Origin: Mucilaginibacter ginsenosidivorans
Lineage (GTDB): Bacteria; Bacteroidota; Bacteroidia; Sphingobacteriales; Sphingobacteriaceae
DNA length: 64,000 bases
Assembly (NCBI RefSeq): GCF_007971025.1
Contig: NZ_CP042436.1
Location: 5,146,001 to 5,210,000 of the forward strand
Reading direction: 5' to 3'
In this document: positions 1-64,000 of the stretch, in pieces
Position numbering within the stretch: position 1 is the first letter of the stretch
How the letters are laid out: each line of letters begins with the position of its first letter
Notes under the pieces: generated by a model
The model's database searches: none
Told to the model about the DNA's origin: nothing
The model's input: the letters and a program-made list of their open reading frames with translations, nothing else
Translations under genes and position numbers: made by a program

Positions 1-1224
1 CTGATAACCGGGCTTATATCGGGCAGCTACCCGGCGTTGTATTTGTCGTCATTCAAACCAGTCAAAGTATTAAAGGGTACATTCAAAGTTGGTCCATTGG
101 CAGCAATACCGCGCAAGGTATTGGTGGTGATGCAATTCACCGTTTCTGTTGTGCTTATTATCGGTACCATTGTCGTTTTCAGGCAAATACAATTTGCCAA
201 GGATCGGCCGGTAGGCTACAGCCGCAATGGGCTCATAGCTATTCCAATGGCAACCGGCGACATCCATAATAAATTCGATATTGTGAAGAATGAACTTGTA
301 AAAAGCGGGGCGGTAGCCGAAATAGCCGAATCCACCAGTCCAACTACAGGCGACTATTCCACCAACAGCGGCTTTGACTGGAAGGGCAAAGACCCGGCCC
401 TTGCTGTCGAATTTCCCAATATTGATGTTTCGCCCGGTTATGGTAAAACTGTAGGCTGGCAATTTATAGCCGGCCGCGATTTGTCGGCAGACTATCTTAC
501 CGATTCGTTAGCATTCGTGATCAATGAAACCGCTGCAAAATTCATGGGGCTTAAACACCCGGTGGGCGAAACAATTAAATGGGACGGCGTGCCCTATCAT
601 GTAATAGGTGTGATAAGGGATATGGTGTCCGAATCGCCGTACGAACCCGTTAGGCCGACACTTTACCACATGCTAAAAGGCAGCGGCGATTTTGTTATGG
701 TCCGGATCAACCCGCATGCAGGTACCCATGAGGCCCTTGGCAAAATTGAAAAAGTATTTAAAGCTTATAATCCTGCTCAGCCCTTCGATTACCAGTTCGC
801 CGACGCAGAATACGCAAAAAAGTTTGGTAACGAAGAACGCATAGGCAAACTGGCTAGTTCATTTGCTGGCCTGGCAATATTTATCAGCTGCCTCGGTTTG
901 TTCGGGATGGCCTCTTTCATGGCCGAGCAGCGCGTTAAAGAAATTGGCGTCCGCAAGGTTTTGGGGGCATCCATACTCAACCTGTGGAGCCTGCTGTCGA
1001 AGGATTTCGTAATGCTGGTAGCTATCTCGCTGGTTATAGCATCACCGATAGCTTATTATTTTATGCAAAACTGGCTGAAAAATTACCGCTATCATTCAGG
1101 TATAGACTGGTGGATATTTGGAGTGACTGCGGTAGGTGCGATGGCGATAACATTGCTTACCATAAGCTACCAGAGCATCAAAGCAGCTTTGGCCAACCCG
1201 GTGAAAAGTTTGCGGAGTGAGTGA
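1..1224 (+). CDS. ABC transporter permease, FtsX/MacB type (5' end outside the window)
   Basis: This is the C-terminal part of a permease of the MacB_PCD/FtsX family. The reading frame is open from base 1, so the gene begins upstream of the window; a TTG at 37 is not a credible start. Visible parts are the end of the first FtsX domain (ITGLISGSYPALYLSSF), a membrane segment near residues 30-50, an extracytoplasmic domain, and a second FtsX domain from about residue 270 with the signature EQRVKEIGVRKVLGAS. It ends in ALANPVKSLRSE, the same ending as the next two genes, so the three are tandem paralogs. Family members work with an ATPase subunit in export of peptides or lipoproteins, or in envelope stress responses. 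No ATPase gene is in the window, so the partner and substrate are unknown. Confidence 0.9.
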   Translation: MITGLISGSYPALYLSSFKPVKVLKGTFKVGPLAAIPRKVLVVMQFTVSVVLIIGTIVVFRQIQFAKDRPVGYSRNGLIAIPMATGDIHNKFDIVKNELVKSGAVAEIAESTSPTTGDYSTNSGFDWKGKDPALAVEFPNIDVSPGYGKTVGWQFIAGRDLSADYLTDSLAFVINETAAKFMGLKHPVGETIKWDGVPYHVIGVIRDMVSESPYEPVRPTLYHMLKGSGDFVMVRINPHAGTHEALGKIEKVFKAYNPAQPFDYQFADAEYAKKFGNEERIGKLASSFAGLAIFISCLGLFGMASFMAEQRVKEIGVRKVLGASILNLWSLLSKDFVMLVAISLVIASPIAYYFMQNWLKNYRYHSGIDWWIFGVTAVGAMAITLLTISYQSIKAALANPVKSLRSE

Positions 1225-1269
1225 TTCGTGATTAACGGTTAGTTAAAGCACTAACAAATAAAAGGCTTC

Positions 1270-1323
1270 GCAAAATGAACCATTGAACTAATGAACTATT
1301 GCACAAATGAACCATTGAATTAA
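1270..1323 (+). repeat. Short imperfect tandem repeat, about three 16-bp units
   Basis: Between two permease genes the sequence repeats a unit like aatgaaccattgaac three times (aatgaaccattgaac, taatgaactattgcac, aaatgaaccattgaat). It ends just before the next start codon. No function is evident. Confidence 0.5.
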
Positions 1324-1328
1324 ACGTC

Positions 1329-3710
1329 ATGATAAAGAACAATTTAAAAGTTGCCTGGCGCAATCTCGTTAAAAACAAGGCTTCCTCTTTAATAAACATA
1401 GGCGGCCTTGCTGTGGGCATGGCAGTAGTGATGCTCATCAGTTTTTGGATATGGGATGAAGTAACTTTTGACCGGTATCATAAAAACTACAACCGTATTG
1501 CGCAGGTCATTCAAAACGTTACTAATAACGGCGAGGTACAGACCTGGTGGCAGGTACCTTACCCGCTTGCGGCCGAAATACGTAAAAACTACGGAAGCGA
1601 CTTTAAACAGGTGGTAATGTCGACAGGCCTCGGCGGAAATATGCTGGCCCTGGGTAATAAAAAACTGAGCGAACAAGGTGTGTTTATGGAAACCGGCGGA
1701 CCGGAATTATTTACGCTGAACATGCTTAAAGGCAACCGTAACGCGCTGAAGGATCCATCGTCCATATTGATATCGGCCTCGACGGCTAAGGCATTTTTCG
1801 GCAATAACGACCCTATGTTTAAAGTATTGAAGCTGAACAATTCGGATAATCTGACAGTGGCCGGGGTTTACGAGGATCTGCCCAAAAACTCTACGCTGGC
1901 CGATATGGCCTTCATCGGTTCGTGGGATCGTTTTGCATCGGATAATCAGCTCAACCAGATGAAGGAGCCATGGCGGCCGAACTTCGTTTCCCTGTATGTT
2001 CAACTGGCTGATAACGCCGATCTGGCCAAAGTATCGTTAAAGATAAAAGATGAAAAATTGCGGCATGTAAGCGCATTCCTGGCCAAAAAGAAGCCGGCTT
2101 TATTCCTGCAACCGATGAGCAAATGGCATTTGTATGATGAGTTCAAAGAAGGCAAAAACACGGGCGGACGGATACAATATGTCTGGCTTTTCGGCATCAT
2201 AGGCGTTTTTGTATTACTGCTGGCGTGCATCAATTTTATGAACCTTAGCACCGCCCGGTCCGAAAAGCGTGCCCGCGAAGTTGGTATCCGCAAGGCCATC
2301 GGTTCGTTGCGGGCACAGTTGGTTTACCAGTTTTTTAGCGAATCGCTGCTATGTGTGTTGATTGCCTTCGTGATCTCGCTGCTTTTGGCGCAATTAAGCC
2401 TTTCGTTTTTTAACCAGGTGGCTGGTAAGCAAATGACCATCCCATGGGAAAATACCGGCTTCTGGATAGCGGGAATAGGTTTTAGCTTTTTCACCGGAAT
2501 TATTACCGGGAGCTATCCGGCGTTTTACCTGTCATCGTTTAAACCCGTAAAAGTATTAAAAGGATCGTTCCGTGTCGGGCGGCTGGCTTCAGTGCCCCGC
2601 AAGGTACTGGTTGTGTTGCAATTCACCGTTTCCGTTGTGCTTATCATCGGGACGATAGTAGTATTCAGGCAGATCCAATACGCAAAGGACCGCCCGGTAG
2701 GTTACAGCCGCGATGGGCTGGTGGCCGTGCCGATGTTGACCGACCAGATACATAAACATTTTGATGTTGTTAAAAGCGCCCTTATCAATACGGGCATGGT
2801 GACTAATGTGGCTGAAGCAGGTTCGCCGCCAACTTCAGGAGCGGGCAGCACTAGTGCCGTTGAATGGCCCGGCAAGGACCCTAACATGAGCACCGATTTT
2901 CAGCAAAACAATATCTCGTATGATTACGGTAAAACTATCGGCTGGGAATTTAGCTCGGGTCGTGATTTTTCAAGAACATTCCTGTCCGATTCTGCGGCGG
3001 TGATCGTCAACCAGGCAGCCGTTGATTTTATGAAAATGAAAAACCCTACGGAGACTTACATTACTTACTATAACAAGCAATATAAAATAGTCGGGGTTAC
3101 TAAGGATATCATTATCGGCTCGCCCTATGAACAGGCACGCCCGGTAATTTATTTTCTATCGAAAGACCCGAGTAGCTATGTGTTGCTAAAGATAAACCCT
3201 AAAGCAAGCGCCGGCGAAGCTGTTGATAAGATCGCCTCTGTATTTAAAACTTATAACCCCGAGCAGCCTTTTGAATATCATTTCGTCGACCAGGAATACG
3301 CCAAAAAGTTTGGTAACGAAGAACGCGTGAGCAAGCTTGCCACCGCCTTCGCCAGCCTGGCCATTTTTATCAGTTGCCTGGGTTTGTTTGGTATGGCATC
3401 GTTTATGGCCGAGCAGCGGGTTAAAGAGATCGGCGTGCGCAAAGTGCTCGGCGCCTCGGTGTTTAACCTATGGCAATTACTGTCGAAAGATTTTGCAGTT
3501 CTGGTGATCATTTCTTTGATCATAGCCTCACCACTGGGATATTACCTGATGCACAACTGGCTTCAAAATTACCAATACCACACCGGAGTTTCCTGGTGGA
3601 TATTCGCTGTCACCGCAGCAGGAGCCATGCTGATTACGCTGTTAACGGTGAGCTACCAGAGTATAAAAGCGGCGCTGGCCAACCCGGTAAAAAGTTTGCG
3701 CTCGGAATGA
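1329..3710 (+). CDS. ABC transporter permease, FtsX/MacB type
   Basis: A full-length 793-residue double-FtsX permease. The N-terminal membrane segment is around residues 20-42. A large extracytoplasmic MacB_PCD-like domain follows, then the first FtsX block at roughly 280-405 (RSEKRAREVGIRKAIGS), a second extracytoplasmic domain, and the second FtsX block at roughly 665-790 (EQRVKEIGVRKVLGAS). It resembles its upstream neighbour closely along the shared region, which indicates recent tandem duplication. It has no nucleotide-binding domain and so needs an ATPase supplied in trans. I can name the class but not the substrate. Start is the ATG after the tandem repeat; no Shine-Dalgarno is apparent, as is common in this phylum. 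Confidence 0.92.
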   Translation: MIKNNLKVAWRNLVKNKASSLINIGGLAVGMAVVMLISFWIWDEVTFDRYHKNYNRIAQVIQNVTNNGEVQTWWQVPYPLAAEIRKNYGSDFKQVVMSTGLGGNMLALGNKKLSEQGVFMETGGPELFTLNMLKGNRNALKDPSSILISASTAKAFFGNNDPMFKVLKLNNSDNLTVAGVYEDLPKNSTLADMAFIGSWDRFASDNQLNQMKEPWRPNFVSLYVQLADNADLAKVSLKIKDEKLRHVSAFLAKKKPALFLQPMSKWHLYDEFKEGKNTGGRIQYVWLFGIIGVFVLLLACINFMNLSTARSEKRAREVGIRKAIGSLRAQLVYQFFSESLLCVLIAFVISLLLAQLSLSFFNQVAGKQMTIPWENTGFWIAGIGFSFFTGIITGSYPAFYLSSFKPVKVLKGSFRVGRLASVPRKVLVVLQFTVSVVLIIGTIVVFRQIQYAKDRPVGYSRDGLVAVPMLTDQIHKHFDVVKSALINTGMVTNVAEAGSPPTSGAGSTSAVEWPGKDPNMSTDFQQNNISYDYGKTIGWEFSSGRDFSRTFLSDSAAVIVNQAAVDFMKMKNPTETYITYYNKQYKIVGVTKDIIIGSPYEQARPVIYFLSKDPSSYVLLKINPKASAGEAVDKIASVFKTYNPEQPFEYHFVDQEYAKKFGNEERVSKLATAFASLAIFISCLGLFGMASFMAEQRVKEIGVRKVLGASVFNLWQLLSKDFAVLVIISLIIASPLGYYLMHNWLQNYQYHTGVSWWIFAVTAAGAMLITLLTVSYQSIKAALANPVKSLRSE

Positions 3711-3740
3711 TTAGAGATTAGTTAAAAGATACAGTTAAAA

Positions 3741-3775
3741 GCCCCTCTCCTTTTGGAGAGGGGTTGGGGTGAGGC
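3741..3775 (+). repeat. Dispersed hairpin repeat, copy 1
   Basis: A 9-bp perfect stem (3742-3750 with 3755-3763, loop tttt) is followed by a conserved tail ttggggtgaggc. Related copies occur at 9137-9171 (same orientation) and 60629-60660 (inverted). It lies 30 bases after a stop codon. It could serve as a 3'-end stabilising or terminator-like element. Confidence 0.7.
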
Positions 3776-3931
3776 CGCGCAAAACCGCACATAACTTGTA
3801 TCAAAAACGAACGACCAATCAGTAGTCTTTTTTTTATTTAATTGATTTTCAAAGGATTAAATTGTGGCACTGGCTTTGGCTTATTGTAAGAGCAATAACA
3901 AAATATTAACTTACAATCACACTTACCTGCC

Positions 3932-6322
3932 ATGATCTACAGCTATTTAAAAATCGCCTGGCGTAACCTTAACAAGCACCGCTTTTTCTCACTGGTAAAC
4001 ATCTGCGGATTAGCCATCGGCATAGCCGCCTTTTGGGTGATCAGTCTTTATGTGGCATCGGAGGTAAGTTATGATCGGTACAATCGGAAAGCTGACCGCA
4101 TCTTCCGCGTGGCGCAGCATGGACAGTGGAGTGGTGGAAGTTTCAACCTGGCGATAACATCCATCCCTTACGCACCGGCAATGAAGGCCGACTATCCTGA
4201 AGTAGAAGACGCAGTACGCATAGATATGGAAGGCGGCGGCAAGATAACCTATGGCGATAAGCGGATCATGGCCGGGGATATTTCCATTGTCGATAATTCG
4301 ATATTTAATATTTTCAGTTATCATTTTCTTGACGGCGACCCTAATACAGCATTGGCAAAGCCACATTGCATTGTGCTCACCAAAACACTGGCTATCAAAA
4401 TATTCGGCGATGCCACATCGGCTGTGGGCAAAACCGTATCCTTTGATAAAGACGACCCCAACCTGGTTACAGCCGTTATTGACGATGTACCCGAATATTC
4501 CACATTCAAATTCAGCGCGCTGCGCTCGTTCAATGATAACCTGACAGGCAGATGGGGCGCAGCAGGGGTCTTTACGTATGTTCTGTTAAAGAATGCTGAT
4601 GATTATAAAAAGATAGAAGCCCGGTCGGAACAGTTTTACAATAAGCACCTGAAGAACGATCTGAACAATATCCATTATCAAATGGAATTGCAACCACTTA
4701 CGTCTATTCACCTGCATTCGCATCTCGATTATGAAATGGGTAACAATGGTAATATTACCTACGTGTATGTATTCGGCTTAGTTGGGCTATTGATATTAGG
4801 CATAGCGGTGATCAATTATTTTAACCTGACTACAGCACGGTCATCCGTACGATTGAGAGAGATCGGTATCCGCAAGGTAATCGGGTCGGATAGAAAACAG
4901 CTGATGCTGATGTTCTTTTCAGAATCTGTGTTATTTACCACGTTTGCTACTGTTATTGCGCTGGTATTAGTACAGGCCATATTACCATACTTTAATCATT
5001 TATCCGGGAAAGCCCTCGACATCTGGCACTTTGGCCTGGCCAAATCATTGTTACTGTTTGCTGGATTTGCCCTTGTTGCAGGCATAATCAGCGGTATTTA
5101 TCCAGCCCTGTTTTTATCCGGGTTCAGCACCATACCGGCTATCAAGGGCCAGTTGGGTAACCAGTCCTCAACAATCGCTTTCCGCAAATCGCTCGTGGTC
5201 TTCCAGTTTGTTACCACCATTGTTATGATCGTAGGTTCCTGCATTATTTACCAGCAGCTCAATTATGTAATGAACAAGGATCTTGGCTTCAACAAATCGC
5301 AGATGCTTACATTCCATATTCACAGTCGCGAAGCCAGGTCGAAAATGGAATCCATCAAAGCTCAGTTGCTGCAAAGCCCGCTGATACAAAGTGCGGCTTC
5401 GGCGGGCAATCCAATAGGCAATAACGATATCGGACTGAACGATTTTAATCTCGGCCCCGATGGCAACACGGCCGCCGATACCAAACTGGTTGAAACACTA
5501 ATTGTCGACGAAGATTTTATACCCGCCATGCAGATAAAAGTTGCTGCCGGCCGCAACTTTATTAAAGGCGTCAGCGACAGTGCGAACAATGCAGTTATTA
5601 TAAACGAAACTTTGGTAAATGAACTCGGCTGGAAAAACCCGGTTGGCCGCCGTGTGCGCACCGGCGTCGACCATGGCGTTATAACTTTTTCGACTATTGT
5701 AGGCGTGGTTAAGGATTTTAATACCTATTCGCTGCAACATAAAATAGCCCCGTTGGTACTTACGCTGCCTGCACAGGCAAATGATAAAGACAACCTGTAC
5801 GTTCGCCTGGGCAAAACCAATATCCCTGCCGCCATCAAATACATGCAGGACGTTTACAGCAGATTCGATCCGGAAAACAAGATCGATTATCATTTCCTCG
5901 ACCAGAATTTTGCAAACCAATATCAAAGTGAGCAAAAACAGGGAAACCTGCTGTTGATATTTACCGTCCTGGCAATTAGTATTGCTTGTTTGGGTTTGTT
6001 CGGTTTGGTTACATTCACTGCGCAGCAGCGTGTAAAGGAGATCGGTATCCGCAAGGTTTTGGGCGCAAGTATTGCCAGCATAGTATCTCTTTTGAGTAAG
6101 GAATTAGTGCAACTGGTATTGATGGCTACCCTCATCGCATCGCCCATTGCCTGGTTTGCCATGAGCAAATGGCTGCAAAGCTTTGCCTATAAAACCACTA
6201 TCCACTGGTGGATATTTATAGCAGCGGGTGCAGCGGCTATCCTCATCGCTTTTATCACGGTCAGTATACGGTCTGTAAAAGCTGCGCTGGCCAACCCGGT
6301 AAAAAGCTTGCGGTCGGAGTGA
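3932..6322 (+). CDS. ABC transporter permease, FtsX/MacB type
   Basis: The third tandem permease, 796 residues. Membrane segments are visible near residues 20-42, 280-305, 335-360, 372-398, 423-445, 670-695, 720-745 and 755-782, the eight-helix plan of a duplicated FtsX protein. FtsX signatures are SSVRLREIGIRKVIGS in the first half and QQRVKEIGIRKVLGAS in the second. The C-terminus ALANPVKSLRSE is shared with both upstream paralogs, but the extracytoplasmic domains are more divergent, so this copy is older than the split between the first two. A 221-bp gap containing a hairpin repeat separates it from the previous gene, so it may have its own promoter. No ATPase domain is present. Confidence 0.92.
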   Translation: MIYSYLKIAWRNLNKHRFFSLVNICGLAIGIAAFWVISLYVASEVSYDRYNRKADRIFRVAQHGQWSGGSFNLAITSIPYAPAMKADYPEVEDAVRIDMEGGGKITYGDKRIMAGDISIVDNSIFNIFSYHFLDGDPNTALAKPHCIVLTKTLAIKIFGDATSAVGKTVSFDKDDPNLVTAVIDDVPEYSTFKFSALRSFNDNLTGRWGAAGVFTYVLLKNADDYKKIEARSEQFYNKHLKNDLNNIHYQMELQPLTSIHLHSHLDYEMGNNGNITYVYVFGLVGLLILGIAVINYFNLTTARSSVRLREIGIRKVIGSDRKQLMLMFFSESVLFTTFATVIALVLVQAILPYFNHLSGKALDIWHFGLAKSLLLFAGFALVAGIISGIYPALFLSGFSTIPAIKGQLGNQSSTIAFRKSLVVFQFVTTIVMIVGSCIIYQQLNYVMNKDLGFNKSQMLTFHIHSREARSKMESIKAQLLQSPLIQSAASAGNPIGNNDIGLNDFNLGPDGNTAADTKLVETLIVDEDFIPAMQIKVAAGRNFIKGVSDSANNAVIINETLVNELGWKNPVGRRVRTGVDHGVITFSTIVGVVKDFNTYSLQHKIAPLVLTLPAQANDKDNLYVRLGKTNIPAAIKYMQDVYSRFDPENKIDYHFLDQNFANQYQSEQKQGNLLLIFTVLAISIACLGLFGLVTFTAQQRVKEIGIRKVLGASIASIVSLLSKELVQLVLMATLIASPIAWFAMSKWLQSFAYKTTIHWWIFIAAGAAAILIAFITVSIRSVKAALANPVKSLRSE

Positions 6323-6384
6323 CAGACGGCTGAGGCCCAATTAATTCTGTTTTAACGTAAAATAACTGTTATTAAGGCAGCGTT

Positions 6385-6422
6385 AAAGGATTATCGCATT
6401 ATATTGCGGCATCTAATCCTTT
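6385..6422 (+). promoter_or_regulatory. Stem-loop immediately before the start codon of the 6425 gene
   Basis: aaaggatta (6385-6393) pairs perfectly with taatccttt (6414-6422), with a nested cgca/tgcg stem inside. The outer stem ends two bases before the ATG at 6425. In mRNA it could hide the ribosome-landing site. This is a structural observation only; no ligand or regulator is known. Confidence 0.35.
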
Positions 6423-6424
6423 GA

Positions 6425-9100
6425 ATGAAACGCTGCCTCCTGCTACTCCTTTTTTTTCTTATCGCCGCCGCTGCAAGGTCCCAAAATCATGGCACCATAA
6501 AGGCGCTTGTGGTTGATTCCGTAAGTAAACAGCCCATCGGCTATTCCACCATTGCTGTATTGAAAATGAAGGATTCATCCTTGTTATCTTACACCATCAC
6601 AGATAAAAACGGTGCCTTTACACTTTACAACATCAACCAGGCCGAACCGGCCCGGTTGCTCATTTCCTGCGTGGGTTACAAAAGCCTTCGCCTTGTACTG
6701 GAATTAAAAAAGGGCGACGCCGTTACTGACCTTGGGAAGGTGTTGCTCAGCACAAAAACCCTACAGGAGGTTGTTATTAAAGGCGAACGCGCACCGGTGA
6801 TCATCCGGAAAGATACCATCGAGTTTAATGCCGAAGCTTTTAAGGTGCGACCGAACGCTGTGGTTGAGGATTTGCTAAAAAAACTACCCGGTGTGCAGGT
6901 AAGTCACGATGGCAAGATCACGGTAAATGGCAAAGATATCTCGAAACTCAAAGTTGACGGAAAAGACTTCTTCGCGAATGATCCTAAGATAGCCACACGT
7001 AACCTGGATGCCGATATGATATCCAAAGTACAGGTTTATGACGACCGGGAGGGCGACCCGGATCATCTGAAGCCGGATTACGAGGTAAAAAAGATCATCA
7101 ACTTGAAATTTAAAAAGGCGCTCAAAAAAAGCACTTTTGGTCGGGCCATGCTGGGCGGTGGTACGCGCGATCGTTACCAGGCCAATACATTCCTTAATAA
7201 ATTCCAGGACGAACTGCAATTAAGTGCCAGTGCCAGCAGCGATAACCTGAGCGGCACCGGGATATTCGGCGATGGGTTCCATACCCCTGTGCTGCAAGCC
7301 GAGCCACGAGGATCGGTTCAAAGAATCACTAACGGCACGGTCAACTTTAATAACAAATTCGGTAAGCAACTAAAGGTTAACCTGATCTATTATTTCAACA
7401 ATGATATTAACGACAGCAAGGGTACCGTAAACCGGCAGCAGTTTGTAGGTGACACCACGTTCAATACTTTTTCCAATAATATCAATCATAACGGTTCCAC
7501 CTCGCAAACTTTAAGCGGGCGCCTGGAATATGGATCGGACACCGCCACGAGCATCAAATACAACCCGGAATTTTCATACAACAGTAATAACGGCAGCAGT
7601 ACCACTAATGCCACCGGCTCCAACAACTTTGCGCCGTTACTGAGTCAAAGCATCAATAGCAGCGCGTCAAGCGGCAGTTCGGTCTCTTTCAGGCAGGAAT
7701 TTACCTATTACACCAGGCTCAGCAAAAAGGGAGCCTCATTTAGCATAAACCACGCGTTGAGCATAGGTCCATCGCACAGCCTTAATATCTCATCCGATCA
7801 ATTGTTATCCTATACCGCTGCATTACAGTCCGACACGCTGAACCGATCGGCAAAAAACACCAGCAACCGGGACGATGGTAACGTGGGCGCCGCTTTTCAT
7901 TACCCACTCACTAAAAAACTTTCCGTCACAATATCGGCGTCGACGAATTTTGACCGCGATGAGGGCGATCTTTTCACCTATCAGCAGAACCTGCAAACAG
8001 GCTTATACACCATCTTTTTGCCCGACCAAAGCAACAACCTGACCCGGAAGCAATGGACGGAGGCCTTGCACAGTGAATTGATGTACCAGTTCACTGATAA
8101 AATATCACTTAAAGCGGGCCTTGCGGGACAATTGCAGCAGGTAACCAATCACTTTAACAGTTACACCGGCGACCTTGATCAGCATTTCAACAATCTTTTC
8201 CCGACGGCGGAATTACATATCAATAAAGTGAACATAAACTACAGCGAAGACCTGCAACAGCCGGCCATTAACGATCTGCAGCCTATAACCGTAGTTTACA
8301 GTCAATTGTTCAGCTTTATCGGCAATCCCGATTTGAAACCTACGCACCGGCATAGTTTTGGAGTGAACTACTTCGATTTCAAAACACAGAGCCAGGTATA
8401 CCTGAACCTGTCATCACGGGTAACCGTAGAAACCAACAGCGTTGTGCGCGAACGAACAATCAATGCTGAAGGCGCCGAAGTAACCACACCAATAAACCGG
8501 AACGGTCGCTTTACCACCTATCTGTATGCAGGCGCGGGCAAAACTTTTAAAAAATCCGGCGATTGGCAGATCAGCACCAACACCAACCTGAACGGCAGCT
8601 ACGGACATAATTTTTTTGAAGTGAATGACCAGGATGGTTATCAGAACACTATCGCCGTAACACTGGCACAGGAAATTTCGGCCAACTGGAAAGACATTAT
8701 CGAACTGAGGCCGGGCTACAGCGTGAGCCCTGCAATAACCAAATATCAACTGGTGGATTATAAAGGTTCAAGTTTTGTAACTCAACGCGCCAACCTGGGC
8801 GCCGATTTTCACCTGCCGAACAAGATATCCTTCAGCAGTAATTACACCTATACCTACAACCCGCAGGTTGCCGTGGGTTTGCGAAAAAATTCGAACCTGC
8901 TGAGCCTTTCGGTAGCAAAAATGGTGCAAAAGAACGACCACGGAGAGTTCAGGCTGACGTGTTATGACGTATTAAACCAGGGCATCAGCACCTTCCACTA
9001 CGCCACGGAGAATACTATTAATGATATTCAAAACCAAACCATCAGGCGGTACTTCTTATTGTCCTATTCGTACCGGTTTAACAGCACCACTACCAAATAG
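6425..9100 (+). CDS. Outer-membrane beta-barrel protein with carboxypeptidase-regulatory N-terminal domain
   Basis: An 891-residue exported protein. The signal peptide MKRCLLLLLFFLIAAAARSQ is followed by a carboxypeptidase-regulatory-like beta-sandwich at roughly residues 25-105. Next comes a plug-like segment around 110-230 (VVEDLLKKLPGVQVSHDGKI), then a long region rich in alternating polar and aromatic strands that ends in an aromatic-rich strand typical of outer-membrane barrels. This is the layout of the Bacteroidota TonB-receptor-like proteins of the OMP_b-brl_3 group. No SusD-type partner is adjacent, so a specific nutrient cannot be inferred. The start follows a stem-loop that may affect translation. 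It is convergent with the GH30 gene, with a hairpin repeat between them. Confidence 0.88.
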   Translation: MKRCLLLLLFFLIAAAARSQNHGTIKALVVDSVSKQPIGYSTIAVLKMKDSSLLSYTITDKNGAFTLYNINQAEPARLLISCVGYKSLRLVLELKKGDAVTDLGKVLLSTKTLQEVVIKGERAPVIIRKDTIEFNAEAFKVRPNAVVEDLLKKLPGVQVSHDGKITVNGKDISKLKVDGKDFFANDPKIATRNLDADMISKVQVYDDREGDPDHLKPDYEVKKIINLKFKKALKKSTFGRAMLGGGTRDRYQANTFLNKFQDELQLSASASSDNLSGTGIFGDGFHTPVLQAEPRGSVQRITNGTVNFNNKFGKQLKVNLIYYFNNDINDSKGTVNRQQFVGDTTFNTFSNNINHNGSTSQTLSGRLEYGSDTATSIKYNPEFSYNSNNGSSTTNATGSNNFAPLLSQSINSSASSGSSVSFRQEFTYYTRLSKKGASFSINHALSIGPSHSLNISSDQLLSYTAALQSDTLNRSAKNTSNRDDGNVGAAFHYPLTKKLSVTISASTNFDRDEGDLFTYQQNLQTGLYTIFLPDQSNNLTRKQWTEALHSELMYQFTDKISLKAGLAGQLQQVTNHFNSYTGDLDQHFNNLFPTAELHINKVNINYSEDLQQPAINDLQPITVVYSQLFSFIGNPDLKPTHRHSFGVNYFDFKTQSQVYLNLSSRVTVETNSVVRERTINAEGAEVTTPINRNGRFTTYLYAGAGKTFKKSGDWQISTNTNLNGSYGHNFFEVNDQDGYQNTIAVTLAQEISANWKDIIELRPGYSVSPAITKYQLVDYKGSSFVTQRANLGADFHLPNKISFSSNYTYTYNPQVAVGLRKNSNLLSLSVAKMVQKNDHGEFRLTCYDVLNQGISTFHYATENTINDIQNQTIRRYFLLSYSYRFNSTTTK

Positions 9101-9136
9101 ATTTGCCTGTGGTTCCTGACGAATGAAATATAAAAA

Positions 9137-9171
9137 GCCCTTTTCCTTTTGGAGAGGGGCTGTGGTGAGGC
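9137..9171 (+). repeat. Dispersed hairpin repeat, copy 2
   Basis: It matches copy 1 at 3741 with changes in the left arm (cccttttcc against cccctctcc), while the right arm ggagagggg is unchanged. In RNA the changed arm still pairs through G-U pairs. It lies between two convergent genes, a likely place for termination. Confidence 0.65.
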
Positions 9172-9172
9172 A

Positions 9173-10636
9173 TTACTCAACTATCAGCGTAGCTATGGAG
9201 TGCGGGGCGCTGGTCACCTTCGCCGCCTTACCTTTTATCCAAAGCAAATAATCTATCTTTTCGTCGTTTTTATTCATTACCACTACGGCTATTTTCCCGT
9301 CGGGGTTCATGTAAGCAGTGGTCAGCAATTTATCGCGACTTGCCGAACTGGCTATCCGTCTTGCTCCCGGCTTAATGAATTTGGAAAAATGGCCGATGTA
9401 ATAGTACGAATTGGTGAAAGTAACTGCGCCTGTTTTGGTATCGGCGTGCACAGGGGCAAAGCAGAAGTTACCCACATGGTTTGGCCCGCCTTTTTCATCC
9501 AGTAATACGTTCCAGTCGGTCCAGGCCACGGTGCCTGCATTAAAGTCGTTGATCATCGAGTAGCCGTATTTCTCGCCCAACGACCAATCATCCAGTTTCG
9601 TCGCGTCATATCTTTCGGCGCATCCTTCAGTAAATACCAGGTTTTTTGAAGGGAAAGTTTGATGAACCAGGCGCTCGTTTTCAAAATTCATTCCTGCGCC
9701 GGTCCAGGTCTCGTACCAGTGGTAGCCAACGCCCCAAACGTATTTAGCCGCTGCGGGATCCTCCAGAATAGTGCTTACCCGCTGGTACATCAGGTCGCGG
9801 TTGTGGTCCCAAACAATTAGCTTCTTGCCTGCCATACCCGATTTTTGCAGTGTTGGACCGAGGAAATTCTTCACAAAATCCCGCTCTTCTTCTGCTGTAT
9901 ACAGGCACGATTCCCAGGTTTGAGTAGCCATAGGCTCGTTCTGCACGGTCAATCCCCAGATAGGTATACCTTGCTTCTCATAAGCGTTAATGAATTTGAT
10001 ATAGAAATTTGCCCAGCTTTGGTCAAATCCCTTTTTGAGCGTGCCGCCGTGTAATACGTCATTATTCGTTTTCATCCAGCCCGGCGGGCTCCAGGGGCTT
10101 ACAAACATGGTCAGTTTGCCGCCTGCTGCCGCTATCACTTCTTTAATGAAGGGAATGCGGTATTTTTTATCATGGCTAATGTCGAAGGTTTTCAGGGCCT
10201 TGTCGCCATCTTTTACATAACTGTAGGTATCGCTGGAGAAATCGCAGCTTTGGATATTGGTACGCCCGAAAGTATATCCGATACCTTTCGTCTTATCATA
10301 ATAGGCGGTCAATATTTCCTTTTGCTTGTCTTTGGGCAATTTATAAAACGTCTCCGCCGAGGCGTCTGTCAACGCCCCGCCGATACCCAGCATCGTCTGG
10401 AAGGTTTTTGAGGGATCGACAAAAACTGCTACTTCGGTTTCTACAGGCTGTGGCTTCGCCTCAAAATTGAGCGTGCCGGTCTTAGTCATCCGGTTATCTG
10501 TACCCTTTTCGGTGACATAAACTTTCACCGACTTGTTTTTGAGCGAGAACGGCGCTTTTTGCTGGGCACTCGCTGCGCTCATTAATATACCCGCTGCAAC
10601 GACAGCAAAGCAGGCGGCTTTGATAGGTCTTTTCAT
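9173..10636 (-). CDS. GH30-family glycosidase, secreted (glucosylceramidase / endo-1,6-beta-glucanase type)
   Basis: 487 residues from the chosen ATG, which begins a clean signal peptide (MKRPIKAACFAVVAAGILMS...ASA); an in-frame start 36 bases upstream would add residues before it. The fold and motifs are those of GH30: the early loop with GIGGALTDASAETF, the acid/base Glu234 in TVQNEP, and the nucleophile Glu337 in FTEGC. The family retains anomeric configuration and cleaves beta-1,6-glucans, glucosylceramides or related substrates in the periplasm or outside the cell. A beta-sandwich follows the barrel at the C-terminus, as usual. Exact substrate cannot be read from sequence alone. No transporter is directly attached. 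Confidence 0.88.
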   Translation of the reverse strand: MKRPIKAACFAVVAAGILMSAASAQQKAPFSLKNKSVKVYVTEKGTDNRMTKTGTLNFEAKPQPVETEVAVFVDPSKTFQTMLGIGGALTDASAETFYKLPKDKQKEILTAYYDKTKGIGYTFGRTNIQSCDFSSDTYSYVKDGDKALKTFDISHDKKYRIPFIKEVIAAAGGKLTMFVSPWSPPGWMKTNNDVLHGGTLKKGFDQSWANFYIKFINAYEKQGIPIWGLTVQNEPMATQTWESCLYTAEEERDFVKNFLGPTLQKSGMAGKKLIVWDHNRDLMYQRVSTILEDPAAAKYVWGVGYHWYETWTGAGMNFENERLVHQTFPSKNLVFTEGCAERYDATKLDDWSLGEKYGYSMINDFNAGTVAWTDWNVLLDEKGGPNHVGNFCFAPVHADTKTGAVTFTNSYYYIGHFSKFIKPGARRIASSASRDKLLTTAYMNPDGKIAVVVMNKNDEKIDYLLWIKGKAAKVTSAPHSIATLIVE

Positions 10637-10714
10637 AATAAAAGTTGATAATAGATTGAGAGTGAACTTCAAATCTATTAAAAAACTGATATTATCCAGT
10701 GCAATGTGAAAAAA

Positions 10715-11119
10715 TCACGGGGTAGCCTGGCGGTCAAGGTATTCTTCCCCGCTGATGACAGGTATCAAGCGTGCCAATTCATCGTCATCAAATAGCCGCG
10801 AACGGATAATGAACCTAAGTCCCATGGGTATTTCGAGTGAAAAGCTGGAACCCCGGCCCGGGGTTATGTCTACCGTAAGCTGGGTATGCTGCCAGTATTC
10901 AAACTGGTCGCGGCTCATGAAAAATCCGCAGCCATCAATATCACCCAGGTAAACATCGTTACCACCCACCTTGAATTCGCCTTTTTCAAAGCACATTGGC
11001 TGCGAGCCATCGCAACAGCCGCCGCTCTGGTGAAACATCAGCTCGCCAAACCGGCCCCGTAATTTGTGCAGCACGTCCACCGCTTCGGGTGTGATCAATA
11101 TCCTCGGAATATTTTCCAT
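10715..11119 (-). CDS. DUF779 family protein
   Basis: 134 residues from the ATG that begins MENIPRILITPEAVDVL; an upstream in-frame start would overlap the spacer after the aldehyde dehydrogenase and add non-conserved residues. The family hallmark is the cysteine-rich stretch HQSGGCCDGSQPMCF near residues 30-45, followed by GDIDGCGFFM. DUF779 genes are commonly found directly downstream of acetaldehyde-type dehydrogenases, as here. The cysteine cluster suggests metal or thiol chemistry supporting the dehydrogenase, but the function is not established. Probably co-transcribed with the upstream dehydrogenase across a 57-bp gap. Confidence 0.85.
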   Translation of the reverse strand: MENIPRILITPEAVDVLHKLRGRFGELMFHQSGGCCDGSQPMCFEKGEFKVGGNDVYLGDIDGCGFFMSRDQFEYWQHTQLTVDITPGRGSSFSLEIPMGLRFIIRSRLFDDDELARLIPVISGEEYLDRQATP

Positions 11120-11176
11120 TGTAAAATAAAAAAGCGCCGCAGCCAATCGCCACGACGCCATCATTTGCGATGATTA

Positions 11177-12697
11177 TTAAAAGAATCCCAACTTGTTCTT
11201 ATCGTATGATATCAGCATGTTCTTGTTCTGCCGGTAATGGTTCAGCATCATTTTATGCGTTTCTCTACCAAAACCAGATTTTTTATACCCGCCGAATGGT
11301 GCATGGGCAGGATAAGCATGATAGCAGTTAACCCATACCCTGCCGGCCTGTATAGCGCGCGGTATCTGGTACAACTCATGGGCATCGCGTGTCCATAAAC
11401 CGGCGCCGAGACCATAAAGGGTATCATTGGCTATCGAAATGGCCTCTTCGGTATCCTTAAATGTGGTAACGCAGACCACGGGTCCAAATATTTCCTCCTG
11501 GAAAACCCGCATCTTGTTATTCCCCTTCAGCAAAGTAGGCTGGATATAATACCCGTCCGTCAAACCGTCAAGATACTGTTTGCCGCCTCCTGTAAGCACT
11601 TCGGCGCCTTCTTCTTTGCCGATATCGATATAGGAAAGTATTTTTTCATACTGGTCCTTTGAGGCCTGCGCACCCATCATGGTATCCGGATCGAGCGGGT
11701 GCCCCATTTTTATCTTTTCAACCCTTTCTATCACACGTTCAATAAAACGGTCGTAGATCGACTCGTGCACCAGCATTCTCGACGGGCAGGTACAAACCTC
11801 GCCCTGGTTAAGTGCAAACATAGCCGAACCTTCCAGGCACTTGTCAAAAAACTCATCATCGGCGTCCATCACGCTTGGCATAAAAATATTGGGCGATTTA
11901 CCGCCAAGCTCCATCGTAACGGGATTGAGATTCTCAGATGCGTACTGCATGATAAGTCTGCCTGTAGTGGTCTCCCCGGTGAAGGCCACTTTCGATACCC
12001 GTGGCGAACTTGCCAGCGGTTTGCCGGCTTCGGGACCGAAGCCGGTCACAATATTTACCACGCCCGGCGGGATAATGTCTTTTATCAGTTCCATCAGCAT
12101 CAAAATACCTACAGGTGTTTGTTCGGCCGGTTTCATTACTACCGTACACCCTGCTGCAAGGGCCGGAGCCATTTTCCAGGTTGCCATCAGCAATGGAAAA
12201 TTCCATGGAATGATCTGCCCGACAACGCCTATCGGTTCATGAATATTGAGCGACACCGTAAACTGGTCGAGCTCGCTAACGCCGCTTTCTTCGCTGCGTA
12301 TCACGCCGGCAAAATACCTGAAATGATCTATCGCCAGCGGCAGGTCGGCGGCCATGGTTTCTCTTATCGGCTTGCCATTGTCGATGGTTTCTATCGCTGC
12401 CAGGTAGCCCAGGTTCTCCTCCATCCGGTTGGCTATTTTCAATAAAACATTGCTCCGTTCGGTTGGCGATGTATGCGACCATGTGGCAAAGGCCTTATGC
12501 GCAGCATCGAGCGCAAGTTCTATATCCTCCTTGCCCGAACGGGGCACATTGGTAAATGCTTTTCCGTCGATAGGTGATATACTTTCAAAATATTCTCCTT
12601 TTACCGGCGCACGCCATTCCCCGCCTATAAAATTGTCGTAATGATCTTTAAACGAAGGACGGGCAACAAGCTTTTGGGACTCTGTTATTGTTTCCAT
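11177..12697 (-). CDS. NAD(P)-dependent aldehyde dehydrogenase
   Basis: 506 residues, the normal length for the aldehyde dehydrogenase superfamily. It oxidises an aldehyde to the acid through a thiohemiacetal. Visible motifs are IIPWNFPLL (158-170 region), the cofactor lysine in VVMKPAE (Lys189), the general base Glu263 in MELGGKSPN and the catalytic Cys302 in GEVCTCPSR. The best match in class is the ExaC/acetaldehyde dehydrogenase group, which also carries a DUF779 neighbour. The gene is divergent from an AraC regulator at 12883 that probably controls it; two direct repeats in the shared 185-bp promoter region are candidate operators. Confidence 0.93.
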
Positions 12698-12758
12698 AAT
12701 AAAATCGGTTTAAAAAATAATTGGTTTCTGTAAATTTAAACAAAGCCATTCCCGGTAT

Positions 12759-12789
12759 TTATGCACTATAGTATCAGGCTTATGCATTA
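12759..12789. promoter_or_regulatory. Candidate AraC-type operator: two direct half-sites 21 bp apart
   Basis: ttatgcacta (12759-12768) and ttatgcatta (12780-12789) match at 9 of 10 positions and start exactly 21 bases apart, two helical turns. They sit between the divergent aldehyde dehydrogenase and AraC genes, where an AraC-family protein would bind tandem sites. Function is inferred from position and spacing. Confidence 0.45.
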
Positions 12790-12835
12790 AAATATTAAAA
12801 TGTCGCAAATCATTATTTATTTATAATTATCTCCC

Positions 12836-12843
12836 TACCTTTA
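12836..12843 (+). promoter_or_regulatory. Possible -7 box for the AraC gene
   Basis: TACCTTTA resembles the Bacteroidota -7 consensus TAnnTTTG at 7 of 8 positions. It lies about 40 bases before the start codon at 12883. A weak TTA is present around 21 bases upstream in place of TTG. Confidence 0.3.
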
Positions 12844-12882
12844 ATATACCAATAAGTAAACTACCTGCAGCGTTATAACGAT

Positions 12883-13803
12883 ATGAAGAGTACGTTTAAG
12901 CCAAGGCCGTTGCCCCTGCTTCACGAAAAAGACCTGAAAACGCTGGTCGAGAACCGTTCGGTGTATACCCTGCAGCATTGCGAACTGAATGTTTTTGAAA
13001 CGCATCAACAGTCGGAGAAAGTAAAACTTGTTTTTAACGATATGGTGCTTACCACCATGCTCCGCGGCAAAAAAGTGATGCACCTTTTTGGGTCGCAGCA
13101 TTTTGATTACCTGCCGGGCGAATCGGTTATTGTGCCTGATAACGAGGAGATGATTATTGATTTTCCTGAAGCCGGGCTGGATAATCCAACCCAATGCATT
13201 GCATTGGCTGTTGATTCGGGTATGCTGCAGGACACCCTGCAATTGCTTAATGAAAAATACCCCAAGGCCGAAAAAAACGAAGCATGGAACATTGACGTCT
13301 CCTGTTTTCACTTACAAAATACTTCCGAGATCACCGCGACCATAGACCGCCTGGTAAATATCAGCACGGAAAACTTTGCCGCTAAAGATGTCATTGCCGA
13401 TTTTACGCTGAAGGAACTCCTTATCCGCCTTATGCAAACCCAGGCGCGCAAAATGATACTCGATAGTTATCATAAACATACCAATACCAATCGCTTTGCG
13501 GCAGCAGTTCAATACATTAAAAATCATATTCATGAGGAGATAACTATCGACCAGTTAAGCAATCTTTGCTGTATGAGCAGGCCGAACTTTTTCAGATGCT
13601 TTAAGCGGGAATTTGGCATAAGCCCGGTCGATTTCATCCTTCACGAGCGTATTAAAGCTGCGAAATTATTGTTATCGGATTCGAACGTAACGATCACCCA
13701 GGCATGCTACGCTGTTGGGGTTAATAACCTGAGCTATTTCTTCAAATTATTTAAACGTATCGAAGGCAAAACCCCTGCCGAGTTCCGGAAGAACTTAAAT
13801 TGA
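12883..13803 (+). CDS. AraC-family transcriptional regulator
   Basis: 306 residues. An N-terminal sensing domain of the AraC_N type covers about residues 15-175. A C-terminal AraC double helix-turn-helix domain covers about 200-305 (ITIDQLSNLCCMSRPNFFRCFKREFG, split by family helices, then VTITQACYAVGVNNLSYFFKLFKRIEG). The gene is divergent from the aldehyde dehydrogenase/DUF779 operon and is the likely regulator of it, probably sensing an alcohol or aldehyde; the ligand is inference. Its stop is four bases from the stop of the convergent M28 peptidase gene. Confidence 0.9.
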   Translation: MKSTFKPRPLPLLHEKDLKTLVENRSVYTLQHCELNVFETHQQSEKVKLVFNDMVLTTMLRGKKVMHLFGSQHFDYLPGESVIVPDNEEMIIDFPEAGLDNPTQCIALAVDSGMLQDTLQLLNEKYPKAEKNEAWNIDVSCFHLQNTSEITATIDRLVNISTENFAAKDVIADFTLKELLIRLMQTQARKMILDSYHKHTNTNRFAAAVQYIKNHIHEEITIDQLSNLCCMSRPNFFRCFKREFGISPVDFILHERIKAAKLLLSDSNVTITQACYAVGVNNLSYFFKLFKRIEGKTPAEFRKNLN

Positions 13804-13806
13804 TCT

Positions 13807-14952
13807 TTATTTCATCAAAGCTGCATTAAACCCTACCAGTAGTTTAAACACATGGTTGTATTCGTTCAGGGGTAACGTTTTGCTGATGTCGAACACATCG
13901 TGATAAGCCCTGATGCCGCCCATGGTGTAAATGAAGAACGCCGGCACCCCTTTTTCGGTAAAAAAAAAATGGTCGCTGTTTGCTGCCTTACCCCGTGATG
14001 CTACTTTGACCAGGTAATGGTTCTGTTCGTTCAACTGTTTCAGTATCCCGTATTCTTTCGGGTAAACCGTTGCATTAACCACCATTATACCTTCTTCCCC
14101 GGTGCCTAACAGATCGAGGTTTATTAAAAACCGGATACTTTGAAGCGGCACCAACGGGTTTTCAGTAAAAAATTTGGAGCCTAATAAACCGGCTTCCTCA
14201 CCGGAAAAGCAAATGAAAGCCATCGAATATCGCTGCGGATGCAGGGCATAATATCTGGCCAGGCTTAACAACAGGCTTACCCCGCTGGCATTATCATTTG
14301 CACCGGGGAAGTAAGTTTTATTGCCCATGCCACCCAGGTGATCGTAATGCGCCGTAAATATGACGACTGAATCGGGTTTTACTGTCCCCTTAACTACACC
14401 GCAGATGTTATTTGCTTTGAACCCTTCCACCAGCTTATTTTCCTCATTGATATTAATGGTTACAGGTATTCCTTTCAACGCTTTCTTATCCACCTGTACC
14501 AAAGTAAAATCGGCAGCACCCTGCTCAACCGACCAGGTCAGCTTATCTTTCAACTCTACAACTACACGGTTTTTAAGGTCGATAAAATGAATGCTGTCCT
14601 TTTGTACAAGTGTACCCTCTCCTTTTACACCCCTGCTTGCCGGGCCGATGATAAAATCGCGACCGGGCACTAAAGCCGTACCGTTGATCGACAGGTCCAT
14701 CATACCCGGGAAGGTATTCGCACTAAAGGTGAATGGTTGTTCATATTCCCGGCCGTCCATAGGTTGCAGACCATAATCCTTAAACTGCCCCGCGATGAAG
14801 CGGCCCGCTTTGCCCATACCGTCATTGGTGTAGCCGCGGCCCCAAAAATAGGATGATGTCAGTGTATCGACCATCCTGCGGACAAATACGGAATCCTGCG
14901 CGAGAAGCATGTTTGTAAATAGTAAGAAAAATAAGGTAAGGTTTCGTTTCAT
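13807..14952 (-). CDS. M28-family zinc metallopeptidase, secreted
   Basis: 381 residues with a signal peptide (MKRNLTLFFLLFTNMLLAQ). The two-zinc M28 site is complete: His202 in AHYDHLGG, Asp220 in GANDNASG, the Glu252-Glu253 pair in FSGEEAGLLGS, Asp280 in INLDLLG and His351 in AYHDVFD. An insert before the catalytic half (about 85-180) is in the position of a PA-like domain. Family members remove N-terminal residues from peptides in the periplasm or outside. The next gene upstream on the same strand ends 6 bases before this start, so the two are probably one transcription unit. Confidence 0.92.
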   Translation of the reverse strand: MKRNLTLFFLLFTNMLLAQDSVFVRRMVDTLTSSYFWGRGYTNDGMGKAGRFIAGQFKDYGLQPMDGREYEQPFTFSANTFPGMMDLSINGTALVPGRDFIIGPASRGVKGEGTLVQKDSIHFIDLKNRVVVELKDKLTWSVEQGAADFTLVQVDKKALKGIPVTININEENKLVEGFKANNICGVVKGTVKPDSVVIFTAHYDHLGGMGNKTYFPGANDNASGVSLLLSLARYYALHPQRYSMAFICFSGEEAGLLGSKFFTENPLVPLQSIRFLINLDLLGTGEEGIMVVNATVYPKEYGILKQLNEQNHYLVKVASRGKAANSDHFFFTEKGVPAFFIYTMGGIRAYHDVFDISKTLPLNEYNHVFKLLVGFNAALMK

Positions 14953-14958
14953 TTATTG

Positions 14959-15543
14959 CTAATGCCCCTTCTTTTCGCGCTGCACGCGTGCATCGATCAG
15001 CTTATCTGCAAGCTGTACTTCATTTATCTTGTCCAAAACATCTATCAACCCCTGGTATTCAGTATATTTTTTGTGGTCTTCCGCATCTGCAAGGAATTTT
15101 GTAAGATCATCAATATCATGCCCCGGCAGCGACTTTACCTTAGCGGCAAATTCTTTCGGGTGCTGTATACCGAGCTGCACAATTGCCAGTTGCATTTGCT
15201 TCCCTGTCCCGGCATCGTAAGTCATATCCTTGCCAATATCGACCGCTTTACCAACAACATCGGCCGGAAAATCCTTAGCCATACCGATAAAAAAGTTCAG
15301 GTATTCAATATATTCTGAATGCAGGGGGCCATTTTGGAATATCTCTGCAAATTGCTGCTTATTCCCGGGAAAAGATTTTAAATAGGCTAATTTCTTTGGC
15401 TTCGATCCGGGATATATTTTTAATTGAATGTACGTTGCCTTTAACTTCATTGCTACCTGCGAGGGAGCCTGGGAAAAACAAATGTTTATACAAACGAACA
15501 GGGCCAGCAGGCTGGCAAAACAGGTTTTCAATAAGGTATTCAT
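14959..15543 (-). CDS. Small secreted protein of unknown function
   Basis: 194 residues from the ATG that begins MNTLLKTCFASLLALFVCI, a convincing signal peptide ending near CFSQ; the longer reading frame adds a non-signal extension and is rejected. The mature part is helical and charged, with no motif I recognise. It is encoded directly upstream of the M28 peptidase with a 6-base gap, so the pair is likely co-expressed, but nothing in the sequence links it to the peptidase mechanistically. Confidence 0.75.
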   Translation of the reverse strand: MNTLLKTCFASLLALFVCINICFSQAPSQVAMKLKATYIQLKIYPGSKPKKLAYLKSFPGNKQQFAEIFQNGPLHSEYIEYLNFFIGMAKDFPADVVGKAVDIGKDMTYDAGTGKQMQLAIVQLGIQHPKEFAAKVKSLPGHDIDDLTKFLADAEDHKKYTEYQGLIDVLDKINEVQLADKLIDARVQREKKGH

Positions 15544-15749
15544 TATAAGTGCTTGTTTAGGATAATAACATGGTACCGGGTGGTAAATATAGTAACATAA
15601 ACGAAAAAGAGGCACGCTTTGGTATACAGGCTATGCCACAGCGGAAACCAGGCGTTGTTAAATTGAGATAGTAAACCTTTCAATATTTAGTTATCTTGGT
15701 TGTGTAATTAGTTTTCACCCATTCATTCATCAACAATCGGCCCGGTTCA

Positions 15750-16874
15750 ATGAGAAAGTATTATTGCTTATTCGCAGCGTTTTTTTTATCCGCTATAACT
15801 GTATTTTCGCAGCAAAAACCCGACAGCGCCTACCAGGTTAAAGGCTTTATTATAGCGGTGCCAAAGCCTGATGGCGTAGATGACTTTGTGAAATTTATCA
15901 ACGAAGAGCTGGCGCCAAGAAAGATCAACACCCTTGTGCTGCGGGTTGACTTTAATTATAAATACAAGAGCCATCCAGAGCTTCGCGATACCGCCGCCTT
16001 GACTAAAAGCGACTGTAAGAAGATATTGGAGGCCTGTAAGAAGAATGGTATCAGTATCATCCCGCAGATCAATTTGCTGGGCCATCAATCGTGGGCGGCC
16101 AAAACCGGGATGTTGCTAAAGGTATATCCCGAATTTGACGAAACCCCATGGGTAAAAATGCCGGCCACGCCGGCGGAATATAAATGGCCGAATGCAGACA
16201 ATTTATATTGCCGCAGTTATTGCCCGCTGCACCCCGGGGTGCATAAGGTAGTGTTCGACCTGGTCGATGAGATCATGGATGTGTTTGAGGCCAAAGCTTT
16301 TCATGCAGGTATGGACGAGGTATTTTATTTGGGTGAGGACAAATGCCCGCGTTGCGGCGGCCGAGATAAGGCGGTACTTTTTGCCAACGAGGTGCAAACC
16401 ATTCGCGATCACCTGGCTGAAAAAGGTGAGGAGCTTTGGATATGGGGTGACCGCCTGATCGACGGCAGGGCAACCGGCATAGGCATGTGGGCCGGCAGCT
16501 ATAACGACACCTATCGCGCCATCGACCTGATACCGCGCGACGTGGTAATATGCGACTGGCAATACAACCAGGATAACCAAACCGCTGTATACTTCGCCTT
16601 GAAAGGATTACGCGTGGTTACCTGTACGTGGAACCGCCCGCAGGTAGCAATGAACCAGGTAGAGGACTTGTACCGTTCGAGGGCAATTTCGGGCAAAGAA
16701 ATGAAAAGCCGTTTTTATGGCATAGCCGAAACAATATGGTCACCACCTGCTCGATTTTTTGATGGCTATTATGGACGAACGACAGACGCAAAAGTTGGCG
16801 ACAACACGCCATGGAATACTTTTAGAATGATGTTTGATAAGGCAAACCAGCTGGAGCAGGCGGCTGCCAGGTAA
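15750..16874 (+). CDS. GH20-like beta-N-acetylhexosaminidase, secreted
   Basis: 374 residues with a signal peptide (MRKYYCLFAAFFLSAITVFSQ). The rest is a single TIM-barrel of the GH20 type. The catalytic Asp189-Glu190 pair is in HAGMDEVF, and the barrel motifs ISIIPQINLLGHQSW (about 100-115) and ELWIWGDRL (about 228-236) match the family. Typical GH20 enzymes have an extra N-terminal domain (GH20b) that is absent here, so this is a short form. The expected activity is release of terminal GlcNAc or GalNAc by substrate-assisted catalysis; substrate is not proven. It stands alone, convergent with the lipoprotein gene. Confidence 0.8.
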   Translation: MRKYYCLFAAFFLSAITVFSQQKPDSAYQVKGFIIAVPKPDGVDDFVKFINEELAPRKINTLVLRVDFNYKYKSHPELRDTAALTKSDCKKILEACKKNGISIIPQINLLGHQSWAAKTGMLLKVYPEFDETPWVKMPATPAEYKWPNADNLYCRSYCPLHPGVHKVVFDLVDEIMDVFEAKAFHAGMDEVFYLGEDKCPRCGGRDKAVLFANEVQTIRDHLAEKGEELWIWGDRLIDGRATGIGMWAGSYNDTYRAIDLIPRDVVICDWQYNQDNQTAVYFALKGLRVVTCTWNRPQVAMNQVEDLYRSRAISGKEMKSRFYGIAETIWSPPARFFDGYYGRTTDAKVGDNTPWNTFRMMFDKANQLEQAAAR

Positions 16875-16900
16875 CAGCCTGTGCGATTGGCAGCATAAAC

Positions 16901-16931
16901 ATAAAAAACCGCCCCGGATAATCCGGGGCGG
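16901..16931 (-). terminator. Intrinsic terminator of the lipoprotein/TonB receptor unit
   Basis: A perfect 10-bp GC-rich stem (16909-16918 with 16922-16931, loop taa) is followed on the minus strand by a run of six T. It lies 29 bases after the minus-strand stop at 16960. Confidence 0.85.
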
Positions 16932-16959
16932 CCACCTTGCTGAGGAGATTATTTGAAAT

Positions 16960-18396
16960 TTAATTTACAGCACCCGGTGTGGTATAAGGCATTTTCTGCG
17001 GGTCAAAATTGGCCCATCCTGCGGTCCAGTCGGTAGTTCCAAAAGCGCCGCGATAATCCACTTTTTCAAAGAATGGGTCCGTGCTGATCTTAGCATTGGT
17101 AAACAAAGCACCGCTTGCTGCCGGTGAACCTGCTTTCACGGTAAAATCAGGAGTACCGGCGTTAGCAAAATCAGATGAGTATTTGAAAGGCGAGTTAATT
17201 ATTGCATCAGCGTATAACGTTGCATCGAAAGTATTTTCGGCCCTTAGAGTTGTTTCAAATATCGCCTTGTTCTCGCCCTTTACTTCATTACCTTTTTTAT
17301 TGCTTCCGTAAATAATGTTATTCTGGAAAGCTAAACGGCCGGCGGTGTAATTGGTTGAGGTTGAAGCAGCAGTAGTTACTTTTGAATCGTCGATATAAAC
17401 ACCTTCAACAAAGCCCGCAAAAACCGAGTTGAAACAGCTCAACGCCGAGTTACGGCGTATTTGCGCAGCATGCTGATAATTAGCATTAATACTTCCCGCA
17501 GTAGCGCTCGAAATTGGGCCCAACATGGTCATGTTACAGAAGATAGCCGAAGTTTGCGGTGTTTTATCTGAACCTGATGCATCGTTATCCGACTCGAAAC
17601 CGTTGGAACCGGAAATATCAGCAATGGTTGGGTAACGTTGCGAAAGGCAAAACTGAAGCTTTCCTGAAAACCCGAAGTCAGTATCAAAATCATCGTCTAA
17701 ACCACCAATTGCAAGCAAGTGCTTGGCTGTAACGGTGCCGCCAAACCATTCGTAAGAGTCGTCACCTGCACGATAAACTTCGATGTAATCAAGCGTCGTT
17801 CCTGCACCAACACCGCCCATAGTAAGGCCGTTGATCTCATTATCAGGTGAAAACGGGATACCGGCATATTCGATACGCACATATTTCAACGTGCCGGAAT
17901 TATCATTGGCGTCCGTACCGCCAAATTGTATGTATTTGGCAGCGTCACCCTTAGGGTCCAAACCACCTTCTATCTGCACATTGTCGCCCTGGTTTACCGG
18001 TGCTTTTCCTAACAGGATAACGCCGCCCCAGTCGCCGCTTGAACGGGCGCCCGCTTCAAACGCCGAAGTAAATACGATAGGTTTAGTTGCTGTGCCAACC
18101 GCCATTAATTTTGCACCACGGGTAACGGTCAAAGTACCTTTGGTGGCTTTGTCGCCTTTTATAATAGTTCCCGGTTCAATGGTAAGCGTTGCTCCGTTGG
18201 TTACGTACACGAAACCTTTTAATAAGTAAATCTTATCGGCTGTCCAGGTGGTGTTTGCATCTATGTCGCCGGTTACTGTAACGGTTTTATCTGTTGGCGT
18301 TGGCGTCGGCGTAGGGTCTACCGTGGTACTCTTCTTGCTGCATGCAGTCAAAAACATCGCTACCACAAGCGCTAAAAATAATCCTTGTTTTTTCAT
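16960..18396 (-). CDS. Surface lipoprotein with beta-helix-like repeats
   Basis: 478 residues. The signal peptide ends in a lipobox (FLTAC), followed by a spacer of alternating Thr-Pro. The body has short repeating strands with Gly/Asp turns and a segment ATLTIEPGTIIKG near residues 65-78, as in right-handed beta-helix or beta-solenoid surface proteins. The second in-frame ATG was chosen because an AAGGA sits 9 bases before it, while it abuts the first ATG. It follows the TonB-dependent receptor gene by 71 bases on the same strand, so the two probably act together at the outer membrane. Ligand unknown. Confidence 0.82.
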   Translation of the reverse strand: MKKQGLFLALVVAMFLTACSKKSTTVDPTPTPTPTDKTVTVTGDIDANTTWTADKIYLLKGFVYVTNGATLTIEPGTIIKGDKATKGTLTVTRGAKLMAVGTATKPIVFTSAFEAGARSSGDWGGVILLGKAPVNQGDNVQIEGGLDPKGDAAKYIQFGGTDANDNSGTLKYVRIEYAGIPFSPDNEINGLTMGGVGAGTTLDYIEVYRAGDDSYEWFGGTVTAKHLLAIGGLDDDFDTDFGFSGKLQFCLSQRYPTIADISGSNGFESDNDASGSDKTPQTSAIFCNMTMLGPISSATAGSINANYQHAAQIRRNSALSCFNSVFAGFVEGVYIDDSKVTTAASTSTNYTAGRLAFQNNIIYGSNKKGNEVKGENKAIFETTLRAENTFDATLYADAIINSPFKYSSDFANAGTPDFTVKAGSPAASGALFTNAKISTDPFFEKVDYRGAFGTTDWTAGWANFDPQKMPYTTPGAVN

Positions 18397-18467
18397 GATC
18401 TTCATTCCTTTTTGTTCTGTTAAATCTGTTGTTAAATAATTTGATGACTGGTGCTGTTATGCTGTTT

Positions 18468-21245
18468 TTAAAAAGTGTAATTAAAATTCAAAGAGTAGGT
18501 AGCCCCTAAAGCATAGCGCTTAAAGGTCTGATCTGTATTTGCCGGTGTATAGGTTTTACTTTTATCGTAGTCGTAATAAAAAGTATTGCTTTGATTGAGG
18601 AGGTCGCTGCCGTTCAGTTTGATCTCGCCCTTGCCCTTAAATACTTTATATCCGACCTGGAAATCGATTACATCCCTCGGATTTTCATAAATACTCGGGA
18701 ACCGTTCGCCCCCTGCATAAAATATCCGTCGGCCAAGCCTGTTATACAGGATGTTTAACGATAGCTTGTTGTTAAATGCGTTATGCTGAAAACCAGCATT
18801 CACCACATACGGCGACTGGCCTACCAGGGGTCGGTTTTGTTCAAGCAGTTGTGGATTATCCGGATTCTGTATCTGGGATTTTGTAAGCGCAACATTTACA
18901 TATATGGTGCTGCTTTTATAAAAAGCGCCATCGTTAATAAAGTCAAGCGCCTTTCGGGCCTCCATCTCTACGCCATATACATAGGCCGATTTTGAATTGA
19001 AATAAGAGATGGTTGTCGATGAATTTACATCATCAATACTTGGCTCTATGGCGTTATGAAACTTTTTATAGAAGGCCGAAACCGAAAATATTTGCCCTGC
19101 CGACGGATAAAACTCGTACCGCAGATCAGCGTTGTCGATCAGCGTCCGTTTCAGAAATGGGTTACCTATCTGCGTGGCCAGCAGTTCGTAATCATAATAG
19201 GCAAACGGGGCAAGCTCCCTAAACTCGGGCCGGGCAAGCGTACGGTAATAAGATGCCCGCAAATTGGCTTTAGCTGTTAAACTATAAGTAAGATTTACCG
19301 AAGGAAGGATGTCTGTATTTTTCAGTTGCGCCCGGGGTTGCTTTTGGTCAACGTCCTTCGTGCTTAAACTCAGGTCAAAGTTTTCCAAGCGCACCCCGTA
19401 CACCGCCCTCAGTTTTTTGCTTAACTTGTTATCGAACATGATGTATCCGGCGTTGGTAAAGCTATGGGCCGTATACTGATCGTTCGGGTTAGGAATTTCG
19501 TCCAGTTCAAAAGCGCCCGAGTTAATGGCATTTGGACCGAAAAGCGTTTCAATAGGCCGCAATCTGATATCGCTGGTCGCATCTATCAGCGTAACACCTA
19601 AAAAACGGGCATCAAAAGAACGGTGCCTGTATTGCGATGAAACCCCCGCTTTCAAATGGCTTGTTTCACCAAAAACTGTAACAGGTATTTTAATATCCAC
19701 TTTCCCCGAATAAATATTCTCGCTCAATTTTGAAAAGAACCTTGCGTTTTCTTTACCGAGGTTTGTGATGCTTGCTACGAAAGGATCATTTGCACTTGAT
19801 TGTACATAGTTAATTTTGCGTTGATCGGGCTGATCATTCAGTATATTGCTATAACCTAAGCTCCAATCTAATTTGTTATTTTTTTCGCCGAACTTGTGCT
19901 CGCCGTCCAGCGTTGATTTAAAAAGGCTCTTCTCCGTCAGGTCATAGGCATAAAAACGGTTGTCGTAACTTGAGCTTGATGTGTTGGAGCCTGTACGGTA
20001 AGTAAACTGGTCATCAAATATCCGGTTGTAAAGATTTTTGAAGGTGATCTTATTTTTTCCGAAGCTATAGCCGAAATTGGCCAGGGCGCCAATATTCGTT
20101 GAGAATTTATATTGATCTTCCGTGAAGTCGTAATTGTCAAACTTTCTTACCAGGTCGGGTATAGATGTTTCGGCGTTGCGGTATGTGAGTGCTATCGTCG
20201 TGCCAAAACGATTTTTGTTTTCGCCGATTTCCTTTACATTCCCGAATGCAAGCTGGTAGCTCTGCCCTAAAAATGCCTTGTAAGTGTTAATATTGAAATT
20301 GTTATTGAGCGAATTTATCGCTTGTATATTTTGCTGGGCGGTTAGCCTTGGCGGACCTACAACCTTCGCCGTGGTTGGAAAACCATCAGGCAGCGAACGC
20401 GACCCGCCATCGAATGCGAAATAATCGCTTACGTTGCGGTAACCACTCTTGAAATCCTTGAATGCGCTTTGCGTATTGTAGCTATATCCCAACCCGAAAC
20501 TGATAAAGTTTTGATCGGGGATATCTTTGGTTAACACCTGTATATTACCCCCGGCAAAATCGGCCTCGATATCTGGCGTGGCAGTTTTGCTAATAACAAT
20601 ATTCTCGATCAGGTTAGCTGGGACAATATCGAAAGAGAAGGCTTTGCGGTTGGGTTCGGTACTTGGCAAGGGCGTGCCATCCAGCGAGGCGCTGTTATAA
20701 CGGTCGTTCAGGCCCCTTACAACAACAAACTTATTATCCTGCACGGTCGCCCCGCTTACCCTTTTTAAAACGTCGCTGGTACTTTTATCCGGCGACTTTT
20801 TTATTAATTCCGAAGATATCCCATCTGATATGGTTATACTATTCTTCTGGACCGCATACAAGGACGCCGTTGATGCCTGCCGATAGGTTGCGGTGATCGT
20901 AACCTCCCTAAGTCCCTGCGAGTTTGCCTCCTGCAATACGACATCGAGATTGACAACGGTATTGGGCTTAACTTCAACATCGGAGATCAGCTTACTCTGA
21001 TACCCGATAAATTTCACTACCACTGCATAACTGCCTGGCTGTAGTTGCGATAGTAAATAATGACCGTCGACATTGGCAGCAACTCCCTTTGTAGTTCCCT
21101 CGATAGCGACTGTTGCGCCTATTAACGGTTCACTGGTTTTTTGGTCGATGACTTTGCCCGCGATCTTGCCGGTGCTTTGGGCTAAAGCCGAAGGTCCAAC
21201 AATCAGCAGAAATAAAATGGTAAGTAAAATGTTTCTTTTATCCAC
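18468..21245 (-). CDS. TonB-dependent outer-membrane receptor
   Basis: 925 residues. A signal peptide (about 1-22) is followed by a carboxypeptidase-regulatory-like domain (about 25-110), a plug domain (about 130-250; KSPDKSTSDVLKRVSG, VVVRGLNDRYNSASLDG) and a 22-strand-type barrel to the C-terminal Phe (SLNFNYTF). The family imports large or scarce nutrients using TonB-ExbBD energy. It is not SusC-like: there is no SusD gene, and the partner is instead a solenoid lipoprotein. Some such pairs are tied to phosphate or metal acquisition, but I cannot assign a substrate from the sequence. A TAnnTTTG-type box precedes the start closely. Confidence 0.92.
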   Translation of the reverse strand: MDKRNILLTILFLLIVGPSALAQSTGKIAGKVIDQKTSEPLIGATVAIEGTTKGVAANVDGHYLLSQLQPGSYAVVVKFIGYQSKLISDVEVKPNTVVNLDVVLQEANSQGLREVTITATYRQASTASLYAVQKNSITISDGISSELIKKSPDKSTSDVLKRVSGATVQDNKFVVVRGLNDRYNSASLDGTPLPSTEPNRKAFSFDIVPANLIENIVISKTATPDIEADFAGGNIQVLTKDIPDQNFISFGLGYSYNTQSAFKDFKSGYRNVSDYFAFDGGSRSLPDGFPTTAKVVGPPRLTAQQNIQAINSLNNNFNINTYKAFLGQSYQLAFGNVKEIGENKNRFGTTIALTYRNAETSIPDLVRKFDNYDFTEDQYKFSTNIGALANFGYSFGKNKITFKNLYNRIFDDQFTYRTGSNTSSSSYDNRFYAYDLTEKSLFKSTLDGEHKFGEKNNKLDWSLGYSNILNDQPDQRKINYVQSSANDPFVASITNLGKENARFFSKLSENIYSGKVDIKIPVTVFGETSHLKAGVSSQYRHRSFDARFLGVTLIDATSDIRLRPIETLFGPNAINSGAFELDEIPNPNDQYTAHSFTNAGYIMFDNKLSKKLRAVYGVRLENFDLSLSTKDVDQKQPRAQLKNTDILPSVNLTYSLTAKANLRASYYRTLARPEFRELAPFAYYDYELLATQIGNPFLKRTLIDNADLRYEFYPSAGQIFSVSAFYKKFHNAIEPSIDDVNSSTTISYFNSKSAYVYGVEMEARKALDFINDGAFYKSSTIYVNVALTKSQIQNPDNPQLLEQNRPLVGQSPYVVNAGFQHNAFNNKLSLNILYNRLGRRIFYAGGERFPSIYENPRDVIDFQVGYKVFKGKGEIKLNGSDLLNQSNTFYYDYDKSKTYTPANTDQTFKRYALGATYSLNFNYTF

Positions 21246-21259
21246 AGTAAAATTTTGGA

Positions 21260-21267
21260 CAAAAGTA
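21260..21267 (-). promoter_or_regulatory. Possible -7 box for the TonB receptor gene
   Basis: On the minus strand TACTTTTG matches the Bacteroidota TAnnTTTG consensus exactly. It lies 14 bases before the ATG, which would give a very short leader. No clear TTG is found at the usual spacing. Confidence 0.3.
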
Positions 21268-21436
21268 TCTTAGAACTCATTTTTAAACGATTTTTGGCAA
21301 TTATCAAACCATCAAATGTTTCTTACCTCACCATTACCAATGGTTCATTTTTACAACCATTTTTGTAAAAAAAGAGGCAGCCGCGTGCCTTTTTTCTCTT
21401 CAGACCCAATTTTTCGCCGCTACGGCTGCGGCTTAC

Positions 21437-21925
21437 TTAATTAGTAGTTGAATTCTCCCCGATCAAATACCTCCCGACCGGGCCGGTGTGGGCTTCCTGG
21501 TTGATCAGGTCCCTGAACTTATCATTAACTTTTTTCAATACACGCAAACAATTGTGCATTTCGAGCCAGGTGACCTCATCATTGATGTGTTCCTCGAACG
21601 AGGTAAACAGGCTCCCGAATATCCCGGCAAGTTTAGCCGACTTTGATGTCAGGGTTATCAATCTTCCCCTGCGGTCCTTATAATTTACTTCTTTTATCAC
21701 GTACTTTTTGCATTCGAGAGCGTCAATTATCGCAACCATGTTCGACTTTTCTATCTGCAGATTCTCGCACAAAGCTTTCTGCGTCATCCTGCCGAACCTG
21801 CTGAGCTGCAAAATCACCTGGTAGTGCTGGTAACCGTCTATTTCTTTAAAAGCTTTAAGTAAGTATTGGTGATATGATTTGTGAGCCAGCATAACCTGCA
21901 GGCTCAGATCTTCTCCGAAATTCAT
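21437..21925 (-). CDS. MarR-family transcriptional regulator
   Basis: 162 residues with the winged-helix layout of MarR proteins: an N-terminal dimerisation helix, recognition region MTQKALCENLQIEKSNMVAI (about 47-67), the wing with the DRRGRLITLT motif (about 83-93), and a C-terminal helix pair. Such proteins usually repress genes for efflux, stress or catabolism and respond to small ligands. It lies upstream of the TonB receptor gene on the same strand, but a 191-bp gap separates them, so whether it regulates that unit is open. Confidence 0.87.
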   Translation of the reverse strand: MNFGEDLSLQVMLAHKSYHQYLLKAFKEIDGYQHYQVILQLSRFGRMTQKALCENLQIEKSNMVAIIDALECKKYVIKEVNYKDRRGRLITLTSKSAKLAGIFGSLFTSFEEHINDEVTWLEMHNCLRVLKKVNDKFRDLINQEAHTGPVGRYLIGENSTTN

Positions 21926-22019
21926 AATAAATCAGGGTTAATGCGAGCCTTCCGGACGGTTGGCTGCAATAAACGAATAAACTTATTTACAGAAATTGGC
22001 TATGAAAGCCCGGAGAATA

Positions 22020-22403
22020 TCAGATAAGAAAGGTTTGGCAGGCGATGAAAATTTTCGGGGCCGATGGGTATGCCCTGTTTCGGCAGGCCGAAAAAACCCT
22101 GTGAGAGCGGATGCTTAGTAATGCTAAAACAATAAAAGCCATGCTGAACAATATGTAAAGCATTGGTGCACCTTTAACTTTTAGCTGTACGGGCGGAGAC
22201 GAAAGTTGCGAATTTTTGATCAGGCTCCAGCTGTTGTCATGCACCATATGATCAAGGTGGGGCTGTTTGCATTGCGCCTTTTCCTTTGCATGAATATGAT
22301 ACGTTTTATGCGCCCTGGGCCCATAAAACGATCTGGCCGTGGGAAAGCCCACGATCATCAATACAATAAAGGAGAACAATACCTTGATAAATGCTTTAAA
22401 CAT
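22020..22403 (-). CDS. Hypothetical small membrane protein
   Basis: A 127-residue frame with two hydrophobic segments, one at the N-terminus (about 6-24, FIKVLFSFIVLMIVGFP) and one at about 81-98 (LYILFSMAFIVLALLSI), separated by a His-rich polar stretch. I do not recognise the family. The two plausible membrane segments and position between real genes favour a real gene, but coding status is uncertain. Confidence 0.4.
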   Translation of the reverse strand: MFKAFIKVLFSFIVLMIVGFPTARSFYGPRAHKTYHIHAKEKAQCKQPHLDHMVHDNSWSLIKNSQLSSPPVQLKVKGAPMLYILFSMAFIVLALLSIRSHRVFSACRNRAYPSAPKIFIACQTFLI

Positions 22404-22628
22404 GCCGTTATTACACAGTTTTCACTAATCTGCAAATAACCCGATTATTGGCCCGATAAGCAACGTAAATTGATTTGATTACAAAAACTTAACTTTAATT
22501 TAAATGAAGGGCTACCATCAGCGAATCACATAGAACAGGCAGCGCAGCGAAGGAACCGGCATGTTTAATTTGCCCGGTTTGTTAGCCGGTACCATTAAAC
22601 CTTCGGAAAATAAATCCGTTTAAGTTTA

Positions 22629-23732
22629 ATGATGAAAAAACAACTCCCCTACCTTGTTTTACTTTTTGGGTTAACTTGTCTTATGGCCTGCCATAAAGGC
22701 GGCAGCAGCGACCCTAAGCCCGCACCATCTGCAGACACGCTTTATTTTCCGCCATTAAGCGGCAGCGCCTGGGAGACGACAACGGCAAGTTCTTTGGGCT
22801 GGGACGAAACTGCAATCAATAACCTATACCCCTATTTGCAAAGTAAAGGCACCAAGGCTTTCGTCATCCTGAAAAAAGGCAAAATTGTTAGCGAAAAATA
22901 TTTTGGAACTTTTACGGCCGACAGTCTCTGGTATTGGGCATCGGCAGGTAAAACCATGACGGGATTCTTGGTGGGCATTGCTCAACAGGAAGGATTAATC
23001 GACATCAACGATAAAAGTTCAAAATATTTAGGCACCGGTTGGACATCGGCGCCATTGGCGAAGGAGAACCTGATCACCATAAAAAATCAACTGACCATGA
23101 CCACCGGGCTGGATGATGGCGTTGCCGACCCGGACTGCACCCTGCCCGGCTGCCTGGTATATAAGGCCGATGCCGGAACACGATGGGCTTACCATAACGC
23201 TGCCTATACTATGCTGGATGGGGTCATAGAGCACGCCACAGGCCTGTCTTACAACGCCTACTTTCAGCAAAAGATCAGGGATAAAATAGGCATGAACGGC
23301 GCCTGGGTAAAATCGCCCAACTCTAACAATGTATATTACAGCAGTGCCCGTAGTATGGCCCGGTTTGGGTTACTGTTGCTAAACAAAGGCAGTTGGGATA
23401 AGACGGCTATATTAGCTGATACTAACTATTTCAAAAGCCAAATAAATACTTCACAGAACCTAAACCTGAGTTATGGTTATTTAACCTGGCTAAATGGCAA
23501 AAGCAGCAACATGCTCCCGCAATCGCAAATTGTTTTCTCCGGGCCTATCATCCCAAATGCTCCTGCCGATCTGTTTGCAGCGCTTGGTAAAAACGACCAG
23601 AAAATTTATGTCGTTCCATCTCAAAAATTGGTCATCATCCGGATGGGAAATACAGCAGGTGGTGTTAAACCGGCAGGATCAGATTTTGACAACGAGCTTT
23701 GGGGAAAGTTGAAGTCGATAATTAAATATTAG
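22629..23732 (+). CDS. Serine hydrolase of the beta-lactamase (class C/esterase) superfamily, lipoprotein
   Basis: 367 residues. The N-terminal signal carries a lipobox (LTCLMAC). The catalytic motifs of the penicillin-recognising fold are present: SxxK as Ser105-Ala-Gly-Lys108 and Tyr-x-Asn as Tyr188-His-Asn190. A third KTG/HxG-like motif is not obvious. The protein therefore is a periplasmic or surface serine hydrolase, such as an esterase, peptidase or amide hydrolase, rather than a proven beta-lactamase. It is transcribed alone, with a 225-bp upstream region in which I see no firm promoter. Confidence 0.85.
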   Translation: MMKKQLPYLVLLFGLTCLMACHKGGSSDPKPAPSADTLYFPPLSGSAWETTTASSLGWDETAINNLYPYLQSKGTKAFVILKKGKIVSEKYFGTFTADSLWYWASAGKTMTGFLVGIAQQEGLIDINDKSSKYLGTGWTSAPLAKENLITIKNQLTMTTGLDDGVADPDCTLPGCLVYKADAGTRWAYHNAAYTMLDGVIEHATGLSYNAYFQQKIRDKIGMNGAWVKSPNSNNVYYSSARSMARFGLLLLNKGSWDKTAILADTNYFKSQINTSQNLNLSYGYLTWLNGKSSNMLPQSQIVFSGPIIPNAPADLFAALGKNDQKIYVVPSQKLVIIRMGNTAGGVKPAGSDFDNELWGKLKSIIKY

Positions 23733-23817
23733 TTTTTACCTGTCCATGTATATGCCAGATTTAAAATAACCACACTTTTCTCCGGCCGGATGCTGAAGAC
23801 TTCGTTCCCCTCTGATT

Positions 23818-25419
23818 TTATAAAAGAGCCTTTTTCTGCTTCAACCCCATAATCCATCCCTCAAATTTACATTTTATTTGACGATGTCCAATTTTGGTAA
23901 ACGGTAGTTTTGTCTTATCGGCAACTGACATATCCATAAACCAGTCGATATGTTTTTCACTTTTGATCTTCATCGAGACCTGCCGCTCGTCCATATCTAT
24001 TACCAATGTTCCGGAGATGGTTTTCAGCGGCCACGATATGTGCAGCTTTCCGGGAACAGGGCTTGTAACAACCGGGTCGCCGCCTTCCATTAGCGTTTCC
24101 TTACCATCAATTATCGCTTTGAGCCGAAGCCCTGCCATTTGCTGTGCAGTGCTCCAGAGATAGCCATCGACAACCGGCAGCGTGAAAAAAGAACATTCAT
24201 TCGAGGTCGCTTTCTCCTGCTCGTAAACAGAAGGCAGTTTCTCATCGAACAAATGAATATCCCTTAACCGCAGCGTACCGTTTTCCCATATTAAATTAAT
24301 CCGGTAAAAACGGCTATCAAACCAAACCGTTTTGCGGTCGCTCCCTTCAATATCGTTATTGATAGTAACCGATGTTGCAGGCGTCACTTTATAATGTTCC
24401 TTAAACCATTTTCCGGAGGCTGCCAGTGTTTCCACTTTAATCTTATGTTCGTCCCTCAGTTTTGCGATCAGGGGCATTTGAATTTCAAATCCTTTGGCCA
24501 TGGCACCCCAGGTAAATGAATTTTCCTGCCCGGCCTGCGTATAAGCAAATCCGGTCGACTCGCCATCAACAAATTCTTTAAAATACCAGTTCACCCAGGT
24601 TGAATCACCGCCGCCAAATTTATAGACTGGCTCCAGCGTAACCACCCCCTGGCGGGTTGTTCCAAGGCCGTTGTCGTACTGGCGCACCGGGTCGCTGCCC
24701 AGCATCCTGAATATCGGCACCGGGATCTGGTTTACCGCATTCTGGGCAGGCATGTAAGAATTTATCTTGCTGGGATAATAAGCCTGGTTCCAGTACCCGC
24801 CCCAAAGGGTATAGCCATCGGTACCATACTGGTCCTTGCAATTAGCCGAGGCAACGATGTGATATTTTTGATAAAGGTAGTTAAGCGTATGCGCATCAAT
24901 AAACCATGATGCGACCGATTTTGGATAATAGCCAAATATCTTTTTGAAATCCCGCATATAAACATCAGCCAGTTTCTCGCGCTCTTTTGGTGTATAGCCG
25001 GTCGAAAAACCGATGTTCGCCCGCCAGTCCCAGGGATAACGACCCCGCCATTTTAACCCCGCTTTTTCTACTAAGGGTTGGGGTATTTCCCACCAGGCTC
25101 CGATCTCAAAAGAACTACGCGGCAGGCTCTTCAACAATTTTTGATAGCGGGGATCCATTAATGCATCGTACTGTAATAGAAAAGTTCCGCCCAGTTTGTA
25201 CTTCTTCATTATTTCAACCTGCCTGACAACAGTTTGATAAAGCACATCTTCGGTGATGGCCGAGTCCCGGGGCTCCAGCAAACGGATAAAATTCACAATG
25301 TTCACTATTTTGGGCTGGTCGCCCCCGCTTGTATCAGCTTTTACCGTTCCAAATGAACTCAGCAAGCAAGCTGTGGCAAAAGCAGCCAGGCCCGTTATAT
25401 ATCTTTTTATCATGCTCAT
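23818..25419 (-). CDS. Secreted protein with a glycoside hydrolase/deacetylase-like barrel
   Basis: 533 residues with an N-terminal signal peptide (about 1-28). The first two thirds look like a beta/alpha barrel of the type shared by polysaccharide deacetylases and GH38/GH57-like hydrolases: FEIGAWWEIPQPLVEKAG, SWFIDAHTLNYLYQK and VNWYFKEFVDGEST contain the acidic and His residues expected near such active sites. The last third is beta-rich. I do not recognise an exact family, so substrate and activity are unknown. It is divergent from the alpha-barrel glycosidase at 25560, which suggests shared regulation for one glycan. Confidence 0.65.
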   Translation of the reverse strand: MSMIKRYITGLAAFATACLLSSFGTVKADTSGGDQPKIVNIVNFIRLLEPRDSAITEDVLYQTVVRQVEIMKKYKLGGTFLLQYDALMDPRYQKLLKSLPRSSFEIGAWWEIPQPLVEKAGLKWRGRYPWDWRANIGFSTGYTPKEREKLADVYMRDFKKIFGYYPKSVASWFIDAHTLNYLYQKYHIVASANCKDQYGTDGYTLWGGYWNQAYYPSKINSYMPAQNAVNQIPVPIFRMLGSDPVRQYDNGLGTTRQGVVTLEPVYKFGGGDSTWVNWYFKEFVDGESTGFAYTQAGQENSFTWGAMAKGFEIQMPLIAKLRDEHKIKVETLAASGKWFKEHYKVTPATSVTINNDIEGSDRKTVWFDSRFYRINLIWENGTLRLRDIHLFDEKLPSVYEQEKATSNECSFFTLPVVDGYLWSTAQQMAGLRLKAIIDGKETLMEGGDPVVTSPVPGKLHISWPLKTISGTLVIDMDERQVSMKIKSEKHIDWFMDMSVADKTKLPFTKIGHRQIKCKFEGWIMGLKQKKALL

Positions 25420-25559
25420 TACACTTTGTAAGGCGCCGCGAGGCCTGCCTCAATTTTAAACAAAACAGTTTTTTATTAGCTTGTTTGCGATAAAAATAGC
25501 TATTTGCATTATAGAAACTGCCGGATGGAATAACATCTGTGAAATATCGAACTTGACCT

Positions 25560-28034
25560 ATGTTTTCAAAAACCCTTTATGCCGCCCTGATCTATTGCTT
25601 TATTACTTTGGCGCCATCTGTTGCGATGGATAAAGTATATACCATCAACAATCCGAAAATTACGATGACGCTCGATTACGGCAACAAGGCCAGCATAACA
25701 TCCCTGGTAGTTAACGGGCAAAAAGTGATCAGCAGTGTGGACGGTATATATACTTCGGTTAGAGTTAACGGCGTAGTTTATTCATCCCTGCGACTGAATG
25801 CCGTTCCCTCACTGATAAAAACCGGGAACACAATTAAGTTAACAGGGATAACCTACGGCGATAAAAACCTGGCCATAAAAGAGAACTGGATATTTACCAT
25901 CGCAGGAAAATCGATAAAATGGACTTTGGAACGAAGCTGCTCCAAACCTGTGGTTGTAGAAGAAAGCGCACTGCCGGTATTCAATTTCGACAGCATCGAC
26001 ACCTGGGAAGGCGCCTACCAGGGTTATGGCGGGCTGGCCTGGTTCTATCTGTTCAACGAGAAACTATGCACCTATGGCGTTCATACCAGGTCTTCGGACT
26101 TTTGGAACAGCAAAACAGGTAACGGCTTAAATATAACCGTTGATGCGCCAGGTAAAAATGTGGCTATGAAATATAGCCGGACCGATGATGATAAACTGGC
26201 TTACACCATTTCCGTATCCGGCAAGGAACTTGTCCCTAAAATGGATAGCGGGACAAACCGCAGGAGGTTCATCAGGCAACGCACTGATGTTTGGGCTCCG
26301 TTTACCATGGCAGCGGGAACCCGCAGTCAAAGCATCACCCTAAGTTACTTCGACTTTAATGAGAAATATGGCCGGGGCATCCTTAAGGGTGTCGACGGCA
26401 AAAAAGTAAGCGCCGTATTAAATACCATCGCCCGCATAGGCGTTATCGATTCATTACATTTCGGTGGTAACAGCTGGCACACACCCTATGGGCCTATCTG
26501 TCTGCACGAACAATATATTGCACAACTTGGATTGGGTATAAACGACCCAAAATACCTTGCGGGTTATCAAAGCTGCCTTGATTATTATTGCAGCCACGCC
26601 ATAAAACCCGATGGCCGGGTTTACCCAAGATGGGCCTACACCAATGAGGATGCCATGCCGGGCAAATTTAACCAATATGGTTTTTACGAAGCGCAATGGG
26701 GCATCCTGATGGATTCGAACCCCGACCTGGTGACCAACATAGCCGAACTGTATGATATGACCGGCGATAAAGCCTGGGTGAAAAGCCACCAGTTAGCCTG
26801 TGAAAAGGCGCTGGACTGGATACTTAACCGGGATGGCAACCACAACGGATTGGTTGAAATGACCAACGATAATTCGGGCGAAAAAAAGAGCAGCGACTGG
26901 ATCGATATCATCTGGGCATCGTACGAAAATGCTTTTGTGAACGCGAAACTTTACCACGCATTAATTAAATGGGCTGCTATCGAGCATCAGTTAAACAACG
27001 GGCATAAAGCAAAATACTATGCAGGTTTTGCCGCAAAGCTGAAAGAAAGCTTTAACAAACCGACTAAAGACGGTGGCTTTTGGGATGAAGACAAAGGGTG
27101 CTATATTTATTGGAGAGACAAGGATCAAACCATACATGGCACCAACATGGTAACGCCGGTAAATTTTATGGCTATCGCCTACGGTATCTGCGATAACGAT
27201 GCCCGAAAGAAGATCATCCTCAACAGCATTGAGGAGCAAATGGAAAAAGAGAAACTATTTTTCTGGCCCTTAGCCATGACATCGTATGCTCCGGGTGAAG
27301 GTAAAGAGTGGCAATTCCCATTTCCCTCCTACGAGAACGGCGACCTGTTTTTATCATGGGGATCCGTCGGCGTGACGGCGTATGCAGCTTATAACCCCGC
27401 CCTGGCCCTGAAATATGTCAAAAACGTGCTGGAACAATATGGCAGGGATGGCCTGGCATTTCAGCGTTACGGGCGGCTGAAGCAGGATGGCCTGGGCGAT
27501 GATATATTATCAGGCAACAGCCTGTCAATTGTCGGGCTTTACCAGGCTATTTACGGTATAAATCCGTTGTATAACCGATTTTACCTTGATCCTCATATAA
27601 CACCTGAACTGGCAGGCACTGTTTTAAAATACAATTTCAGGGGTAAAAAACTGGATATAAACCTGGATAACAATAGTTATTCCGTAGCTGATAAAATGTT
27701 TAAAGTAACTGCCCCTTCAAATTTTGGATTCTATACCACCAAAAACCAATTGTCTTATTTCAACGGCGACAGCCCTGATGTTTCTTTGCAGGCTACATCG
27801 TCACAGAAATTAGCCATTGCTATAAAGAGCTGGAACGCAGATAAGATAGAATGGCAGCAAAGCGCCTCGAAGGCTGTTAGCTATGCTGTTCATCAATTAA
27901 AACCCAGTTCGGTTTATTCGTTAACGATCAACGGCAAACTGGTTAAAAAGATCAAAAGTGACCTGCGGGGAACTATACTATTAAATGTTGCTCCTGCATC
28001 GGCTAAAGAGAATATAATCATCTCAAACAACTGA
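25560..28034 (+). CDS. Secreted six-hairpin (alpha/alpha-barrel) glycosidase-like protein
   Basis: 824 residues. Signal peptide about 1-22, an N-terminal beta-sandwich to about residue 270, a central (alpha/alpha)6 barrel at about 290-680 with the aromatic and acidic stretches NEDAMPGKFNQYGFYEAQWG and SSDWIDIIWASYENAFVNAK, and a C-terminal beta domain. This is the plan of GH78/GH95/GH116-type enzymes, and the acidic residues in those stretches are candidates for catalysis. I cannot name the family or linkage. The gene is divergent from a secreted hydrolase/deacetylase-like protein at 23818; the two may attack the same polysaccharide. Confidence 0.72.
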   Translation: MFSKTLYAALIYCFITLAPSVAMDKVYTINNPKITMTLDYGNKASITSLVVNGQKVISSVDGIYTSVRVNGVVYSSLRLNAVPSLIKTGNTIKLTGITYGDKNLAIKENWIFTIAGKSIKWTLERSCSKPVVVEESALPVFNFDSIDTWEGAYQGYGGLAWFYLFNEKLCTYGVHTRSSDFWNSKTGNGLNITVDAPGKNVAMKYSRTDDDKLAYTISVSGKELVPKMDSGTNRRRFIRQRTDVWAPFTMAAGTRSQSITLSYFDFNEKYGRGILKGVDGKKVSAVLNTIARIGVIDSLHFGGNSWHTPYGPICLHEQYIAQLGLGINDPKYLAGYQSCLDYYCSHAIKPDGRVYPRWAYTNEDAMPGKFNQYGFYEAQWGILMDSNPDLVTNIAELYDMTGDKAWVKSHQLACEKALDWILNRDGNHNGLVEMTNDNSGEKKSSDWIDIIWASYENAFVNAKLYHALIKWAAIEHQLNNGHKAKYYAGFAAKLKESFNKPTKDGGFWDEDKGCYIYWRDKDQTIHGTNMVTPVNFMAIAYGICDNDARKKIILNSIEEQMEKEKLFFWPLAMTSYAPGEGKEWQFPFPSYENGDLFLSWGSVGVTAYAAYNPALALKYVKNVLEQYGRDGLAFQRYGRLKQDGLGDDILSGNSLSIVGLYQAIYGINPLYNRFYLDPHITPELAGTVLKYNFRGKKLDINLDNNSYSVADKMFKVTAPSNFGFYTTKNQLSYFNGDSPDVSLQATSSQKLAIAIKSWNADKIEWQQSASKAVSYAVHQLKPSSVYSLTINGKLVKKIKSDLRGTILLNVAPASAKENIIISNN

Positions 28035-28078
28035 AAATGTCCGTAAATTTATGGTAACACGCTTTGACACCTGCACTG

Positions 28079-28771
28079 ATGGAAGAAGATAAATTAGACC
28101 GGATAATTGAAGCCCGGATGAAACTGAAGGCCAGGTTTGAGGAAAAAATGAAGCTTACTCCTTCTGTCGCTGATGACGCGCCCCGGGGTTCGGGCAAACC
28201 CAACAGGCATGGTATGCCTGAGCTTCCCATTGGGCAAACGGTAACGGTAAAATGGCCTGTTCTCGATCTCGGCTATCAGCCAGATATCCCCGTTGAAAAG
28301 TGGCGGCTGACAATCGACGGTGCTGTAGAAAACCCGGTGAAACTTTCTTGGAAGGACTTTCTCGACCTGCCCCAAACAAAAGACGTGTCCGATTTTCATT
28401 GCGTAACCACCTGGTCAAAAATGAATATGCACTGGAAAGGCGTAAGCCTGCTCGACCTGGCGGCGCTGGTTCATCCAAAAGAAAATGCTACCCATATTAT
28501 GTGTTACGGCTATGATACCTATACTACCAATATATCCCTTGAAGAAGCACTGAAACCGGATGTTTTGTTGGTGCATACTTTCGAAGGGCAGCCTTTGCCT
28601 AAAGAACATGGTGGCCCATGCCGTATGATAACACCCCAGCTTTATGCCTGGAAGGGTTCTAAATGGATAAAACGCATCGAATTTCTTACTGAAAACAAAC
28701 TGGGTTTTTGGGAAGACCGCGGATATTCCAACACCGCCTACCCCTGGCGTAACGACCGTTATAGTGATTAA
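28079..28771 (+). CDS. Sulfite-oxidase-like molybdopterin oxidoreductase, cytoplasmic type
   Basis: 230 residues from the ATG; the longer TTG-initiated frame adds five residues. The oxidoreductase molybdopterin-binding fold covers most of the protein, and the molybdenum-ligand cysteine is Cys108 in DFHCVTTWS. The arginine- and glycine-rich GGPCRMITPQLYAWKG matches the cofactor-binding C-terminal part. It is close to the YedY/MsrP group but has no Tat signal and no haem domain, so it is probably cytoplasmic. Reaction unknown. It begins 44 bases after the glycosidase stop. Its 3' end overlaps a decayed methyltransferase tail. Confidence 0.85.
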   Translation: MEEDKLDRIIEARMKLKARFEEKMKLTPSVADDAPRGSGKPNRHGMPELPIGQTVTVKWPVLDLGYQPDIPVEKWRLTIDGAVENPVKLSWKDFLDLPQTKDVSDFHCVTTWSKMNMHWKGVSLLDLAALVHPKENATHIMCYGYDTYTTNISLEEALKPDVLLVHTFEGQPLPKEHGGPCRMITPQLYAWKGSKWIKRIEFLTENKLGFWEDRGYSNTAYPWRNDRYSD

Positions 28772-28778
28772 CTGTAAG

Positions 28779-29021
28779 GAGAATATAACTTTTGACCGGG
28801 ATACATCCACATTTCATGCGCCTTATACGCCGGCGGAATTTGTAATAGTATTTAAATGCTACTATGGCCCAACAATGAATGCGTTTGATGCTGCCGAAAA
28901 GTATGGGAAAGCTGAAGACCTGCAAAGAGAGTTAGAGGAATTGTTTAACAGCCAAAATCAAAGCGCCAACGGAAGAACTTCGATCCCTGCGACGTTTCTG
29001 ATGGTGACAGTTACGCGGTAG
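28779..29021 (+). pseudogene. C-terminal remnant of a class I SAM-dependent methyltransferase
   Basis: About 80 codons whose translation (FHAPYTPAEF, then CYYGPTMNAFDAAEK, then SIPATFLMVTVTR) matches the last part of small class I methyltransferases as I remember them: the YYGPT.NAF..A..NGKA segment and the terminal IPATFL.V.V strand. The SAM-binding N-terminal two thirds are missing, and the frame upstream is occupied by the molybdopterin oxidoreductase. It therefore looks like a truncated relic left by a deletion. An alternative is a genuine short ORF, which seems less likely. Confidence 0.65.
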
Positions 29022-29436
29022 GCTGATAAATAAAAGGCCCTGCATGTTGCGGGGCCTTTACATGTTCCTGCCGCTGTTTCCGCCCGGCGCAATCTGTCCA
29101 ACGATGCATTAAACCAACAAATAACTGCAGCCTATTTATTATTTGTACATTTTCCTCCTCAACCAAAACCCCCGTTGCTTTATTCAGGACCATTTTACCG
29201 ACAAACGTAAGTAGTGGTGAGACTAAAATTGAACAAAGAGCTATGACATTGGTAGCTTAAAGAACATCCGGGTAAGCCGCCCGATATTTAACTTTTGCTC
29301 AATAAAATTACATATTGGGTATTTTCCGTAGCCGGTTCGCGTAGTTCTACGCTTCATCCGGAATTTATTAGTTCCTTAATTTACAGTGCCTTTGACGACG
29401 TTATCTGGATGACTAACCAACTTAATTGTATTACCT
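29022..29436 (+). other. Intergenic region upstream of the giant gene pair
   Basis: It contains one clear hairpin terminator near its left end, a short gcgtag/ctacgc inverted repeat at 29339-29352 and no credible gene. A 132-codon frame starting at 29295 runs into the giant gene in another phase and is judged a shadow. I found no certain promoter. Confidence 0.5.
29031..29060 (+). terminator. Hairpin terminator after the methyltransferase remnant
   Basis: aaaggccc (29033-29040) pairs with gggccttt (29052-29059), extended by a partly paired tgca/tgcg. Adenines before and thymines within the 3' arm make it usable in both directions. Confidence 0.6.
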
Positions 29437-32400
29437 ATGCAACAACAGGACATTATCAACCTAATCCAGGAACTAAGCAGTTCCCTTGGTCAGCCAGATG
29501 CAGGCACCGGCACAACGGCGCTTCAATCCCAGCTTGCACCTATCCTCTTAAACGACTTGCAGGCAAACGCGATAAAGCCGGTAAAATCGGCTACACCCGC
29601 AACACCGGTAATGCCGGCGCGCAACAAAATAAGTCTCGGCGGCTTGTTCCCGGTCTCGAGCCAGTTACTTACCGACAGTCCCGGCGTTTTTAAAACCATA
29701 GGGAAAAAGGCCGGCACAACGATCACAACCATTACCGTAGGCGACAAAAGCGGTTCGGGCATACTGAACCAATTGCCGGTCATCCCTGTCAAGGTGGCCC
29801 CTGTTAAAACGACGATCCCACCGGTTAAGACAACGGCACCGCCCGTTAGCATACCCATACGCAATATCAACGAAACAATATCCATTTTCCTGGATACCGA
29901 TACAGCTCATCCGGCAGTTATCGTCCCGATTACCATCAGCATCATAAAGATCGACCTGCCCGGCACGCCCACTAAATATACCGTAACGGCAGGTAGCATC
30001 TGGATACTTTCGAAACTGATAGCCGCTACAGCGCCCGTGGGTACCTACACCGGGCTAATCATAAGTGGCGGCAGTATAACGTTTAACCAGCACCTGGATA
30101 TAAATAGTAACAAAGCTGTTGTGATGCCCGCCGGTGCCGTTTGCACCGTGGCGCTAAATCTGAAACAGCCTGTTAACAACACGGCATCTCCCGACAACAT
30201 CGGCATTGATGCCATGAATGCCCAGGTAGTACTGCCGGCAACTTTCAGCTTTACACTAACTGAGGCAGGGATAAAGATAAACGGCTTTGCCGATGCCTCC
30301 TGGAAGCTTTATGGAAGCGCCAACACCTTTCAGTACGACCCCGCGGCCGCCCCGGTTTATAATCCGGCTTTAAACGGAATTTATATAGGCTGTAATGTTA
30401 CTGCGCCAACCTTTGCGGTAAGTAAATGCGATTCGACGTTTTTTACGGTGCAGGGCTCCGCTCCTATCCTCAAAGGCTACTGGGACCTGCCCGTTGCCAC
30501 AATAGATATAACGCAGGCCAATACAGCCTTAGGCACGGGAGCATTGGCCGCTTTATGCCTGTCGGGTATGCAGGTAAGCTGGACCGGCCTGAAAGGCGGC
30601 CCGGTTAAACTTGCAGCGCCGCTGTTATCTGCAACGGTGGGTATCATAGGCGTCACCGATCTTTTTGCCGGGAACCGCTACGGGAAACAGCATTACGACC
30701 TTTGGAGCAATGAAACGACCGGGCGGCTATCTACCGCCGACATAGGCTATTCAAAGCAATTCGGGCTTTACTTTTTAAGTATACAGGCCGGCGAGGAATT
30801 GCTAAGCACTAATGTATCCTTTATTGCCAATATCGACCGGCCTGTTCGGGTAGATGACAGCCCGGTTAGTGTAAAGGGCAGCAATGCACTCTTATACCAG
30901 GCGGTGATACCGGGTAAGAAAATAGCATTGCTGTATGATAGCCAGCTTTTGCTGCAAAATTATCCACCGCCGCCTAACACAACTTTGACAAGCGTTCCGC
31001 AACAGGCCATGGCACTTACCAATGGCTTGCTGACTACCACGCCGGTTTCAGGGGTGATCTTGTTCGGCGAATTATCGAACGCGACAACTTTTGCACAAGC
31101 CAGGCTGATACTTTCCTTTGGTTTGTTTAACCTGACCCCGGCGTTGCCGGATCCTTATGCGGCGAGCCGCCTGTATTGGGGTAGCCAAAGAGGTGTTACC
31201 GGCATTACCGCCACCGGCGCTGCAAACGGGCAGGTACAAAAAACGTTGCCGCTATCGCAGGTGCAAAGCTTGTTAACCGGCCTGGTAAGCTGGCCTCAGC
31301 CCGGGGCCCCGGCTAAGGCGCCCCAGGCTGCAAAGGTTTCCTTTGCTATTACGCCTTTAGCCAATACGACGGTTGCAGCGGCGGGCATTGTAAAACCTCA
31401 AAAAGTGCAGACCCGGGCCGTTGCCCAACCCGACCCCGGTCAGCGATGGGACCAGGCCACGGCACAATTTGGCACCCCTAATTTTTGCATGCTCGATGTA
31501 TCGACAAATGCCGACCTGATGGGTGTGTCTTTTTCGACGACGAACATCCAGGCGAAAAGCGATGGTCAATCCTCCACTATACAGCCGGTAGATAACTCGG
31601 CCGAAGCGGACATGCTCCAGATATTGGGAATGGATCTGGCCACACCCGGAAAATTTGTCAGGGCATTTATGGTTCCCGAGATAACCTGGGAGCCGGTGGT
31701 AAACCTTACCCCGCCGGCAGTAAAATCAGGAGCGCAGGATCCACCGCTTGGCTGGCTTTTATTTGGAGATGATGGTGGCCCGACACAGCTATTTAACAAC
31801 AGCCCAAAAGTTGTTCCGATAGCCCCGGTTCCGGTTAGTAAATTTATTGTCGACAGTTATACCCATACCCCGCCGGGTAACCCGCTTATTACAGCCTCGC
31901 TGTTCACCCTGCCGTTCGGTATGCGCTCCATGGCGATAATGAACAGCGGCACACCCCAGCCGGTCAATATTAAACCGCCTACATTAAGTATAGAGCCGCA
32001 GGACTTTGATATTACGCCCAAAAATGTTCCGAATGCCCCTCAAAAGATAGTAAGCGGCGGCTTGCAAATAGCGGCACGCGGACAGCAGGATACTACACAG
32101 CCAAATGTCAGCCCTTCCTTTTCAGGCTTTACAGTTCAGTTGAGAAATGTGCTGAACGCGAGCGGCACCGCTGCAAATGCAGGCGTGCTTGGGCCCGATG
32201 TAGACTATATATTTAATCAGCAGTTTCAACCGCCGCTTATCCATAAAGTCGGTGTGCCAGTTGAGCGGATCGACTTTTCGGGCTATGGCGCCAGCATGTT
32301 CAGCAATTGGCTCGATCCGAATGCCAGTATAGCGGCTACGAGTCAGGCAAAATTCGATGTTATCGTCGGCCGGACATCACTCGAGATCATACAGGTAAAG

Positions 32401-34500
32401 AGCCTGGTGTATCCCTGGGGTATCCGCGTGGTACGCACAGTCACAATTTATCGCAGCGGAAGCGCCATAATTTACAGGGTGGATAGTGGCTGGAGAGCCG
32501 ACACCGACGGCACCTATGACTTCTCCTATTTCGATGAATCGGGTACCCACATTGCCAGTCCCTACACTTTCCATCCCGGTATAGTTAAGGGTGTATTCAA
32601 CGTAAAAAATATCGTTGAAAATGACCTGCCGCAGTTTAGCCGCACCTGGTTCAGGACCCCTCCCGGAAACTATATCAACGACGATGGCATCAGCGTACCG
32701 ATACCGGCAGCGGGTATATCAAAAGACATATTATTGCAGCCTATATACTTTGACGCTGATGTGCAGATAGACAATGTGGTGCAAGGCGCCGCCAATGGCA
32801 AGGTGCCCTCGAAGCAAATGCTGGGCTACGTACAGCTTGGCCCCCGCGGTGAGCCGATCTCGCCGGTGTTCTTTAACCAGCTCCTGCAAACGCAGGCCGG
32901 TTCGCTGGGCGGCCCGGTAGATTGTATCATCGATATCGGCAAATCGGGTCAGCAAATGCGTTTAAACAGGGTGGATGTTGCCGGCGCGCCCGACCCTGCC
33001 TCGCCCGATCCGGTTTTTACAGGTACCGCACGCGGTACGGTTATCCTGCCGAAAGATGGTTCGTGGAGCATCGTACAACATGATCTTGGAAGCGGGGCCG
33101 TTTCACCAGTGGATAACAATGCCCCTGTACCACTAATACGCAGGGGCAAATTGCTGGCAAACGGCACTTCGAATTACCCCGCCGAACAGTTACGCCTGGC
33201 CAACCCTGCCGACCTCCTGCGTCCGCCTGCACCAACAACTATAAATTATGGCTTGTTACAAAATACCGGCACCCAGAAAGTGCTGTTCCAGCTTCCGTCA
33301 TATAAGGACGGAGTAAAACAACTCCAGTCGCTGGGCAATGATTTCCCGCTGGCCAAATTCGCCGATGCTTTTCACCTCATCAATTCGACAGGCATATTCC
33401 CCAATCCGCTCGACATTCCGGACATGGATATGTCGAAATTCGGGATCAATATCCTCGACAAAGGCTACCAGCTTTTGAATAAGCTGAGCCCGGGCAACAT
33501 CCTTAAACAAGTATTACCCTCGCCCTGGTATTTTGTCAATACCAAGGATGTCAAACTTTACATAACCTATAACGCCGGTTCAGACAAAAACCTTAATTAT
33601 GATCTGAATTCACTTGCCGAAAGCTGGGTATCGAGCGCAAAAAGTATAACGCTCAATGTCGACCTGGGACCGTTTACCAAAATGGTTTATATAGATGGTA
33701 ATTTCGATTCCGAAAACGGTTCGGACTCAGCCTTTAACCTCCCGCAGTTGCAGTTCGGCCCCGACCTGAAACCGATAGTAGATATTCTGCAAGTGCTCGA
33801 AAGCTTGTCGACCGGCGATTACGCAGCGGTAGCTAAAAAGGCGCTTGAAGTAGCTATGAGCAACGGCGGTGATAACTTTGAATACAAATTCCACGCCGAC
33901 AAGGAAATAGCCACCCTTCATTTCCCTCCTGCCGAACTGGACGGTCCAACCACGCCGTTAAGACTTACGGCCGGGTTAAAAGTTGGGGCCTATTTTAATG
34001 AGGCGCTTTCCATCACCTCCGACCCAAGCAATCTTATCCCGTCTGCCGGTGCTTATTTCGAGTTCGATGGCGGTATGCAGGTAATGTGTGTATCCCTGGC
34101 AGCAGCCACGGTTTATGCAGTAGGGCAGGTGGTTGTTAGGCTTAGCGCTGACGTGAAAACCGGGCCGGCGCTGTACATGAAGTTTGGCTTTGGGGTCGAA
34201 CTGATGGTCGGCCTGCCTGTTGTCGGCGATGTATCGGTGACCTATATGGTAGGTATCGAAATGAACCTGACATCTACCGAGATCAAGATCACGGCCTTCC
34301 TCCTGTTCAAAGGGGAGGCAAGCCTGATTGGTGGTTTGGTAGATATCACCATTACGATAGAAGCCTCGGGCACCATCGACCGTACAGCCGATAAAACAGA
34401 TATGACAGCGCAGGTAACCTTCGCTATCGACATCAGCATATTCCTTGTAATAGATATCAGTTTCTCTAAATCATGGTCAGAGTCAAGGCAAATAGCCTGA
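29437..34500 (+). CDS. Giant protein of unknown function (1687 residues)
   Basis: No signal peptide or membrane anchor is visible at the N-terminus. Residues 113-141 form a Pro/Val/Lys/Thr-rich linker with the repeated PVKTT.PPV. The central part is beta-rich; residues about 940-1010 hold a distinctive block (VERIDFSGYGASMFSNW, then VYPWGIRVVRTVTIYRSGSA). The last ~155 residues alternate hydrophobic and polar residues with many Gly, like amphipathic beta strands (VGLPVVGDVSVTYMVGIEM). I do not recognise a characterised family. It lies 25 bases upstream of another giant gene, and the pair ends at one strong terminator, so the two proteins almost certainly act together. Structural, adhesive or toxin-like roles are possible, but none is shown by the sequence. 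Confidence 0.8.
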   Translation: MQQQDIINLIQELSSSLGQPDAGTGTTALQSQLAPILLNDLQANAIKPVKSATPATPVMPARNKISLGGLFPVSSQLLTDSPGVFKTIGKKAGTTITTITVGDKSGSGILNQLPVIPVKVAPVKTTIPPVKTTAPPVSIPIRNINETISIFLDTDTAHPAVIVPITISIIKIDLPGTPTKYTVTAGSIWILSKLIAATAPVGTYTGLIISGGSITFNQHLDINSNKAVVMPAGAVCTVALNLKQPVNNTASPDNIGIDAMNAQVVLPATFSFTLTEAGIKINGFADASWKLYGSANTFQYDPAAAPVYNPALNGIYIGCNVTAPTFAVSKCDSTFFTVQGSAPILKGYWDLPVATIDITQANTALGTGALAALCLSGMQVSWTGLKGGPVKLAAPLLSATVGIIGVTDLFAGNRYGKQHYDLWSNETTGRLSTADIGYSKQFGLYFLSIQAGEELLSTNVSFIANIDRPVRVDDSPVSVKGSNALLYQAVIPGKKIALLYDSQLLLQNYPPPPNTTLTSVPQQAMALTNGLLTTTPVSGVILFGELSNATTFAQARLILSFGLFNLTPALPDPYAASRLYWGSQRGVTGITATGAANGQVQKTLPLSQVQSLLTGLVSWPQPGAPAKAPQAAKVSFAITPLANTTVAAAGIVKPQKVQTRAVAQPDPGQRWDQATAQFGTPNFCMLDVSTNADLMGVSFSTTNIQAKSDGQSSTIQPVDNSAEADMLQILGMDLATPGKFVRAFMVPEITWEPVVNLTPPAVKSGAQDPPLGWLLFGDDGGPTQLFNNSPKVVPIAPVPVSKFIVDSYTHTPPGNPLITASLFTLPFGMRSMAIMNSGTPQPVNIKPPTLSIEPQDFDITPKNVPNAPQKIVSGGLQIAARGQQDTTQPNVSPSFSGFTVQLRNVLNASGTAANAGVLGPDVDYIFNQQFQPPLIHKVGVPVERIDFSGYGASMFSNWLDPNASIAATSQAKFDVIVGRTSLEIIQVKSLVYPWGIRVVRTVTIYRSGSAIIYRVDSGWRADTDGTYDFSYFDESGTHIASPYTFHPGIVKGVFNVKNIVENDLPQFSRTWFRTPPGNYINDDGISVPIPAAGISKDILLQPIYFDADVQIDNVVQGAANGKVPSKQMLGYVQLGPRGEPISPVFFNQLLQTQAGSLGGPVDCIIDIGKSGQQMRLNRVDVAGAPDPASPDPVFTGTARGTVILPKDGSWSIVQHDLGSGAVSPVDNNAPVPLIRRGKLLANGTSNYPAEQLRLANPADLLRPPAPTTINYGLLQNTGTQKVLFQLPSYKDGVKQLQSLGNDFPLAKFADAFHLINSTGIFPNPLDIPDMDMSKFGINILDKGYQLLNKLSPGNILKQVLPSPWYFVNTKDVKLYITYNAGSDKNLNYDLNSLAESWVSSAKSITLNVDLGPFTKMVYIDGNFDSENGSDSAFNLPQLQFGPDLKPIVDILQVLESLSTGDYAAVAKKALEVAMSNGGDNFEYKFHADKEIATLHFPPAELDGPTTPLRLTAGLKVGAYFNEALSITSDPSNLIPSAGAYFEFDGGMQVMCVSLAAATVYAVGQVVVRLSADVKTGPALYMKFGFGVELMVGLPVVGDVSVTYMVGIEMNLTSTEIKITAFLLFKGEASLIGGLVDITITIEASGTIDRTADKTDMTAQVTFAIDISIFLVIDISFSKSWSESRQIA

Positions 34501-34525
34501 TCTCCAACAAATAAACTTAACAGTT

Positions 34526-37500
34526 ATGGCAGCAAAACTCACCATATTGACTTTCCCTCAAAAGCTATTGGGAAATACGCTTAGTATCAATGCTTTGATC
34601 ATTCCGAGGAACATCGACCCGACACAGCCCCTCGTACCGGGCACATCACCTTTCCAGTCGGCTAACCTGAAACTACAGGCAAAAGTTATTTCGGACCTTT
34701 CCATTTTTCCGACCGACCTTTTGCCTTCCACACCTTTTCCGTTAGCCGGTATAGGCATACCTGCCGGGGCGCCTTCGGTGTTTTCGACACTTGCCGCAAA
34801 GTTCAATGTTTCGGTAGTTGGCGACGCGGCCCCACCGGCCAATTCCAATCACTTCATCCAAAAATATTTACCGCTTAGCTATCGCAACTCATTTAATTTT
34901 ACCAATCCAAGGGTAAAAGAAGCAGTCATCGACGACAGCTACGCTTGTGCCGTCAGGAGTACGGTGGTAAATCCCGCTTTTGTCAATTCCGACCCCACTG
35001 CCGTAAGCTGGGGACAGGTTTTCGCATACTTACTGCGCCAGCCTGATTTGGCGCGATCTGTAGGGTTTATACAATCGTCCACCATAACCATTGACGTCAA
35101 TACGTTTCCGAACGGTGGCTGGCTGTGGATAGACCTTGACAGCGGAAGCGACTACTTTGCAGAGAGCCAGGCCGATAAGAGCCTGGTGAAAAAATATGCA
35201 GCACGCATCCCTGCTTTAGTACCCAATAAGAACCGTAATGTATTCGCGGCCGTGCAGTTCCCGGTACTTTTCAAACAAAATTCAATGGACCCCGACCCGG
35301 TGCCGGCCGGTAATTTCGACCCGATATTTATCGAGGCAAGTGAATACGACACCGGCTTTTCAAAGATCGTACACACTTATCAGCCGGTAAACAACAACTT
35401 TGTTAAAGAAGAAGAGGACCCTGAATCGCTGCCTACCAAAGACCTTGGCATTCGTATCGGCTGGGACGATGAACAGTTACTGATATGGCAGAACCGCCAG
35501 ATGGCCGAGGACCCCGGTAAACCCGGCACGGGCCTGCGTGTCGATTCGCCGCTGGGTGTGGCCAAGTACCGGGTAGACGTGAGACAATCCGTTCCCTCCG
35601 GGCAAACGGCCAATCCATGGACATCACTGGCTATGGTGAAGTCGAAAACGAATATTACCCTTGGCCCCGTACAGATAACACCAAATGGCAAGCAATTTGA
35701 GTTGGGTACCGAAGTTTACCCTTCGCAAATAGATGGCAACACAAGCGCCAATTTCTGGTTGCCGTCCTATTTTACGCAATGGATAGGCAAATCGCTGGTA
35801 TTGTCAGACGCCGATGCAGCCGTAATGCATAAAACCGACCAGGCCGGAGCTGTACAGCAAACGTTGTATGACCCTGTCGGCGAGGGTAGTCCAGGCTTGT
35901 TTTATGGAAATATATATGATTTCAGGGTGCGCATGACCGACTTTACCGGCGGCGGCCCCGTTACTACCCATAAGCCTGATCCGGACAACCAGGGGCCTGC
36001 GCCTATATCAACCATCCATTTTAAACGGTATGTAGTGCCGCAACAGTTGAACTGGCCCGATAAACCCATTAACGGCGATCTGTTCACCGGCACTTCTGTT
36101 AACGTCACCCGCCCAAGATTGGGGTATCCGGCGGTGGTATTCACTAAAAAATACCCGAACGCTATTGCGCTGCTAAAAGCAGATGCAGACGCCGCGGCCG
36201 GGAACCCGACCAGCGGAAAACTGGGCAGGGATTTTGGGCTGGCCGATCCTGATGTAACGCAGGTAGAAATTCTGGTGGAAGTAAAGTCGTTACTAATGGA
36301 CAACCAGTTGTCGGCTAACGGGCGGGAGGCCTACATCCCATTATATACCACGCACCGGTCGTTCCCGGCCGACTTTAACGCGGCTTTGAACATGCCGATA
36401 AAATATGTCGATGCACCGGTCCTCGCGCTTGGCGACCCTACCAACCTGGAAGCTTTGGGCCTGGCCGCCGGGCAGATAGATGCTATCCCGCAGATCGTTT
36501 TGCCAACCTCGAGGGACATCCGCATAACTATGCGCCCAGTTTGCCCGCCCGACCCTAATTATTTTGGCTCGGTGCTGACCAACCGCGGCTTACCCGTTTC
36601 GTTCATGGTTAGAAAGGAATCTGCTATTGAAAAAGACCTTTTCTCGGGCACAGGCGCCGAAAATCAGTTACAGGGTATTTATCTGCAGCCCGATCCCGAT
36701 CCGCTGCCATTGAACAGGGATACGCGCTTTAAAGTTTTGCTGGGCGACCGCAATGCCACTAATCCGCCTGATCTTGTACAACGATTGGCCGGTCAGCTTG
36801 GTGTGAATAATAAAGGATTTACCCTGGTTGGCAAACCCGGCAAACAGGTGCAATTCGGCTGTTCGCGCGCCATACGGCATTCGCTGTCGCCGGATAGCTC
36901 AAACATCACCATCTCAACCAAAAGTGACCTGCTTAATCATTGGATCGTGGCAGTAAAACTGGTACTTAAGCGCGACTGGACCTGGGATGCCGTAAAAACT
37001 GATTGTTTCCTGGTACAGCGGATTATGAAATATAAAGCTGATGGGGCCATTGTAGCAGCCGACCCTGTCGAAAATGTGGGTTATATCAGGCTGGGTAATA
37101 CAGCAAACATCAATTCATTGCTTAATCCCGACCGCTCGGAAATGGACCTGGTTTACCTGGATGCAGTGGAACCGAAACCATTGCCCGGAAAATTCCCTGA
37201 TATTATTGAACTTGAATATATCATTACGCCGCAGTTTATTGCGGCGCCCACAGCCGATAAACCATTGACGCTTAACCTGGAACTACCGGTAACCACCAAC
37301 CCCTCGCAAATTCCGGTACTGGCGTCGGCAGGTATTGCCTTATCCAAATACATCGCCAATGACGATTATTCGGCCACCGAGGCTCGTGAAAAACACCTAT
37401 GGTTCGAATTTAAGGAGCCTCCGGCCGATCCGAATGACAGCTTCTTTATACGTTTGCTCAATTACGCACCCGATCCTTTGCTGGCGCAGCTAACGGCTAA

Positions 37501-38389
37501 TATGGTAGAAAATACCCAGGAACCGGCATTACCTATCGACCCGGAACTGATACGCGTGATAAGTTCGGGTAACAATACGGACGATGAGGCAGGGCTCGAC
37601 GCCATGCAGGAAATGATTCCGGCGGAAGGCTCCGATAAGCATTTTCTTATCCCTCTTCCCCCCGGGCTTCACAATGCCTCGCCCGAATTGTTTGGTCTGT
37701 TCACGTACGAGATACGAGCCGGGCATAAAAAGATATGGAGCACCGCACAGGGGAGGTATGGGCGGCCATTGCGGATAACGGGTGTGCAGCATCCCGCGCC
37801 AACCTTGTTTTGCAGCGTAAACCGCGACGAATTAGCCATCAGCGTAAGCGCTCCTCACGCCGTAGCCGTACTAAATGGGGTTAACGTAACGGCCAGGCCT
37901 CCGCGTACCGATATCTGGGCGCTGCTGTATGCGCAGGTTACCCAGGCCGACGGCCAATCCAACCGCAATATTCTTTTAGGCGAAAAGCTGCTGGTTACTC
38001 CCCAGCCACCGATAGGATTGGTTCCTATTACATTCAAAATCAACCGCGACGCCGTGGTCTATTCGGAAGCCGCCTGGACAAACAACGAAGTATCGCAGAT
38101 ACTGGCCCTGATGGGGCTTCCGGTATCCTCGTCTCTCAGCGTAATTTGTGTAGAAATGATGCCGAACCCGAACACCTATTTAGATATGGTATCTAACACC
38201 AAGGAATCCTATGCTGTTTACGAGTCGAGCCCGATAAGCGTAATTGCGAAACCGCTGGAAGCACGCGAAACCGTCGCGACGGCAAATGCGGTAGCAAACA
38301 ATGTTAGCCCGCTGGGTAATGGCTTAGGCAAATTCCGCATATTGCGTACATCGCCGTTAACACCGGTGCCATTTGTTTGCTGTACATAA
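34526..38389 (+). CDS. Giant partner protein of unknown function (1287 residues)
   Basis: The second gene of the pair, starting 25 bases after the first. It has no signal peptide, no membrane segment and no recognised domain. The sequence is rich in Asp, Pro and short beta-type segments with many NPDP-like turns (PDPDNQGPAP, QPDPDPLPLN), suggesting a chain of beta domains. Cysteines are sparse until the C-terminus, which ends Pro-Phe-Val-Cys-Cys-Thr. Length and layout suggest a large structural or extracellular protein working with the 1687-residue partner. I cannot assign a function. A 15-bp perfect hairpin follows its stop. Confidence 0.8.
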   Translation: MAAKLTILTFPQKLLGNTLSINALIIPRNIDPTQPLVPGTSPFQSANLKLQAKVISDLSIFPTDLLPSTPFPLAGIGIPAGAPSVFSTLAAKFNVSVVGDAAPPANSNHFIQKYLPLSYRNSFNFTNPRVKEAVIDDSYACAVRSTVVNPAFVNSDPTAVSWGQVFAYLLRQPDLARSVGFIQSSTITIDVNTFPNGGWLWIDLDSGSDYFAESQADKSLVKKYAARIPALVPNKNRNVFAAVQFPVLFKQNSMDPDPVPAGNFDPIFIEASEYDTGFSKIVHTYQPVNNNFVKEEEDPESLPTKDLGIRIGWDDEQLLIWQNRQMAEDPGKPGTGLRVDSPLGVAKYRVDVRQSVPSGQTANPWTSLAMVKSKTNITLGPVQITPNGKQFELGTEVYPSQIDGNTSANFWLPSYFTQWIGKSLVLSDADAAVMHKTDQAGAVQQTLYDPVGEGSPGLFYGNIYDFRVRMTDFTGGGPVTTHKPDPDNQGPAPISTIHFKRYVVPQQLNWPDKPINGDLFTGTSVNVTRPRLGYPAVVFTKKYPNAIALLKADADAAAGNPTSGKLGRDFGLADPDVTQVEILVEVKSLLMDNQLSANGREAYIPLYTTHRSFPADFNAALNMPIKYVDAPVLALGDPTNLEALGLAAGQIDAIPQIVLPTSRDIRITMRPVCPPDPNYFGSVLTNRGLPVSFMVRKESAIEKDLFSGTGAENQLQGIYLQPDPDPLPLNRDTRFKVLLGDRNATNPPDLVQRLAGQLGVNNKGFTLVGKPGKQVQFGCSRAIRHSLSPDSSNITISTKSDLLNHWIVAVKLVLKRDWTWDAVKTDCFLVQRIMKYKADGAIVAADPVENVGYIRLGNTANINSLLNPDRSEMDLVYLDAVEPKPLPGKFPDIIELEYIITPQFIAAPTADKPLTLNLELPVTTNPSQIPVLASAGIALSKYIANDDYSATEAREKHLWFEFKEPPADPNDSFFIRLLNYAPDPLLAQLTANMVENTQEPALPIDPELIRVISSGNNTDDEAGLDAMQEMIPAEGSDKHFLIPLPPGLHNASPELFGLFTYEIRAGHKKIWSTAQGRYGRPLRITGVQHPAPTLFCSVNRDELAISVSAPHAVAVLNGVNVTARPPRTDIWALLYAQVTQADGQSNRNILLGEKLLVTPQPPIGLVPITFKINRDAVVYSEAAWTNNEVSQILALMGLPVSSSLSVICVEMMPNPNTYLDMVSNTKESYAVYESSPISVIAKPLEARETVATANAVANNVSPLGNGLGKFRILRTSPLTPVPFVCCT

Positions 38390-38418
38390 CGGGCTTTAAA
38401 TATACAACCCGTTTAACG

Positions 38419-38469
38419 CTGAATACCCTGCAATAACTTACCAGTTGCAGGGTATTCAGTTGTTTTGAT
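38419..38469 (+). terminator. Strong terminator of the giant gene pair
   Basis: A perfect 15-bp stem (38419-38433 with 38445-38459) with an 11-base loop is followed by ttgttttg. It lies 30 bases after the stop codon at 38389. Confidence 0.88.
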
Positions 38470-38590
38470 TCATATCGACTGGTGCCTAAAAAACCGGATC
38501 ATTATGCGTGGCTGCGATACACCCCCTAATAAAATTTGGGAAAAGCGCGTTGTTCGCCTTATCTTTAAACTGCATTGACATTTTGCAGAA

Positions 38591-39430
38591 ATGATCAAAA
38601 TGACAGATTTCCGATTTATTCCGGTCACACCTCATCCATCGTTGGGTCCGTACATAGCCAAAATGTGTATTTTCGAAAGCGGCGGCCGTCTTCCTGTGTC
38701 CGAAAGAAAGCTGATTGTCCCCAATGCAAATTTTAAATTAACCCTTACTTACCGCAATGGTATCGAGGCTCGTGTAGGCGACAGGTCATTTGTTCAAAGT
38801 GAAAATAAGCTTAGCTTAACTGGCCTGATCGATTTACCCGTTCTGCTCGACCCGCAAATGGACGTGCCCACCGGCACAATTATCATCGAGTTTAACCCGC
38901 TCGGGGCCTATCGTTTCTTTCGCTTATCGTATGATGAGCTGAAAAATCAAATTGTCGACCTGGAACACCTGGCAGGCAACTGCGCCGGCGAACTTCAGTC
39001 GCAGCTTGCCGAAACAACTTCTGTGATGGAAAAATTACAGCTGCTGCAGAATTTCCTGATCAGACTGCTGGATAAGACCGAAGCCGATCCGATCTATGAC
39101 TACTGCATTAAACGGATATCGGACTCCAAGGGCATGGTTAGTGTAGCGCAGCTCGAAAAGGAAACGGGCTATAGTTCGCGTTGGATTCATACCAAATTTT
39201 CGGAACACCTCGGCACCGGACCTAAAAACCTTGCGGAGATAACGCGGTTTAAGCAATTTTACCAGGCATTCTCGGCCGGCGCTGGCCACCAAGCCTTAAA
39301 AGAACAGATTTACCACCATTATCACGACCAGTCTCATTTCATCAGAGCATTCAGGCGTTTCACCGGCACCACGCCTACCGATCTGCAAAACAGCACGAAC
39401 GAGCTCAGCACCCGCAACTTTACTGCCTGA
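38591..39430 (+). CDS. AraC-family transcriptional regulator
   Basis: 279 residues. The N-terminal ~150 residues resemble the DUF6597-type sensing domain (ERKLIVPNANFKLTLTYR, TIIIEFNPLGAYRFF). The C-terminal ~100 residues carry an AraC helix-turn-helix domain (VSVAQLEKETGYSSRWIHTK and HYHDQSHFIRAFRRFTG). An alternative start three codons later is equally possible. It is followed in the same direction by an SRPBCC protein and a VOC protein, which it may regulate. Confidence 0.86.
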   Translation: MIKMTDFRFIPVTPHPSLGPYIAKMCIFESGGRLPVSERKLIVPNANFKLTLTYRNGIEARVGDRSFVQSENKLSLTGLIDLPVLLDPQMDVPTGTIIIEFNPLGAYRFFRLSYDELKNQIVDLEHLAGNCAGELQSQLAETTSVMEKLQLLQNFLIRLLDKTEADPIYDYCIKRISDSKGMVSVAQLEKETGYSSRWIHTKFSEHLGTGPKNLAEITRFKQFYQAFSAGAGHQALKEQIYHHYHDQSHFIRAFRRFTGTTPTDLQNSTNELSTRNFTA

Positions 39431-39467
39431 CTTCCGATTTGTACAATACCCGGGCTTACCGTCGCCC

Positions 39468-39475
39468 TAATTTTG
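39468..39475 (+). promoter_or_regulatory. -7 box candidate for the SRPBCC gene
   Basis: TAATTTTG matches TAnnTTTG exactly and lies 17 bases before the ATG at 39493. A TTTG at 39438-39441 could be the -33 element, but the 26-base spacer is longer than usual. Confidence 0.4.
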
Positions 39476-39492
39476 GTTAAAAAAACAATAAG

Positions 39493-39942
39493 ATGGAAAA
39501 GCAAAATTTCACGATCAGTATTTCTGCGGGGATCAGCGCAGAAGAAGCGATCAAAAAGATCAGCAATGTGCCTGCGTGGTGGGGCATAACCTTTAGCGGA
39601 AATTCTGAAAAACAAAATGATCAGTTTGTAGTAAAAATGGGGGGCGACTCGTTCTTCGACTTTACCGTAACGGAGTTGATTCCAGGCAAAAGAGTAGTAT
39701 GGTCAATTACAGATTGTAACATGCCCTGGTATTCCGATAAAAAGGAATGGGCCAATACAAGGTTGATATTCGACCTTAAGGAAACCGGCGGTGCAACGGC
39801 GTTGACCTTTACCCATGATGGGCTAACACCCGATGTTGAATGTTACAATGATTGCGCGCCCGGCTGGACCCACTGGATCAAAACAAGTTTATTTTCCTAT
39901 TTCACCACCGGACAAGGCGTTTTCAGGCCAGCCACCAAATAG
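39493..39942 (+). CDS. SRPBCC (START-like, AHSA1-type) protein
   Basis: 149 residues with the helix-grip pattern of AHSA1/SRPBCC proteins: an N-terminal strand, a Trp-rich turn (VPAWWG), VTELIPGKRVVWSI (about 59-72), TRLIFDLKETGGATALTFTH (about 88-107) and a long C-terminal helix. These bind hydrophobic ligands or act as co-chaperone-like or resistance proteins. A near-consensus -7 box precedes the gene. It is next to a VOC-family gene, a common pairing of small-molecule binding proteins. The role is unknown. Confidence 0.85.
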   Translation: MEKQNFTISISAGISAEEAIKKISNVPAWWGITFSGNSEKQNDQFVVKMGGDSFFDFTVTELIPGKRVVWSITDCNMPWYSDKKEWANTRLIFDLKETGGATALTFTHDGLTPDVECYNDCAPGWTHWIKTSLFSYFTTGQGVFRPATK

Positions 39943-39974
39943 ATCATTTCTTTTACCTGTAAAATTAAAACATC

Positions 39975-40412
39975 ATGGAAAAGGTAATTTTTGGGAACCA
40001 TTCGTCGGTCATAGTTCCGCGAAAGGACCGCGAAAGCATTCGCCGGTTTTATTGTGACGTCCTTGGCGGAAAGATCACGAAGGCAGAAGATGACAGGGAC
40101 TTTGTGCGCCTGGGCGACAATTTCTATATCGCATTTCTTTATGGCGATGTATCGGATGTGAACGATTTCTTACGAACCGCACGGTCGATCTGGCTCGAGA
40201 TCAAATCGGATAATGTAGCGGAAACGGCGAAAAAAATTCTTGATTTCGGCGTATTAAAGCTTGACATACCCGATCCTCACCTGTACTTTCAGGCTCCCGG
40301 GGGGCAGGTTTTACGGCTCACGGGCATCGGCGAGGACATGTCTTTCTACGAGGGGAACGGAGCAGGCCCCGACGTTGCAAAGGTAAAACAGGCAGTGGGC
40401 AAGAAATATTAA
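39975..40412 (+). CDS. VOC-superfamily (glyoxalase/dioxygenase-like) protein
   Basis: 145 residues with the paired beta-alpha-beta-beta-beta units of vicinal-oxygen-chelate proteins: HSSVIVPRKDRESIRRFYC then VLGGKIT in the first, and DIPDPHLYFQAPGGQVLRLTG in the second. Metal-binding positions cannot all be confirmed: His9 and Glu62/Glu134-like residues are candidates. Members act as glyoxalases, dioxygenases or antibiotic-binding proteins. It is the last gene before the tRNA-bounded island and is probably part of the resident chromosome. Confidence 0.83.
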   Translation: MEKVIFGNHSSVIVPRKDRESIRRFYCDVLGGKITKAEDDRDFVRLGDNFYIAFLYGDVSDVNDFLRTARSIWLEIKSDNVAETAKKILDFGVLKLDIPDPHLYFQAPGGQVLRLTGIGEDMSFYEGNGAGPDVAKVKQAVGKKY

Positions 40413-40472
40413 CATAGTCGCGGCGTATAACTCGAAAGTCCCCAGGGCGATAATGGAAAAACCTATTGGCAT

Positions 40473-40501
40473 AGGCAGGCAGTACTTTCGTACGCCTGCC
40501 T
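40473..40501. repeat. GC-rich inverted repeat after the VOC gene
   Basis: aggcaggc (40473-40480) and gcctgcct (40494-40501) pair, extended inward by agtac/gtac with one bulged base. It lies about 60 bases downstream of the VOC stop and may end its transcript, though no T-run follows directly. Confidence 0.5.
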
Positions 40502-40620
40502 GCCTTAAACTTGAAAAAGTAAAGCTAACTGCTGTGTCTTTCTTTAAGTGGTGGAAAATTGTTCAGCAAAAAGCCAGGTTATGGTTTTAAGCACTCCTGG
40601 GCATTCCGCTATTGAAATTG

Positions 40621-40647
40621 CAAAAACCCTTCAAAATTACTGAAAGG
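40621..40647 (-). terminator. Old terminator of the tRNA-Asn relic
   Basis: On the minus strand a 7-bp stem (positions 40647-40641 with 40633-40627, one G-U pair, 7-base loop) is followed by five T. It begins 12 bases after the 3' end of the tRNA-Asn fragment, where a tRNA terminator would be expected. Confidence 0.6.
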
Positions 40648-40658
40648 CCATTAAGCTA

Positions 40659-40699
40659 CTCCTGAGACTGGGCACCACCAGCGATCCCCTGATTAACAG
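40659..40699 (-). other. Decayed 3' half of tRNA-Asn (att-like duplicate of 49734-49775)
   Basis: Aligned by eye, 36 of 42 columns match the part of the intact tRNA-Asn gene from the anticodon loop to the 3' end, with one gap. The orientation is the same as the intact gene. The T-loop TTCGA is lost, so it cannot be a working tRNA. Its placement at the far end of the island is what site-specific insertion at a tRNA 3' end leaves behind. Confidence 0.72.
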
Positions 40700-40926
40700 A
40701 AGAATTTACGGTGTCTTTTCCATTATCGACAAGAAGGCAACCGGCTTATTTAAAGTGCGAATTTAAAATAATGTTAAAAATGATTAGTAGCGCCCTCGGT
40801 GCTCCTTAAATAAGATGAAATTAACTTTACGATAACAATCCGGGCTATATATGATGCAAATATTTAGGTAAGATTAAACATTCATGAAGTTTGATTTTCG
40901 GTGCTAAATCAAGTAAACTGATTTTA

Positions 40927-40934
40927 TAAGTTTG
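40927..40934 (+). promoter_or_regulatory. -7 box candidate of the island operon
   Basis: TAAGTTTG matches the TAnnTTTG consensus exactly, 22 bases before the first ATG of the operon. No TTG lies at the usual 19-21-base spacing, so confidence is limited. Confidence 0.4.
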
Positions 40935-40956
40935 AATTATTGATTTTCCCCTTCGT

Positions 40957-42009
40957 ATGAGAAAGAAGATTTTGTTTATCACCGGCTCGCTGAATCAAAC
41001 TTCTCAAATGCACCAGATAGCCAGCCTGTTACCAGATTACGACTGTTGGTTTAGCCAGATCTTCAGCGATGCGGCCACAGCCAAATTTTTTGAAAAACAT
41101 ACCAGCGTAATCGAGAGTACAGTAATGGCCCGGAGACACCGGGAAAGTACCGAAAAATATTTGCGAGCATTCGGTTGTCAAATAGACTATAAAGCCGTCA
41201 AAAATGAATATAGCCTGGTAGTTTTTTGCAGTGACATGGTGGTGCCTGCAAATTTGCGGCAAACCAAAAAGATATGGGTTCAGGAAGGCATGATCGACAA
41301 AATGACCATTGCAAGCCACATTGTCAAATTTTTTGGATTGCCTATTTGGATGGCAGGAAATACTTCTTTGAATGGCTCAACCAATTTATGCGACATATAC
41401 TGTGCTGCTTCGGAAGGTTATAAAACTGCGCTGTCAGAAAGGGGCGCTGATGAAAATAGGATTATCGTAACCGGGATACCCAATTATGACAATTTAGAAC
41501 TTTTTGCAGACAATGACTTCCCGCATCGCGACTACGTAATGGTGGCCACGACGGACCTGCGGGAAACTTTCCGGTTTGAGAACCGCCCGGCCTTTATCAG
41601 GAAAGCTGTAAAGATGGCTAACGGCAAGCGGCTTTTATTTAAGCTGCACCCTAACGAAAACTTTGCACGTGCCGAAGCTGAGATCAGGAGATATGCTCCC
41701 TCCGACGCGCTTATCTATCATCATGGTAATACCAATGAGATGATCGCTAATTGCTGTGAGCTGATCACGCAGTACTCCACCGTGGTTTATACCGGCATAG
41801 CACTAAGAAAAAAAGTACATTCCTGGTTCGACACCGAAAGCCTATACCGGCAGATGCCTATACAAAACCAGGGCACTTCTGCGGAGAACATTGCAGGGAT
41901 TTGCCGGAGTTATATTGAGTTTGAAGGAAAAGGAGATAAGTTTCTAAAAAACTTCATCTACCGGCCGGTAGATCCTCGGCCAGTGGTTGAAGAATTGATT
42001 GCAAGCTAA
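40957..42009 (+). CDS. GT-B-like glycosyltransferase of a surface-polysaccharide type
   Basis: 350 residues without signal peptide. The two-domain GT-B pattern is visible: an N-terminal Rossmann half (KKILFITGSLNQTSQMHQIA), a linker near 180-195, and a C-terminal half with the conserved LLFKLHPNE (227-234) and TQYSTVVYTGIAL (271-283), in the positions that bind the nucleotide sugar in polysialyltransferase- and CDP-glycerol-transferase-like enzymes. As the only transferase in the operon it is the likely enzyme that transfers the activated sugar acid made by the following genes. Acceptor and exact family are unknown. First gene of the operon. Confidence 0.7.
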   Translation: MRKKILFITGSLNQTSQMHQIASLLPDYDCWFSQIFSDAATAKFFEKHTSVIESTVMARRHRESTEKYLRAFGCQIDYKAVKNEYSLVVFCSDMVVPANLRQTKKIWVQEGMIDKMTIASHIVKFFGLPIWMAGNTSLNGSTNLCDIYCAASEGYKTALSERGADENRIIVTGIPNYDNLELFADNDFPHRDYVMVATTDLRETFRFENRPAFIRKAVKMANGKRLLFKLHPNENFARAEAEIRRYAPSDALIYHHGNTNEMIANCCELITQYSTVVYTGIALRKKVHSWFDTESLYRQMPIQNQGTSAENIAGICRSYIEFEGKGDKFLKNFIYRPVDPRPVVEELIAS

Positions 42010-42019
42010 ACGGAGGTCT

Positions 42020-42832
42020 ATGTCTCAGAAAATATTGATCGTAGTGCAGGCACGCATGTCATCAGGCAGGTTGCCCGGCAAAGTGATGTTGCCGTTGCTG
42101 GGTAAGAGCCTGCTGGCGCGAATGATCGAACGCCTGCAGATGAGCAAATACCAGCCGGAAATCATGATCGCTACCTCCGTTAATCCGGACGATGATATTC
42201 TTGAAAAAGAAGCTAAACATATTGGTGTGGCGTGTTTCAGGGGTAGCTTAAATAATTTACTGGAAAGGCATTATCTGGCGGCGATTAGGTACGGAGCAGA
42301 TATCGTTTTGAAGATTCCCTCAGATTGCCCATTGATCGATCCGCGGATAGTCGACCATGTGCTTGATTTCTTTTTTAAAAACGAAGGCAAGTATGATTAT
42401 ATAAGTAATCTGCACCCGGCTACGTGGCCAGATGGGAACGATGTGGAGGTCATGACGATGTATTGCCTTGAACAAACCTGCCGGTTAGCCACCCGAGCAC
42501 TTGAGCTGGAACATACAACACCTTATATATGGGAAAATCCCGATCAGTTTCGCATCGGAAATGTGGTTTGGGCCACAGGGAAGGACTATTCCATGTCGCA
42601 TCGTTTTACAATAGATTACCAGGAAGATTACGAATTTATTAAACGGGTATACGAACAGCTATATTTTAAAAAAGGCTGTTTTTCTTGTGAGGACATTATC
42701 GACTTGTTGATACAAAAGCCTGATATACAACAGATCAACGCTGAATATGCTGGCGTAAACTGGTATCGGCATCATCTCGACGAACTCAGCACTATATCAG
42801 CCAGACAAACAAAGATCATTCATGCACAATAA
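42020..42832 (+). CDS. SpsF/NeuA-like cytidylyltransferase
   Basis: 270 residues from the ATG at 42020, which follows a GGAGG at 42012-42016; a TTG start 21 bases earlier would overlap the previous gene. The N-terminus carries the nucleotidyltransferase signature QARMSSGRLPGKVM, with KIPSDCPLIDP (about 102-112) and a C-terminal HRFTIDYQEDYEFI. SpsF-group proteins resemble CMP-sialate and CMP-Kdo synthetases. The presumed reaction is CTP plus a keto-deoxy sugar acid giving the CMP-sugar and diphosphate. Its place beside a NeuB-type synthase supports that reading; the exact sugar is unknown. Its end overlaps the next gene by 11 bases. Confidence 0.82.
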   Translation: MSQKILIVVQARMSSGRLPGKVMLPLLGKSLLARMIERLQMSKYQPEIMIATSVNPDDDILEKEAKHIGVACFRGSLNNLLERHYLAAIRYGADIVLKIPSDCPLIDPRIVDHVLDFFFKNEGKYDYISNLHPATWPDGNDVEVMTMYCLEQTCRLATRALELEHTTPYIWENPDQFRIGNVVWATGKDYSMSHRFTIDYQEDYEFIKRVYEQLYFKKGCFSCEDIIDLLIQKPDIQQINAEYAGVNWYRHHLDELSTISARQTKIIHAQ

Positions 42833-43685
42833 ACACTACAGTAATCAGCAATTGGAAAGTATCGCTCTGAATGTAAGAGAGCATATTATCAAAATGTCAA
42901 CAGGCGGCGGCTGCTTTACCGGAGCGTCTCTATCTGCCGTTGATCTGATCGTTTACTTGTATGCCGAATTTTTGAATTTACATAATGATAATTTGATAGA
43001 TCCTGACCGGGATTACCTGTTCCTTTCCAAGGGGCATGATGTACCTGCCCTGTATGGGACTTTCGCGGAGCTGGGGTTGATGGAAAAGGAAAGGTTAGCT
43101 AATCATTTGTCCATAAATGATCATTTATACTGGCATCCGAATACAAATATTCCCGGGATAGAATTTCACTCAGGCTCGCTGGGCCATTTGCCATCGGTAG
43201 CGATCGGCGTGGCGATGGATATTAAAATCAGAGCCGGGAAAAACAAAGTGATTTGCATCCTGGGCGATGGCGAATTGAATGAAGGTTCATGCTGGGAGGC
43301 AGTACTTGTGGCAAATGCCTATAAACTCGATAACCTGGTTTTCGTGATCGATCGTAATAACTTTCAGGCTAATATGCCTACAGAAGAACTGATACCGTTG
43401 GAACCTTTGCAAGATAAATTCATAGCCTTCGGCAGCGCGGTTACCCGTATTGACGGGCATAATTATAATGCATTGCGGGCGGCATTTGAAAACTATCCGT
43501 TTAAAAAAGATAAACTGAACGTGGTAATTGCCGATACCGTCAGGGGGAAAGGATTGCCAAGTATCGAAAGACGGGCCGATCGTTGGTTCTGCAATTTTTC
43601 GGCGGATGAAGTACAGCAGCTTTTACAGGAATTGCACGGCGAACATTCAACTCAATTAACATCAGAAACTTTAGTGGTCAGATAA
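42822..43685 (+). CDS. Transketolase-like protein, N-terminal (thiamine-diphosphate-binding) subunit
   Basis: 287 residues, equal to the first half of a classical transketolase (about 660 residues). The thiamine-diphosphate motif is GDGELNEG (148-155) continuing to NLVFVIDRNNFQ; SKGH (69-72) and HSGSLGHLPS (116-125) provide the usual His residues. The chain stops before the Pyr domain, which is encoded by the next gene two bases later. Two-subunit transketolases of this type occur in secondary and polysaccharide clusters. It should transfer a two-carbon ketol unit between sugars, so it probably builds or modifies the sugar precursor. Confidence 0.9.
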   Translation: MHNKHYSNQQLESIALNVREHIIKMSTGGGCFTGASLSAVDLIVYLYAEFLNLHNDNLIDPDRDYLFLSKGHDVPALYGTFAELGLMEKERLANHLSINDHLYWHPNTNIPGIEFHSGSLGHLPSVAIGVAMDIKIRAGKNKVICILGDGELNEGSCWEAVLVANAYKLDNLVFVIDRNNFQANMPTEELIPLEPLQDKFIAFGSAVTRIDGHNYNALRAAFENYPFKKDKLNVVIADTVRGKGLPSIERRADRWFCNFSADEVQQLLQELHGEHSTQLTSETLVVR

Positions 43686-43687
43686 AT

Positions 43688-44623
43688 ATGTCATACGAGG
43701 AATTACTTACAGAAATGGGTGTTGCGGATGAACGGTTTATCGCGATGACAGCAGAAAACCGGGCATTAATACGCAAACTACCGCAGGTATTGGGCAATCG
43801 TTTTATAGACACCGGGATAACTGAACAGACGATGATAGGCGCAGCCGCGGGTTTGGCATTGCGCGGCCGAATACCTGTTGTTCACGCTTTGGCTTCTTTT
43901 TTATCGATGCGTGCGTTTGAGTTTATACGTACCGATGCAGGCATACCCGCATTGCCTTTAAAGCTAAGTGCATTTATACCCGGTTTACTATCTGACGCCA
44001 ACGGGCCGACACACCAGGCTATTGAGGACATTTCTATTATGCGGGGTATCCCCAATATGACAGTTTTTGCACCTGCCGATGAAGATGACATGGTAAAAAT
44101 GCTGCCTCAAATATGGGCATCCCCCCAGCCTGCCTATACACGTATCAATACCCGGCAAACCAGCTATGTTCATGAACCATTTGAATTAGGAAAAGCCGAG
44201 GTGATATCAAAAGGCACTGATGTCATGATTCTTACTTATGGGCTCCTTTTTGAACAAGCCATGATCGCGTTGGATATGTTGAAAGACGAGGGCTTATCTG
44301 TGGGCCTTGTCAATATGCGCAGTTTGAAACCGGTTGATGAACAAGCCATTCTCGAAGCTGCAAATAGTAGGTTATTAGTTACTCTTGAAGATCATTTCCT
44401 GACCGGCGGTTTATATACCATAGTTGCCGAAGTATTATTAAAGCATCAAAAGACTGCAAATGTCCTGCCCTTTGCTCTAAATGAAAAATGGTTTAAACCT
44501 GCACTATTGCCTGCAGTAATGCAACATGAGGGTTTCAACGGTAAGAAAATAGCAGAAAAGATACTTGGTTATCAGACCGAACATATTCAACCCGAAATTT
44601 TAAAACCCCAGTTTGCTGAATAA
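43688..44623 (+). CDS. Transketolase-like protein, C-terminal subunit
   Basis: 311 residues carrying the pyrimidine-binding and C-terminal domains. The catalytic glutamate is Glu46 in DTGITEQTMIG, which activates the thiamine cofactor. GPTHQAIEDI (about 105-114) and the C-terminal domain start near residue 180 (SKGTDVMILTYG). It starts two bases after the stop of the N-terminal subunit, so expression is coupled. Together they make one transketolase-type enzyme. A 1-deoxyxylulose-5-phosphate synthase role is unlikely, because that enzyme is a single chain, but I cannot give the donor and acceptor. Confidence 0.9.
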   Translation: MSYEELLTEMGVADERFIAMTAENRALIRKLPQVLGNRFIDTGITEQTMIGAAAGLALRGRIPVVHALASFLSMRAFEFIRTDAGIPALPLKLSAFIPGLLSDANGPTHQAIEDISIMRGIPNMTVFAPADEDDMVKMLPQIWASPQPAYTRINTRQTSYVHEPFELGKAEVISKGTDVMILTYGLLFEQAMIALDMLKDEGLSVGLVNMRSLKPVDEQAILEAANSRLLVTLEDHFLTGGLYTIVAEVLLKHQKTANVLPFALNEKWFKPALLPAVMQHEGFNGKKIAEKILGYQTEHIQPEILKPQFAE

Positions 44624-44635
44624 AACACCAACTAT

Positions 44636-45982
44636 ATGCCTAACAAAATAGGATTTAACGAGAATTACCCGGATATCACCCAGTCTGATAAACTTTATCA
44701 ACGCGCCCTTAAAGTGCAAAAGCCGGTTACCCAAACCCTGGCAAAGGGGCCGGGGCAATTTACAAAAGGCGCCGCTCCAAAATACCTGGCAATGGGCAAA
44801 GGCTCACATGTTTGGGATGTGGATGGTAACGAGTATATCGATTTTAATGCGGCTATTGGACCCTTATCGTTAGGATATGCCTACCCGGCTGTTGATCAGG
44901 CCATAAAAGATCAATTGGAGGACGGCATCACCTTTTCCTTAATGCATCCGCTCGAAGTAGAAGTTGCCGAACTGATACAGGAGATCATTCCCAATGCCGA
45001 AGCGGTAAAAATTGCCAAAACGGGCGCTGATGTATGTTCGGCTGCTATACGGGTAGCCAGGGCATTTACCGGGCGCGATAAAGTGTATTGTTGCGGTTAC
45101 CACGGCTGGCACGATTGGTACATCGGTATTACCAGCCGCAATGCAGGTATACCGGGAGCTATACAAGATCTCACTTATACATTTGAATATAACGATATAG
45201 AATCGATAAAAGCTGCGCTTGATGAGACCATAGCTGCTTTAATATTAGAGCCTTTTATTTTTGAAACCCCTGCACCCGGGTTTCTCCGGGAGCTTGCGGC
45301 TGTGTGCAAAGAAAACGGCACCTTATTGATATTCGATGAAATGTGGACAGGCTTTCGCATTGCCATAGGTGGCGCTCAGGAATATTTCAACGTAAACGCC
45401 GACCTGGCCGTATTTTCAAAAGCTTGCGCCAATGGTATGCCCATCGCTTTATTGACTGGCAGGGCCGATGTGATGGAGCTTTTCAACTCACAGGTGTTTA
45501 GTTATACTACATTCGGAGGCGAAGCGTTGTCATTAGCCGCTTGTAAAGCCACCATTAATGAGCTGGTTGACAAAAATGTGCCGCGGTACTTAGATGAAAA
45601 AGGGGCATTGTTAAAAGACGGCTACAACCAGTTAGCCATTGAAATGGGTATGGATAAGTATACCCGTTGCATTGGTTATAACTGCCGTACCATGATAACC
45701 TTTACCCCTGAAGCAGGTAATGGTCTGGAAGTAAAAACACTGATGCAGCAGGAAATGATTAAGCGCGGGATATTATGGGCCGGCTTTCATAACATGTGCT
45801 ATAGCCATACAAATGAGGATATCCAATATACCCTTTCTGCTTACCGTGATGTAATGCCAATTATGAAAGAGGCCATTGAAAGCGGTGACATCAAAAAATA
45901 TTTAAGAGGAGAAGTACTGGAAGCGGTATTCCGTAAGGTAAGCAATTATAATATTAAGCCAAAAAATACGGCAGTAAGCTAA
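44636..45982 (+). CDS. Class III aminotransferase, glutamate-1-semialdehyde-aminomutase-like
   Basis: 448 residues of the fold-type I PLP family. The cofactor lysine is Lys262 in FSKACANGMP; Asp234 in IFDEMWTGFR binds the PLP nitrogen, and GYHGWHDWYIG (154-164) is typical of the glutamate-1-semialdehyde-aminomutase group. A haem-synthesis role is unlikely in this setting; members in glycan clusters add an amino group to a keto sugar or shift an amine along a chain. Here it may act on the precursor of the sugar acid. The next gene begins two bases after the stop. Confidence 0.85.
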   Translation: MPNKIGFNENYPDITQSDKLYQRALKVQKPVTQTLAKGPGQFTKGAAPKYLAMGKGSHVWDVDGNEYIDFNAAIGPLSLGYAYPAVDQAIKDQLEDGITFSLMHPLEVEVAELIQEIIPNAEAVKIAKTGADVCSAAIRVARAFTGRDKVYCCGYHGWHDWYIGITSRNAGIPGAIQDLTYTFEYNDIESIKAALDETIAALILEPFIFETPAPGFLRELAAVCKENGTLLIFDEMWTGFRIAIGGAQEYFNVNADLAVFSKACANGMPIALLTGRADVMELFNSQVFSYTTFGGEALSLAACKATINELVDKNVPRYLDEKGALLKDGYNQLAIEMGMDKYTRCIGYNCRTMITFTPEAGNGLEVKTLMQQEMIKRGILWAGFHNMCYSHTNEDIQYTLSAYRDVMPIMKEAIESGDIKKYLRGEVLEAVFRKVSNYNIKPKNTAVS

Positions 45983-45984
45983 AA

Positions 45985-46788
45985 ATGGAATTGTTTTCAT
46001 TGCATCAAAAAACGGCCATAGTTACTGGTGCACTCGGGTTGATCGGTAAAAAGCATTGCGAAGCTCTCGCAACGGCTGGCGCTGATGTAGTAGTTGCAGA
46101 CATTGACGGCGAACGTGCCCAAAAGTTTGCAAAGCAATTGGGCAGTAATCACCTGGGTATTGGTCTTGACGTAACCAGCAAAGCATCGATAACCCAGGCC
46201 CTGGACGAAACCCTTAATAAATACGACACCATTGATGTGCTGGTAAACAACGCGGCTATCAATGATATGTTCGAAAATCCGGCGTTGGCAAAAGAGCAGT
46301 CGGCCTTTGAGAACTATCCGCTTGAAGCGTTCCAAAAATCGTTAGATGTGAATGTGACCGGCGTCTTTTTGTGCTCGCAGGTATTCGGATCAAAAATGGC
46401 AGAGCAAGGTGGGGGTAGTATTATTAATATCGCTTCAACTTACGGCATGGTTGGCCCGGATCAATCTATTTATCGTGATGAATGTAGGACGCAGACTTTT
46501 TATAAATCGGCAGCATACCCGGTTACTAAGGGGGCTGTTATAAATTTCACCCGGTTTTTAGCAGCTTATTGGGGCAATAAAGGAGTGAGGGTGAATACAC
46601 TTTCACCAGGTGGGGTAGAGAACGGGCAAAACGAGTTTTTTATACACAATTATTCAGCAAAAACATTACTGGGCCGTATGGCCAAATCATCTGACTATCA
46701 GGGCGCGCTTATTTTCCTGGCCAGTGAAGCATCTGCTTATATGACAGGTGCCAACCTGGTGGTAGACGGAGGATGGACAGCAATTTAA
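45985..46788 (+). CDS. Short-chain dehydrogenase/reductase
   Basis: 267 residues, classical SDR length. NAD(P)-binding TGALGLIG is at 14-21, NNAA at about 88-91, and the catalytic set Ser151 (INIAST), Tyr178 and Lys182 (YPVTK). The C-terminus carries the usual NLVVDGGWTAI. An insertion before the catalytic Tyr (YRDECRTQTFYKSAAYP) is typical of SDRs found in flagellin or surface-sugar clusters. It probably oxidises or reduces a hydroxyl of the sugar precursor, preparing a keto group for the aminotransferase or reversing it; that link is inference. Confidence 0.85.
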   Translation: MELFSLHQKTAIVTGALGLIGKKHCEALATAGADVVVADIDGERAQKFAKQLGSNHLGIGLDVTSKASITQALDETLNKYDTIDVLVNNAAINDMFENPALAKEQSAFENYPLEAFQKSLDVNVTGVFLCSQVFGSKMAEQGGGSIINIASTYGMVGPDQSIYRDECRTQTFYKSAAYPVTKGAVINFTRFLAAYWGNKGVRVNTLSPGGVENGQNEFFIHNYSAKTLLGRMAKSSDYQGALIFLASEASAYMTGANLVVDGGWTAI

Positions 46789-46800
46789 ACCAATAAAATC

Positions 46801-48240
46801 ATGAAAGATATTTTAAAAGCAAAAGCATCACGTATCAAACTATTGATCACCGACTGTGACGGCGTATTGACCGACGGCGGTGTTTATTATGGCGAAGATG
46901 GCGAAACCTTAAAAAAATTTAACATTCGTGATGGCATGGGGGTAGAACGCCTGCGCAAACTGACCGCGATCGAAACCGCTATTATTACCGGTGAAAAATC
47001 GCCGTCACTGATACAACGGGCACAAAAACTTCAGATCACGGAATTACACTTGCTTGCAAAAGATAAACCGGCTGTCCTAAAAGAAATATTATCACGCCTG
47101 CAACTGGCAGCTGAAGAAGTGGCCTACATAGGTGACGATTACAACGACCTGGATATAATGAAACTGGTTAGGTTTACAGCAAGTCCGGCAGATGCATTAC
47201 CTGCTATAAAGTCACAGGTAGACTATGTATGCGAAAACAAGGGCGGAGAGGGTTGTTTCAGAGAATTTGCTGAGTTGATCATCGATCTGAAAAGTCCTTT
47301 TGCTTTGCCCGGTCAAAGAAACGAGGTGATAACGTTGAACAACGGAAGAAAAATTGGTAAAGGAGAGCAATGCTATATCATAGCCGAGATAGGTATCAAT
47401 CATAACGGCGATCTGGAAACAGCTAAAAGGCTCATTGATGAGGCTGTTGCAGCTAAGGCTGATGCTGTTAAATTCCAGAAACGCACCCCGGAAATATGCG
47501 TTCCGAAAGATCAATGGGAAGTGATGCGGGATACACCATGGGGTCGAATGACCTACATCGATTATAAACGCAAAACGGAATTTGGCATTGCCGAATATGC
47601 AACAATAGATCAATACTGTAAAAAAGTGGGCATCGATTGGTTTGTATCGGCCTGGGATGTGCCATCTGTTGATTTTATGGAACGGTTTGATACCATAATG
47701 TACAAGCTGGCCTCCGCTTCGCTTACTGATTTTGCATTGATCGAACGGATATTGGAAACAGGCCGGCCATTAATGCTTTCAACCGGAATGTCGACCATGA
47801 AAGAGATTGAAAATGCATTGGCATTTATCGAAGTTTTTAGTCCTGGTTACCCCCTGTTTGTAGCACATTCAACTTCATCATACCCTTGCAAACCGGAAGA
47901 GCTCAATTTAAAAATGATTCAAACGCTCGAAAATAAATTTCCGGGTATCCCTATCGGCTATTCAGGTCACGAAACAGGCCTGGCTACAACCGTAGGTGCT
48001 GTTGCAATGGGGGCAACTTTTGTTGAAAGACACTTTACGCTTGACCGCGCGATGTGGGGATCAGATCACGCCGCGTCGGTTGAGCCCCAGGGCTTCCAGC
48101 GCCTGGTACGTGATATAAGAGATGTAGAAACTGCTGCAGGTGATGGCATAAAAAAGGTTTATGAATCTGAACTGGCCCCAATGAAAAGATTGAGGGTAAA
48201 TATTAGCGACGAGTATAAGGAAAAGCCTTTAATGAGTTAA
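46801..48240 (+). CDS. KdsC-like phosphatase fused to NeuB-like sugar-acid synthase
   Basis: 479 residues in two enzymes. Residues 1-168 are a type C0 HAD phosphatase like KdsC: Asp18 and Asp20 in TDCDGVLTDG, TGEKS (63-67), Lys in AKDKP (86-90) and GDDYND (111-116). Residues about 175-460 are a NeuB TIM barrel: IIAEIGINHNG (193-203), VKFQKRTP (223-230), LSTGMSTM (326-333), GYSGHE (386-391) and ERHFTLDRAMWG. The usual C-terminal SAF domain is missing. The expected chemistry is condensation of phosphoenolpyruvate with a sugar phosphate followed by dephosphorylation, giving a keto-deoxy sugar acid. In Bacteroides thetaiotaomicron such a phosphatase and synthase are separate genes that make KDN. 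Confidence 0.88.
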   Translation: MKDILKAKASRIKLLITDCDGVLTDGGVYYGEDGETLKKFNIRDGMGVERLRKLTAIETAIITGEKSPSLIQRAQKLQITELHLLAKDKPAVLKEILSRLQLAAEEVAYIGDDYNDLDIMKLVRFTASPADALPAIKSQVDYVCENKGGEGCFREFAELIIDLKSPFALPGQRNEVITLNNGRKIGKGEQCYIIAEIGINHNGDLETAKRLIDEAVAAKADAVKFQKRTPEICVPKDQWEVMRDTPWGRMTYIDYKRKTEFGIAEYATIDQYCKKVGIDWFVSAWDVPSVDFMERFDTIMYKLASASLTDFALIERILETGRPLMLSTGMSTMKEIENALAFIEVFSPGYPLFVAHSTSSYPCKPEELNLKMIQTLENKFPGIPIGYSGHETGLATTVGAVAMGATFVERHFTLDRAMWGSDHAASVEPQGFQRLVRDIRDVETAAGDGIKKVYESELAPMKRLRVNISDEYKEKPLMS

Positions 48241-49185
48241 ATGCCACTGGAAAAAGTAGTTACTGTAACCACACTTATACTCGCCGTTTGGGTGGTCTTT
48301 ATTATTGCATGGGAACGAATTTCGCCTTATCGCAAGGGATTGCCTTTTTTTCGCGAAGGTTTTTGGGTGGATTTGGTATGGTATACCATTATTCAAAGCT
48401 ATGTGCTTAAGATCGTGATTTTTGATTACATCATAATGCCGCTGCAAAGAAGCTTTGACTGGTCGGACATCCAGTTTGTGAAACATTGGCCTGTTGTCGT
48501 ACAGGTGTTATTTTTCCTGGTTACGCATGATCTGTATATTTATCTTTTCCACCGTTTCCAGCATTCCAACAAACTGTTCTGGCGCATTCATGAGGCACAC
48601 CATTCGGGAAAAGAAGTTGACTTTTTAGCCGGTTCGCGTTCACATGTGCTCGAAATTATCATTAATCAAACTATAGAGTTTGCACCGATCATTATTTTAG
48701 GAGCCGATCCGGTAGTGGTTCCTATAAAGGCGATGCTCGATGCGATGTTCGGCATGTTCATCCATGCCAATATTAAGATTAAGCTGGGTAAATTTAAATA
48801 CCTCCTCAATTCTCCCGAATTGCACTTATGGCATCATGCCAATTACAGGGAAGTTTTCCATGCTAATTTTTCAACCAAGTTCGCTTGTTGGGATTACCTA
48901 TTTGGTACCGTTTATGATCCGGGCTATTCTCCGGGCAATGAAGCTGAAAATTGGGGATTATACTATGACTATCCCAAAGACTACTTTTTACAGCATGCAT
49001 TCTCGGTCAAACGATTTCCCGAGCAAGTATTATTTAAATATAAGTGGTTTAGGTGGTATTATAATTTAAGGCCCCGGATGGTGCGGTTCGTCAAAGAGGT
49101 ATGGAAAGTCGTATTAAAGCCTAAACAGTCAGCTCGTCACCGGCCAAAAATGCCTGGGTTGTATGTGTTCGAAGAAGAAGGCTAG
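48241..49185 (+). CDS. Membrane di-iron hydroxylase (sterol desaturase/fatty acid hydroxylase family)
   Basis: 314 residues starting directly after the stop of the synthase gene. Hydrophobic segments are near residues 5-23, 44-66, 85-102 and 140-170. The histidine clusters of the family are present: His96-x7-His104-x3-His108, His117-Glu-Ala-His120-His121, His175, and His195-Leu-Trp-His198-His199. These bind two irons and hydroxylate or desaturate lipid-like substrates using oxygen. Its tight coupling to the sugar-acid operon suggests it hydroxylates a lipid carrier, a lipid-linked product or an acyl group attached to the sugar. The target is not indicated. Confidence 0.85.
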   Translation: MPLEKVVTVTTLILAVWVVFIIAWERISPYRKGLPFFREGFWVDLVWYTIIQSYVLKIVIFDYIIMPLQRSFDWSDIQFVKHWPVVVQVLFFLVTHDLYIYLFHRFQHSNKLFWRIHEAHHSGKEVDFLAGSRSHVLEIIINQTIEFAPIIILGADPVVVPIKAMLDAMFGMFIHANIKIKLGKFKYLLNSPELHLWHHANYREVFHANFSTKFACWDYLFGTVYDPGYSPGNEAENWGLYYDYPKDYFLQHAFSVKRFPEQVLFKYKWFRWYYNLRPRMVRFVKEVWKVVLKPKQSARHRPKMPGLYVFEEEG

Positions 49186-49670
49186 CGTCTGACGCAATCA
49201 CTGTAGCCCCGGCAATACGGGGAATCCATGGTACCTAAACCTATCTGTCCGGCACCAATTATCAAAACAAACTCGCCTGACTTTACACGTGCACGTTTTA
49301 TTACGTGCGCACCAATAGCCAATGGTTCAGCCGGTGCCAGCTCATCAACCTCAAACCCCTCTCCATAAATCAGCGTTTGCAGAGGCACCGTCAGGCATTC
49401 GGCCATACCACCATTAACATGCACACCACACCCTTAATATTCACGCAAAAGTTCAGACCTCCACTGCGGCAGGGAATGCAATTGCCACAATTAAAATAAG
49501 GCATCAATGACACTACTTGTTCTCCTGATGTAAAACCGGGTGTGTTGTCAAAAGCCCCTAAATCACCGGCTAACTCATGTCCAAATACACGGGGATATTC
49601 AAATAGGGTAGCATGCCTTCGAAAGCGTGTGAATCAGTTCCACGGGATACCACCATTGGCACCAACGTGC
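49182..49670 (-). pseudogene. Decayed zinc-type alcohol/polyol dehydrogenase
   Basis: Minus-strand translation gives recognisable pieces of a zinc-dependent dehydrogenase in several frames: GTDSHAFEGMLPYLN, then EYPRVFGHELAG, the structural-zinc segment NCGNCIPCRSGGLNFC, then HVNGGMAECLTVP and LIIGAGQIGLGTM. At least two frame changes are needed; one is caused by a 5-bp duplication (gtgtg gtgtg) near 49430. The C-terminal half is absent, the remnant ending at the hydroxylase gene. The intact family would oxidise a polyol or sugar acid such as L-idonate or L-galactonate. It lies against the tRNA end of the island. Confidence 0.85.
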
Positions 49671-49695
49671 TTTATCACCCCAAACAAGCTGTTAT

Positions 49696-49733
49696 TGAAA
49701 AAATAAAACCCCGCAGATCTTGCGGGGCTTTTG
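49696..49733 (-). terminator. Terminator of tRNA-Asn
   Basis: A 7-bp stem (49709-49715 with 49721-49727, loop gatct) is followed on the minus strand by ttttattttttc. It begins directly after the tRNA 3' end, as expected. It may also work in the plus direction. Confidence 0.8.
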
Positions 49734-49807
49734 CTCCTGAGGCTGGGCTCGAACCAGCGACCCTCTGATTAACAGTCAGATGCTCTAACCGGCTGAGCTA
49801 CTCAGGA
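49734..49807 (-). tRNA. tRNA-Asn (anticodon GTT)
   Basis: Read on the minus strand: acceptor stem TCCTGAG pairs with CTCAGGA; D-arm contains AGCTCAGCCGGTTAGAGC; anticodon loop CTGTTAA with GTT at 49771-49773; T-arm has GGTTCGAGCC. The discriminator is G and CCA is not encoded. Length is 74 nt. It forms the right edge of the island. Confidence 0.97.
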
Positions 49808-49894
49808 ATCATTTTCCGGTTTGGAGTGTGCAAAAGTATGATTTACGGGGTAATTTCACAATATTTGCAACAAAAAAAATAAAAAACATTATTA

Positions 49895-50812
49895 ATGAGT
49901 CTATTAGTTATTGGTACTGTGGCATTTGACGCCATCGAAACACCCTTCGGGAAGACAGATAAAATTGTTGGTGGCGCGGCTACCTACGCCAGTTTGGCTG
50001 CAGCATACTTTTGTGATAAGGTAAAAATAGTAGCTGTGGTAGGCGATGATTTTCCGAAAAGTGAGATCGAAGACCTTAATAACCATTACATTGACACCGA
50101 AGGGCTGCAAATTAAGGAGGGCGAAAAATCGTTTTTTTGGGCCGGCAAGTACCATAATGATATGAATAGCCGCGATACGCTGGTGACCGACCTGAATGTG
50201 CTGGCGGATTTTGATCCCATCATCCCCGACTCGTACCAGGACTGCGAATTCCTGATGCTGGGTAACCTTACCCCACAGGTGCAGCAAACAGTCATTAACC
50301 GCTTGCATAAACGGCCAAAACTGATCGTAATGGACACCATGAACTTTTGGATGAACATTGCGCTGGACGATTTGCTTGCCACGCTGAAAATGATTGACGT
50401 GCTAACCATAAACGATGAAGAAGCACGCCAGCTTTCAGGTGAATACTCATTGGTAAAGGCGGCGCAAAAAATATTGACCATGGGACCAAAATACCTTATC
50501 ATTAAAAAGGGCGAGCATGGCGCATTACTTTTTGGCGAGGGTAAAATATTCTCGGCCCCTGCACTGCCGCTCGAGGAAGTTTTTGACCCAACGGGGGCAG
50601 GCGACACATTTGCGGGCGGTTTCATCGGCTACATGGCCAAAGTTGGAACAGTGAATTTCAACAATATGAAGAATGCCATCATCTACGGATCGGCCCTGGC
50701 GTCGTTCTGCGTTGAAAAATTCGGGACCGAAAAATTGAGGAACCTTAAACCCGAAGAAATTGCGGAGCGTGTCCAGCAGTTTGTGAGCTTGTCAAAATTT
50801 GAAATTTTATGA
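49895..50812 (+). CDS. PfkB-family sugar/nucleoside kinase
   Basis: 305 residues of the ribokinase fold. The N-terminal substrate-binding GG motif is in KIVGGAATYASLAAA (about 23-37), and the ATP-binding/catalytic signature VFDPTGAGDTFAGGFIG lies near residues 228-245, with the catalytic Asp in GAGD. A beta lid is present (about 85-105). The sequence resembles the adenosine-kinase/ribokinase branch, but the substrate cannot be told. It is the first resident gene beyond the tRNA and convergent with the cytochrome-b5-like gene, with a hairpin between. Confidence 0.9.
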   Translation: MSLLVIGTVAFDAIETPFGKTDKIVGGAATYASLAAAYFCDKVKIVAVVGDDFPKSEIEDLNNHYIDTEGLQIKEGEKSFFWAGKYHNDMNSRDTLVTDLNVLADFDPIIPDSYQDCEFLMLGNLTPQVQQTVINRLHKRPKLIVMDTMNFWMNIALDDLLATLKMIDVLTINDEEARQLSGEYSLVKAAQKILTMGPKYLIIKKGEHGALLFGEGKIFSAPALPLEEVFDPTGAGDTFAGGFIGYMAKVGTVNFNNMKNAIIYGSALASFCVEKFGTEKLRNLKPEEIAERVQQFVSLSKFEIL

Positions 50813-50827
50813 GGTCTGAAATCTGAA

Positions 50828-50855
50828 GGAAGATGTCAGATAATTCTGACTTCCG
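50828..50855. terminator. Hairpin between convergent PfkB and cytochrome-b5-like genes
   Basis: gtcaga (50835-50840) and tctgac (50845-50850) pair with loop taat, flanked by ggaag and ttcc that extend the stem. Flanking repeats of the tctgaa type are a common intergenic pattern in this group. It could end transcription in both directions. Confidence 0.5.
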
Positions 50856-50870
50856 ACCTCTGAATTCGTT

Positions 50871-51107
50871 TCAAAGCAACTTTCCTATTGGTTCAAAATG
50901 AACAAATACCCATTCATCGTGCGGCGCATCGGGCAATTCGTGTGTCAGGTCCTGTCCGGCCCAATGTTCGTAATGTTTGCCATTTTGCCACAGCCGGCTG
51001 CGGCTCACATCGTATATCAGTCCTTTATAGGCTATCCATACTTCCGGCTTATCCTGCCCGTTGCGAAGGGCCAGCTGCGACCGGGTGTAAACAGGCAGTT
51101 CGCTCAT
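50871..51107 (-). CDS. Cytochrome b5-like haem/steroid-binding domain protein
   Basis: 78 residues forming a single cytochrome-b5-like domain: EVWIAYKGLIYDVSRSRLW (22-40) and GKHYEHWAGQDLTHEL (43-58), with a further His in PDAPHDEW. The His residues in the second and third stretches are the likely axial haem ligands. No signal peptide or anchor is visible, so it is cytoplasmic or part of a complex. Small members of this family occur widely in bacteria without a known role. Confidence 0.85.
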   Translation of the reverse strand: MSELPVYTRSQLALRNGQDKPEVWIAYKGLIYDVSRSRLWQNGKHYEHWAGQDLTHELPDAPHDEWVFVHFEPIGKLL

Positions 51108-51156
51108 TATCTTTTTTGGTGACTAAAGTAAGCAACTTTATCCCGTTCACATTATT

Positions 51157-51187
51157 ACCAAAAAGAAAACCCGCCGAAGCGGGTTTC
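51157..51187 (-). terminator. Intrinsic terminator after the sigma-factor gene
   Basis: An 8-bp stem (51167-51174 with 51179-51186) closes a loop that reads UUCG with C-G closing in the minus-strand RNA, an unusually stable tetraloop. It is followed by ttctttttgg. Confidence 0.8.
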
Positions 51188-51219
51188 AATATAGATATAT
51201 GTAGAGTCAACTTGTTTTA

Positions 51220-51756
51220 TTAATCTTCGGCATAAACCGGTTTTTTGATACCGTTGTCGTAAGCCTTCAGATTCTTCTTTAAAAGCTTGCGTGCTACGTG
51301 GATGCGGGTTTTTACCGTGCCGATTGGGATTTCCAGGTGGTCGGCTATTTCGTGGTACTTATGCCCATCGAAATACATGGTAAAAGGTACATAGTAATCT
51401 TCGGGCAACCTGTCCAGTGCTTTCCTGATATCATCCATCACAAATTTGGATTCGCCTGCATTTTTGGTAGAGCTGAATACCAGGTTTGCTGACGATATCT
51501 CGTCGGACTTGGTAACGAAAGTGCTCATTTTAACAAAACGGCGGTAATTGTTGATGAACGTATTTTTCATGATGGTGTATAACCATCCTTTAAGATTTGT
51601 GCCTTCTTTAAACTTATTATAATAAGTTATGGCTTTCAACATTGTATCCTGTACGAGATCGTTTGCGTCGTCTGCGTCGCGGGTGAAGTGAAGTGCGTAA
51701 GACCTCAATGATGTTGCCTGACGAAGGACCATGGTGTTAAACTCGATTGCTGTCAT
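51220..51756 (-). CDS. ECF-type RNA polymerase sigma factor
   Basis: 178 residues from the ATG that begins MTAIEFNTMVLRQA; the longer frame adds 26 residues of non-conserved sequence. Region 2 includes ALHFTRDADDANDLVQDTM (with DLVQDT, core-binding and -10 recognition) and LKGWLYTIMKNTFINNYRR. Region 4 includes ALDRLPEDYYVPFTMYFDGH and IADHLEIPIGTVKTRIHVAR, the -35-binding helix-turn-helix. No anti-sigma gene is adjacent, so the group may be regulated otherwise. It is single-gene, terminated by a UUCG hairpin. Confidence 0.92.
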   Translation of the reverse strand: MTAIEFNTMVLRQATSLRSYALHFTRDADDANDLVQDTMLKAITYYNKFKEGTNLKGWLYTIMKNTFINNYRRFVKMSTFVTKSDEISSANLVFSSTKNAGESKFVMDDIRKALDRLPEDYYVPFTMYFDGHKYHEIADHLEIPIGTVKTRIHVARKLLKKNLKAYDNGIKKPVYAED

Positions 51757-52012
51757 TCTGTTAAGTTTTTGTACAGGGATTAATACAAACCTGATACCGT
51801 TATCTGCACACCACCCAAAATAGCATTGTAACAAAAGCCATACAGTGACTTATACGCAACCCAATACCTGGAGCTCTGACAGCTTAGACTAAACAACTGA
51901 TAAACAGTAAATTATTGCAATAAATTGACAATTAATCTCCGCATCATATCCGCCGAAAACTGGCTTTAAAAAGGAGTGAAAAAGATTAAAATTATCCTAA
52001 AAAGATAAAAAT

Positions 52013-53029
52013 TTAACCGATGATGTTTACCTCGCGTTCCAGAAAAACGCCAAATTTACTGTACACACTGTCTATGATTTGCGACGAAAGACTGTACACT
52101 TCTTCGCCCGTTGCCCCTCCGTGGTTCACCAAAACCAGCGCCTGGTTCTTCCATGTTCCGGTGTTTCCAACCACTTTTCCCTTCCATCCGCACTGTTCAA
52201 TAAGCCAGCCAGCTGCTAATTTTACGCCGTTGGCGGCAGGATAATGTACAACTTCCGGAAATTTTGCATGTACTTCGGCGAATTGCTCGGTACCGATAAC
52301 AGGATTTTTGAAGAAACTCCCGGCATTGCCGATAGTTGAAGGGTCGGGCAATTTAGACACACGGATATGGGATACCACGCGCGATACATCTTTTATAGTG
52401 GGATGTGCAATATTCCGGTTGGCCAGTTCCTGCCCGATAGCGCCATACGCAAGATTAAGATTCGGAACAAGGGACAAATGGAACTTGACCGATACAATAA
52501 TGTATTGTTCTTTCAGCGCACCTTTAAATACACTATCGCGGTAGCCGAAGCCACAATCCTCTTTATTAAATGCTTTGAATTGGCTTGTTGCTACCTCAAA
52601 AGCGCGGCAGCTTTTAAAAACATCTTTCAGTTCGACGCCGTAAGCGCCGATATTCTGTATAGGCGATGCCCCGACCGAACCGGGAATCAGGCTCAGGTTC
52701 TCGATACCGGCATAGCCCCTGTCTACACAATAGTTTACCAGGTCGTTCCAAACCTCGCCGGCGCCGGCTTCTACAAAAACATCATTTTGCGCCAGGCGAT
52801 GTTCGATACCGCGGATATTGATACGGATCACTAAGCCATCAAAATCCTTTTTCAGTAGCATGTTGCTGCCGCCGCCCATTACCAGCCGGTTTACCTGGAG
52901 CCATTGCGGGTCCATAAACAGCTCCACCAGGTCGTCTTCGTGCGCTATCTCGACAAAATACTTGGCCGAAACATCGATACCGAAAGTGTTAAAATTTTTA
53001 AGGGAGACGTCTTCCTGAATTTGCAGCAT
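52013..53029 (-). CDS. murB: UDP-N-acetylmuramate dehydrogenase (UDP-N-acetylenolpyruvoylglucosamine reductase)
   Basis: 338 residues, close to the E. coli MurB length. It reduces the enolpyruvyl group to form UDP-MurNAc in peptidoglycan synthesis, using FAD and NADPH. The FAD-binding region includes VMGGGSNMLL (about 51-60) and the family block LSLIPGSVGASPIQNIGAYGVE (about 111-132, here split for length). The second half has the GSFFKNPVI motif (about 240-248) with the catalytic serine. Essential core gene, transcribed alone. Confidence 0.95.
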   Translation of the reverse strand: MLQIQEDVSLKNFNTFGIDVSAKYFVEIAHEDDLVELFMDPQWLQVNRLVMGGGSNMLLKKDFDGLVIRINIRGIEHRLAQNDVFVEAGAGEVWNDLVNYCVDRGYAGIENLSLIPGSVGASPIQNIGAYGVELKDVFKSCRAFEVATSQFKAFNKEDCGFGYRDSVFKGALKEQYIIVSVKFHLSLVPNLNLAYGAIGQELANRNIAHPTIKDVSRVVSHIRVSKLPDPSTIGNAGSFFKNPVIGTEQFAEVHAKFPEVVHYPAANGVKLAAGWLIEQCGWKGKVVGNTGTWKNQALVLVNHGGATGEEVYSLSSQIIDSVYSKFGVFLEREVNIIG

Positions 53030-53108
53030 GTCGCGAATTTCGGAATTTTAAGCTTGACTTGTATCTAACTGCATTTCTTTATAAAATACCACCTATTGAT
53101 GCTCAAAT

Positions 53109-53876
53109 CTAAAAAGGATATATAATCCTGTAATTATCGCGATGAGCATAAATTATTGTAGTTTTTGACTTTAGAGTGAGTTGCTCTCCCGATATATTTC
53201 CTTCATATCTTCCTGCAAAAATATTTTTCAAAGTATGTGTTGAGATAACAATACTCTCATTATCGATAGATTCCCATGTTCCGAAAATAGAATTACTATT
53301 TATCCCTGGCAGAGTTATAATATGATTAACACTATTATCCAAAGCCATTTTCTCCAGACAATCAGCCTCACCATTTATATTTGTCATACTAATGTAGATT
53401 CCAGTTCCAGTTATTACCGTTTTTGGGCCGATCGGCTTTCCCATGTAATCAATTCTATCAACACACCAGGAATTTTGGATAAGCAGGTCCGATAAAGATG
53501 GTCTAAGAATAAAATAAAGCGCAGTTGTAAGTAAAGTTATAAACAGAAGTACTACAATCACTATTCCACGTACTACATTTATTTTTTTCAGGAAAGATAT
53601 AGAGGCTTTTTTCTTTTCTATAATCGTTAACAGGTTCGGCTTAATAGGTTCATCCCTGATGTAACCGAGCTCGGTTAAAATTTCAACTGCTTTGGCTACA
53701 TCCTGTCGCTGAACTTGAAGTTTAACACCCCCCACTGCGTTTGAATACAAATTATAAGCCTGAACCGTTAACTCATCTTTTATAAAACACTCAATCCCCT
53801 CAGATTCGAGTTTGCCGCGAATTATCCAAAGCTGTTGAGGGTATTGTACTGTTAAGACTGTGACAAAGGTATCCAT
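53109..53876 (-). CDS. Membrane protein with DUF2007-like N-terminal domain
   Basis: 255 residues from the second in-frame Met; a first Met three residues earlier is possible. Residues 1-75 resemble DUF2007 (VLTVQYPQQLWIIRGKLESE, then EGIECFIKDE), a small regulatory-type domain. A membrane segment follows at about 105-128 (VVRGIVIVVLLFITLLTTAL). The C-terminal 120 residues are beta-rich, with a lipocalin-like LLIQNSWCVDRIDY start. The function is unknown. It lies 36 bases downstream of the thioredoxin-like gene on the same strand, so they may be co-expressed. Confidence 0.78.
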   Translation of the reverse strand: MDTFVTVLTVQYPQQLWIIRGKLESEGIECFIKDELTVQAYNLYSNAVGGVKLQVQRQDVAKAVEILTELGYIRDEPIKPNLLTIIEKKKASISFLKKINVVRGIVIVVLLFITLLTTALYFILRPSLSDLLIQNSWCVDRIDYMGKPIGPKTVITGTGIYISMTNINGEADCLEKMALDNSVNHIITLPGINSNSIFGTWESIDNESIVISTHTLKNIFAGRYEGNISGEQLTLKSKTTIIYAHRDNYRIIYPF

Positions 53877-53912
53877 GACAGGCATAAATATAACGCTTAA
53901 ATTTCATTCTAA

Positions 53913-54539
53913 TCACTTCGCCGACCTGATAACCGAATCCAACTGCGCCATGTAGATATCCGGGTTTTCGTTCAATCCAAAGCCGGTTCTTTTAAAGATC
54001 ATTTTGCCCGCCTTGTCAAATATGATAATGGTTGGATAGCCCTGAAACCGGAATTGGGCGTCGGGGCATTTTGTTTTATCGTCGGGTGTATATTTAGCCA
54101 ATGCGGTACCGGTATATATTTTCTGGTTACAGCCCGGGATAAAGTACACCGGCAGCTTAAAATCCTTCCGTCCGCTGATCTCTTCATACCAGTTCCTGAA
54201 CCCGGTCAGCGACTTATCCTTTGCTATAAACTTTTTAACTATCCCGCTATCTGTCCGGCAAATAGTAATAAAGCTTACGTTCCTGTTCGCTTTATATTTG
54301 AAATAAAGCTTGTGCAGCATGTCCATCTCGCGAAAGCAGGGCGGGCATGGGATAAACCAGTTATCGATAAACATCACCTTGTTCTTAGCCAATGCACCCA
54401 AAGTAGTGTGTGTGCCACTCAGGTCATATACCTCTATATCCGGCAGATGATTGGCGGCGCGCTTTTTCACTGCCTTTTTCTGGGCAACGGAAACCTGCGT
54501 TAACAGGCAGGCCAATAAAATTGTGAAGAATGATCTCAT
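53913..54539 (-). CDS. Thioredoxin-like (AhpC/TSA-type) protein, exported
   Basis: 208 residues from the ATG that begins MRSFFTILLACLLTQVSVAQ, a signal peptide; the longer frame adds seven residues. The redox site is Cys65-Pro-Pro-Cys68 in FIPCPPCFREM, within a thioredoxin fold (strands VMFIDNWF and VSFITICR, cis-proline loop in FQGYPTIIIF). It likely acts as a periplasmic thiol reductase or in cytochrome c or stress pathways. The CPPC dipeptide differs from the CGPC of true thioredoxins. Followed by the DUF2007-like gene. Confidence 0.87.
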   Translation of the reverse strand: MRSFFTILLACLLTQVSVAQKKAVKKRAANHLPDIEVYDLSGTHTTLGALAKNKVMFIDNWFIPCPPCFREMDMLHKLYFKYKANRNVSFITICRTDSGIVKKFIAKDKSLTGFRNWYEEISGRKDFKLPVYFIPGCNQKIYTGTALAKYTPDDKTKCPDAQFRFQGYPTIIIFDKAGKMIFKRTGFGLNENPDIYMAQLDSVIRSAK

Positions 54540-54570
54540 AGATAACCGAATATACAGCAAATTTTATGGC

Positions 54571-54601
54571 ATAAAAAAGGCAGTTCTTTTGGAACCGCCT
54601 T
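54571..54601 (-). terminator. Terminator of the dihydrolipoyl dehydrogenase gene
   Basis: A 10-position stem with one mismatch (54577-54586 with 54592-54601) is followed on the minus strand by six T. It lies 66 bases beyond the stop at 54667. Confidence 0.78.
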
Positions 54602-54666
54602 GTCTATCATTCCCGTTGGCTGTGTATACATAAGTCTACGCGAACTGCAAACCCAAGACCTGCCAA

Positions 54667-56070
54667 TCAAATATGTATCGGCCTGTTATCCGTTGCCGCC
54701 AAACAGGCTTCCCTGAAGGCTTCGGTATAGGTTGGGTGAGCGTGGCTCATCCTTGAAACATCCTCGGCTGACGCACGGAACTCCATAGCGCAAACTGCCT
54801 CGGCTATCATATCCGCCGCACGCGGACCGATCATATGCACGCCTAATATCTCATCGGTTGCGGCATCTGCCAAAACTTTTACAAAGCCATCCATATCGCC
54901 GCTCGCCACCGCCCTGCCGCTGGCGCGGAAAGGGAACGAGCCGGTTTTATATTTTACATTGGCAGCTTTCAGTTGCTCCTCGGTTTGCCCTACGGCAGCA
55001 ACTTCGGGCCAGGTGTATACTACACCGGGTATCAGGTTGTAATTAATATGCGGTTTTTGCCCAACAATGGACTCCGCTACAAAAGTGCCTTCATCCTCGG
55101 CCTTGTGGGCCAGCATGGCGCCTTTGATAACATCGCCAATGGCGTATACCCCTTTAACACTGGTTTCCAAATGGTCATCAACCGTGATCTTACGGCCGCG
55201 CTCTTCAACGGTCAGGCCTATCTTATCTAAATCTAAGCCATCGGTATAAGCTATACGGCCTACGGCTACTAAACAATAATCGCCTTTTAATTCCTTTTTA
55301 TCACCGTTGGGTGCATCGAAGGTTACGGTTACCTCTTTGCCTTTAACAGTTGCGCCGGTTACTTTATGGCCGGTATAAAACTCCATGCCTTGTTTTGTTA
55401 AAACCTTCTGCAACTCCTTACCTAAACCGCGGTCCATGGTGGGGATAATGGAATCCATAAACTCGATCACCGATACTTTGGCGCCAAGGCGCGAATAAAC
55501 AGAGCCCAGTTCAAGCCCGATAACACCACCACCTATCAATATCAAATGCTTCGGCATTTCGGTCAGCGTTAAGGCTTCAGTAGAGGTGATGATACGTTTT
55601 TTGTCGATCTGTATAAACGGCAGACTTGATGGTTTTGAGCCAGTTGCAATGATGATGTTCTTGCCTGTTATTTCCTGTTCGGTGCCATCAGGTTTTTTAA
55701 TGCTGATAGTGTTTTTATCCTTGAATGACCCTACACCCTGTATACCGTCTATCTTGTTCTTTTTGAAAAGGAAGGTAATGCCGCCGGTATTTTTTGCCAC
55801 TACTTCGTTCTTGCGCTTCATCATCTGCGCCATGTCCAGCGACAGGTTATCGAGGTTGATACCGTGCGTTTTGAAGGCATGGGAAGCATTATAGTAATGC
55901 TCGGAGGAATCCAATAAAGCTTTGGAAGGGATACACCCTACATTAAGGCAGGTTCCGCCGTAGGTGGCATATTTTTCAATGCAGGCAGTTTTGAGTCCCA
56001 ACTGGGCGCAGCGAATAGCCGCCACATAACCACCAGGGCCCGAACCGATAACGATAACATCATATTGCAT
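54667..56070 (-). CDS. lpdA: Dihydrolipoyl dehydrogenase (E3)
   Basis: 467 residues from the ATG that begins MQYDVIVIGSGPGGYVAA; an upstream in-frame ATG adds eight residues. FAD motif GSGPGG (9-14), redox cysteines Cys41 and Cys46 in GGTCLNVGCIPSK, NAD-binding GGGVIGLELGSVYSRLG, and the catalytic His-Glu in HAHPTYTEAFREA near the C-terminus. It reoxidises dihydrolipoamide in pyruvate and 2-oxoglutarate dehydrogenase complexes. No E1/E2 genes are adjacent. Core metabolism. Confidence 0.95.
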   Translation of the reverse strand: MQYDVIVIGSGPGGYVAAIRCAQLGLKTACIEKYATYGGTCLNVGCIPSKALLDSSEHYYNASHAFKTHGINLDNLSLDMAQMMKRKNEVVAKNTGGITFLFKKNKIDGIQGVGSFKDKNTISIKKPDGTEQEITGKNIIIATGSKPSSLPFIQIDKKRIITSTEALTLTEMPKHLILIGGGVIGLELGSVYSRLGAKVSVIEFMDSIIPTMDRGLGKELQKVLTKQGMEFYTGHKVTGATVKGKEVTVTFDAPNGDKKELKGDYCLVAVGRIAYTDGLDLDKIGLTVEERGRKITVDDHLETSVKGVYAIGDVIKGAMLAHKAEDEGTFVAESIVGQKPHINYNLIPGVVYTWPEVAAVGQTEEQLKAANVKYKTGSFPFRASGRAVASGDMDGFVKVLADAATDEILGVHMIGPRAADMIAEAVCAMEFRASAEDVSRMSHAHPTYTEAFREACLAATDNRPIHI

Positions 56071-56106
56071 AGCAGAGTTTCTTAGGAGTTGCAAAAGTAA
56101 ATAAAT

Positions 56107-56188
56107 TAGTGATTGGTGATTAGTTAATTAGTGATTAGTTGACGGGAGCATTACAATAGTGATTGGTGGTCAGTTAACTTGTGATTGG
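56107..56188. repeat. Degenerate tandem repeat of the gtgatt type
   Basis: Units like tagtgattggtgattagtt recur four to five times with drift in the 226-base gap between the divergent dihydrolipoyl dehydrogenase and M1 peptidase genes. Shorter relatives lie just after the permease stops near 1221 and 3709. They may be slippage-derived; any effect on the two promoters is unknown. Confidence 0.55.
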
Positions 56189-56296
56189 GTCGCCCGTATT
56201 TTACCCAACTTTCACCGCATTGTAACACTAATATGCGCAAATCACTTTCTTATGCAGATAGTTGTTAAATTTAACCTGTCGGCTTAAGTTCGTCCC

Positions 56297-57970
56297 ATGA
56301 AGAAACTACTCTTACTGGCTTTATTTTTTGGCCTGGTGCATACGGCCCTGCGGGCCCAGCTTTTAGTTGAGAAAAGCAAATTCACCCATGCCGATAGCCT
56401 GCGCGGCACACTCACACCATTACGCACCTGTTACGATATCAATTATTATCATTTGGATGTGAAGTTTGATATCGATAAAAAATTTATCAGCGGCAGTAAC
56501 CTGTTCAAGTTTACCGCCACTCAGGACTTCAAGAAATTACAGTTCGACCTGTTTGCCAACCTGAAAGTAGAAAAGGTACTTTATAAAAAGCACGAGGTCG
56601 CCTTTACACGGGAAGCCAACGCGGTATTTGTTACCTTCCCGAAAACAATATTAAAAGGGACGAGGGATACATTTACAGTATACTACTCAGGCAACCCAAC
56701 AGTCGCCAAAAACGCGCCCTGGGACGGCGGCGTAGTTTACACGGTTGATACTACAGGCAAACCCTGGGTGGCTACCGCCTGCGAGGGTGTAGGTGCCAGT
56801 ATATGGTGGCCGAATAAAGACCACCTGAGCGATGAGGTAGATAGTATGCTTATCAGTATCAGCGTGCCAAAAGGATTGAAAGACGTATCAAACGGCAGGC
56901 TTCGCAAGGTTACCGACCTGAATGATGGTTATACACGGTTCGATTGGTTTGTGGCCAACCCCATCAACAACTACGATGTGGCGGCTAACATAGGCGACTA
57001 TGCCGAATTTAAGGATACCTATGACGGCGAAAAAGGCAATCTCGACCTGGATTACTGGGTGCTGCCATCGGACCTGGAAAAAGCAAAGGCACAATTTGGC
57101 GCGAACGTGAAGCCCATGCTGCAGGCATTTGAGCATTGGTTCGGGCCATACCCTTTTTATGAGGACGGATATAAATTAGTGGAGACGCCGCACCTGGGCA
57201 TGGAGCACCAAAGTGCCGTAGCGTACGGCAATCATTTTATGAATGGTTACCTGGGGTATGATCTTTCGCGCACCGGCTGGGGAAAGAAATGGGACTATAT
57301 CATCGTACACGAAAGCGGGCACGAATGGTTCGGCAATAGCATTACTGCAAAGGACCTGGCCGATATGTGGATACACGAAGGTTTCACCAATTATTCGGAA
57401 GGACTATTTGTTGACTTCCATTATGGCAAGCAGGCCGGGGAGGAATATATCAACGGATTAAGAGTAGGTATTGCAAATAAATACCCGGTGGTGGGCGAGT
57501 ATGGCGTTAATAAAGAGGGCTCGGAAGATATGTACCCCAAGGGCGCGGTGCTGCTGAATATGATACGCACTATTATTGATAATGATGAGAAATGGCGCGG
57601 GATATTACGCGGGCTCAACAAAACCTTTTATCACCAAACGGTTACCTATGATGATATTACCGGCTATATCAGCAAGCAGTCGGGTATAGATCTGTCGCCT
57701 GTATTCAATCAGTACCTGCACTATACCAAATTGCCGGCGCTTGAGGTGACATGGAAGGACGGCAAACCCTGGTTTCGCTGGATAGCCGAGGCCAAAGGAT
57801 TTACGATGCCGGTGAGGGTGAAAGTTAAAGGCGAAGAATATCAGTTCATTACGCCAACCACAACTGCGCAGGCGATCAATATACCCGGCGCAACAAAAGA
57901 GAATTTAGAGGCCGATACTTTTAACTTTTATATTTCTGTTTCGGGGATAAATAAAGGAACAGAAAAATAA
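56297..57970 (+). CDS. M1-family zinc metallopeptidase, secreted (copy 1)
   Basis: 557 residues with a signal peptide (about 1-20). Zinc site: His338-Glu-Ser-Gly-His342 and Glu361 in MWIHEG, an exact HExxH-18-E. The usual exopeptidase motif GxMEN is replaced by GMEH in HLGMEHQSAVAYG, seen in a bacterial branch of the family. Domains run N-terminal beta saddle (about 45-235), thermolysin-like catalytic (about 240-460) and a short C-terminal part; the large helical C-terminal domain of classical aminopeptidases is absent. It likely cuts N-terminal residues of peptides in the periplasm. A second copy follows. Confidence 0.92.
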   Translation: MKKLLLLALFFGLVHTALRAQLLVEKSKFTHADSLRGTLTPLRTCYDINYYHLDVKFDIDKKFISGSNLFKFTATQDFKKLQFDLFANLKVEKVLYKKHEVAFTREANAVFVTFPKTILKGTRDTFTVYYSGNPTVAKNAPWDGGVVYTVDTTGKPWVATACEGVGASIWWPNKDHLSDEVDSMLISISVPKGLKDVSNGRLRKVTDLNDGYTRFDWFVANPINNYDVAANIGDYAEFKDTYDGEKGNLDLDYWVLPSDLEKAKAQFGANVKPMLQAFEHWFGPYPFYEDGYKLVETPHLGMEHQSAVAYGNHFMNGYLGYDLSRTGWGKKWDYIIVHESGHEWFGNSITAKDLADMWIHEGFTNYSEGLFVDFHYGKQAGEEYINGLRVGIANKYPVVGEYGVNKEGSEDMYPKGAVLLNMIRTIIDNDEKWRGILRGLNKTFYHQTVTYDDITGYISKQSGIDLSPVFNQYLHYTKLPALEVTWKDGKPWFRWIAEAKGFTMPVRVKVKGEEYQFITPTTTAQAINIPGATKENLEADTFNFYISVSGINKGTEK

Positions 57971-57972
57971 AA

Positions 57973-58075
57973 TGGGTTGTCACCTTGAGGTTCTCGAAGC
58001 CTGCCTGCCGGCTGGCAGGGGTGTACGCAGGCCTTTGCCCGCATGTTTCGAGAGCCTCAACATGACACCAACCCA
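57973..58075. repeat. Long inverted repeat between the two M1 peptidase genes
   Basis: The left arm (57973-57998) and right arm (58046-58075) pair over most of their length with a few mismatches. A smaller perfect stem (58004-58009 with 58014-58019) is nested. Arms contain the cttgaggttctcgaa type of motif often seen as an intergenic hairpin in this family. It may attenuate transcription between the paralogs. Confidence 0.65.
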
Positions 58076-58097
58076 CTAATGCATGACAAATATAACC

Positions 58098-59756
58098 ATG
58101 ATAAAAAAACTCACCCTCTTCGCGCTGCTCATTATCAGCAACACAGCCAGTTTCGCACAATTGGGCGTAGACAAGGAAACCTTCACCCGCGCCGATTCAT
58201 TGCGGGGGTTCATGTCGCCGCTGCGCACCTGTTATGATATTAATTATTACCATTTGGATGTGAAGTTCGATATCCCCGATAAATCCATCAGCGGAAATGT
58301 GCTTTTTAAATTCACCGCAACAACTGATTTTGACAAACTGCAATTCGACCTGTTCAGCAACCTGAATGTGGAAAAAGTTATTTACAAGGGGCAGGAACTG
58401 CCTTATACCCGCGAATTCAACGCGGTATTTGTCACTTTTCCTAAACCGATAGAAAAAGGCAGCAAGGATGAGTTTACGGTTTATTATTCCGGTCACCCAA
58501 CTATCGCCAAACGTGCGCCGTGGGATGGCGGGGTAGAGTATAATGTCGATTCATTGGGCCACCCGTGGGTATCTACAGCCTGCCAGGGTATGGGCGCAAG
58601 TGTGTGGTGGCCCAATAAAGACCAGCAGGAAGACGAGGTGGACAGCGCGCTGATCAGCATCAGCGTACCTACGGGCTTAAAGGATGTGTCGAACGGTCGC
58701 CTGCGCAAGGTGACCAAACTGAAGGACGGCTATACCCGGTTCGACTGGTTCGTTTCCAACCCTATAAACAACTACGACATCGAGGCTAATATTGGCGATT
58801 ACGCCCATTATTCGGACACTTACAATGGCGAAAAAGGAAAACTCACCATGGATTTCTGGCCGTTGAGCTATAACCTGGACAAAGCCAAAAAGCAGTGGGG
58901 CGCCAACGCCAAACGGATGCTCGAAGCTTTTGAATACTGGTTCGGGCCGTACCCTTTTTACGAGGACGGTTATAAACTGATCGAATCGCACCACCTGGGG
59001 ATGGAGCATCAGAGCGGAACCGCTTATGGCAACCATTATCAAAACGGCTATTTGGGCCGCGACCTGTCGGGTACCGGCTGGGGTTTGAAATGGGACTTTA
59101 TTGTGGTGCATGAAAGTGGGCACGAATGGTTCGGGAATAACATCACCTCTAAAGACCTGGGCGATATGTGGATACACGAGAGCTTTACCAATTATTCTGA
59201 ATCGCTGTTTATCGAGAAATTTTATGGCAAACAGGCCGGGCAGGAATATGTGCATGGTACCCGCCTGCTGATCAACAACGACCGCCCGATCGTTGGGCCG
59301 TATAATGTGAACAAAGAAGGATCGAGCGATATGTATTATAAAGGGGGAAACCTTTTGAATATGATACGTACCATTATAAATAACGACGAGAAATGGCGCA
59401 GCATACTACGCGGACTCAATAAAACATTTTACCACCAAACGGTAACTTACGACGATATCATCAATTATATCTGCGACCAGTCGGGCATTAACCTTAAACC
59501 GGTGTTCGACCAATACCTGCATTACAGGAACCTGCCGATACTGGAATTTATGGTTGACCGGAAAGGCAAGTTGGCTGTACGCTGGCAGGCCGATGCCAAA
59601 GGCTTTAACATGCCGGTACGCGTGAAGATGAAAGGCGGTGAGTACCAATTCATCAAGCCGACAACACGGTTTACACCTGTTGAAATGGAGGGATTGACCA
59701 AAGATAATTTAGAAGCAGATACTTTCAATTATTATATCGGGGTGTTGGTGGATTGA
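58098..59756 (+). CDS. M1-family zinc metallopeptidase, secreted (copy 2)
   Basis: 552 residues from the ATG that begins MIKKLTLFALLIISN, the better signal-peptide start; a frame from 58083 adds five residues. It is a close paralog of the upstream gene with the same architecture. His338-Glu-Ser-Gly-His342 and Glu361 fall at the same positions, and GMEH (HLGMEHQSGTAYG) is retained. Both active sites are complete, so both copies are probably functional, perhaps with different substrate preference. A large inverted repeat separates the two genes. Confidence 0.92.
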   Translation: MIKKLTLFALLIISNTASFAQLGVDKETFTRADSLRGFMSPLRTCYDINYYHLDVKFDIPDKSISGNVLFKFTATTDFDKLQFDLFSNLNVEKVIYKGQELPYTREFNAVFVTFPKPIEKGSKDEFTVYYSGHPTIAKRAPWDGGVEYNVDSLGHPWVSTACQGMGASVWWPNKDQQEDEVDSALISISVPTGLKDVSNGRLRKVTKLKDGYTRFDWFVSNPINNYDIEANIGDYAHYSDTYNGEKGKLTMDFWPLSYNLDKAKKQWGANAKRMLEAFEYWFGPYPFYEDGYKLIESHHLGMEHQSGTAYGNHYQNGYLGRDLSGTGWGLKWDFIVVHESGHEWFGNNITSKDLGDMWIHESFTNYSESLFIEKFYGKQAGQEYVHGTRLLINNDRPIVGPYNVNKEGSSDMYYKGGNLLNMIRTIINNDEKWRSILRGLNKTFYHQTVTYDDIINYICDQSGINLKPVFDQYLHYRNLPILEFMVDRKGKLAVRWQADAKGFNMPVRVKMKGGEYQFIKPTTRFTPVEMEGLTKDNLEADTFNYYIGVLVD

Positions 59757-59775
59757 GTCAATGAATATCAAATGC

Positions 59776-59814
59776 TGAATATCGAAGTAAGTCAACTTCA
59801 TCATTCGATATTCA
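59776..59814. repeat. Inverted repeat after the second M1 peptidase gene
   Basis: tgaatatcgaa (59776-59786) pairs perfectly with ttcgatattca (59804-59814). It lies 20 bases after the stop codon and is probably a terminator-like or dispersed hairpin. Confidence 0.55.
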
Positions 59815-59902
59815 ATATTCGGTGTTCGTTATTTTTTCTAACAATCATGCAACCTATCCCCTACTATAGGCGTCTTATACCTGTTAAACAAATAAGACCA
59901 TC

Positions 59903-60628
59903 ATGAAACTGATAACCAGATCTCTTTTAACATGCCTGCTTATGGCCGGCATAGCTTATACTTTTGCCCCTTCCGCCATGGCGCAGCAACGAACCGAAGA
60001 CCGTCATCTTTCGGGTTTTCACGCCGTTGACGTTGGCGGGCCGTTCGATGTCAGGCTAACCCAGGGCAATACCGAATCGGTAAAAGTAGAGGCCCCCGAA
60101 GAAATTATCAATCGCATCACTACCGAAGTAGATAACGGCGTACTGAAAATTTACAACAAGCACAACGAAATGTTCCATTTCGGCGACCTGTTCCGCCACA
60201 AAAAGATATTGGTTTATGTAACCATTAAGGATGTGAACAGCATCGTGGTATCAGGTTCGGGCGATGTCGATTTCAGGGACGGGCTGCATGCCGACAAAAT
60301 GAGCCTGCGGGTATCCGGCTCGGGCGACGTGAACGGCCAACTGGATGCCAAAAACCTGGAGACCAGCATATCCGGTTCGGGCGATGTCCGCATCTCGGGC
60401 CATGCCGAAACGTCGGCGGTACGCGTAAGCGGTTCGGGCGATTACAGTGGTCGCGGCCTCATCACGCAAAATACAGATGTCCACGTAAGCGGTTCGGGCG
60501 ATGCATCGATATATGCCAGCGAAAGAGTCAATGCTTCTGTATCCGGCTCGGGAGACATCAGCTATGGCGGTCACCCGAAAAATGTAATGAAATCAAAATC
60601 GGGTAGCGGTGATATAGGCGGAAATTAA
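59903..60628 (+). CDS. Head-GIN (DUF2807) domain protein, secreted
   Basis: 241 residues with a signal peptide (about 1-28, cleavage after AMA). The mature protein starts with the DUF2807 pattern FHAVDVGGPFDVRLTQG and then carries seven evenly spaced SGSGD motifs between about residue 112 and the end (VSGSGDVDF, VSGSGDVNG, ISGSGDVRI, VSGSGDYSG and so on). This builds a regular right-handed beta-solenoid in which each turn shows the same loop. The function of the family is unknown; surface or periplasmic adhesive roles have been suggested. Ends at a hairpin repeat copy. Confidence 0.9.
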   Translation: MKLITRSLLTCLLMAGIAYTFAPSAMAQQRTEDRHLSGFHAVDVGGPFDVRLTQGNTESVKVEAPEEIINRITTEVDNGVLKIYNKHNEMFHFGDLFRHKKILVYVTIKDVNSIVVSGSGDVDFRDGLHADKMSLRVSGSGDVNGQLDAKNLETSISGSGDVRISGHAETSAVRVSGSGDYSGRGLITQNTDVHVSGSGDASIYASERVNASVSGSGDISYGGHPKNVMKSKSGSGDIGGN

Positions 60629-60660
60629 GCCTCACCCCAACCCATCTCCAAAGGAGAGGG
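60629..60660 (-). repeat. Dispersed hairpin repeat, copy 3 (inverted)
   Basis: It begins one base after the stop of the head-GIN gene and matches copies at 3741 and 9137 in reverse orientation, with one base missing from the loop. Confidence 0.65.
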
Positions 60661-60711
60661 ACTATTTCACTGTCATATTATCAACATGTCGGGAGGCATT
60701 CATTATATAGC

Positions 60712-60773
60712 AAAAGGGACGCAGATTGTGTCCCTTTTTTCTTCGTAGAGACGCATAATTATGCGCCTCTACG
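60712..60773. terminator. Two adjacent hairpins between convergent genes
   Basis: First, a 9-bp stem (60712-60720 with 60730-60738) followed by T residues. Second, cgtagag (60744-60750) pairs with ctctacg (60767-60773) around the 14-base palindrome cgcataattatgcg, followed by gttttta. Together they can stop transcription from both sides. Confidence 0.75.
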
Positions 60774-60777
60774 GTTT

Positions 60778-61809
60778 TTAATCCTTAAACCTCGCAATAA
60801 CCCTCCTCCCCAGGTCATAGGTTATCCTGAATGCCTCCTGGTTGCTGGTAAAACCCGGCGTGCGATGTACGCTGAAAATAAACTGTCCCTTGAGTCCTTT
60901 GGCATTGAACGCCGACCACATCAGGTCGAGCCGGTTGTAAAATTTCTTTTCGTAAAACGAATCGCCGAAGGTAACTAAGGCACCTCCCTGCCCGCTGTAA
61001 AATTCGTCGAAGATAGCGAAGGTTTTGTATGATGCATACGCACTCGCTACAAAACCTTTCGGCGTTTGCCAGCCGTCCAAACCGCGCACCCGGTGCAGGT
61101 TGATCATCCCGCCGGCTTCAATAGTTAACGAATCAAGGAAGGTCTGCTTTTTGCTCAGGTCGAGCCCCAGGCGTACCTGGCCGCCCCCGTTTTCCTGTAT
61201 ATGGTCGTCGGCCGTCAACACCGCAGCACCGGCATCATGCAGCAATAAAAAATAATGCGATATATAGAATGGCCCGGTAAGCGATGGGCGGTACTTGCCG
61301 TAAAAACCAAACAGGAACTCTTCCCTGTCGGTTGCCGTTTGCCTGCTCACCCAGTCTATCCAGCCGGTTTCCATAAAATGAGCGCTGTGAAACTGCGCCA
61401 TCAAGCCTTCCACATTCGGGCGGTAATACCTTAACGTATCATTCAGCAAAGCGCGGGGGTAATTGGTCAGGTTCCCTTCGCGCGGGAACGCGCCTGCATA
61501 AAACAGCCAGCTTTTGCCAGTAAAATTATAATAAGCCACCGGGTTCACTTTCAGGAAATAAGGCTGTGCGCCAAACTCGTGTATGCCGTTCACACCCACC
61601 ACAAAATGGTTCATGCTGTCAATATTCAGCCCGAAATTTAATGCCGTGCGCATACCGGAGTAGGTGCGCGAACGGGCCACAAAATCCTTGTATTCGCGGT
61701 TATCCAGGAAGCCCAGGGCGTTGAAATTAACATCAACCGTAGTCTGCGCTAAAGCGGCAGTGCCTGTTATTAGGGTGAGAATGGCTATTAAGTATAGTCT
61801 TTTTATCAT
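60778..61809 (-). CDS. Predicted outer-membrane beta-barrel protein of unknown function
   Basis: 343 residues with a signal peptide (MIKRLYLIAILTLITGTAALAQ). The mature part alternates short amphipathic strands with aromatic residues and Gly-rich turns, like a small outer-membrane barrel (VNPVAYYNFTGKSWLFYAGA, LTIEAGGMINLHRVRG). I do not recognise the family. It begins 9 bases after the stop of the GT39-type gene and is therefore its likely operon partner, possibly an export or acceptor component, though that is inference. Confidence 0.72.
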   Translation of the reverse strand: MIKRLYLIAILTLITGTAALAQTTVDVNFNALGFLDNREYKDFVARSRTYSGMRTALNFGLNIDSMNHFVVGVNGIHEFGAQPYFLKVNPVAYYNFTGKSWLFYAGAFPREGNLTNYPRALLNDTLRYYRPNVEGLMAQFHSAHFMETGWIDWVSRQTATDREEFLFGFYGKYRPSLTGPFYISHYFLLLHDAGAAVLTADDHIQENGGGQVRLGLDLSKKQTFLDSLTIEAGGMINLHRVRGLDGWQTPKGFVASAYASYKTFAIFDEFYSGQGGALVTFGDSFYEKKFYNRLDLMWSAFNAKGLKGQFIFSVHRTPGFTSNQEAFRITYDLGRRVIARFKD

Positions 61810-61818
61810 TGTAAGTGT

Positions 61819-63546
61819 TTATTCAACTGCCAGGCTGATGATCCTGCTATTTTTGCTGCCCATAAACGGGTCGGTGCGCAGCGAAAATAGCAGGGTATAA
61901 TTTCCTTTTTGCAACGGCGCTGCAAATTTAAAGGTATAATGCGTGCTTTGCCCCGGTTCCAGCTTAATTTCATGAAAATCGTCTGCCGATAGCTGCTCCG
62001 ATATCTCCACCACCCCGGTAAACGTGCACGCAGCAAAAACTACCTGGTGTTGATAACCCTGGTTATTAAAATTTATTGTGTAGGGGTACGGGTTTGTTAT
62101 GGTTACGTCCAATGCCCTTTGCTCACCTGCCTTCATTGTAATTTTGCTTTGGGGCATTTCTACCTTTACCTGCTGGTAAGTGCGCACATCGTTCACCCAG
62201 CCGCCGTACCAAATGCCGCCCGTGGTGTTTAGTGAATCGGTAGTAACACCCTTAATTGGGCCGCGTACCAGGTAATAGGCTTTTTTATGCTGAAGCCCCT
62301 GCTCTATCGGCCAGATATCGAACTGGGTAAGGCGGTAGTAACGGTTGTCGTAGGCAAAACCTTTGGTAGTGTTATTATAGAAATCATATTTGGATACATT
62401 CTGGAAGCCGTCCATAAAAATAACGTAATTATCGCCCACCTTTTCGCGGATAGTATGCGCCCATTCCTTATAGCCGTACTGGCTCTTTACTTGTCCCACT
62501 TTCCTGATCAGCGGCGAAGCTGTGATGAGCAATATCCGTATCGTCAGTATAAAAACAAGGTTGATGAACGCCAGCCGGCTAAACCAAACCAATGGTTTGC
62601 CGCATTGCTTAAAATAAATAAGCGACAGCATAATGAGCGGCGCAAAACCGATAAGCGTCCATTGCGGCTGCACCTCGCCCCTGAGACTACTCAATAAAAA
62701 GAACAGAAACGTACCCCCGGCGTTGAATAGCAGCGCACGTATAAAACCATCCTTAACCTTCACGCGGAAGGCTTTCCAAAACAGGAACCAGCCGATAAGC
62801 GGCCCGGCCATCAGCACCTGTCCCGGGAAATAGGTCCAGGTTTGCCAAAAGTTATAATGATCGGTCGTTTGTTCAAAAAGGTGGTAGTTCACCGATGGGT
62901 AACCGTGGTTCATCTGCCATAAAATATGCGGCAAATACAGGGCAACGGATAAAATAGCGATCACCCAGAATGATTTTCGCTTTAATAATTTAAGGTCGGA
63001 CAATACGGTAAAGCCAATCACCAATATCCCGTGATATTTACTGTACAATAACCCCGCTATAACCAGCGCCAATAATATAGCAAGCTTATAACTATCCTGC
63101 ACCAGGTATTTTTGATATACATAATAAAACAACACGGTAAACAGGAAAAGCGGCGCATCGGGCGTGGTCATGAACCCGTAGATATTGAAGATGAAAACTC
63201 CCGAAACCACCAGGATGAACCATTTTGCCGCAGCGCCGTATTGCCGCACGATGAGCCAAAGCACATACAGCGACAGGGTGCTGGACAATACGGTCATCAG
63301 GCGCACGCCGAACTCGCTGTGGGTAATGCTATCCCCTATGCGGATAAATAGCGCCACCATCGGCGGATGGTCAAAATACCCCCAATCCAGAAAGCGGGAA
63401 TAAAGCCAGTAATAGGCCTCATCGGCATGTATCTCCAGTTTCCAGGCTTGTATAGCATTAAGGATCGTCCACCCGAGAAGGAAATACCAGATAAATTGAG
63501 TTTGCTTTTTATCGGTAGCGGAAATACCTGGCGATGGTAATTGCAT
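61819..63546 (-). CDS. GT39/PMT-type membrane glycosyltransferase
   Basis: 575 residues with about ten hydrophobic membrane segments, beginning at about residues 18-35. The conserved acidic pair Asp42-Glu43 is in LEIHADEAYYWLYS, followed by WGYFDHPPMVALF, the early signature of PMT/ArnT-like enzymes that use lipid-phosphate-linked sugars. A soluble C-terminal domain of about 170 residues follows. It should move a sugar from an undecaprenyl- or dolichyl-type phosphate carrier to an exported acceptor. Acceptor and sugar are unknown. Probably co-transcribed with the downstream barrel protein. Confidence 0.88.
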   Translation of the reverse strand: MQLPSPGISATDKKQTQFIWYFLLGWTILNAIQAWKLEIHADEAYYWLYSRFLDWGYFDHPPMVALFIRIGDSITHSEFGVRLMTVLSSTLSLYVLWLIVRQYGAAAKWFILVVSGVFIFNIYGFMTTPDAPLFLFTVLFYYVYQKYLVQDSYKLAILLALVIAGLLYSKYHGILVIGFTVLSDLKLLKRKSFWVIAILSVALYLPHILWQMNHGYPSVNYHLFEQTTDHYNFWQTWTYFPGQVLMAGPLIGWFLFWKAFRVKVKDGFIRALLFNAGGTFLFFLLSSLRGEVQPQWTLIGFAPLIMLSLIYFKQCGKPLVWFSRLAFINLVFILTIRILLITASPLIRKVGQVKSQYGYKEWAHTIREKVGDNYVIFMDGFQNVSKYDFYNNTTKGFAYDNRYYRLTQFDIWPIEQGLQHKKAYYLVRGPIKGVTTDSLNTTGGIWYGGWVNDVRTYQQVKVEMPQSKITMKAGEQRALDVTITNPYPYTINFNNQGYQHQVVFAACTFTGVVEISEQLSADDFHEIKLEPGQSTHYTFKFAAPLQKGNYTLLFSLRTDPFMGSKNSRIISLAVE

Positions 63547-63642
63547 TCAAATAGATTGTGGGGCAAATTTAGTTAAAAAAATGGCCTGCTATAAATTTTG
63601 GCTAAAGCCATCTGTCAGTAGCTTTAGACCAAAAATAGCATG

Positions 63643-64000
63643 CTATTTCCCCAACGCAAACGCCACATAACTACCGCCTGATTTGGTCCCCAATTTCCCC
63701 CCGCCACAAGCTATTACCAAAAACTCCTTACCGTCCGCCTCGTATACAGCAGGCGTCGCAAACCCGGCTGCAGGCAGTTTGTATTGCCATAATAGCCTGC
63801 CGTTCTTTTTGTCGAACGCCCGTATCATCCCATCTTTGGTAGCGCCGATAAATAGCAACCCGCCTGCGGTTACCGCCGGACCACCATAGTTTTCCGTTCC
63901 CGTCACCCGGCCCGGTGCCGCCATCTGCGGGTCATCACCAAAGGGTATTCGCCACACCATTTTCCCGGTATTCAGGTTGACGGCGTTCAAAGTTCCCCAG
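63643..64000 (-). CDS. PQQ-dependent dehydrogenase, C-terminal part (cut by the window edge)
   Basis: The reading frame is open to the last base of the window, so the N-terminus lies beyond. The visible ~119 residues contain beta-propeller blade motifs of quinoproteins: LNAVNLNTGKMVWRIPFG, GGPAVTAGGLLFIGATKDG, RAFDKKNGRLLWQYKLP and a C-terminal closing blade. This matches membrane or soluble glucose/alcohol dehydrogenases that use pyrroloquinoline quinone in the periplasm. The substrate cannot be determined from the fragment. Confidence 0.85.
   Translation of the reverse strand, partial: WGTLNAVNLNTGKMVWRIPFGDDPQMAAPGRVTGTENYGGPAVTAGGLLFIGATKDGMIRAFDKKNGRLLWQYKLPAAGFATPAVYEADGKEFLVIACGGGKLGTKSGGSYVAFALGK

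Follow-up and report, generated by a model that had tools for sequence, protein, structure and literature searches.

A dedicated two-subunit transketolase with a rewritten acceptor site in a mobile NeuB cassette of Mucilaginibacter ginsenosidivorans

Two adjacent transketolase-like genes of the soil bacterium Mucilaginibacter ginsenosidivorans are located in a 64,000-nucleotide stretch of its genome, referred to below as the window, to which the positions given here apply. They may encode, although our confidence falls somewhat short of even, a dedicated ThDP enzyme of two subunits, adapted to an aldehyde acceptor of a non-classical kind and acting within a self-contained mobile pathway that would make and transfer a CMP-activated, probably amino-containing 3-deoxy-2-ulosonic acid. 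The identities of the genes, their occurrence as a linked set and the rewriting of the acceptor site are seen directly in the comparisons presented below.

The cassette and its insertion site

The cassette comprises eight genes encoding a GT-B protein (GT1), an SpsF-type CMP-transferase, the two transketolase halves (TK-N and TK-C), a class-III aminotransferase, an SDR, a KdsC-like phosphatase fused to a NeuB synthase without the SAF domain, and an enzyme of the FA_hydroxylase family. A repeat of the 3' part of tRNA-Asn is present at both edges:

40656-40699, minus strand: degenerate, att-like 3' fragment of tRNA-Asn at the opposite cassette edge (91% over 23 bp; about 44 bp aligned, one gap)
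40957-42009, plus strand: GT1, GT-B fold protein of 350 aa (NeuC / TagF / polysialyltransferase fold group), candidate CMP-ulosonate glycosyltransferase
41999-42832, plus strand: SpsF-type CTP_transf_3 nucleotidyltransferase, candidate CMP-ulosonate synthetase (PF02348, 3e-27)
42822-43685, plus strand: TK-N, transketolase-like N half with the ThDP diphosphate / Mg domain (287 aa; PF00456)
43688-44623, plus strand: TK-C, transketolase-like C half with the pyrimidine and C-terminal domains (311 aa; PF02779/PF02780)
44636-45982, plus strand: class-III PLP aminotransferase, PRK06209 / GSA-aminomutase-like (PF00202, 1e-47)
45985-46788, plus strand: SDR dehydrogenase (PF13561, 2e-48)
46801-48240, plus strand: KdsC/YrbI-type HAD phosphatase (residues ~1-165; TIGR01670) fused to a NeuB synthase (~190-465; PF03102) without SAF
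48241-49185, plus strand: FA_hydroxylase-family membrane di-iron enzyme (PF04116, 2e-26)
49733-49807, minus strand: tRNA-Asn (GTT), the insertion site, with its 3' end facing the cassette (ARAGORN)

The copy at 40656-40699 is decayed, and 45-46 bp copies of the tRNA-Asn 3' part occur elsewhere in many congeners; the ORFs from 40656 to 49735 include no integrase gene. The eight genes form a mobile cassette set in a tRNA-Asn insertion site and are not embedded in a larger glycan locus. The sequence-only reading had placed the transketolase in a glycan operon, which holds as far as the NeuB operon is concerned, but the unit is this cassette, probably lipid-decorating. A viral origin was rejected, as no IMG/VR contig encodes the transketolase pair, and so was a defence system, for which PADLOC gave no match. 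The two giant upstream ORFs (29437-38389), considered as phage proteins, had no match in PHROGs.

TK-N was found in 40 of the 395 Bacteroidota genomes sampled, i.e., in about a tenth, and in 26 of 170 genera. The eight-gene synteny, with unrelated flanks, is shared by Mucilaginibacter, Arcicella, Fibrisoma and Saprospira-type genomes as well as by most of the 20 additional loci drawn across the phylum, and a Methylomagnum plasmid bears all of these genes but the hydroxylase. Where the block has been broken up, in G321, G376, G247, and G328, the genome still encodes the cassette-type NeuB (64-66% identity), the HAD protein and GT1 (45-50%). Within the family, GT1 accompanies the pair in 14 of 14 genomes and is present in 0 of the 33 genomes without it (Fisher p 3e-12, a nominal value given that the genomes are related). 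That the pair is inherited together with NeuB and GT1 agrees with two-carbon transfer as the source of a precursor.

The AF2 model of GT1 has a mean pLDDT of 88.7 and aligns (VIA-align) with NeuC-type epimerases at Z 18, with TagF at 15 and with the polysialyltransferase 5wc6 at 14.5. EG (110-111), HP (231-232) and S274 of an S(T/S) motif are invariant in 72 homologues, and we take them to resemble the (D/E)G, HP and S/T motifs of bacterial sialyltransferases. Since the NeuC epimerase group is the top structural match by Z, GT1 can be considered only a candidate transferase. In the CMP-transferase, R24 and K28 of the RLPGK motif are invariant in 76 homologues; a second CTP_transf_3 gene, located elsewhere in the genome, scores stronger and is presumably KdsB. 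The aminotransferase conserves K262 and D234 and scores 373 bits with NF004856 (cut-off 486). Its relatives are also found in sugar clusters, and those occurring alone (haloarchaeal, Shinella, and phage-record) have other contexts, with no adjoining transketolase in the three records viewed. S151, Y178 and K182 of the SDR are invariant in 69 sequences, and the protein is partially similar to the flagellin modification protein PtmA (137 bits, cut-off 350).

The HAD domain exceeds the TIGR01670 cut-off (154 versus 107 bits), and the NeuB domain (PF03102, 7e-76) conserves K224, Q226, K302, S305, H390 and H411; the catalytic D/K/Q/H residues of the fusion are in place. The NeuB-like neighbour noticed earlier is thereby confirmed, and it is the sole NeuB of the genome. 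No SAF domain, which in classical sialic acid synthases contacts the N-acetyl group, was matched by Pfam in this NeuB, and the unfused homologues are mostly of 291-321 aa. The HAD and NeuB proteins are separate in Cytophagales, Saprospira-type and Methylomagnum loci. An Azospirillum relative of NeuB is located in a legionaminic-type locus, hence NeuB alone is no marker of the cassette. No UDP-HexNAc-route gene (NeuC/LegG/PseG-type or dehydratase) was recognised by Pfam above the cut-off in the cassette, the fold of GT1 being NeuC-like; neither a kinase nor an N-acyltransferase is encoded in the window's cassette.

The cassette probably decorates a lipid. The His clusters of the hydroxylase are invariant in 23 sequences, and with a partial match of 103 bits to the OlsE model NF052566 (cut-off 475) it belongs to the wider FA_hydroxylase family only. 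An SMR gene follows the hydroxylase gene in 40 loci of relatives, and an LPG_synthase_TM gene adjoins GT1 in four. One relative (L147) has an OlsF equivalog beside the cassette (718 bits, cut-off 620), with homologues in L163 and L164, while OlsA/OlsB-like pairs lie beside it in L151, L166 and Methylomagnum. Ornithine-lipid genes adjoin the cassette in some relatives only, in about three lineages, and none is present in the window; the OlsF-like gene of the Mucilaginibacter genome scores below the cut-off and is located away from the cassette.

The two-chain transketolase

Both transketolase ORFs are intact and separated by two bases (43686-43687), in agreement with the sequence-only reading; the start of TK-N overlaps the 3' end of the preceding cytidylyltransferase ORF by 11 bp. 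TK-N consists of a Transketolase_N domain (5e-22) and TK-C of Transket_pyr (2e-25) and Transketolase_C (1e-20), the composition of a two-chain transketolase fold encoded by adjacent genes. The top PDB matches of the halves are the chains of the split transketolase of Carboxydothermus, 6yak (1e-48) and 6yaj (5e-43), respectively. Because both halves match these solved chains, the two-chain form represents a normal architecture; a broken or frameshifted gene is excluded, the split form being solved in PDB and conserved across the compared loci.

The ThDP/Mg site is intact: GDG148-150 and N179 of TK-N and E46 of TK-C are invariant in 78-81 homologues, as are H72 and H105 of TK-N (78 homologues), and the canonical H77, H110, D155, N185 and E366 are retained in the pair. 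The substrate-recognition set of the yeast enzyme consists of His30, His263, Ser386, Arg359, Arg528, His469 and Asp477 (PMC4601599). None of these seven residues is retained in the window's pair, and their substitutes are invariant or near-invariant in about 80 homologues; the comparison at Arg528 (R474) is alignment-sensitive and less certain, as the position falls in a 2-residue deletion. In 78 of 78 homologues the canonical His37 is replaced by F32 and His258 by W255/F256, whereas TK-C has N105 at the position of Asp424 and I/V/F at that of His416 (81 homologues), and begins downstream of the position of Arg318. The sequence signature of TK-N is GCF...RWFC. Other split transketolases of the same bacterial family (L081, L083, and L085) retain most of the substrate-recognition residues. 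Judged by these residues, the cassette pair constitutes a subfamily of its own, whose acceptor site has been rebuilt, and an assay on ordinary sugar phosphates may fail, given the change at all seven canonical positions. The proposal that the halves keep their thiamine and catalytic residues is therefore borne out for GDG 148-150 and Glu46 but does not extend to substrate recognition.

A canonical full-length transketolase (492 bits), retaining His37, His77, His110, His258, Arg318, Ser345, Glu366, His416 and Asp424 (human numbering), is encoded elsewhere in the genome, at C1:3932274-3933272. The pair is thus not the only transketolase of the cell, the circumstance that had been named as speaking against a special role, and can be regarded as dedicated to the operon, although not as complete in the substrate sense as was first supposed. 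A housekeeping role was rejected on the same ground.

Proposed pathway and its alternatives

In the proposed pathway the transketolase pair would transfer a two-carbon ketol unit onto an aldehyde to form R-CH(OH)-CO-CH2OH, and the class-III aminotransferase would aminate the new ketone. The SDR would then oxidise the terminal CH2OH (or adjust another carbon) to give a 2-amino aldose, which the SAF-less NeuB would condense with PEP. The KdsC-like domain would take off a phosphate, the SpsF-type enzyme would form the CMP-sugar, and GT1 would transfer the sugar, most likely onto a membrane lipid; the FA_hydroxylase-family enzyme would hydroxylate this lipid; its flipping would fall, in relatives, to a protein of the SMR or LPG type. 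Every substrate, the order of the first four steps and the lipid target are what we infer. Free 2-amino aldehydes are unstable, which counts against the pathway, as do the lack of a kinase and an N-acyltransferase in the window's cassette and the restriction of neighbouring ornithine-lipid genes to some relatives. Moreover, the phosphatase domain implies that NeuB releases a phosphorylated product, whereas the transketolase pair is devoid of phosphate-gripping residues; the product of the pair may therefore not lead to the NeuB substrate. Starting from mannose-6-P, the SAF-less NeuB and the phosphatase could also arrive at a Kdn-type sugar with no contribution from the transketolase branch. 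The earlier suggestion of a precursor obtained by two-carbon transfer instead of the UDP-HexNAc route is favoured by the co-inheritance, by the lack of a recognised dedicated UDP-HexNAc gene in the cassette and by the SAF-less NeuB, but the acceptor site of an ordinary transketolase is absent. Transketolase action followed by amination has a precedent in azinomycin biosynthesis, with AziC5/C6 followed by AziC1 or C7 (PMC9570651), and class-III aminotransferases also initiate azasugar synthesis (PMC8382821).

Several other explanations should be considered. It is unlikely, though it deserves attention, that the cassette has two branches, in which NeuB, the phosphatase and the CMP-transferase would convert an ordinary phosphate of a hexose or pentose into a Kdn-/Kdo-like sugar, and the transketolase pair, the aminotransferase and the SDR would make a separate amino-alcohol, e.g., a 2-amino-1,3-diol derived from a hydrophobic aldehyde, as the lipid or aglycone receiving this sugar. 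Ketol transfer to an aldehyde and subsequent amination would indeed yield such a diol, the acceptor-site replacements are hydrophobic (F32, W255/F256, and I97), all phosphate ligands are lost, hydroxylase, flippase and acyl-lipid genes surround the cassette, and a Nonomuraea triple fusion combines a SAF-less NeuB, HAD and CTP-transferase without a transketolase. However, the transketolase and aminotransferase genes run in the same direction as the sugar genes within a single block, sugar clusters contain relatives of the aminotransferase, and Bacteroidota already have serine palmitoyltransferase for sphingoid bases. Somewhat less probable again is the shortening direction, with the pair cleaving a two-carbon unit off a modified ketose so that a short aldose becomes available to NeuB. 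Transketolases are reversible, the split transketolase of the aminoshikimate (AHBA) pathway has been suggested to work in this way, and amination ahead of cleavage would account for the lost Asp424 and phosphate contacts; nevertheless, the cassette has no kanosamine-type genes, and the gene order, with the transketolase preceding the aminotransferase, and the azinomycin precedent (PMC9570651) suit extension better.

The use of a pyruvate or acyl donor, in an acyloin or DXS-like reaction, seems improbable: the NCBIfam score of TK-C slightly favours DXS over transketolase (161 versus 157 bits), but the transketolase histidines H77 and H110 are invariant, the DXS arginine aligning with H416 is not Arg in the pair, and the cassette clade stands apart from DXS in the tree. 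That the pair is an ordinary split transketolase of the pentose phosphate pathway, next to a glycan operon by chance, agrees with its fold and cofactor motifs but is contradicted by the canonical full-length enzyme, the rebuilt acceptor site and the strict co-inheritance with NeuB and GT1, and is very hard to believe.

A bolder and somewhat less probable reading is an undescribed route to an amino-ulosonic sugar avoiding UDP-HexNAc: chain building through ketol transfer to a non-phosphorylated aldehyde, nitrogen added by the class-III aminotransferase and the CMP-sugar placed on a membrane aminolipid, with the mobile cassette spread through Bacteroidota and a methanotroph plasmid. Neither this system nor any split transketolase in a glycan or NulO locus was found described in the open-access papers searched. 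If this route exists, C2 transfer followed by transamination would be a way to sialic-acid-like sugars in addition to remodelling UDP-HexNAc or starting from sugar phosphates, and an environmental phylum that is very common would have an acidic glycolipid so far unrecognised. The subfamily of transketolases also constitutes a natural experiment, with the donor side retained and the acceptor side rewritten, of use in engineering enzymes that form C-C bonds. The compactness of the cassette and the existence of cultured carriers (e.g., Mucilaginibacter, Arcicella and Fibrisoma strains) make knock-outs, lipidomics and in vitro reconstitution practical.

Comparison with known systems

The split transketolase of Carboxydothermus hydrogenoformans (6yak/6yaj) resembles the cassette pair in its two chains, domain split and ThDP/Mg residues, but retains the equivalents of His37, His258, Ser345, His416 and Asp424, none of which the cassette pair has. 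A two-subunit transketolase adjoining an aminotransferase is also encoded by azinomycin AziC5/C6 and by the Streptomyces LysW (amino-group carrier) clusters (L130). In azinomycin biosynthesis a non-phosphorylated aldehyde undergoes C2 extension and then amination (PMC9570651). The Streptomyces TK-N is ~43% identical to that of the cassette; unlike the cassette pair, the Streptomyces pair retains His37, His258 and His416, the aminotransferase is of the DegT type instead of class III, and no NeuB or CMP-sugar genes adjoin it.

Systems for ornithine and glycine lipids (OlsF, OlsA/OlsB, and OlsE) share with the cassette a member of the FA_hydroxylase family, and Ols-like genes are its neighbours in some relatives; the cassette hydroxylase stays far below the OlsE cut-off and the window is without an Ols synthase. 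The Kdn-9-phosphate synthase, phosphatase and CMP-Kdn synthetase of Bacteroides thetaiotaomicron likewise combine a NeuB-type synthase with a KdsC-like phosphatase (the cassette HAD scores 150 bits with NF058599, cut-off 180), but the Kdn route is not known to need a transketolase, aminotransferase or SDR. With the biosynthesis of nonulosonic acids (sialic, legionaminic, and pseudaminic) the cassette shares the NeuB synthase, the CMP-transferase and possibly a sialyltransferase-like GT-B enzyme. It differs in having no recognised UDP-HexNAc epimerase, dehydratase or N-acetyltransferase and a NeuB without SAF; the place of these pathway genes is taken by those of the transketolase, the class-III aminotransferase and the SDR.

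The split transketolase and its active site

A transketolase in two pieces separated by two bases had been read from the sequence, and this is borne out by two intact ORFs with the expected domains:

42822-43685, + strand, TK-N, the N half (Transketolase_N)
43688-44623, + strand, TK-C, the C half (Transket_pyr/Transketolase_C)

The start of TK-N overlaps the upstream cytidylyltransferase ORF by 11 bp, and the GDG at 148-150 and Glu46 are located where the sequence-only reading had placed them. The best PDB match of each half is one chain of the Carboxydothermus hydrogenoformans enzyme (6yak/6yaj), so the two-chain transketolase is a known architecture. The pair is not the only transketolase of the cell, since the complete 5.35 Mb genome also encodes a canonical, separate full-length enzyme (492 bits to PF00456) with His37, His77, His110, His258, Arg318, Ser345, Glu366, His416, and Asp424 (human numbering throughout); the earlier description of the pair as dedicated therefore holds. 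A third, weak PF00456 match, a 648-residue frame, is probably DXS.

The claim that the catalytic residues are kept is correct for the cofactor machinery, which is intact, Asp155, Asn185, Glu366, His77, and His110 being invariant in about 80 homologues, but not for substrate recognition. Seven residues bind and recognize the substrate in transketolases, in L. salivarius His28, His263, Ser384, Arg357, Arg520, His461, and Asp469 (PMC4601599), equivalent by alignment to human His37, His258, Ser345, Arg318, Arg474, His416, and Asp424; the window pair retains none of them.

State of the seven substrate-recognition positions (human numbering) in the window pair
His37: Phe
His258: Trp/Phe
Ser345: gap or Arg
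Arg318: absent; the C chain begins downstream of this position
Arg474: deletion, with the alignment less certain here
His416: Ile
Asp424: Asn

Across 78-81 homologues, Phe32, Trp255, Phe256, Arg25, and Asn105 of the window pair do not vary. The same residue changes occur in the pair from Methylomagnum, a gammaproteobacterium. In yeast, Nilsson et al. reportedly found in 1997 that these seven residues grip the acceptor aldehyde together with its C2 hydroxyl and phosphate, and that His69 and His103 (human His77 and His110) act on the donor side. Unlike the window pair, three other split transketolases of the same bacterial family have kept His37, His258, His416, Asp424, and Arg474. A maximum-likelihood tree of the C chain sets the cassette proteins, including that of Methylomagnum, apart from the others by a single branch (100/99), long branches limiting any finer reading. 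The pair is a real, dedicated, and unusual enzyme that shares the transketolase fold and represents a new subfamily. A split pair in a Eubacterium sugar locus (L064:9084-10873), with His37 and His258 kept and Ser and Met at the positions of His416 and Asp424, is another acceptor-altered lineage.

The cassette, its spread, and its insertion site

The unit is a cassette, not an isolated pair: the same eight functions occur in about 50 Bacteroidota loci with unrelated flanks, in the order GT1 (a GT-B fold protein), CMP-transferase, TK-N, TK-C, class-III aminotransferase, SDR, phosphatase and NeuB (one fused gene in most Mucilaginibacter, two genes in Cytophagales and Saprospira-type loci), and an FA-hydroxylase-family enzyme. 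TK-N (E below 1e-70) was found in 40 of the 395 sampled Bacteroidota genomes and in 26 of 170 genera; in 20 loci drawn from these 40 genomes the block is present, mostly complete (TK-N identity 59-71%), and TK-N, TK-C, and the aminotransferase are its most persistent part. On a plasmid of Methylomagnum ishizawai, the genes for GT1, CMP-transferase, TK-N (60% identical to that of the window), TK-C, aminotransferase, SDR, NeuB, and HAD (the KdsC-like phosphatase) lie consecutively.

The cassette genes are mutually dependent. Among 47 genomes of the family, GT1 is present in all 14 with the C chain (scored at >75% identity) and in none of the 33 without it (Fisher p 3e-12, nominal owing to shared ancestry), and four genomes with a broken block (G321, G376, G247, and G328) still contain the cassette-type NeuB (64-66%), HAD (53-56%), and GT1 (45-50%). 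In both G014 and G121, GT1 occurs once more on a different contig. The gene set, its co-inheritance, and the rewritten site are strong, direct statements; no earlier description was found in the open-access literature, subscription journals being outside that search.

In the window the cassette is bracketed over 9.1 kb by an intact tRNA gene and a decayed copy of its 3' part:

40656-40699, decayed copy of the tRNA-Asn 3' part, at one cassette edge
49200-49680, - strand, remains of a frameshifted zinc-type (MDR) alcohol dehydrogenase, located after the last cassette gene and before the tRNA
49733-49807, tRNA-Asn, 3' end toward the cassette

None of the ORFs inside the bracket is an integrase. 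The tRNA-Asn beside the PfkB kinase gene looks like a genus-wide insertion hot spot, since a query of both matched in all 61 congeners, usually as one stretch, and many congeners contain further 45-46 bp copies of the tRNA end. This site accounts for the window copy but not for the entire spread, because in most other carriers the cassette lies at other places with no tRNA nearby. Elsewhere in the window, two giant consecutive ORFs (29437-34500, 1687 aa; 34526-38389, 1287 aa) gave no PHROGs matches, and a tandem pair of paralogues, each 557 aa long (ORFs 56297-57970 and 58083-59756), look like M1-type aminopeptidases, judged by eye from the HESGHEWFGN motif.

Proposed product, proposed target, and proposed biosynthetic route

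The pathway proposed around the pair is a new form of ulosonic-acid biosynthesis. The cassette NeuB, the sole NeuB of the genome, has the PEP and metal residues, and a domain search found no SAF domain in it; in classical sialic acid synthases this domain contacts the N-acetyl group. The phosphatase domain scores above the KdsC/YrbI cut-off. The CMP-transferase belongs to CTP_transf_3 but is divergent; the genome has a stronger member elsewhere, probably KdsB. In Nonomuraea gerenzanensis, one 730-residue protein (L128:9630-11822) joins a SAF-less NeuB domain to a CTP-transferase and an HAD-like domain. At the sequence level GT1 has hardly any family, and its confident predicted model (pLDDT 88.7) falls in the GT-B group (NeuC Z 18, TagF Z 15, polysialyltransferase Z 14.5). 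Its EG, HP, and S motifs do not vary. GT1 is probably a CMP-ulosonate transferase, though it could instead be an epimerase.

The target of the product is probably a lipid. The final cassette gene encodes an FA_hydroxylase-family membrane enzyme, directly 3' of which 40 loci (e.g., L010:15547-15924) have an SMR-family gene. This is a ninth cassette gene, absent from the window and with only a 28% match elsewhere in the genome; ArnE/F, relatives of SMR proteins, flip a lipid-linked aminosugar. In four loci outside the SMR set an LPG_synthase_TM gene immediately precedes GT1. Ornithine-lipid genes adjoin the cassette in about three lineages: L147 has an OlsF equivalog above cut-off, homologues of which occur in L163 and L164, and pairs resembling OlsA/OlsB are present in L151, L166, and Methylomagnum, where an LplT gene also overlaps the HAD gene. 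The OlsF-like gene of the window genome scores below cut-off and lies far from the cassette.

A hypothetical route, both in its substrates and in its order of steps, would employ every gene: an aldehyde would receive a ketol unit by transfer, the new ketone would be aminated, and oxidation would give an aldehyde, followed by condensation with PEP, dephosphorylation, CMP activation, and sugar transfer. Its weak point is the phosphatase, which implies a phosphorylated NeuB product, whereas the transketolase pair has lost its phosphate grip. A model of two branches, in which transketolase, aminotransferase, and SDR would make a separate amino-alcohol and NeuB would use an ordinary sugar phosphate, therefore stays a serious rival to the single route.

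The first two steps of the single route have a documented parallel in azinomycin biosynthesis, where the AziC5/C6 transketolase adds two carbons to an aldehyde and an aminotransferase then aminates the product (PMC9570651). Bacterial azasugar synthesis is also begun by class-III aminotransferases (PMC8382821), and the same transketolase-aminotransferase pairing occurs in a Streptomyces cluster with LysW-type genes, the TK-N of which is about 43% identical to that of the window.
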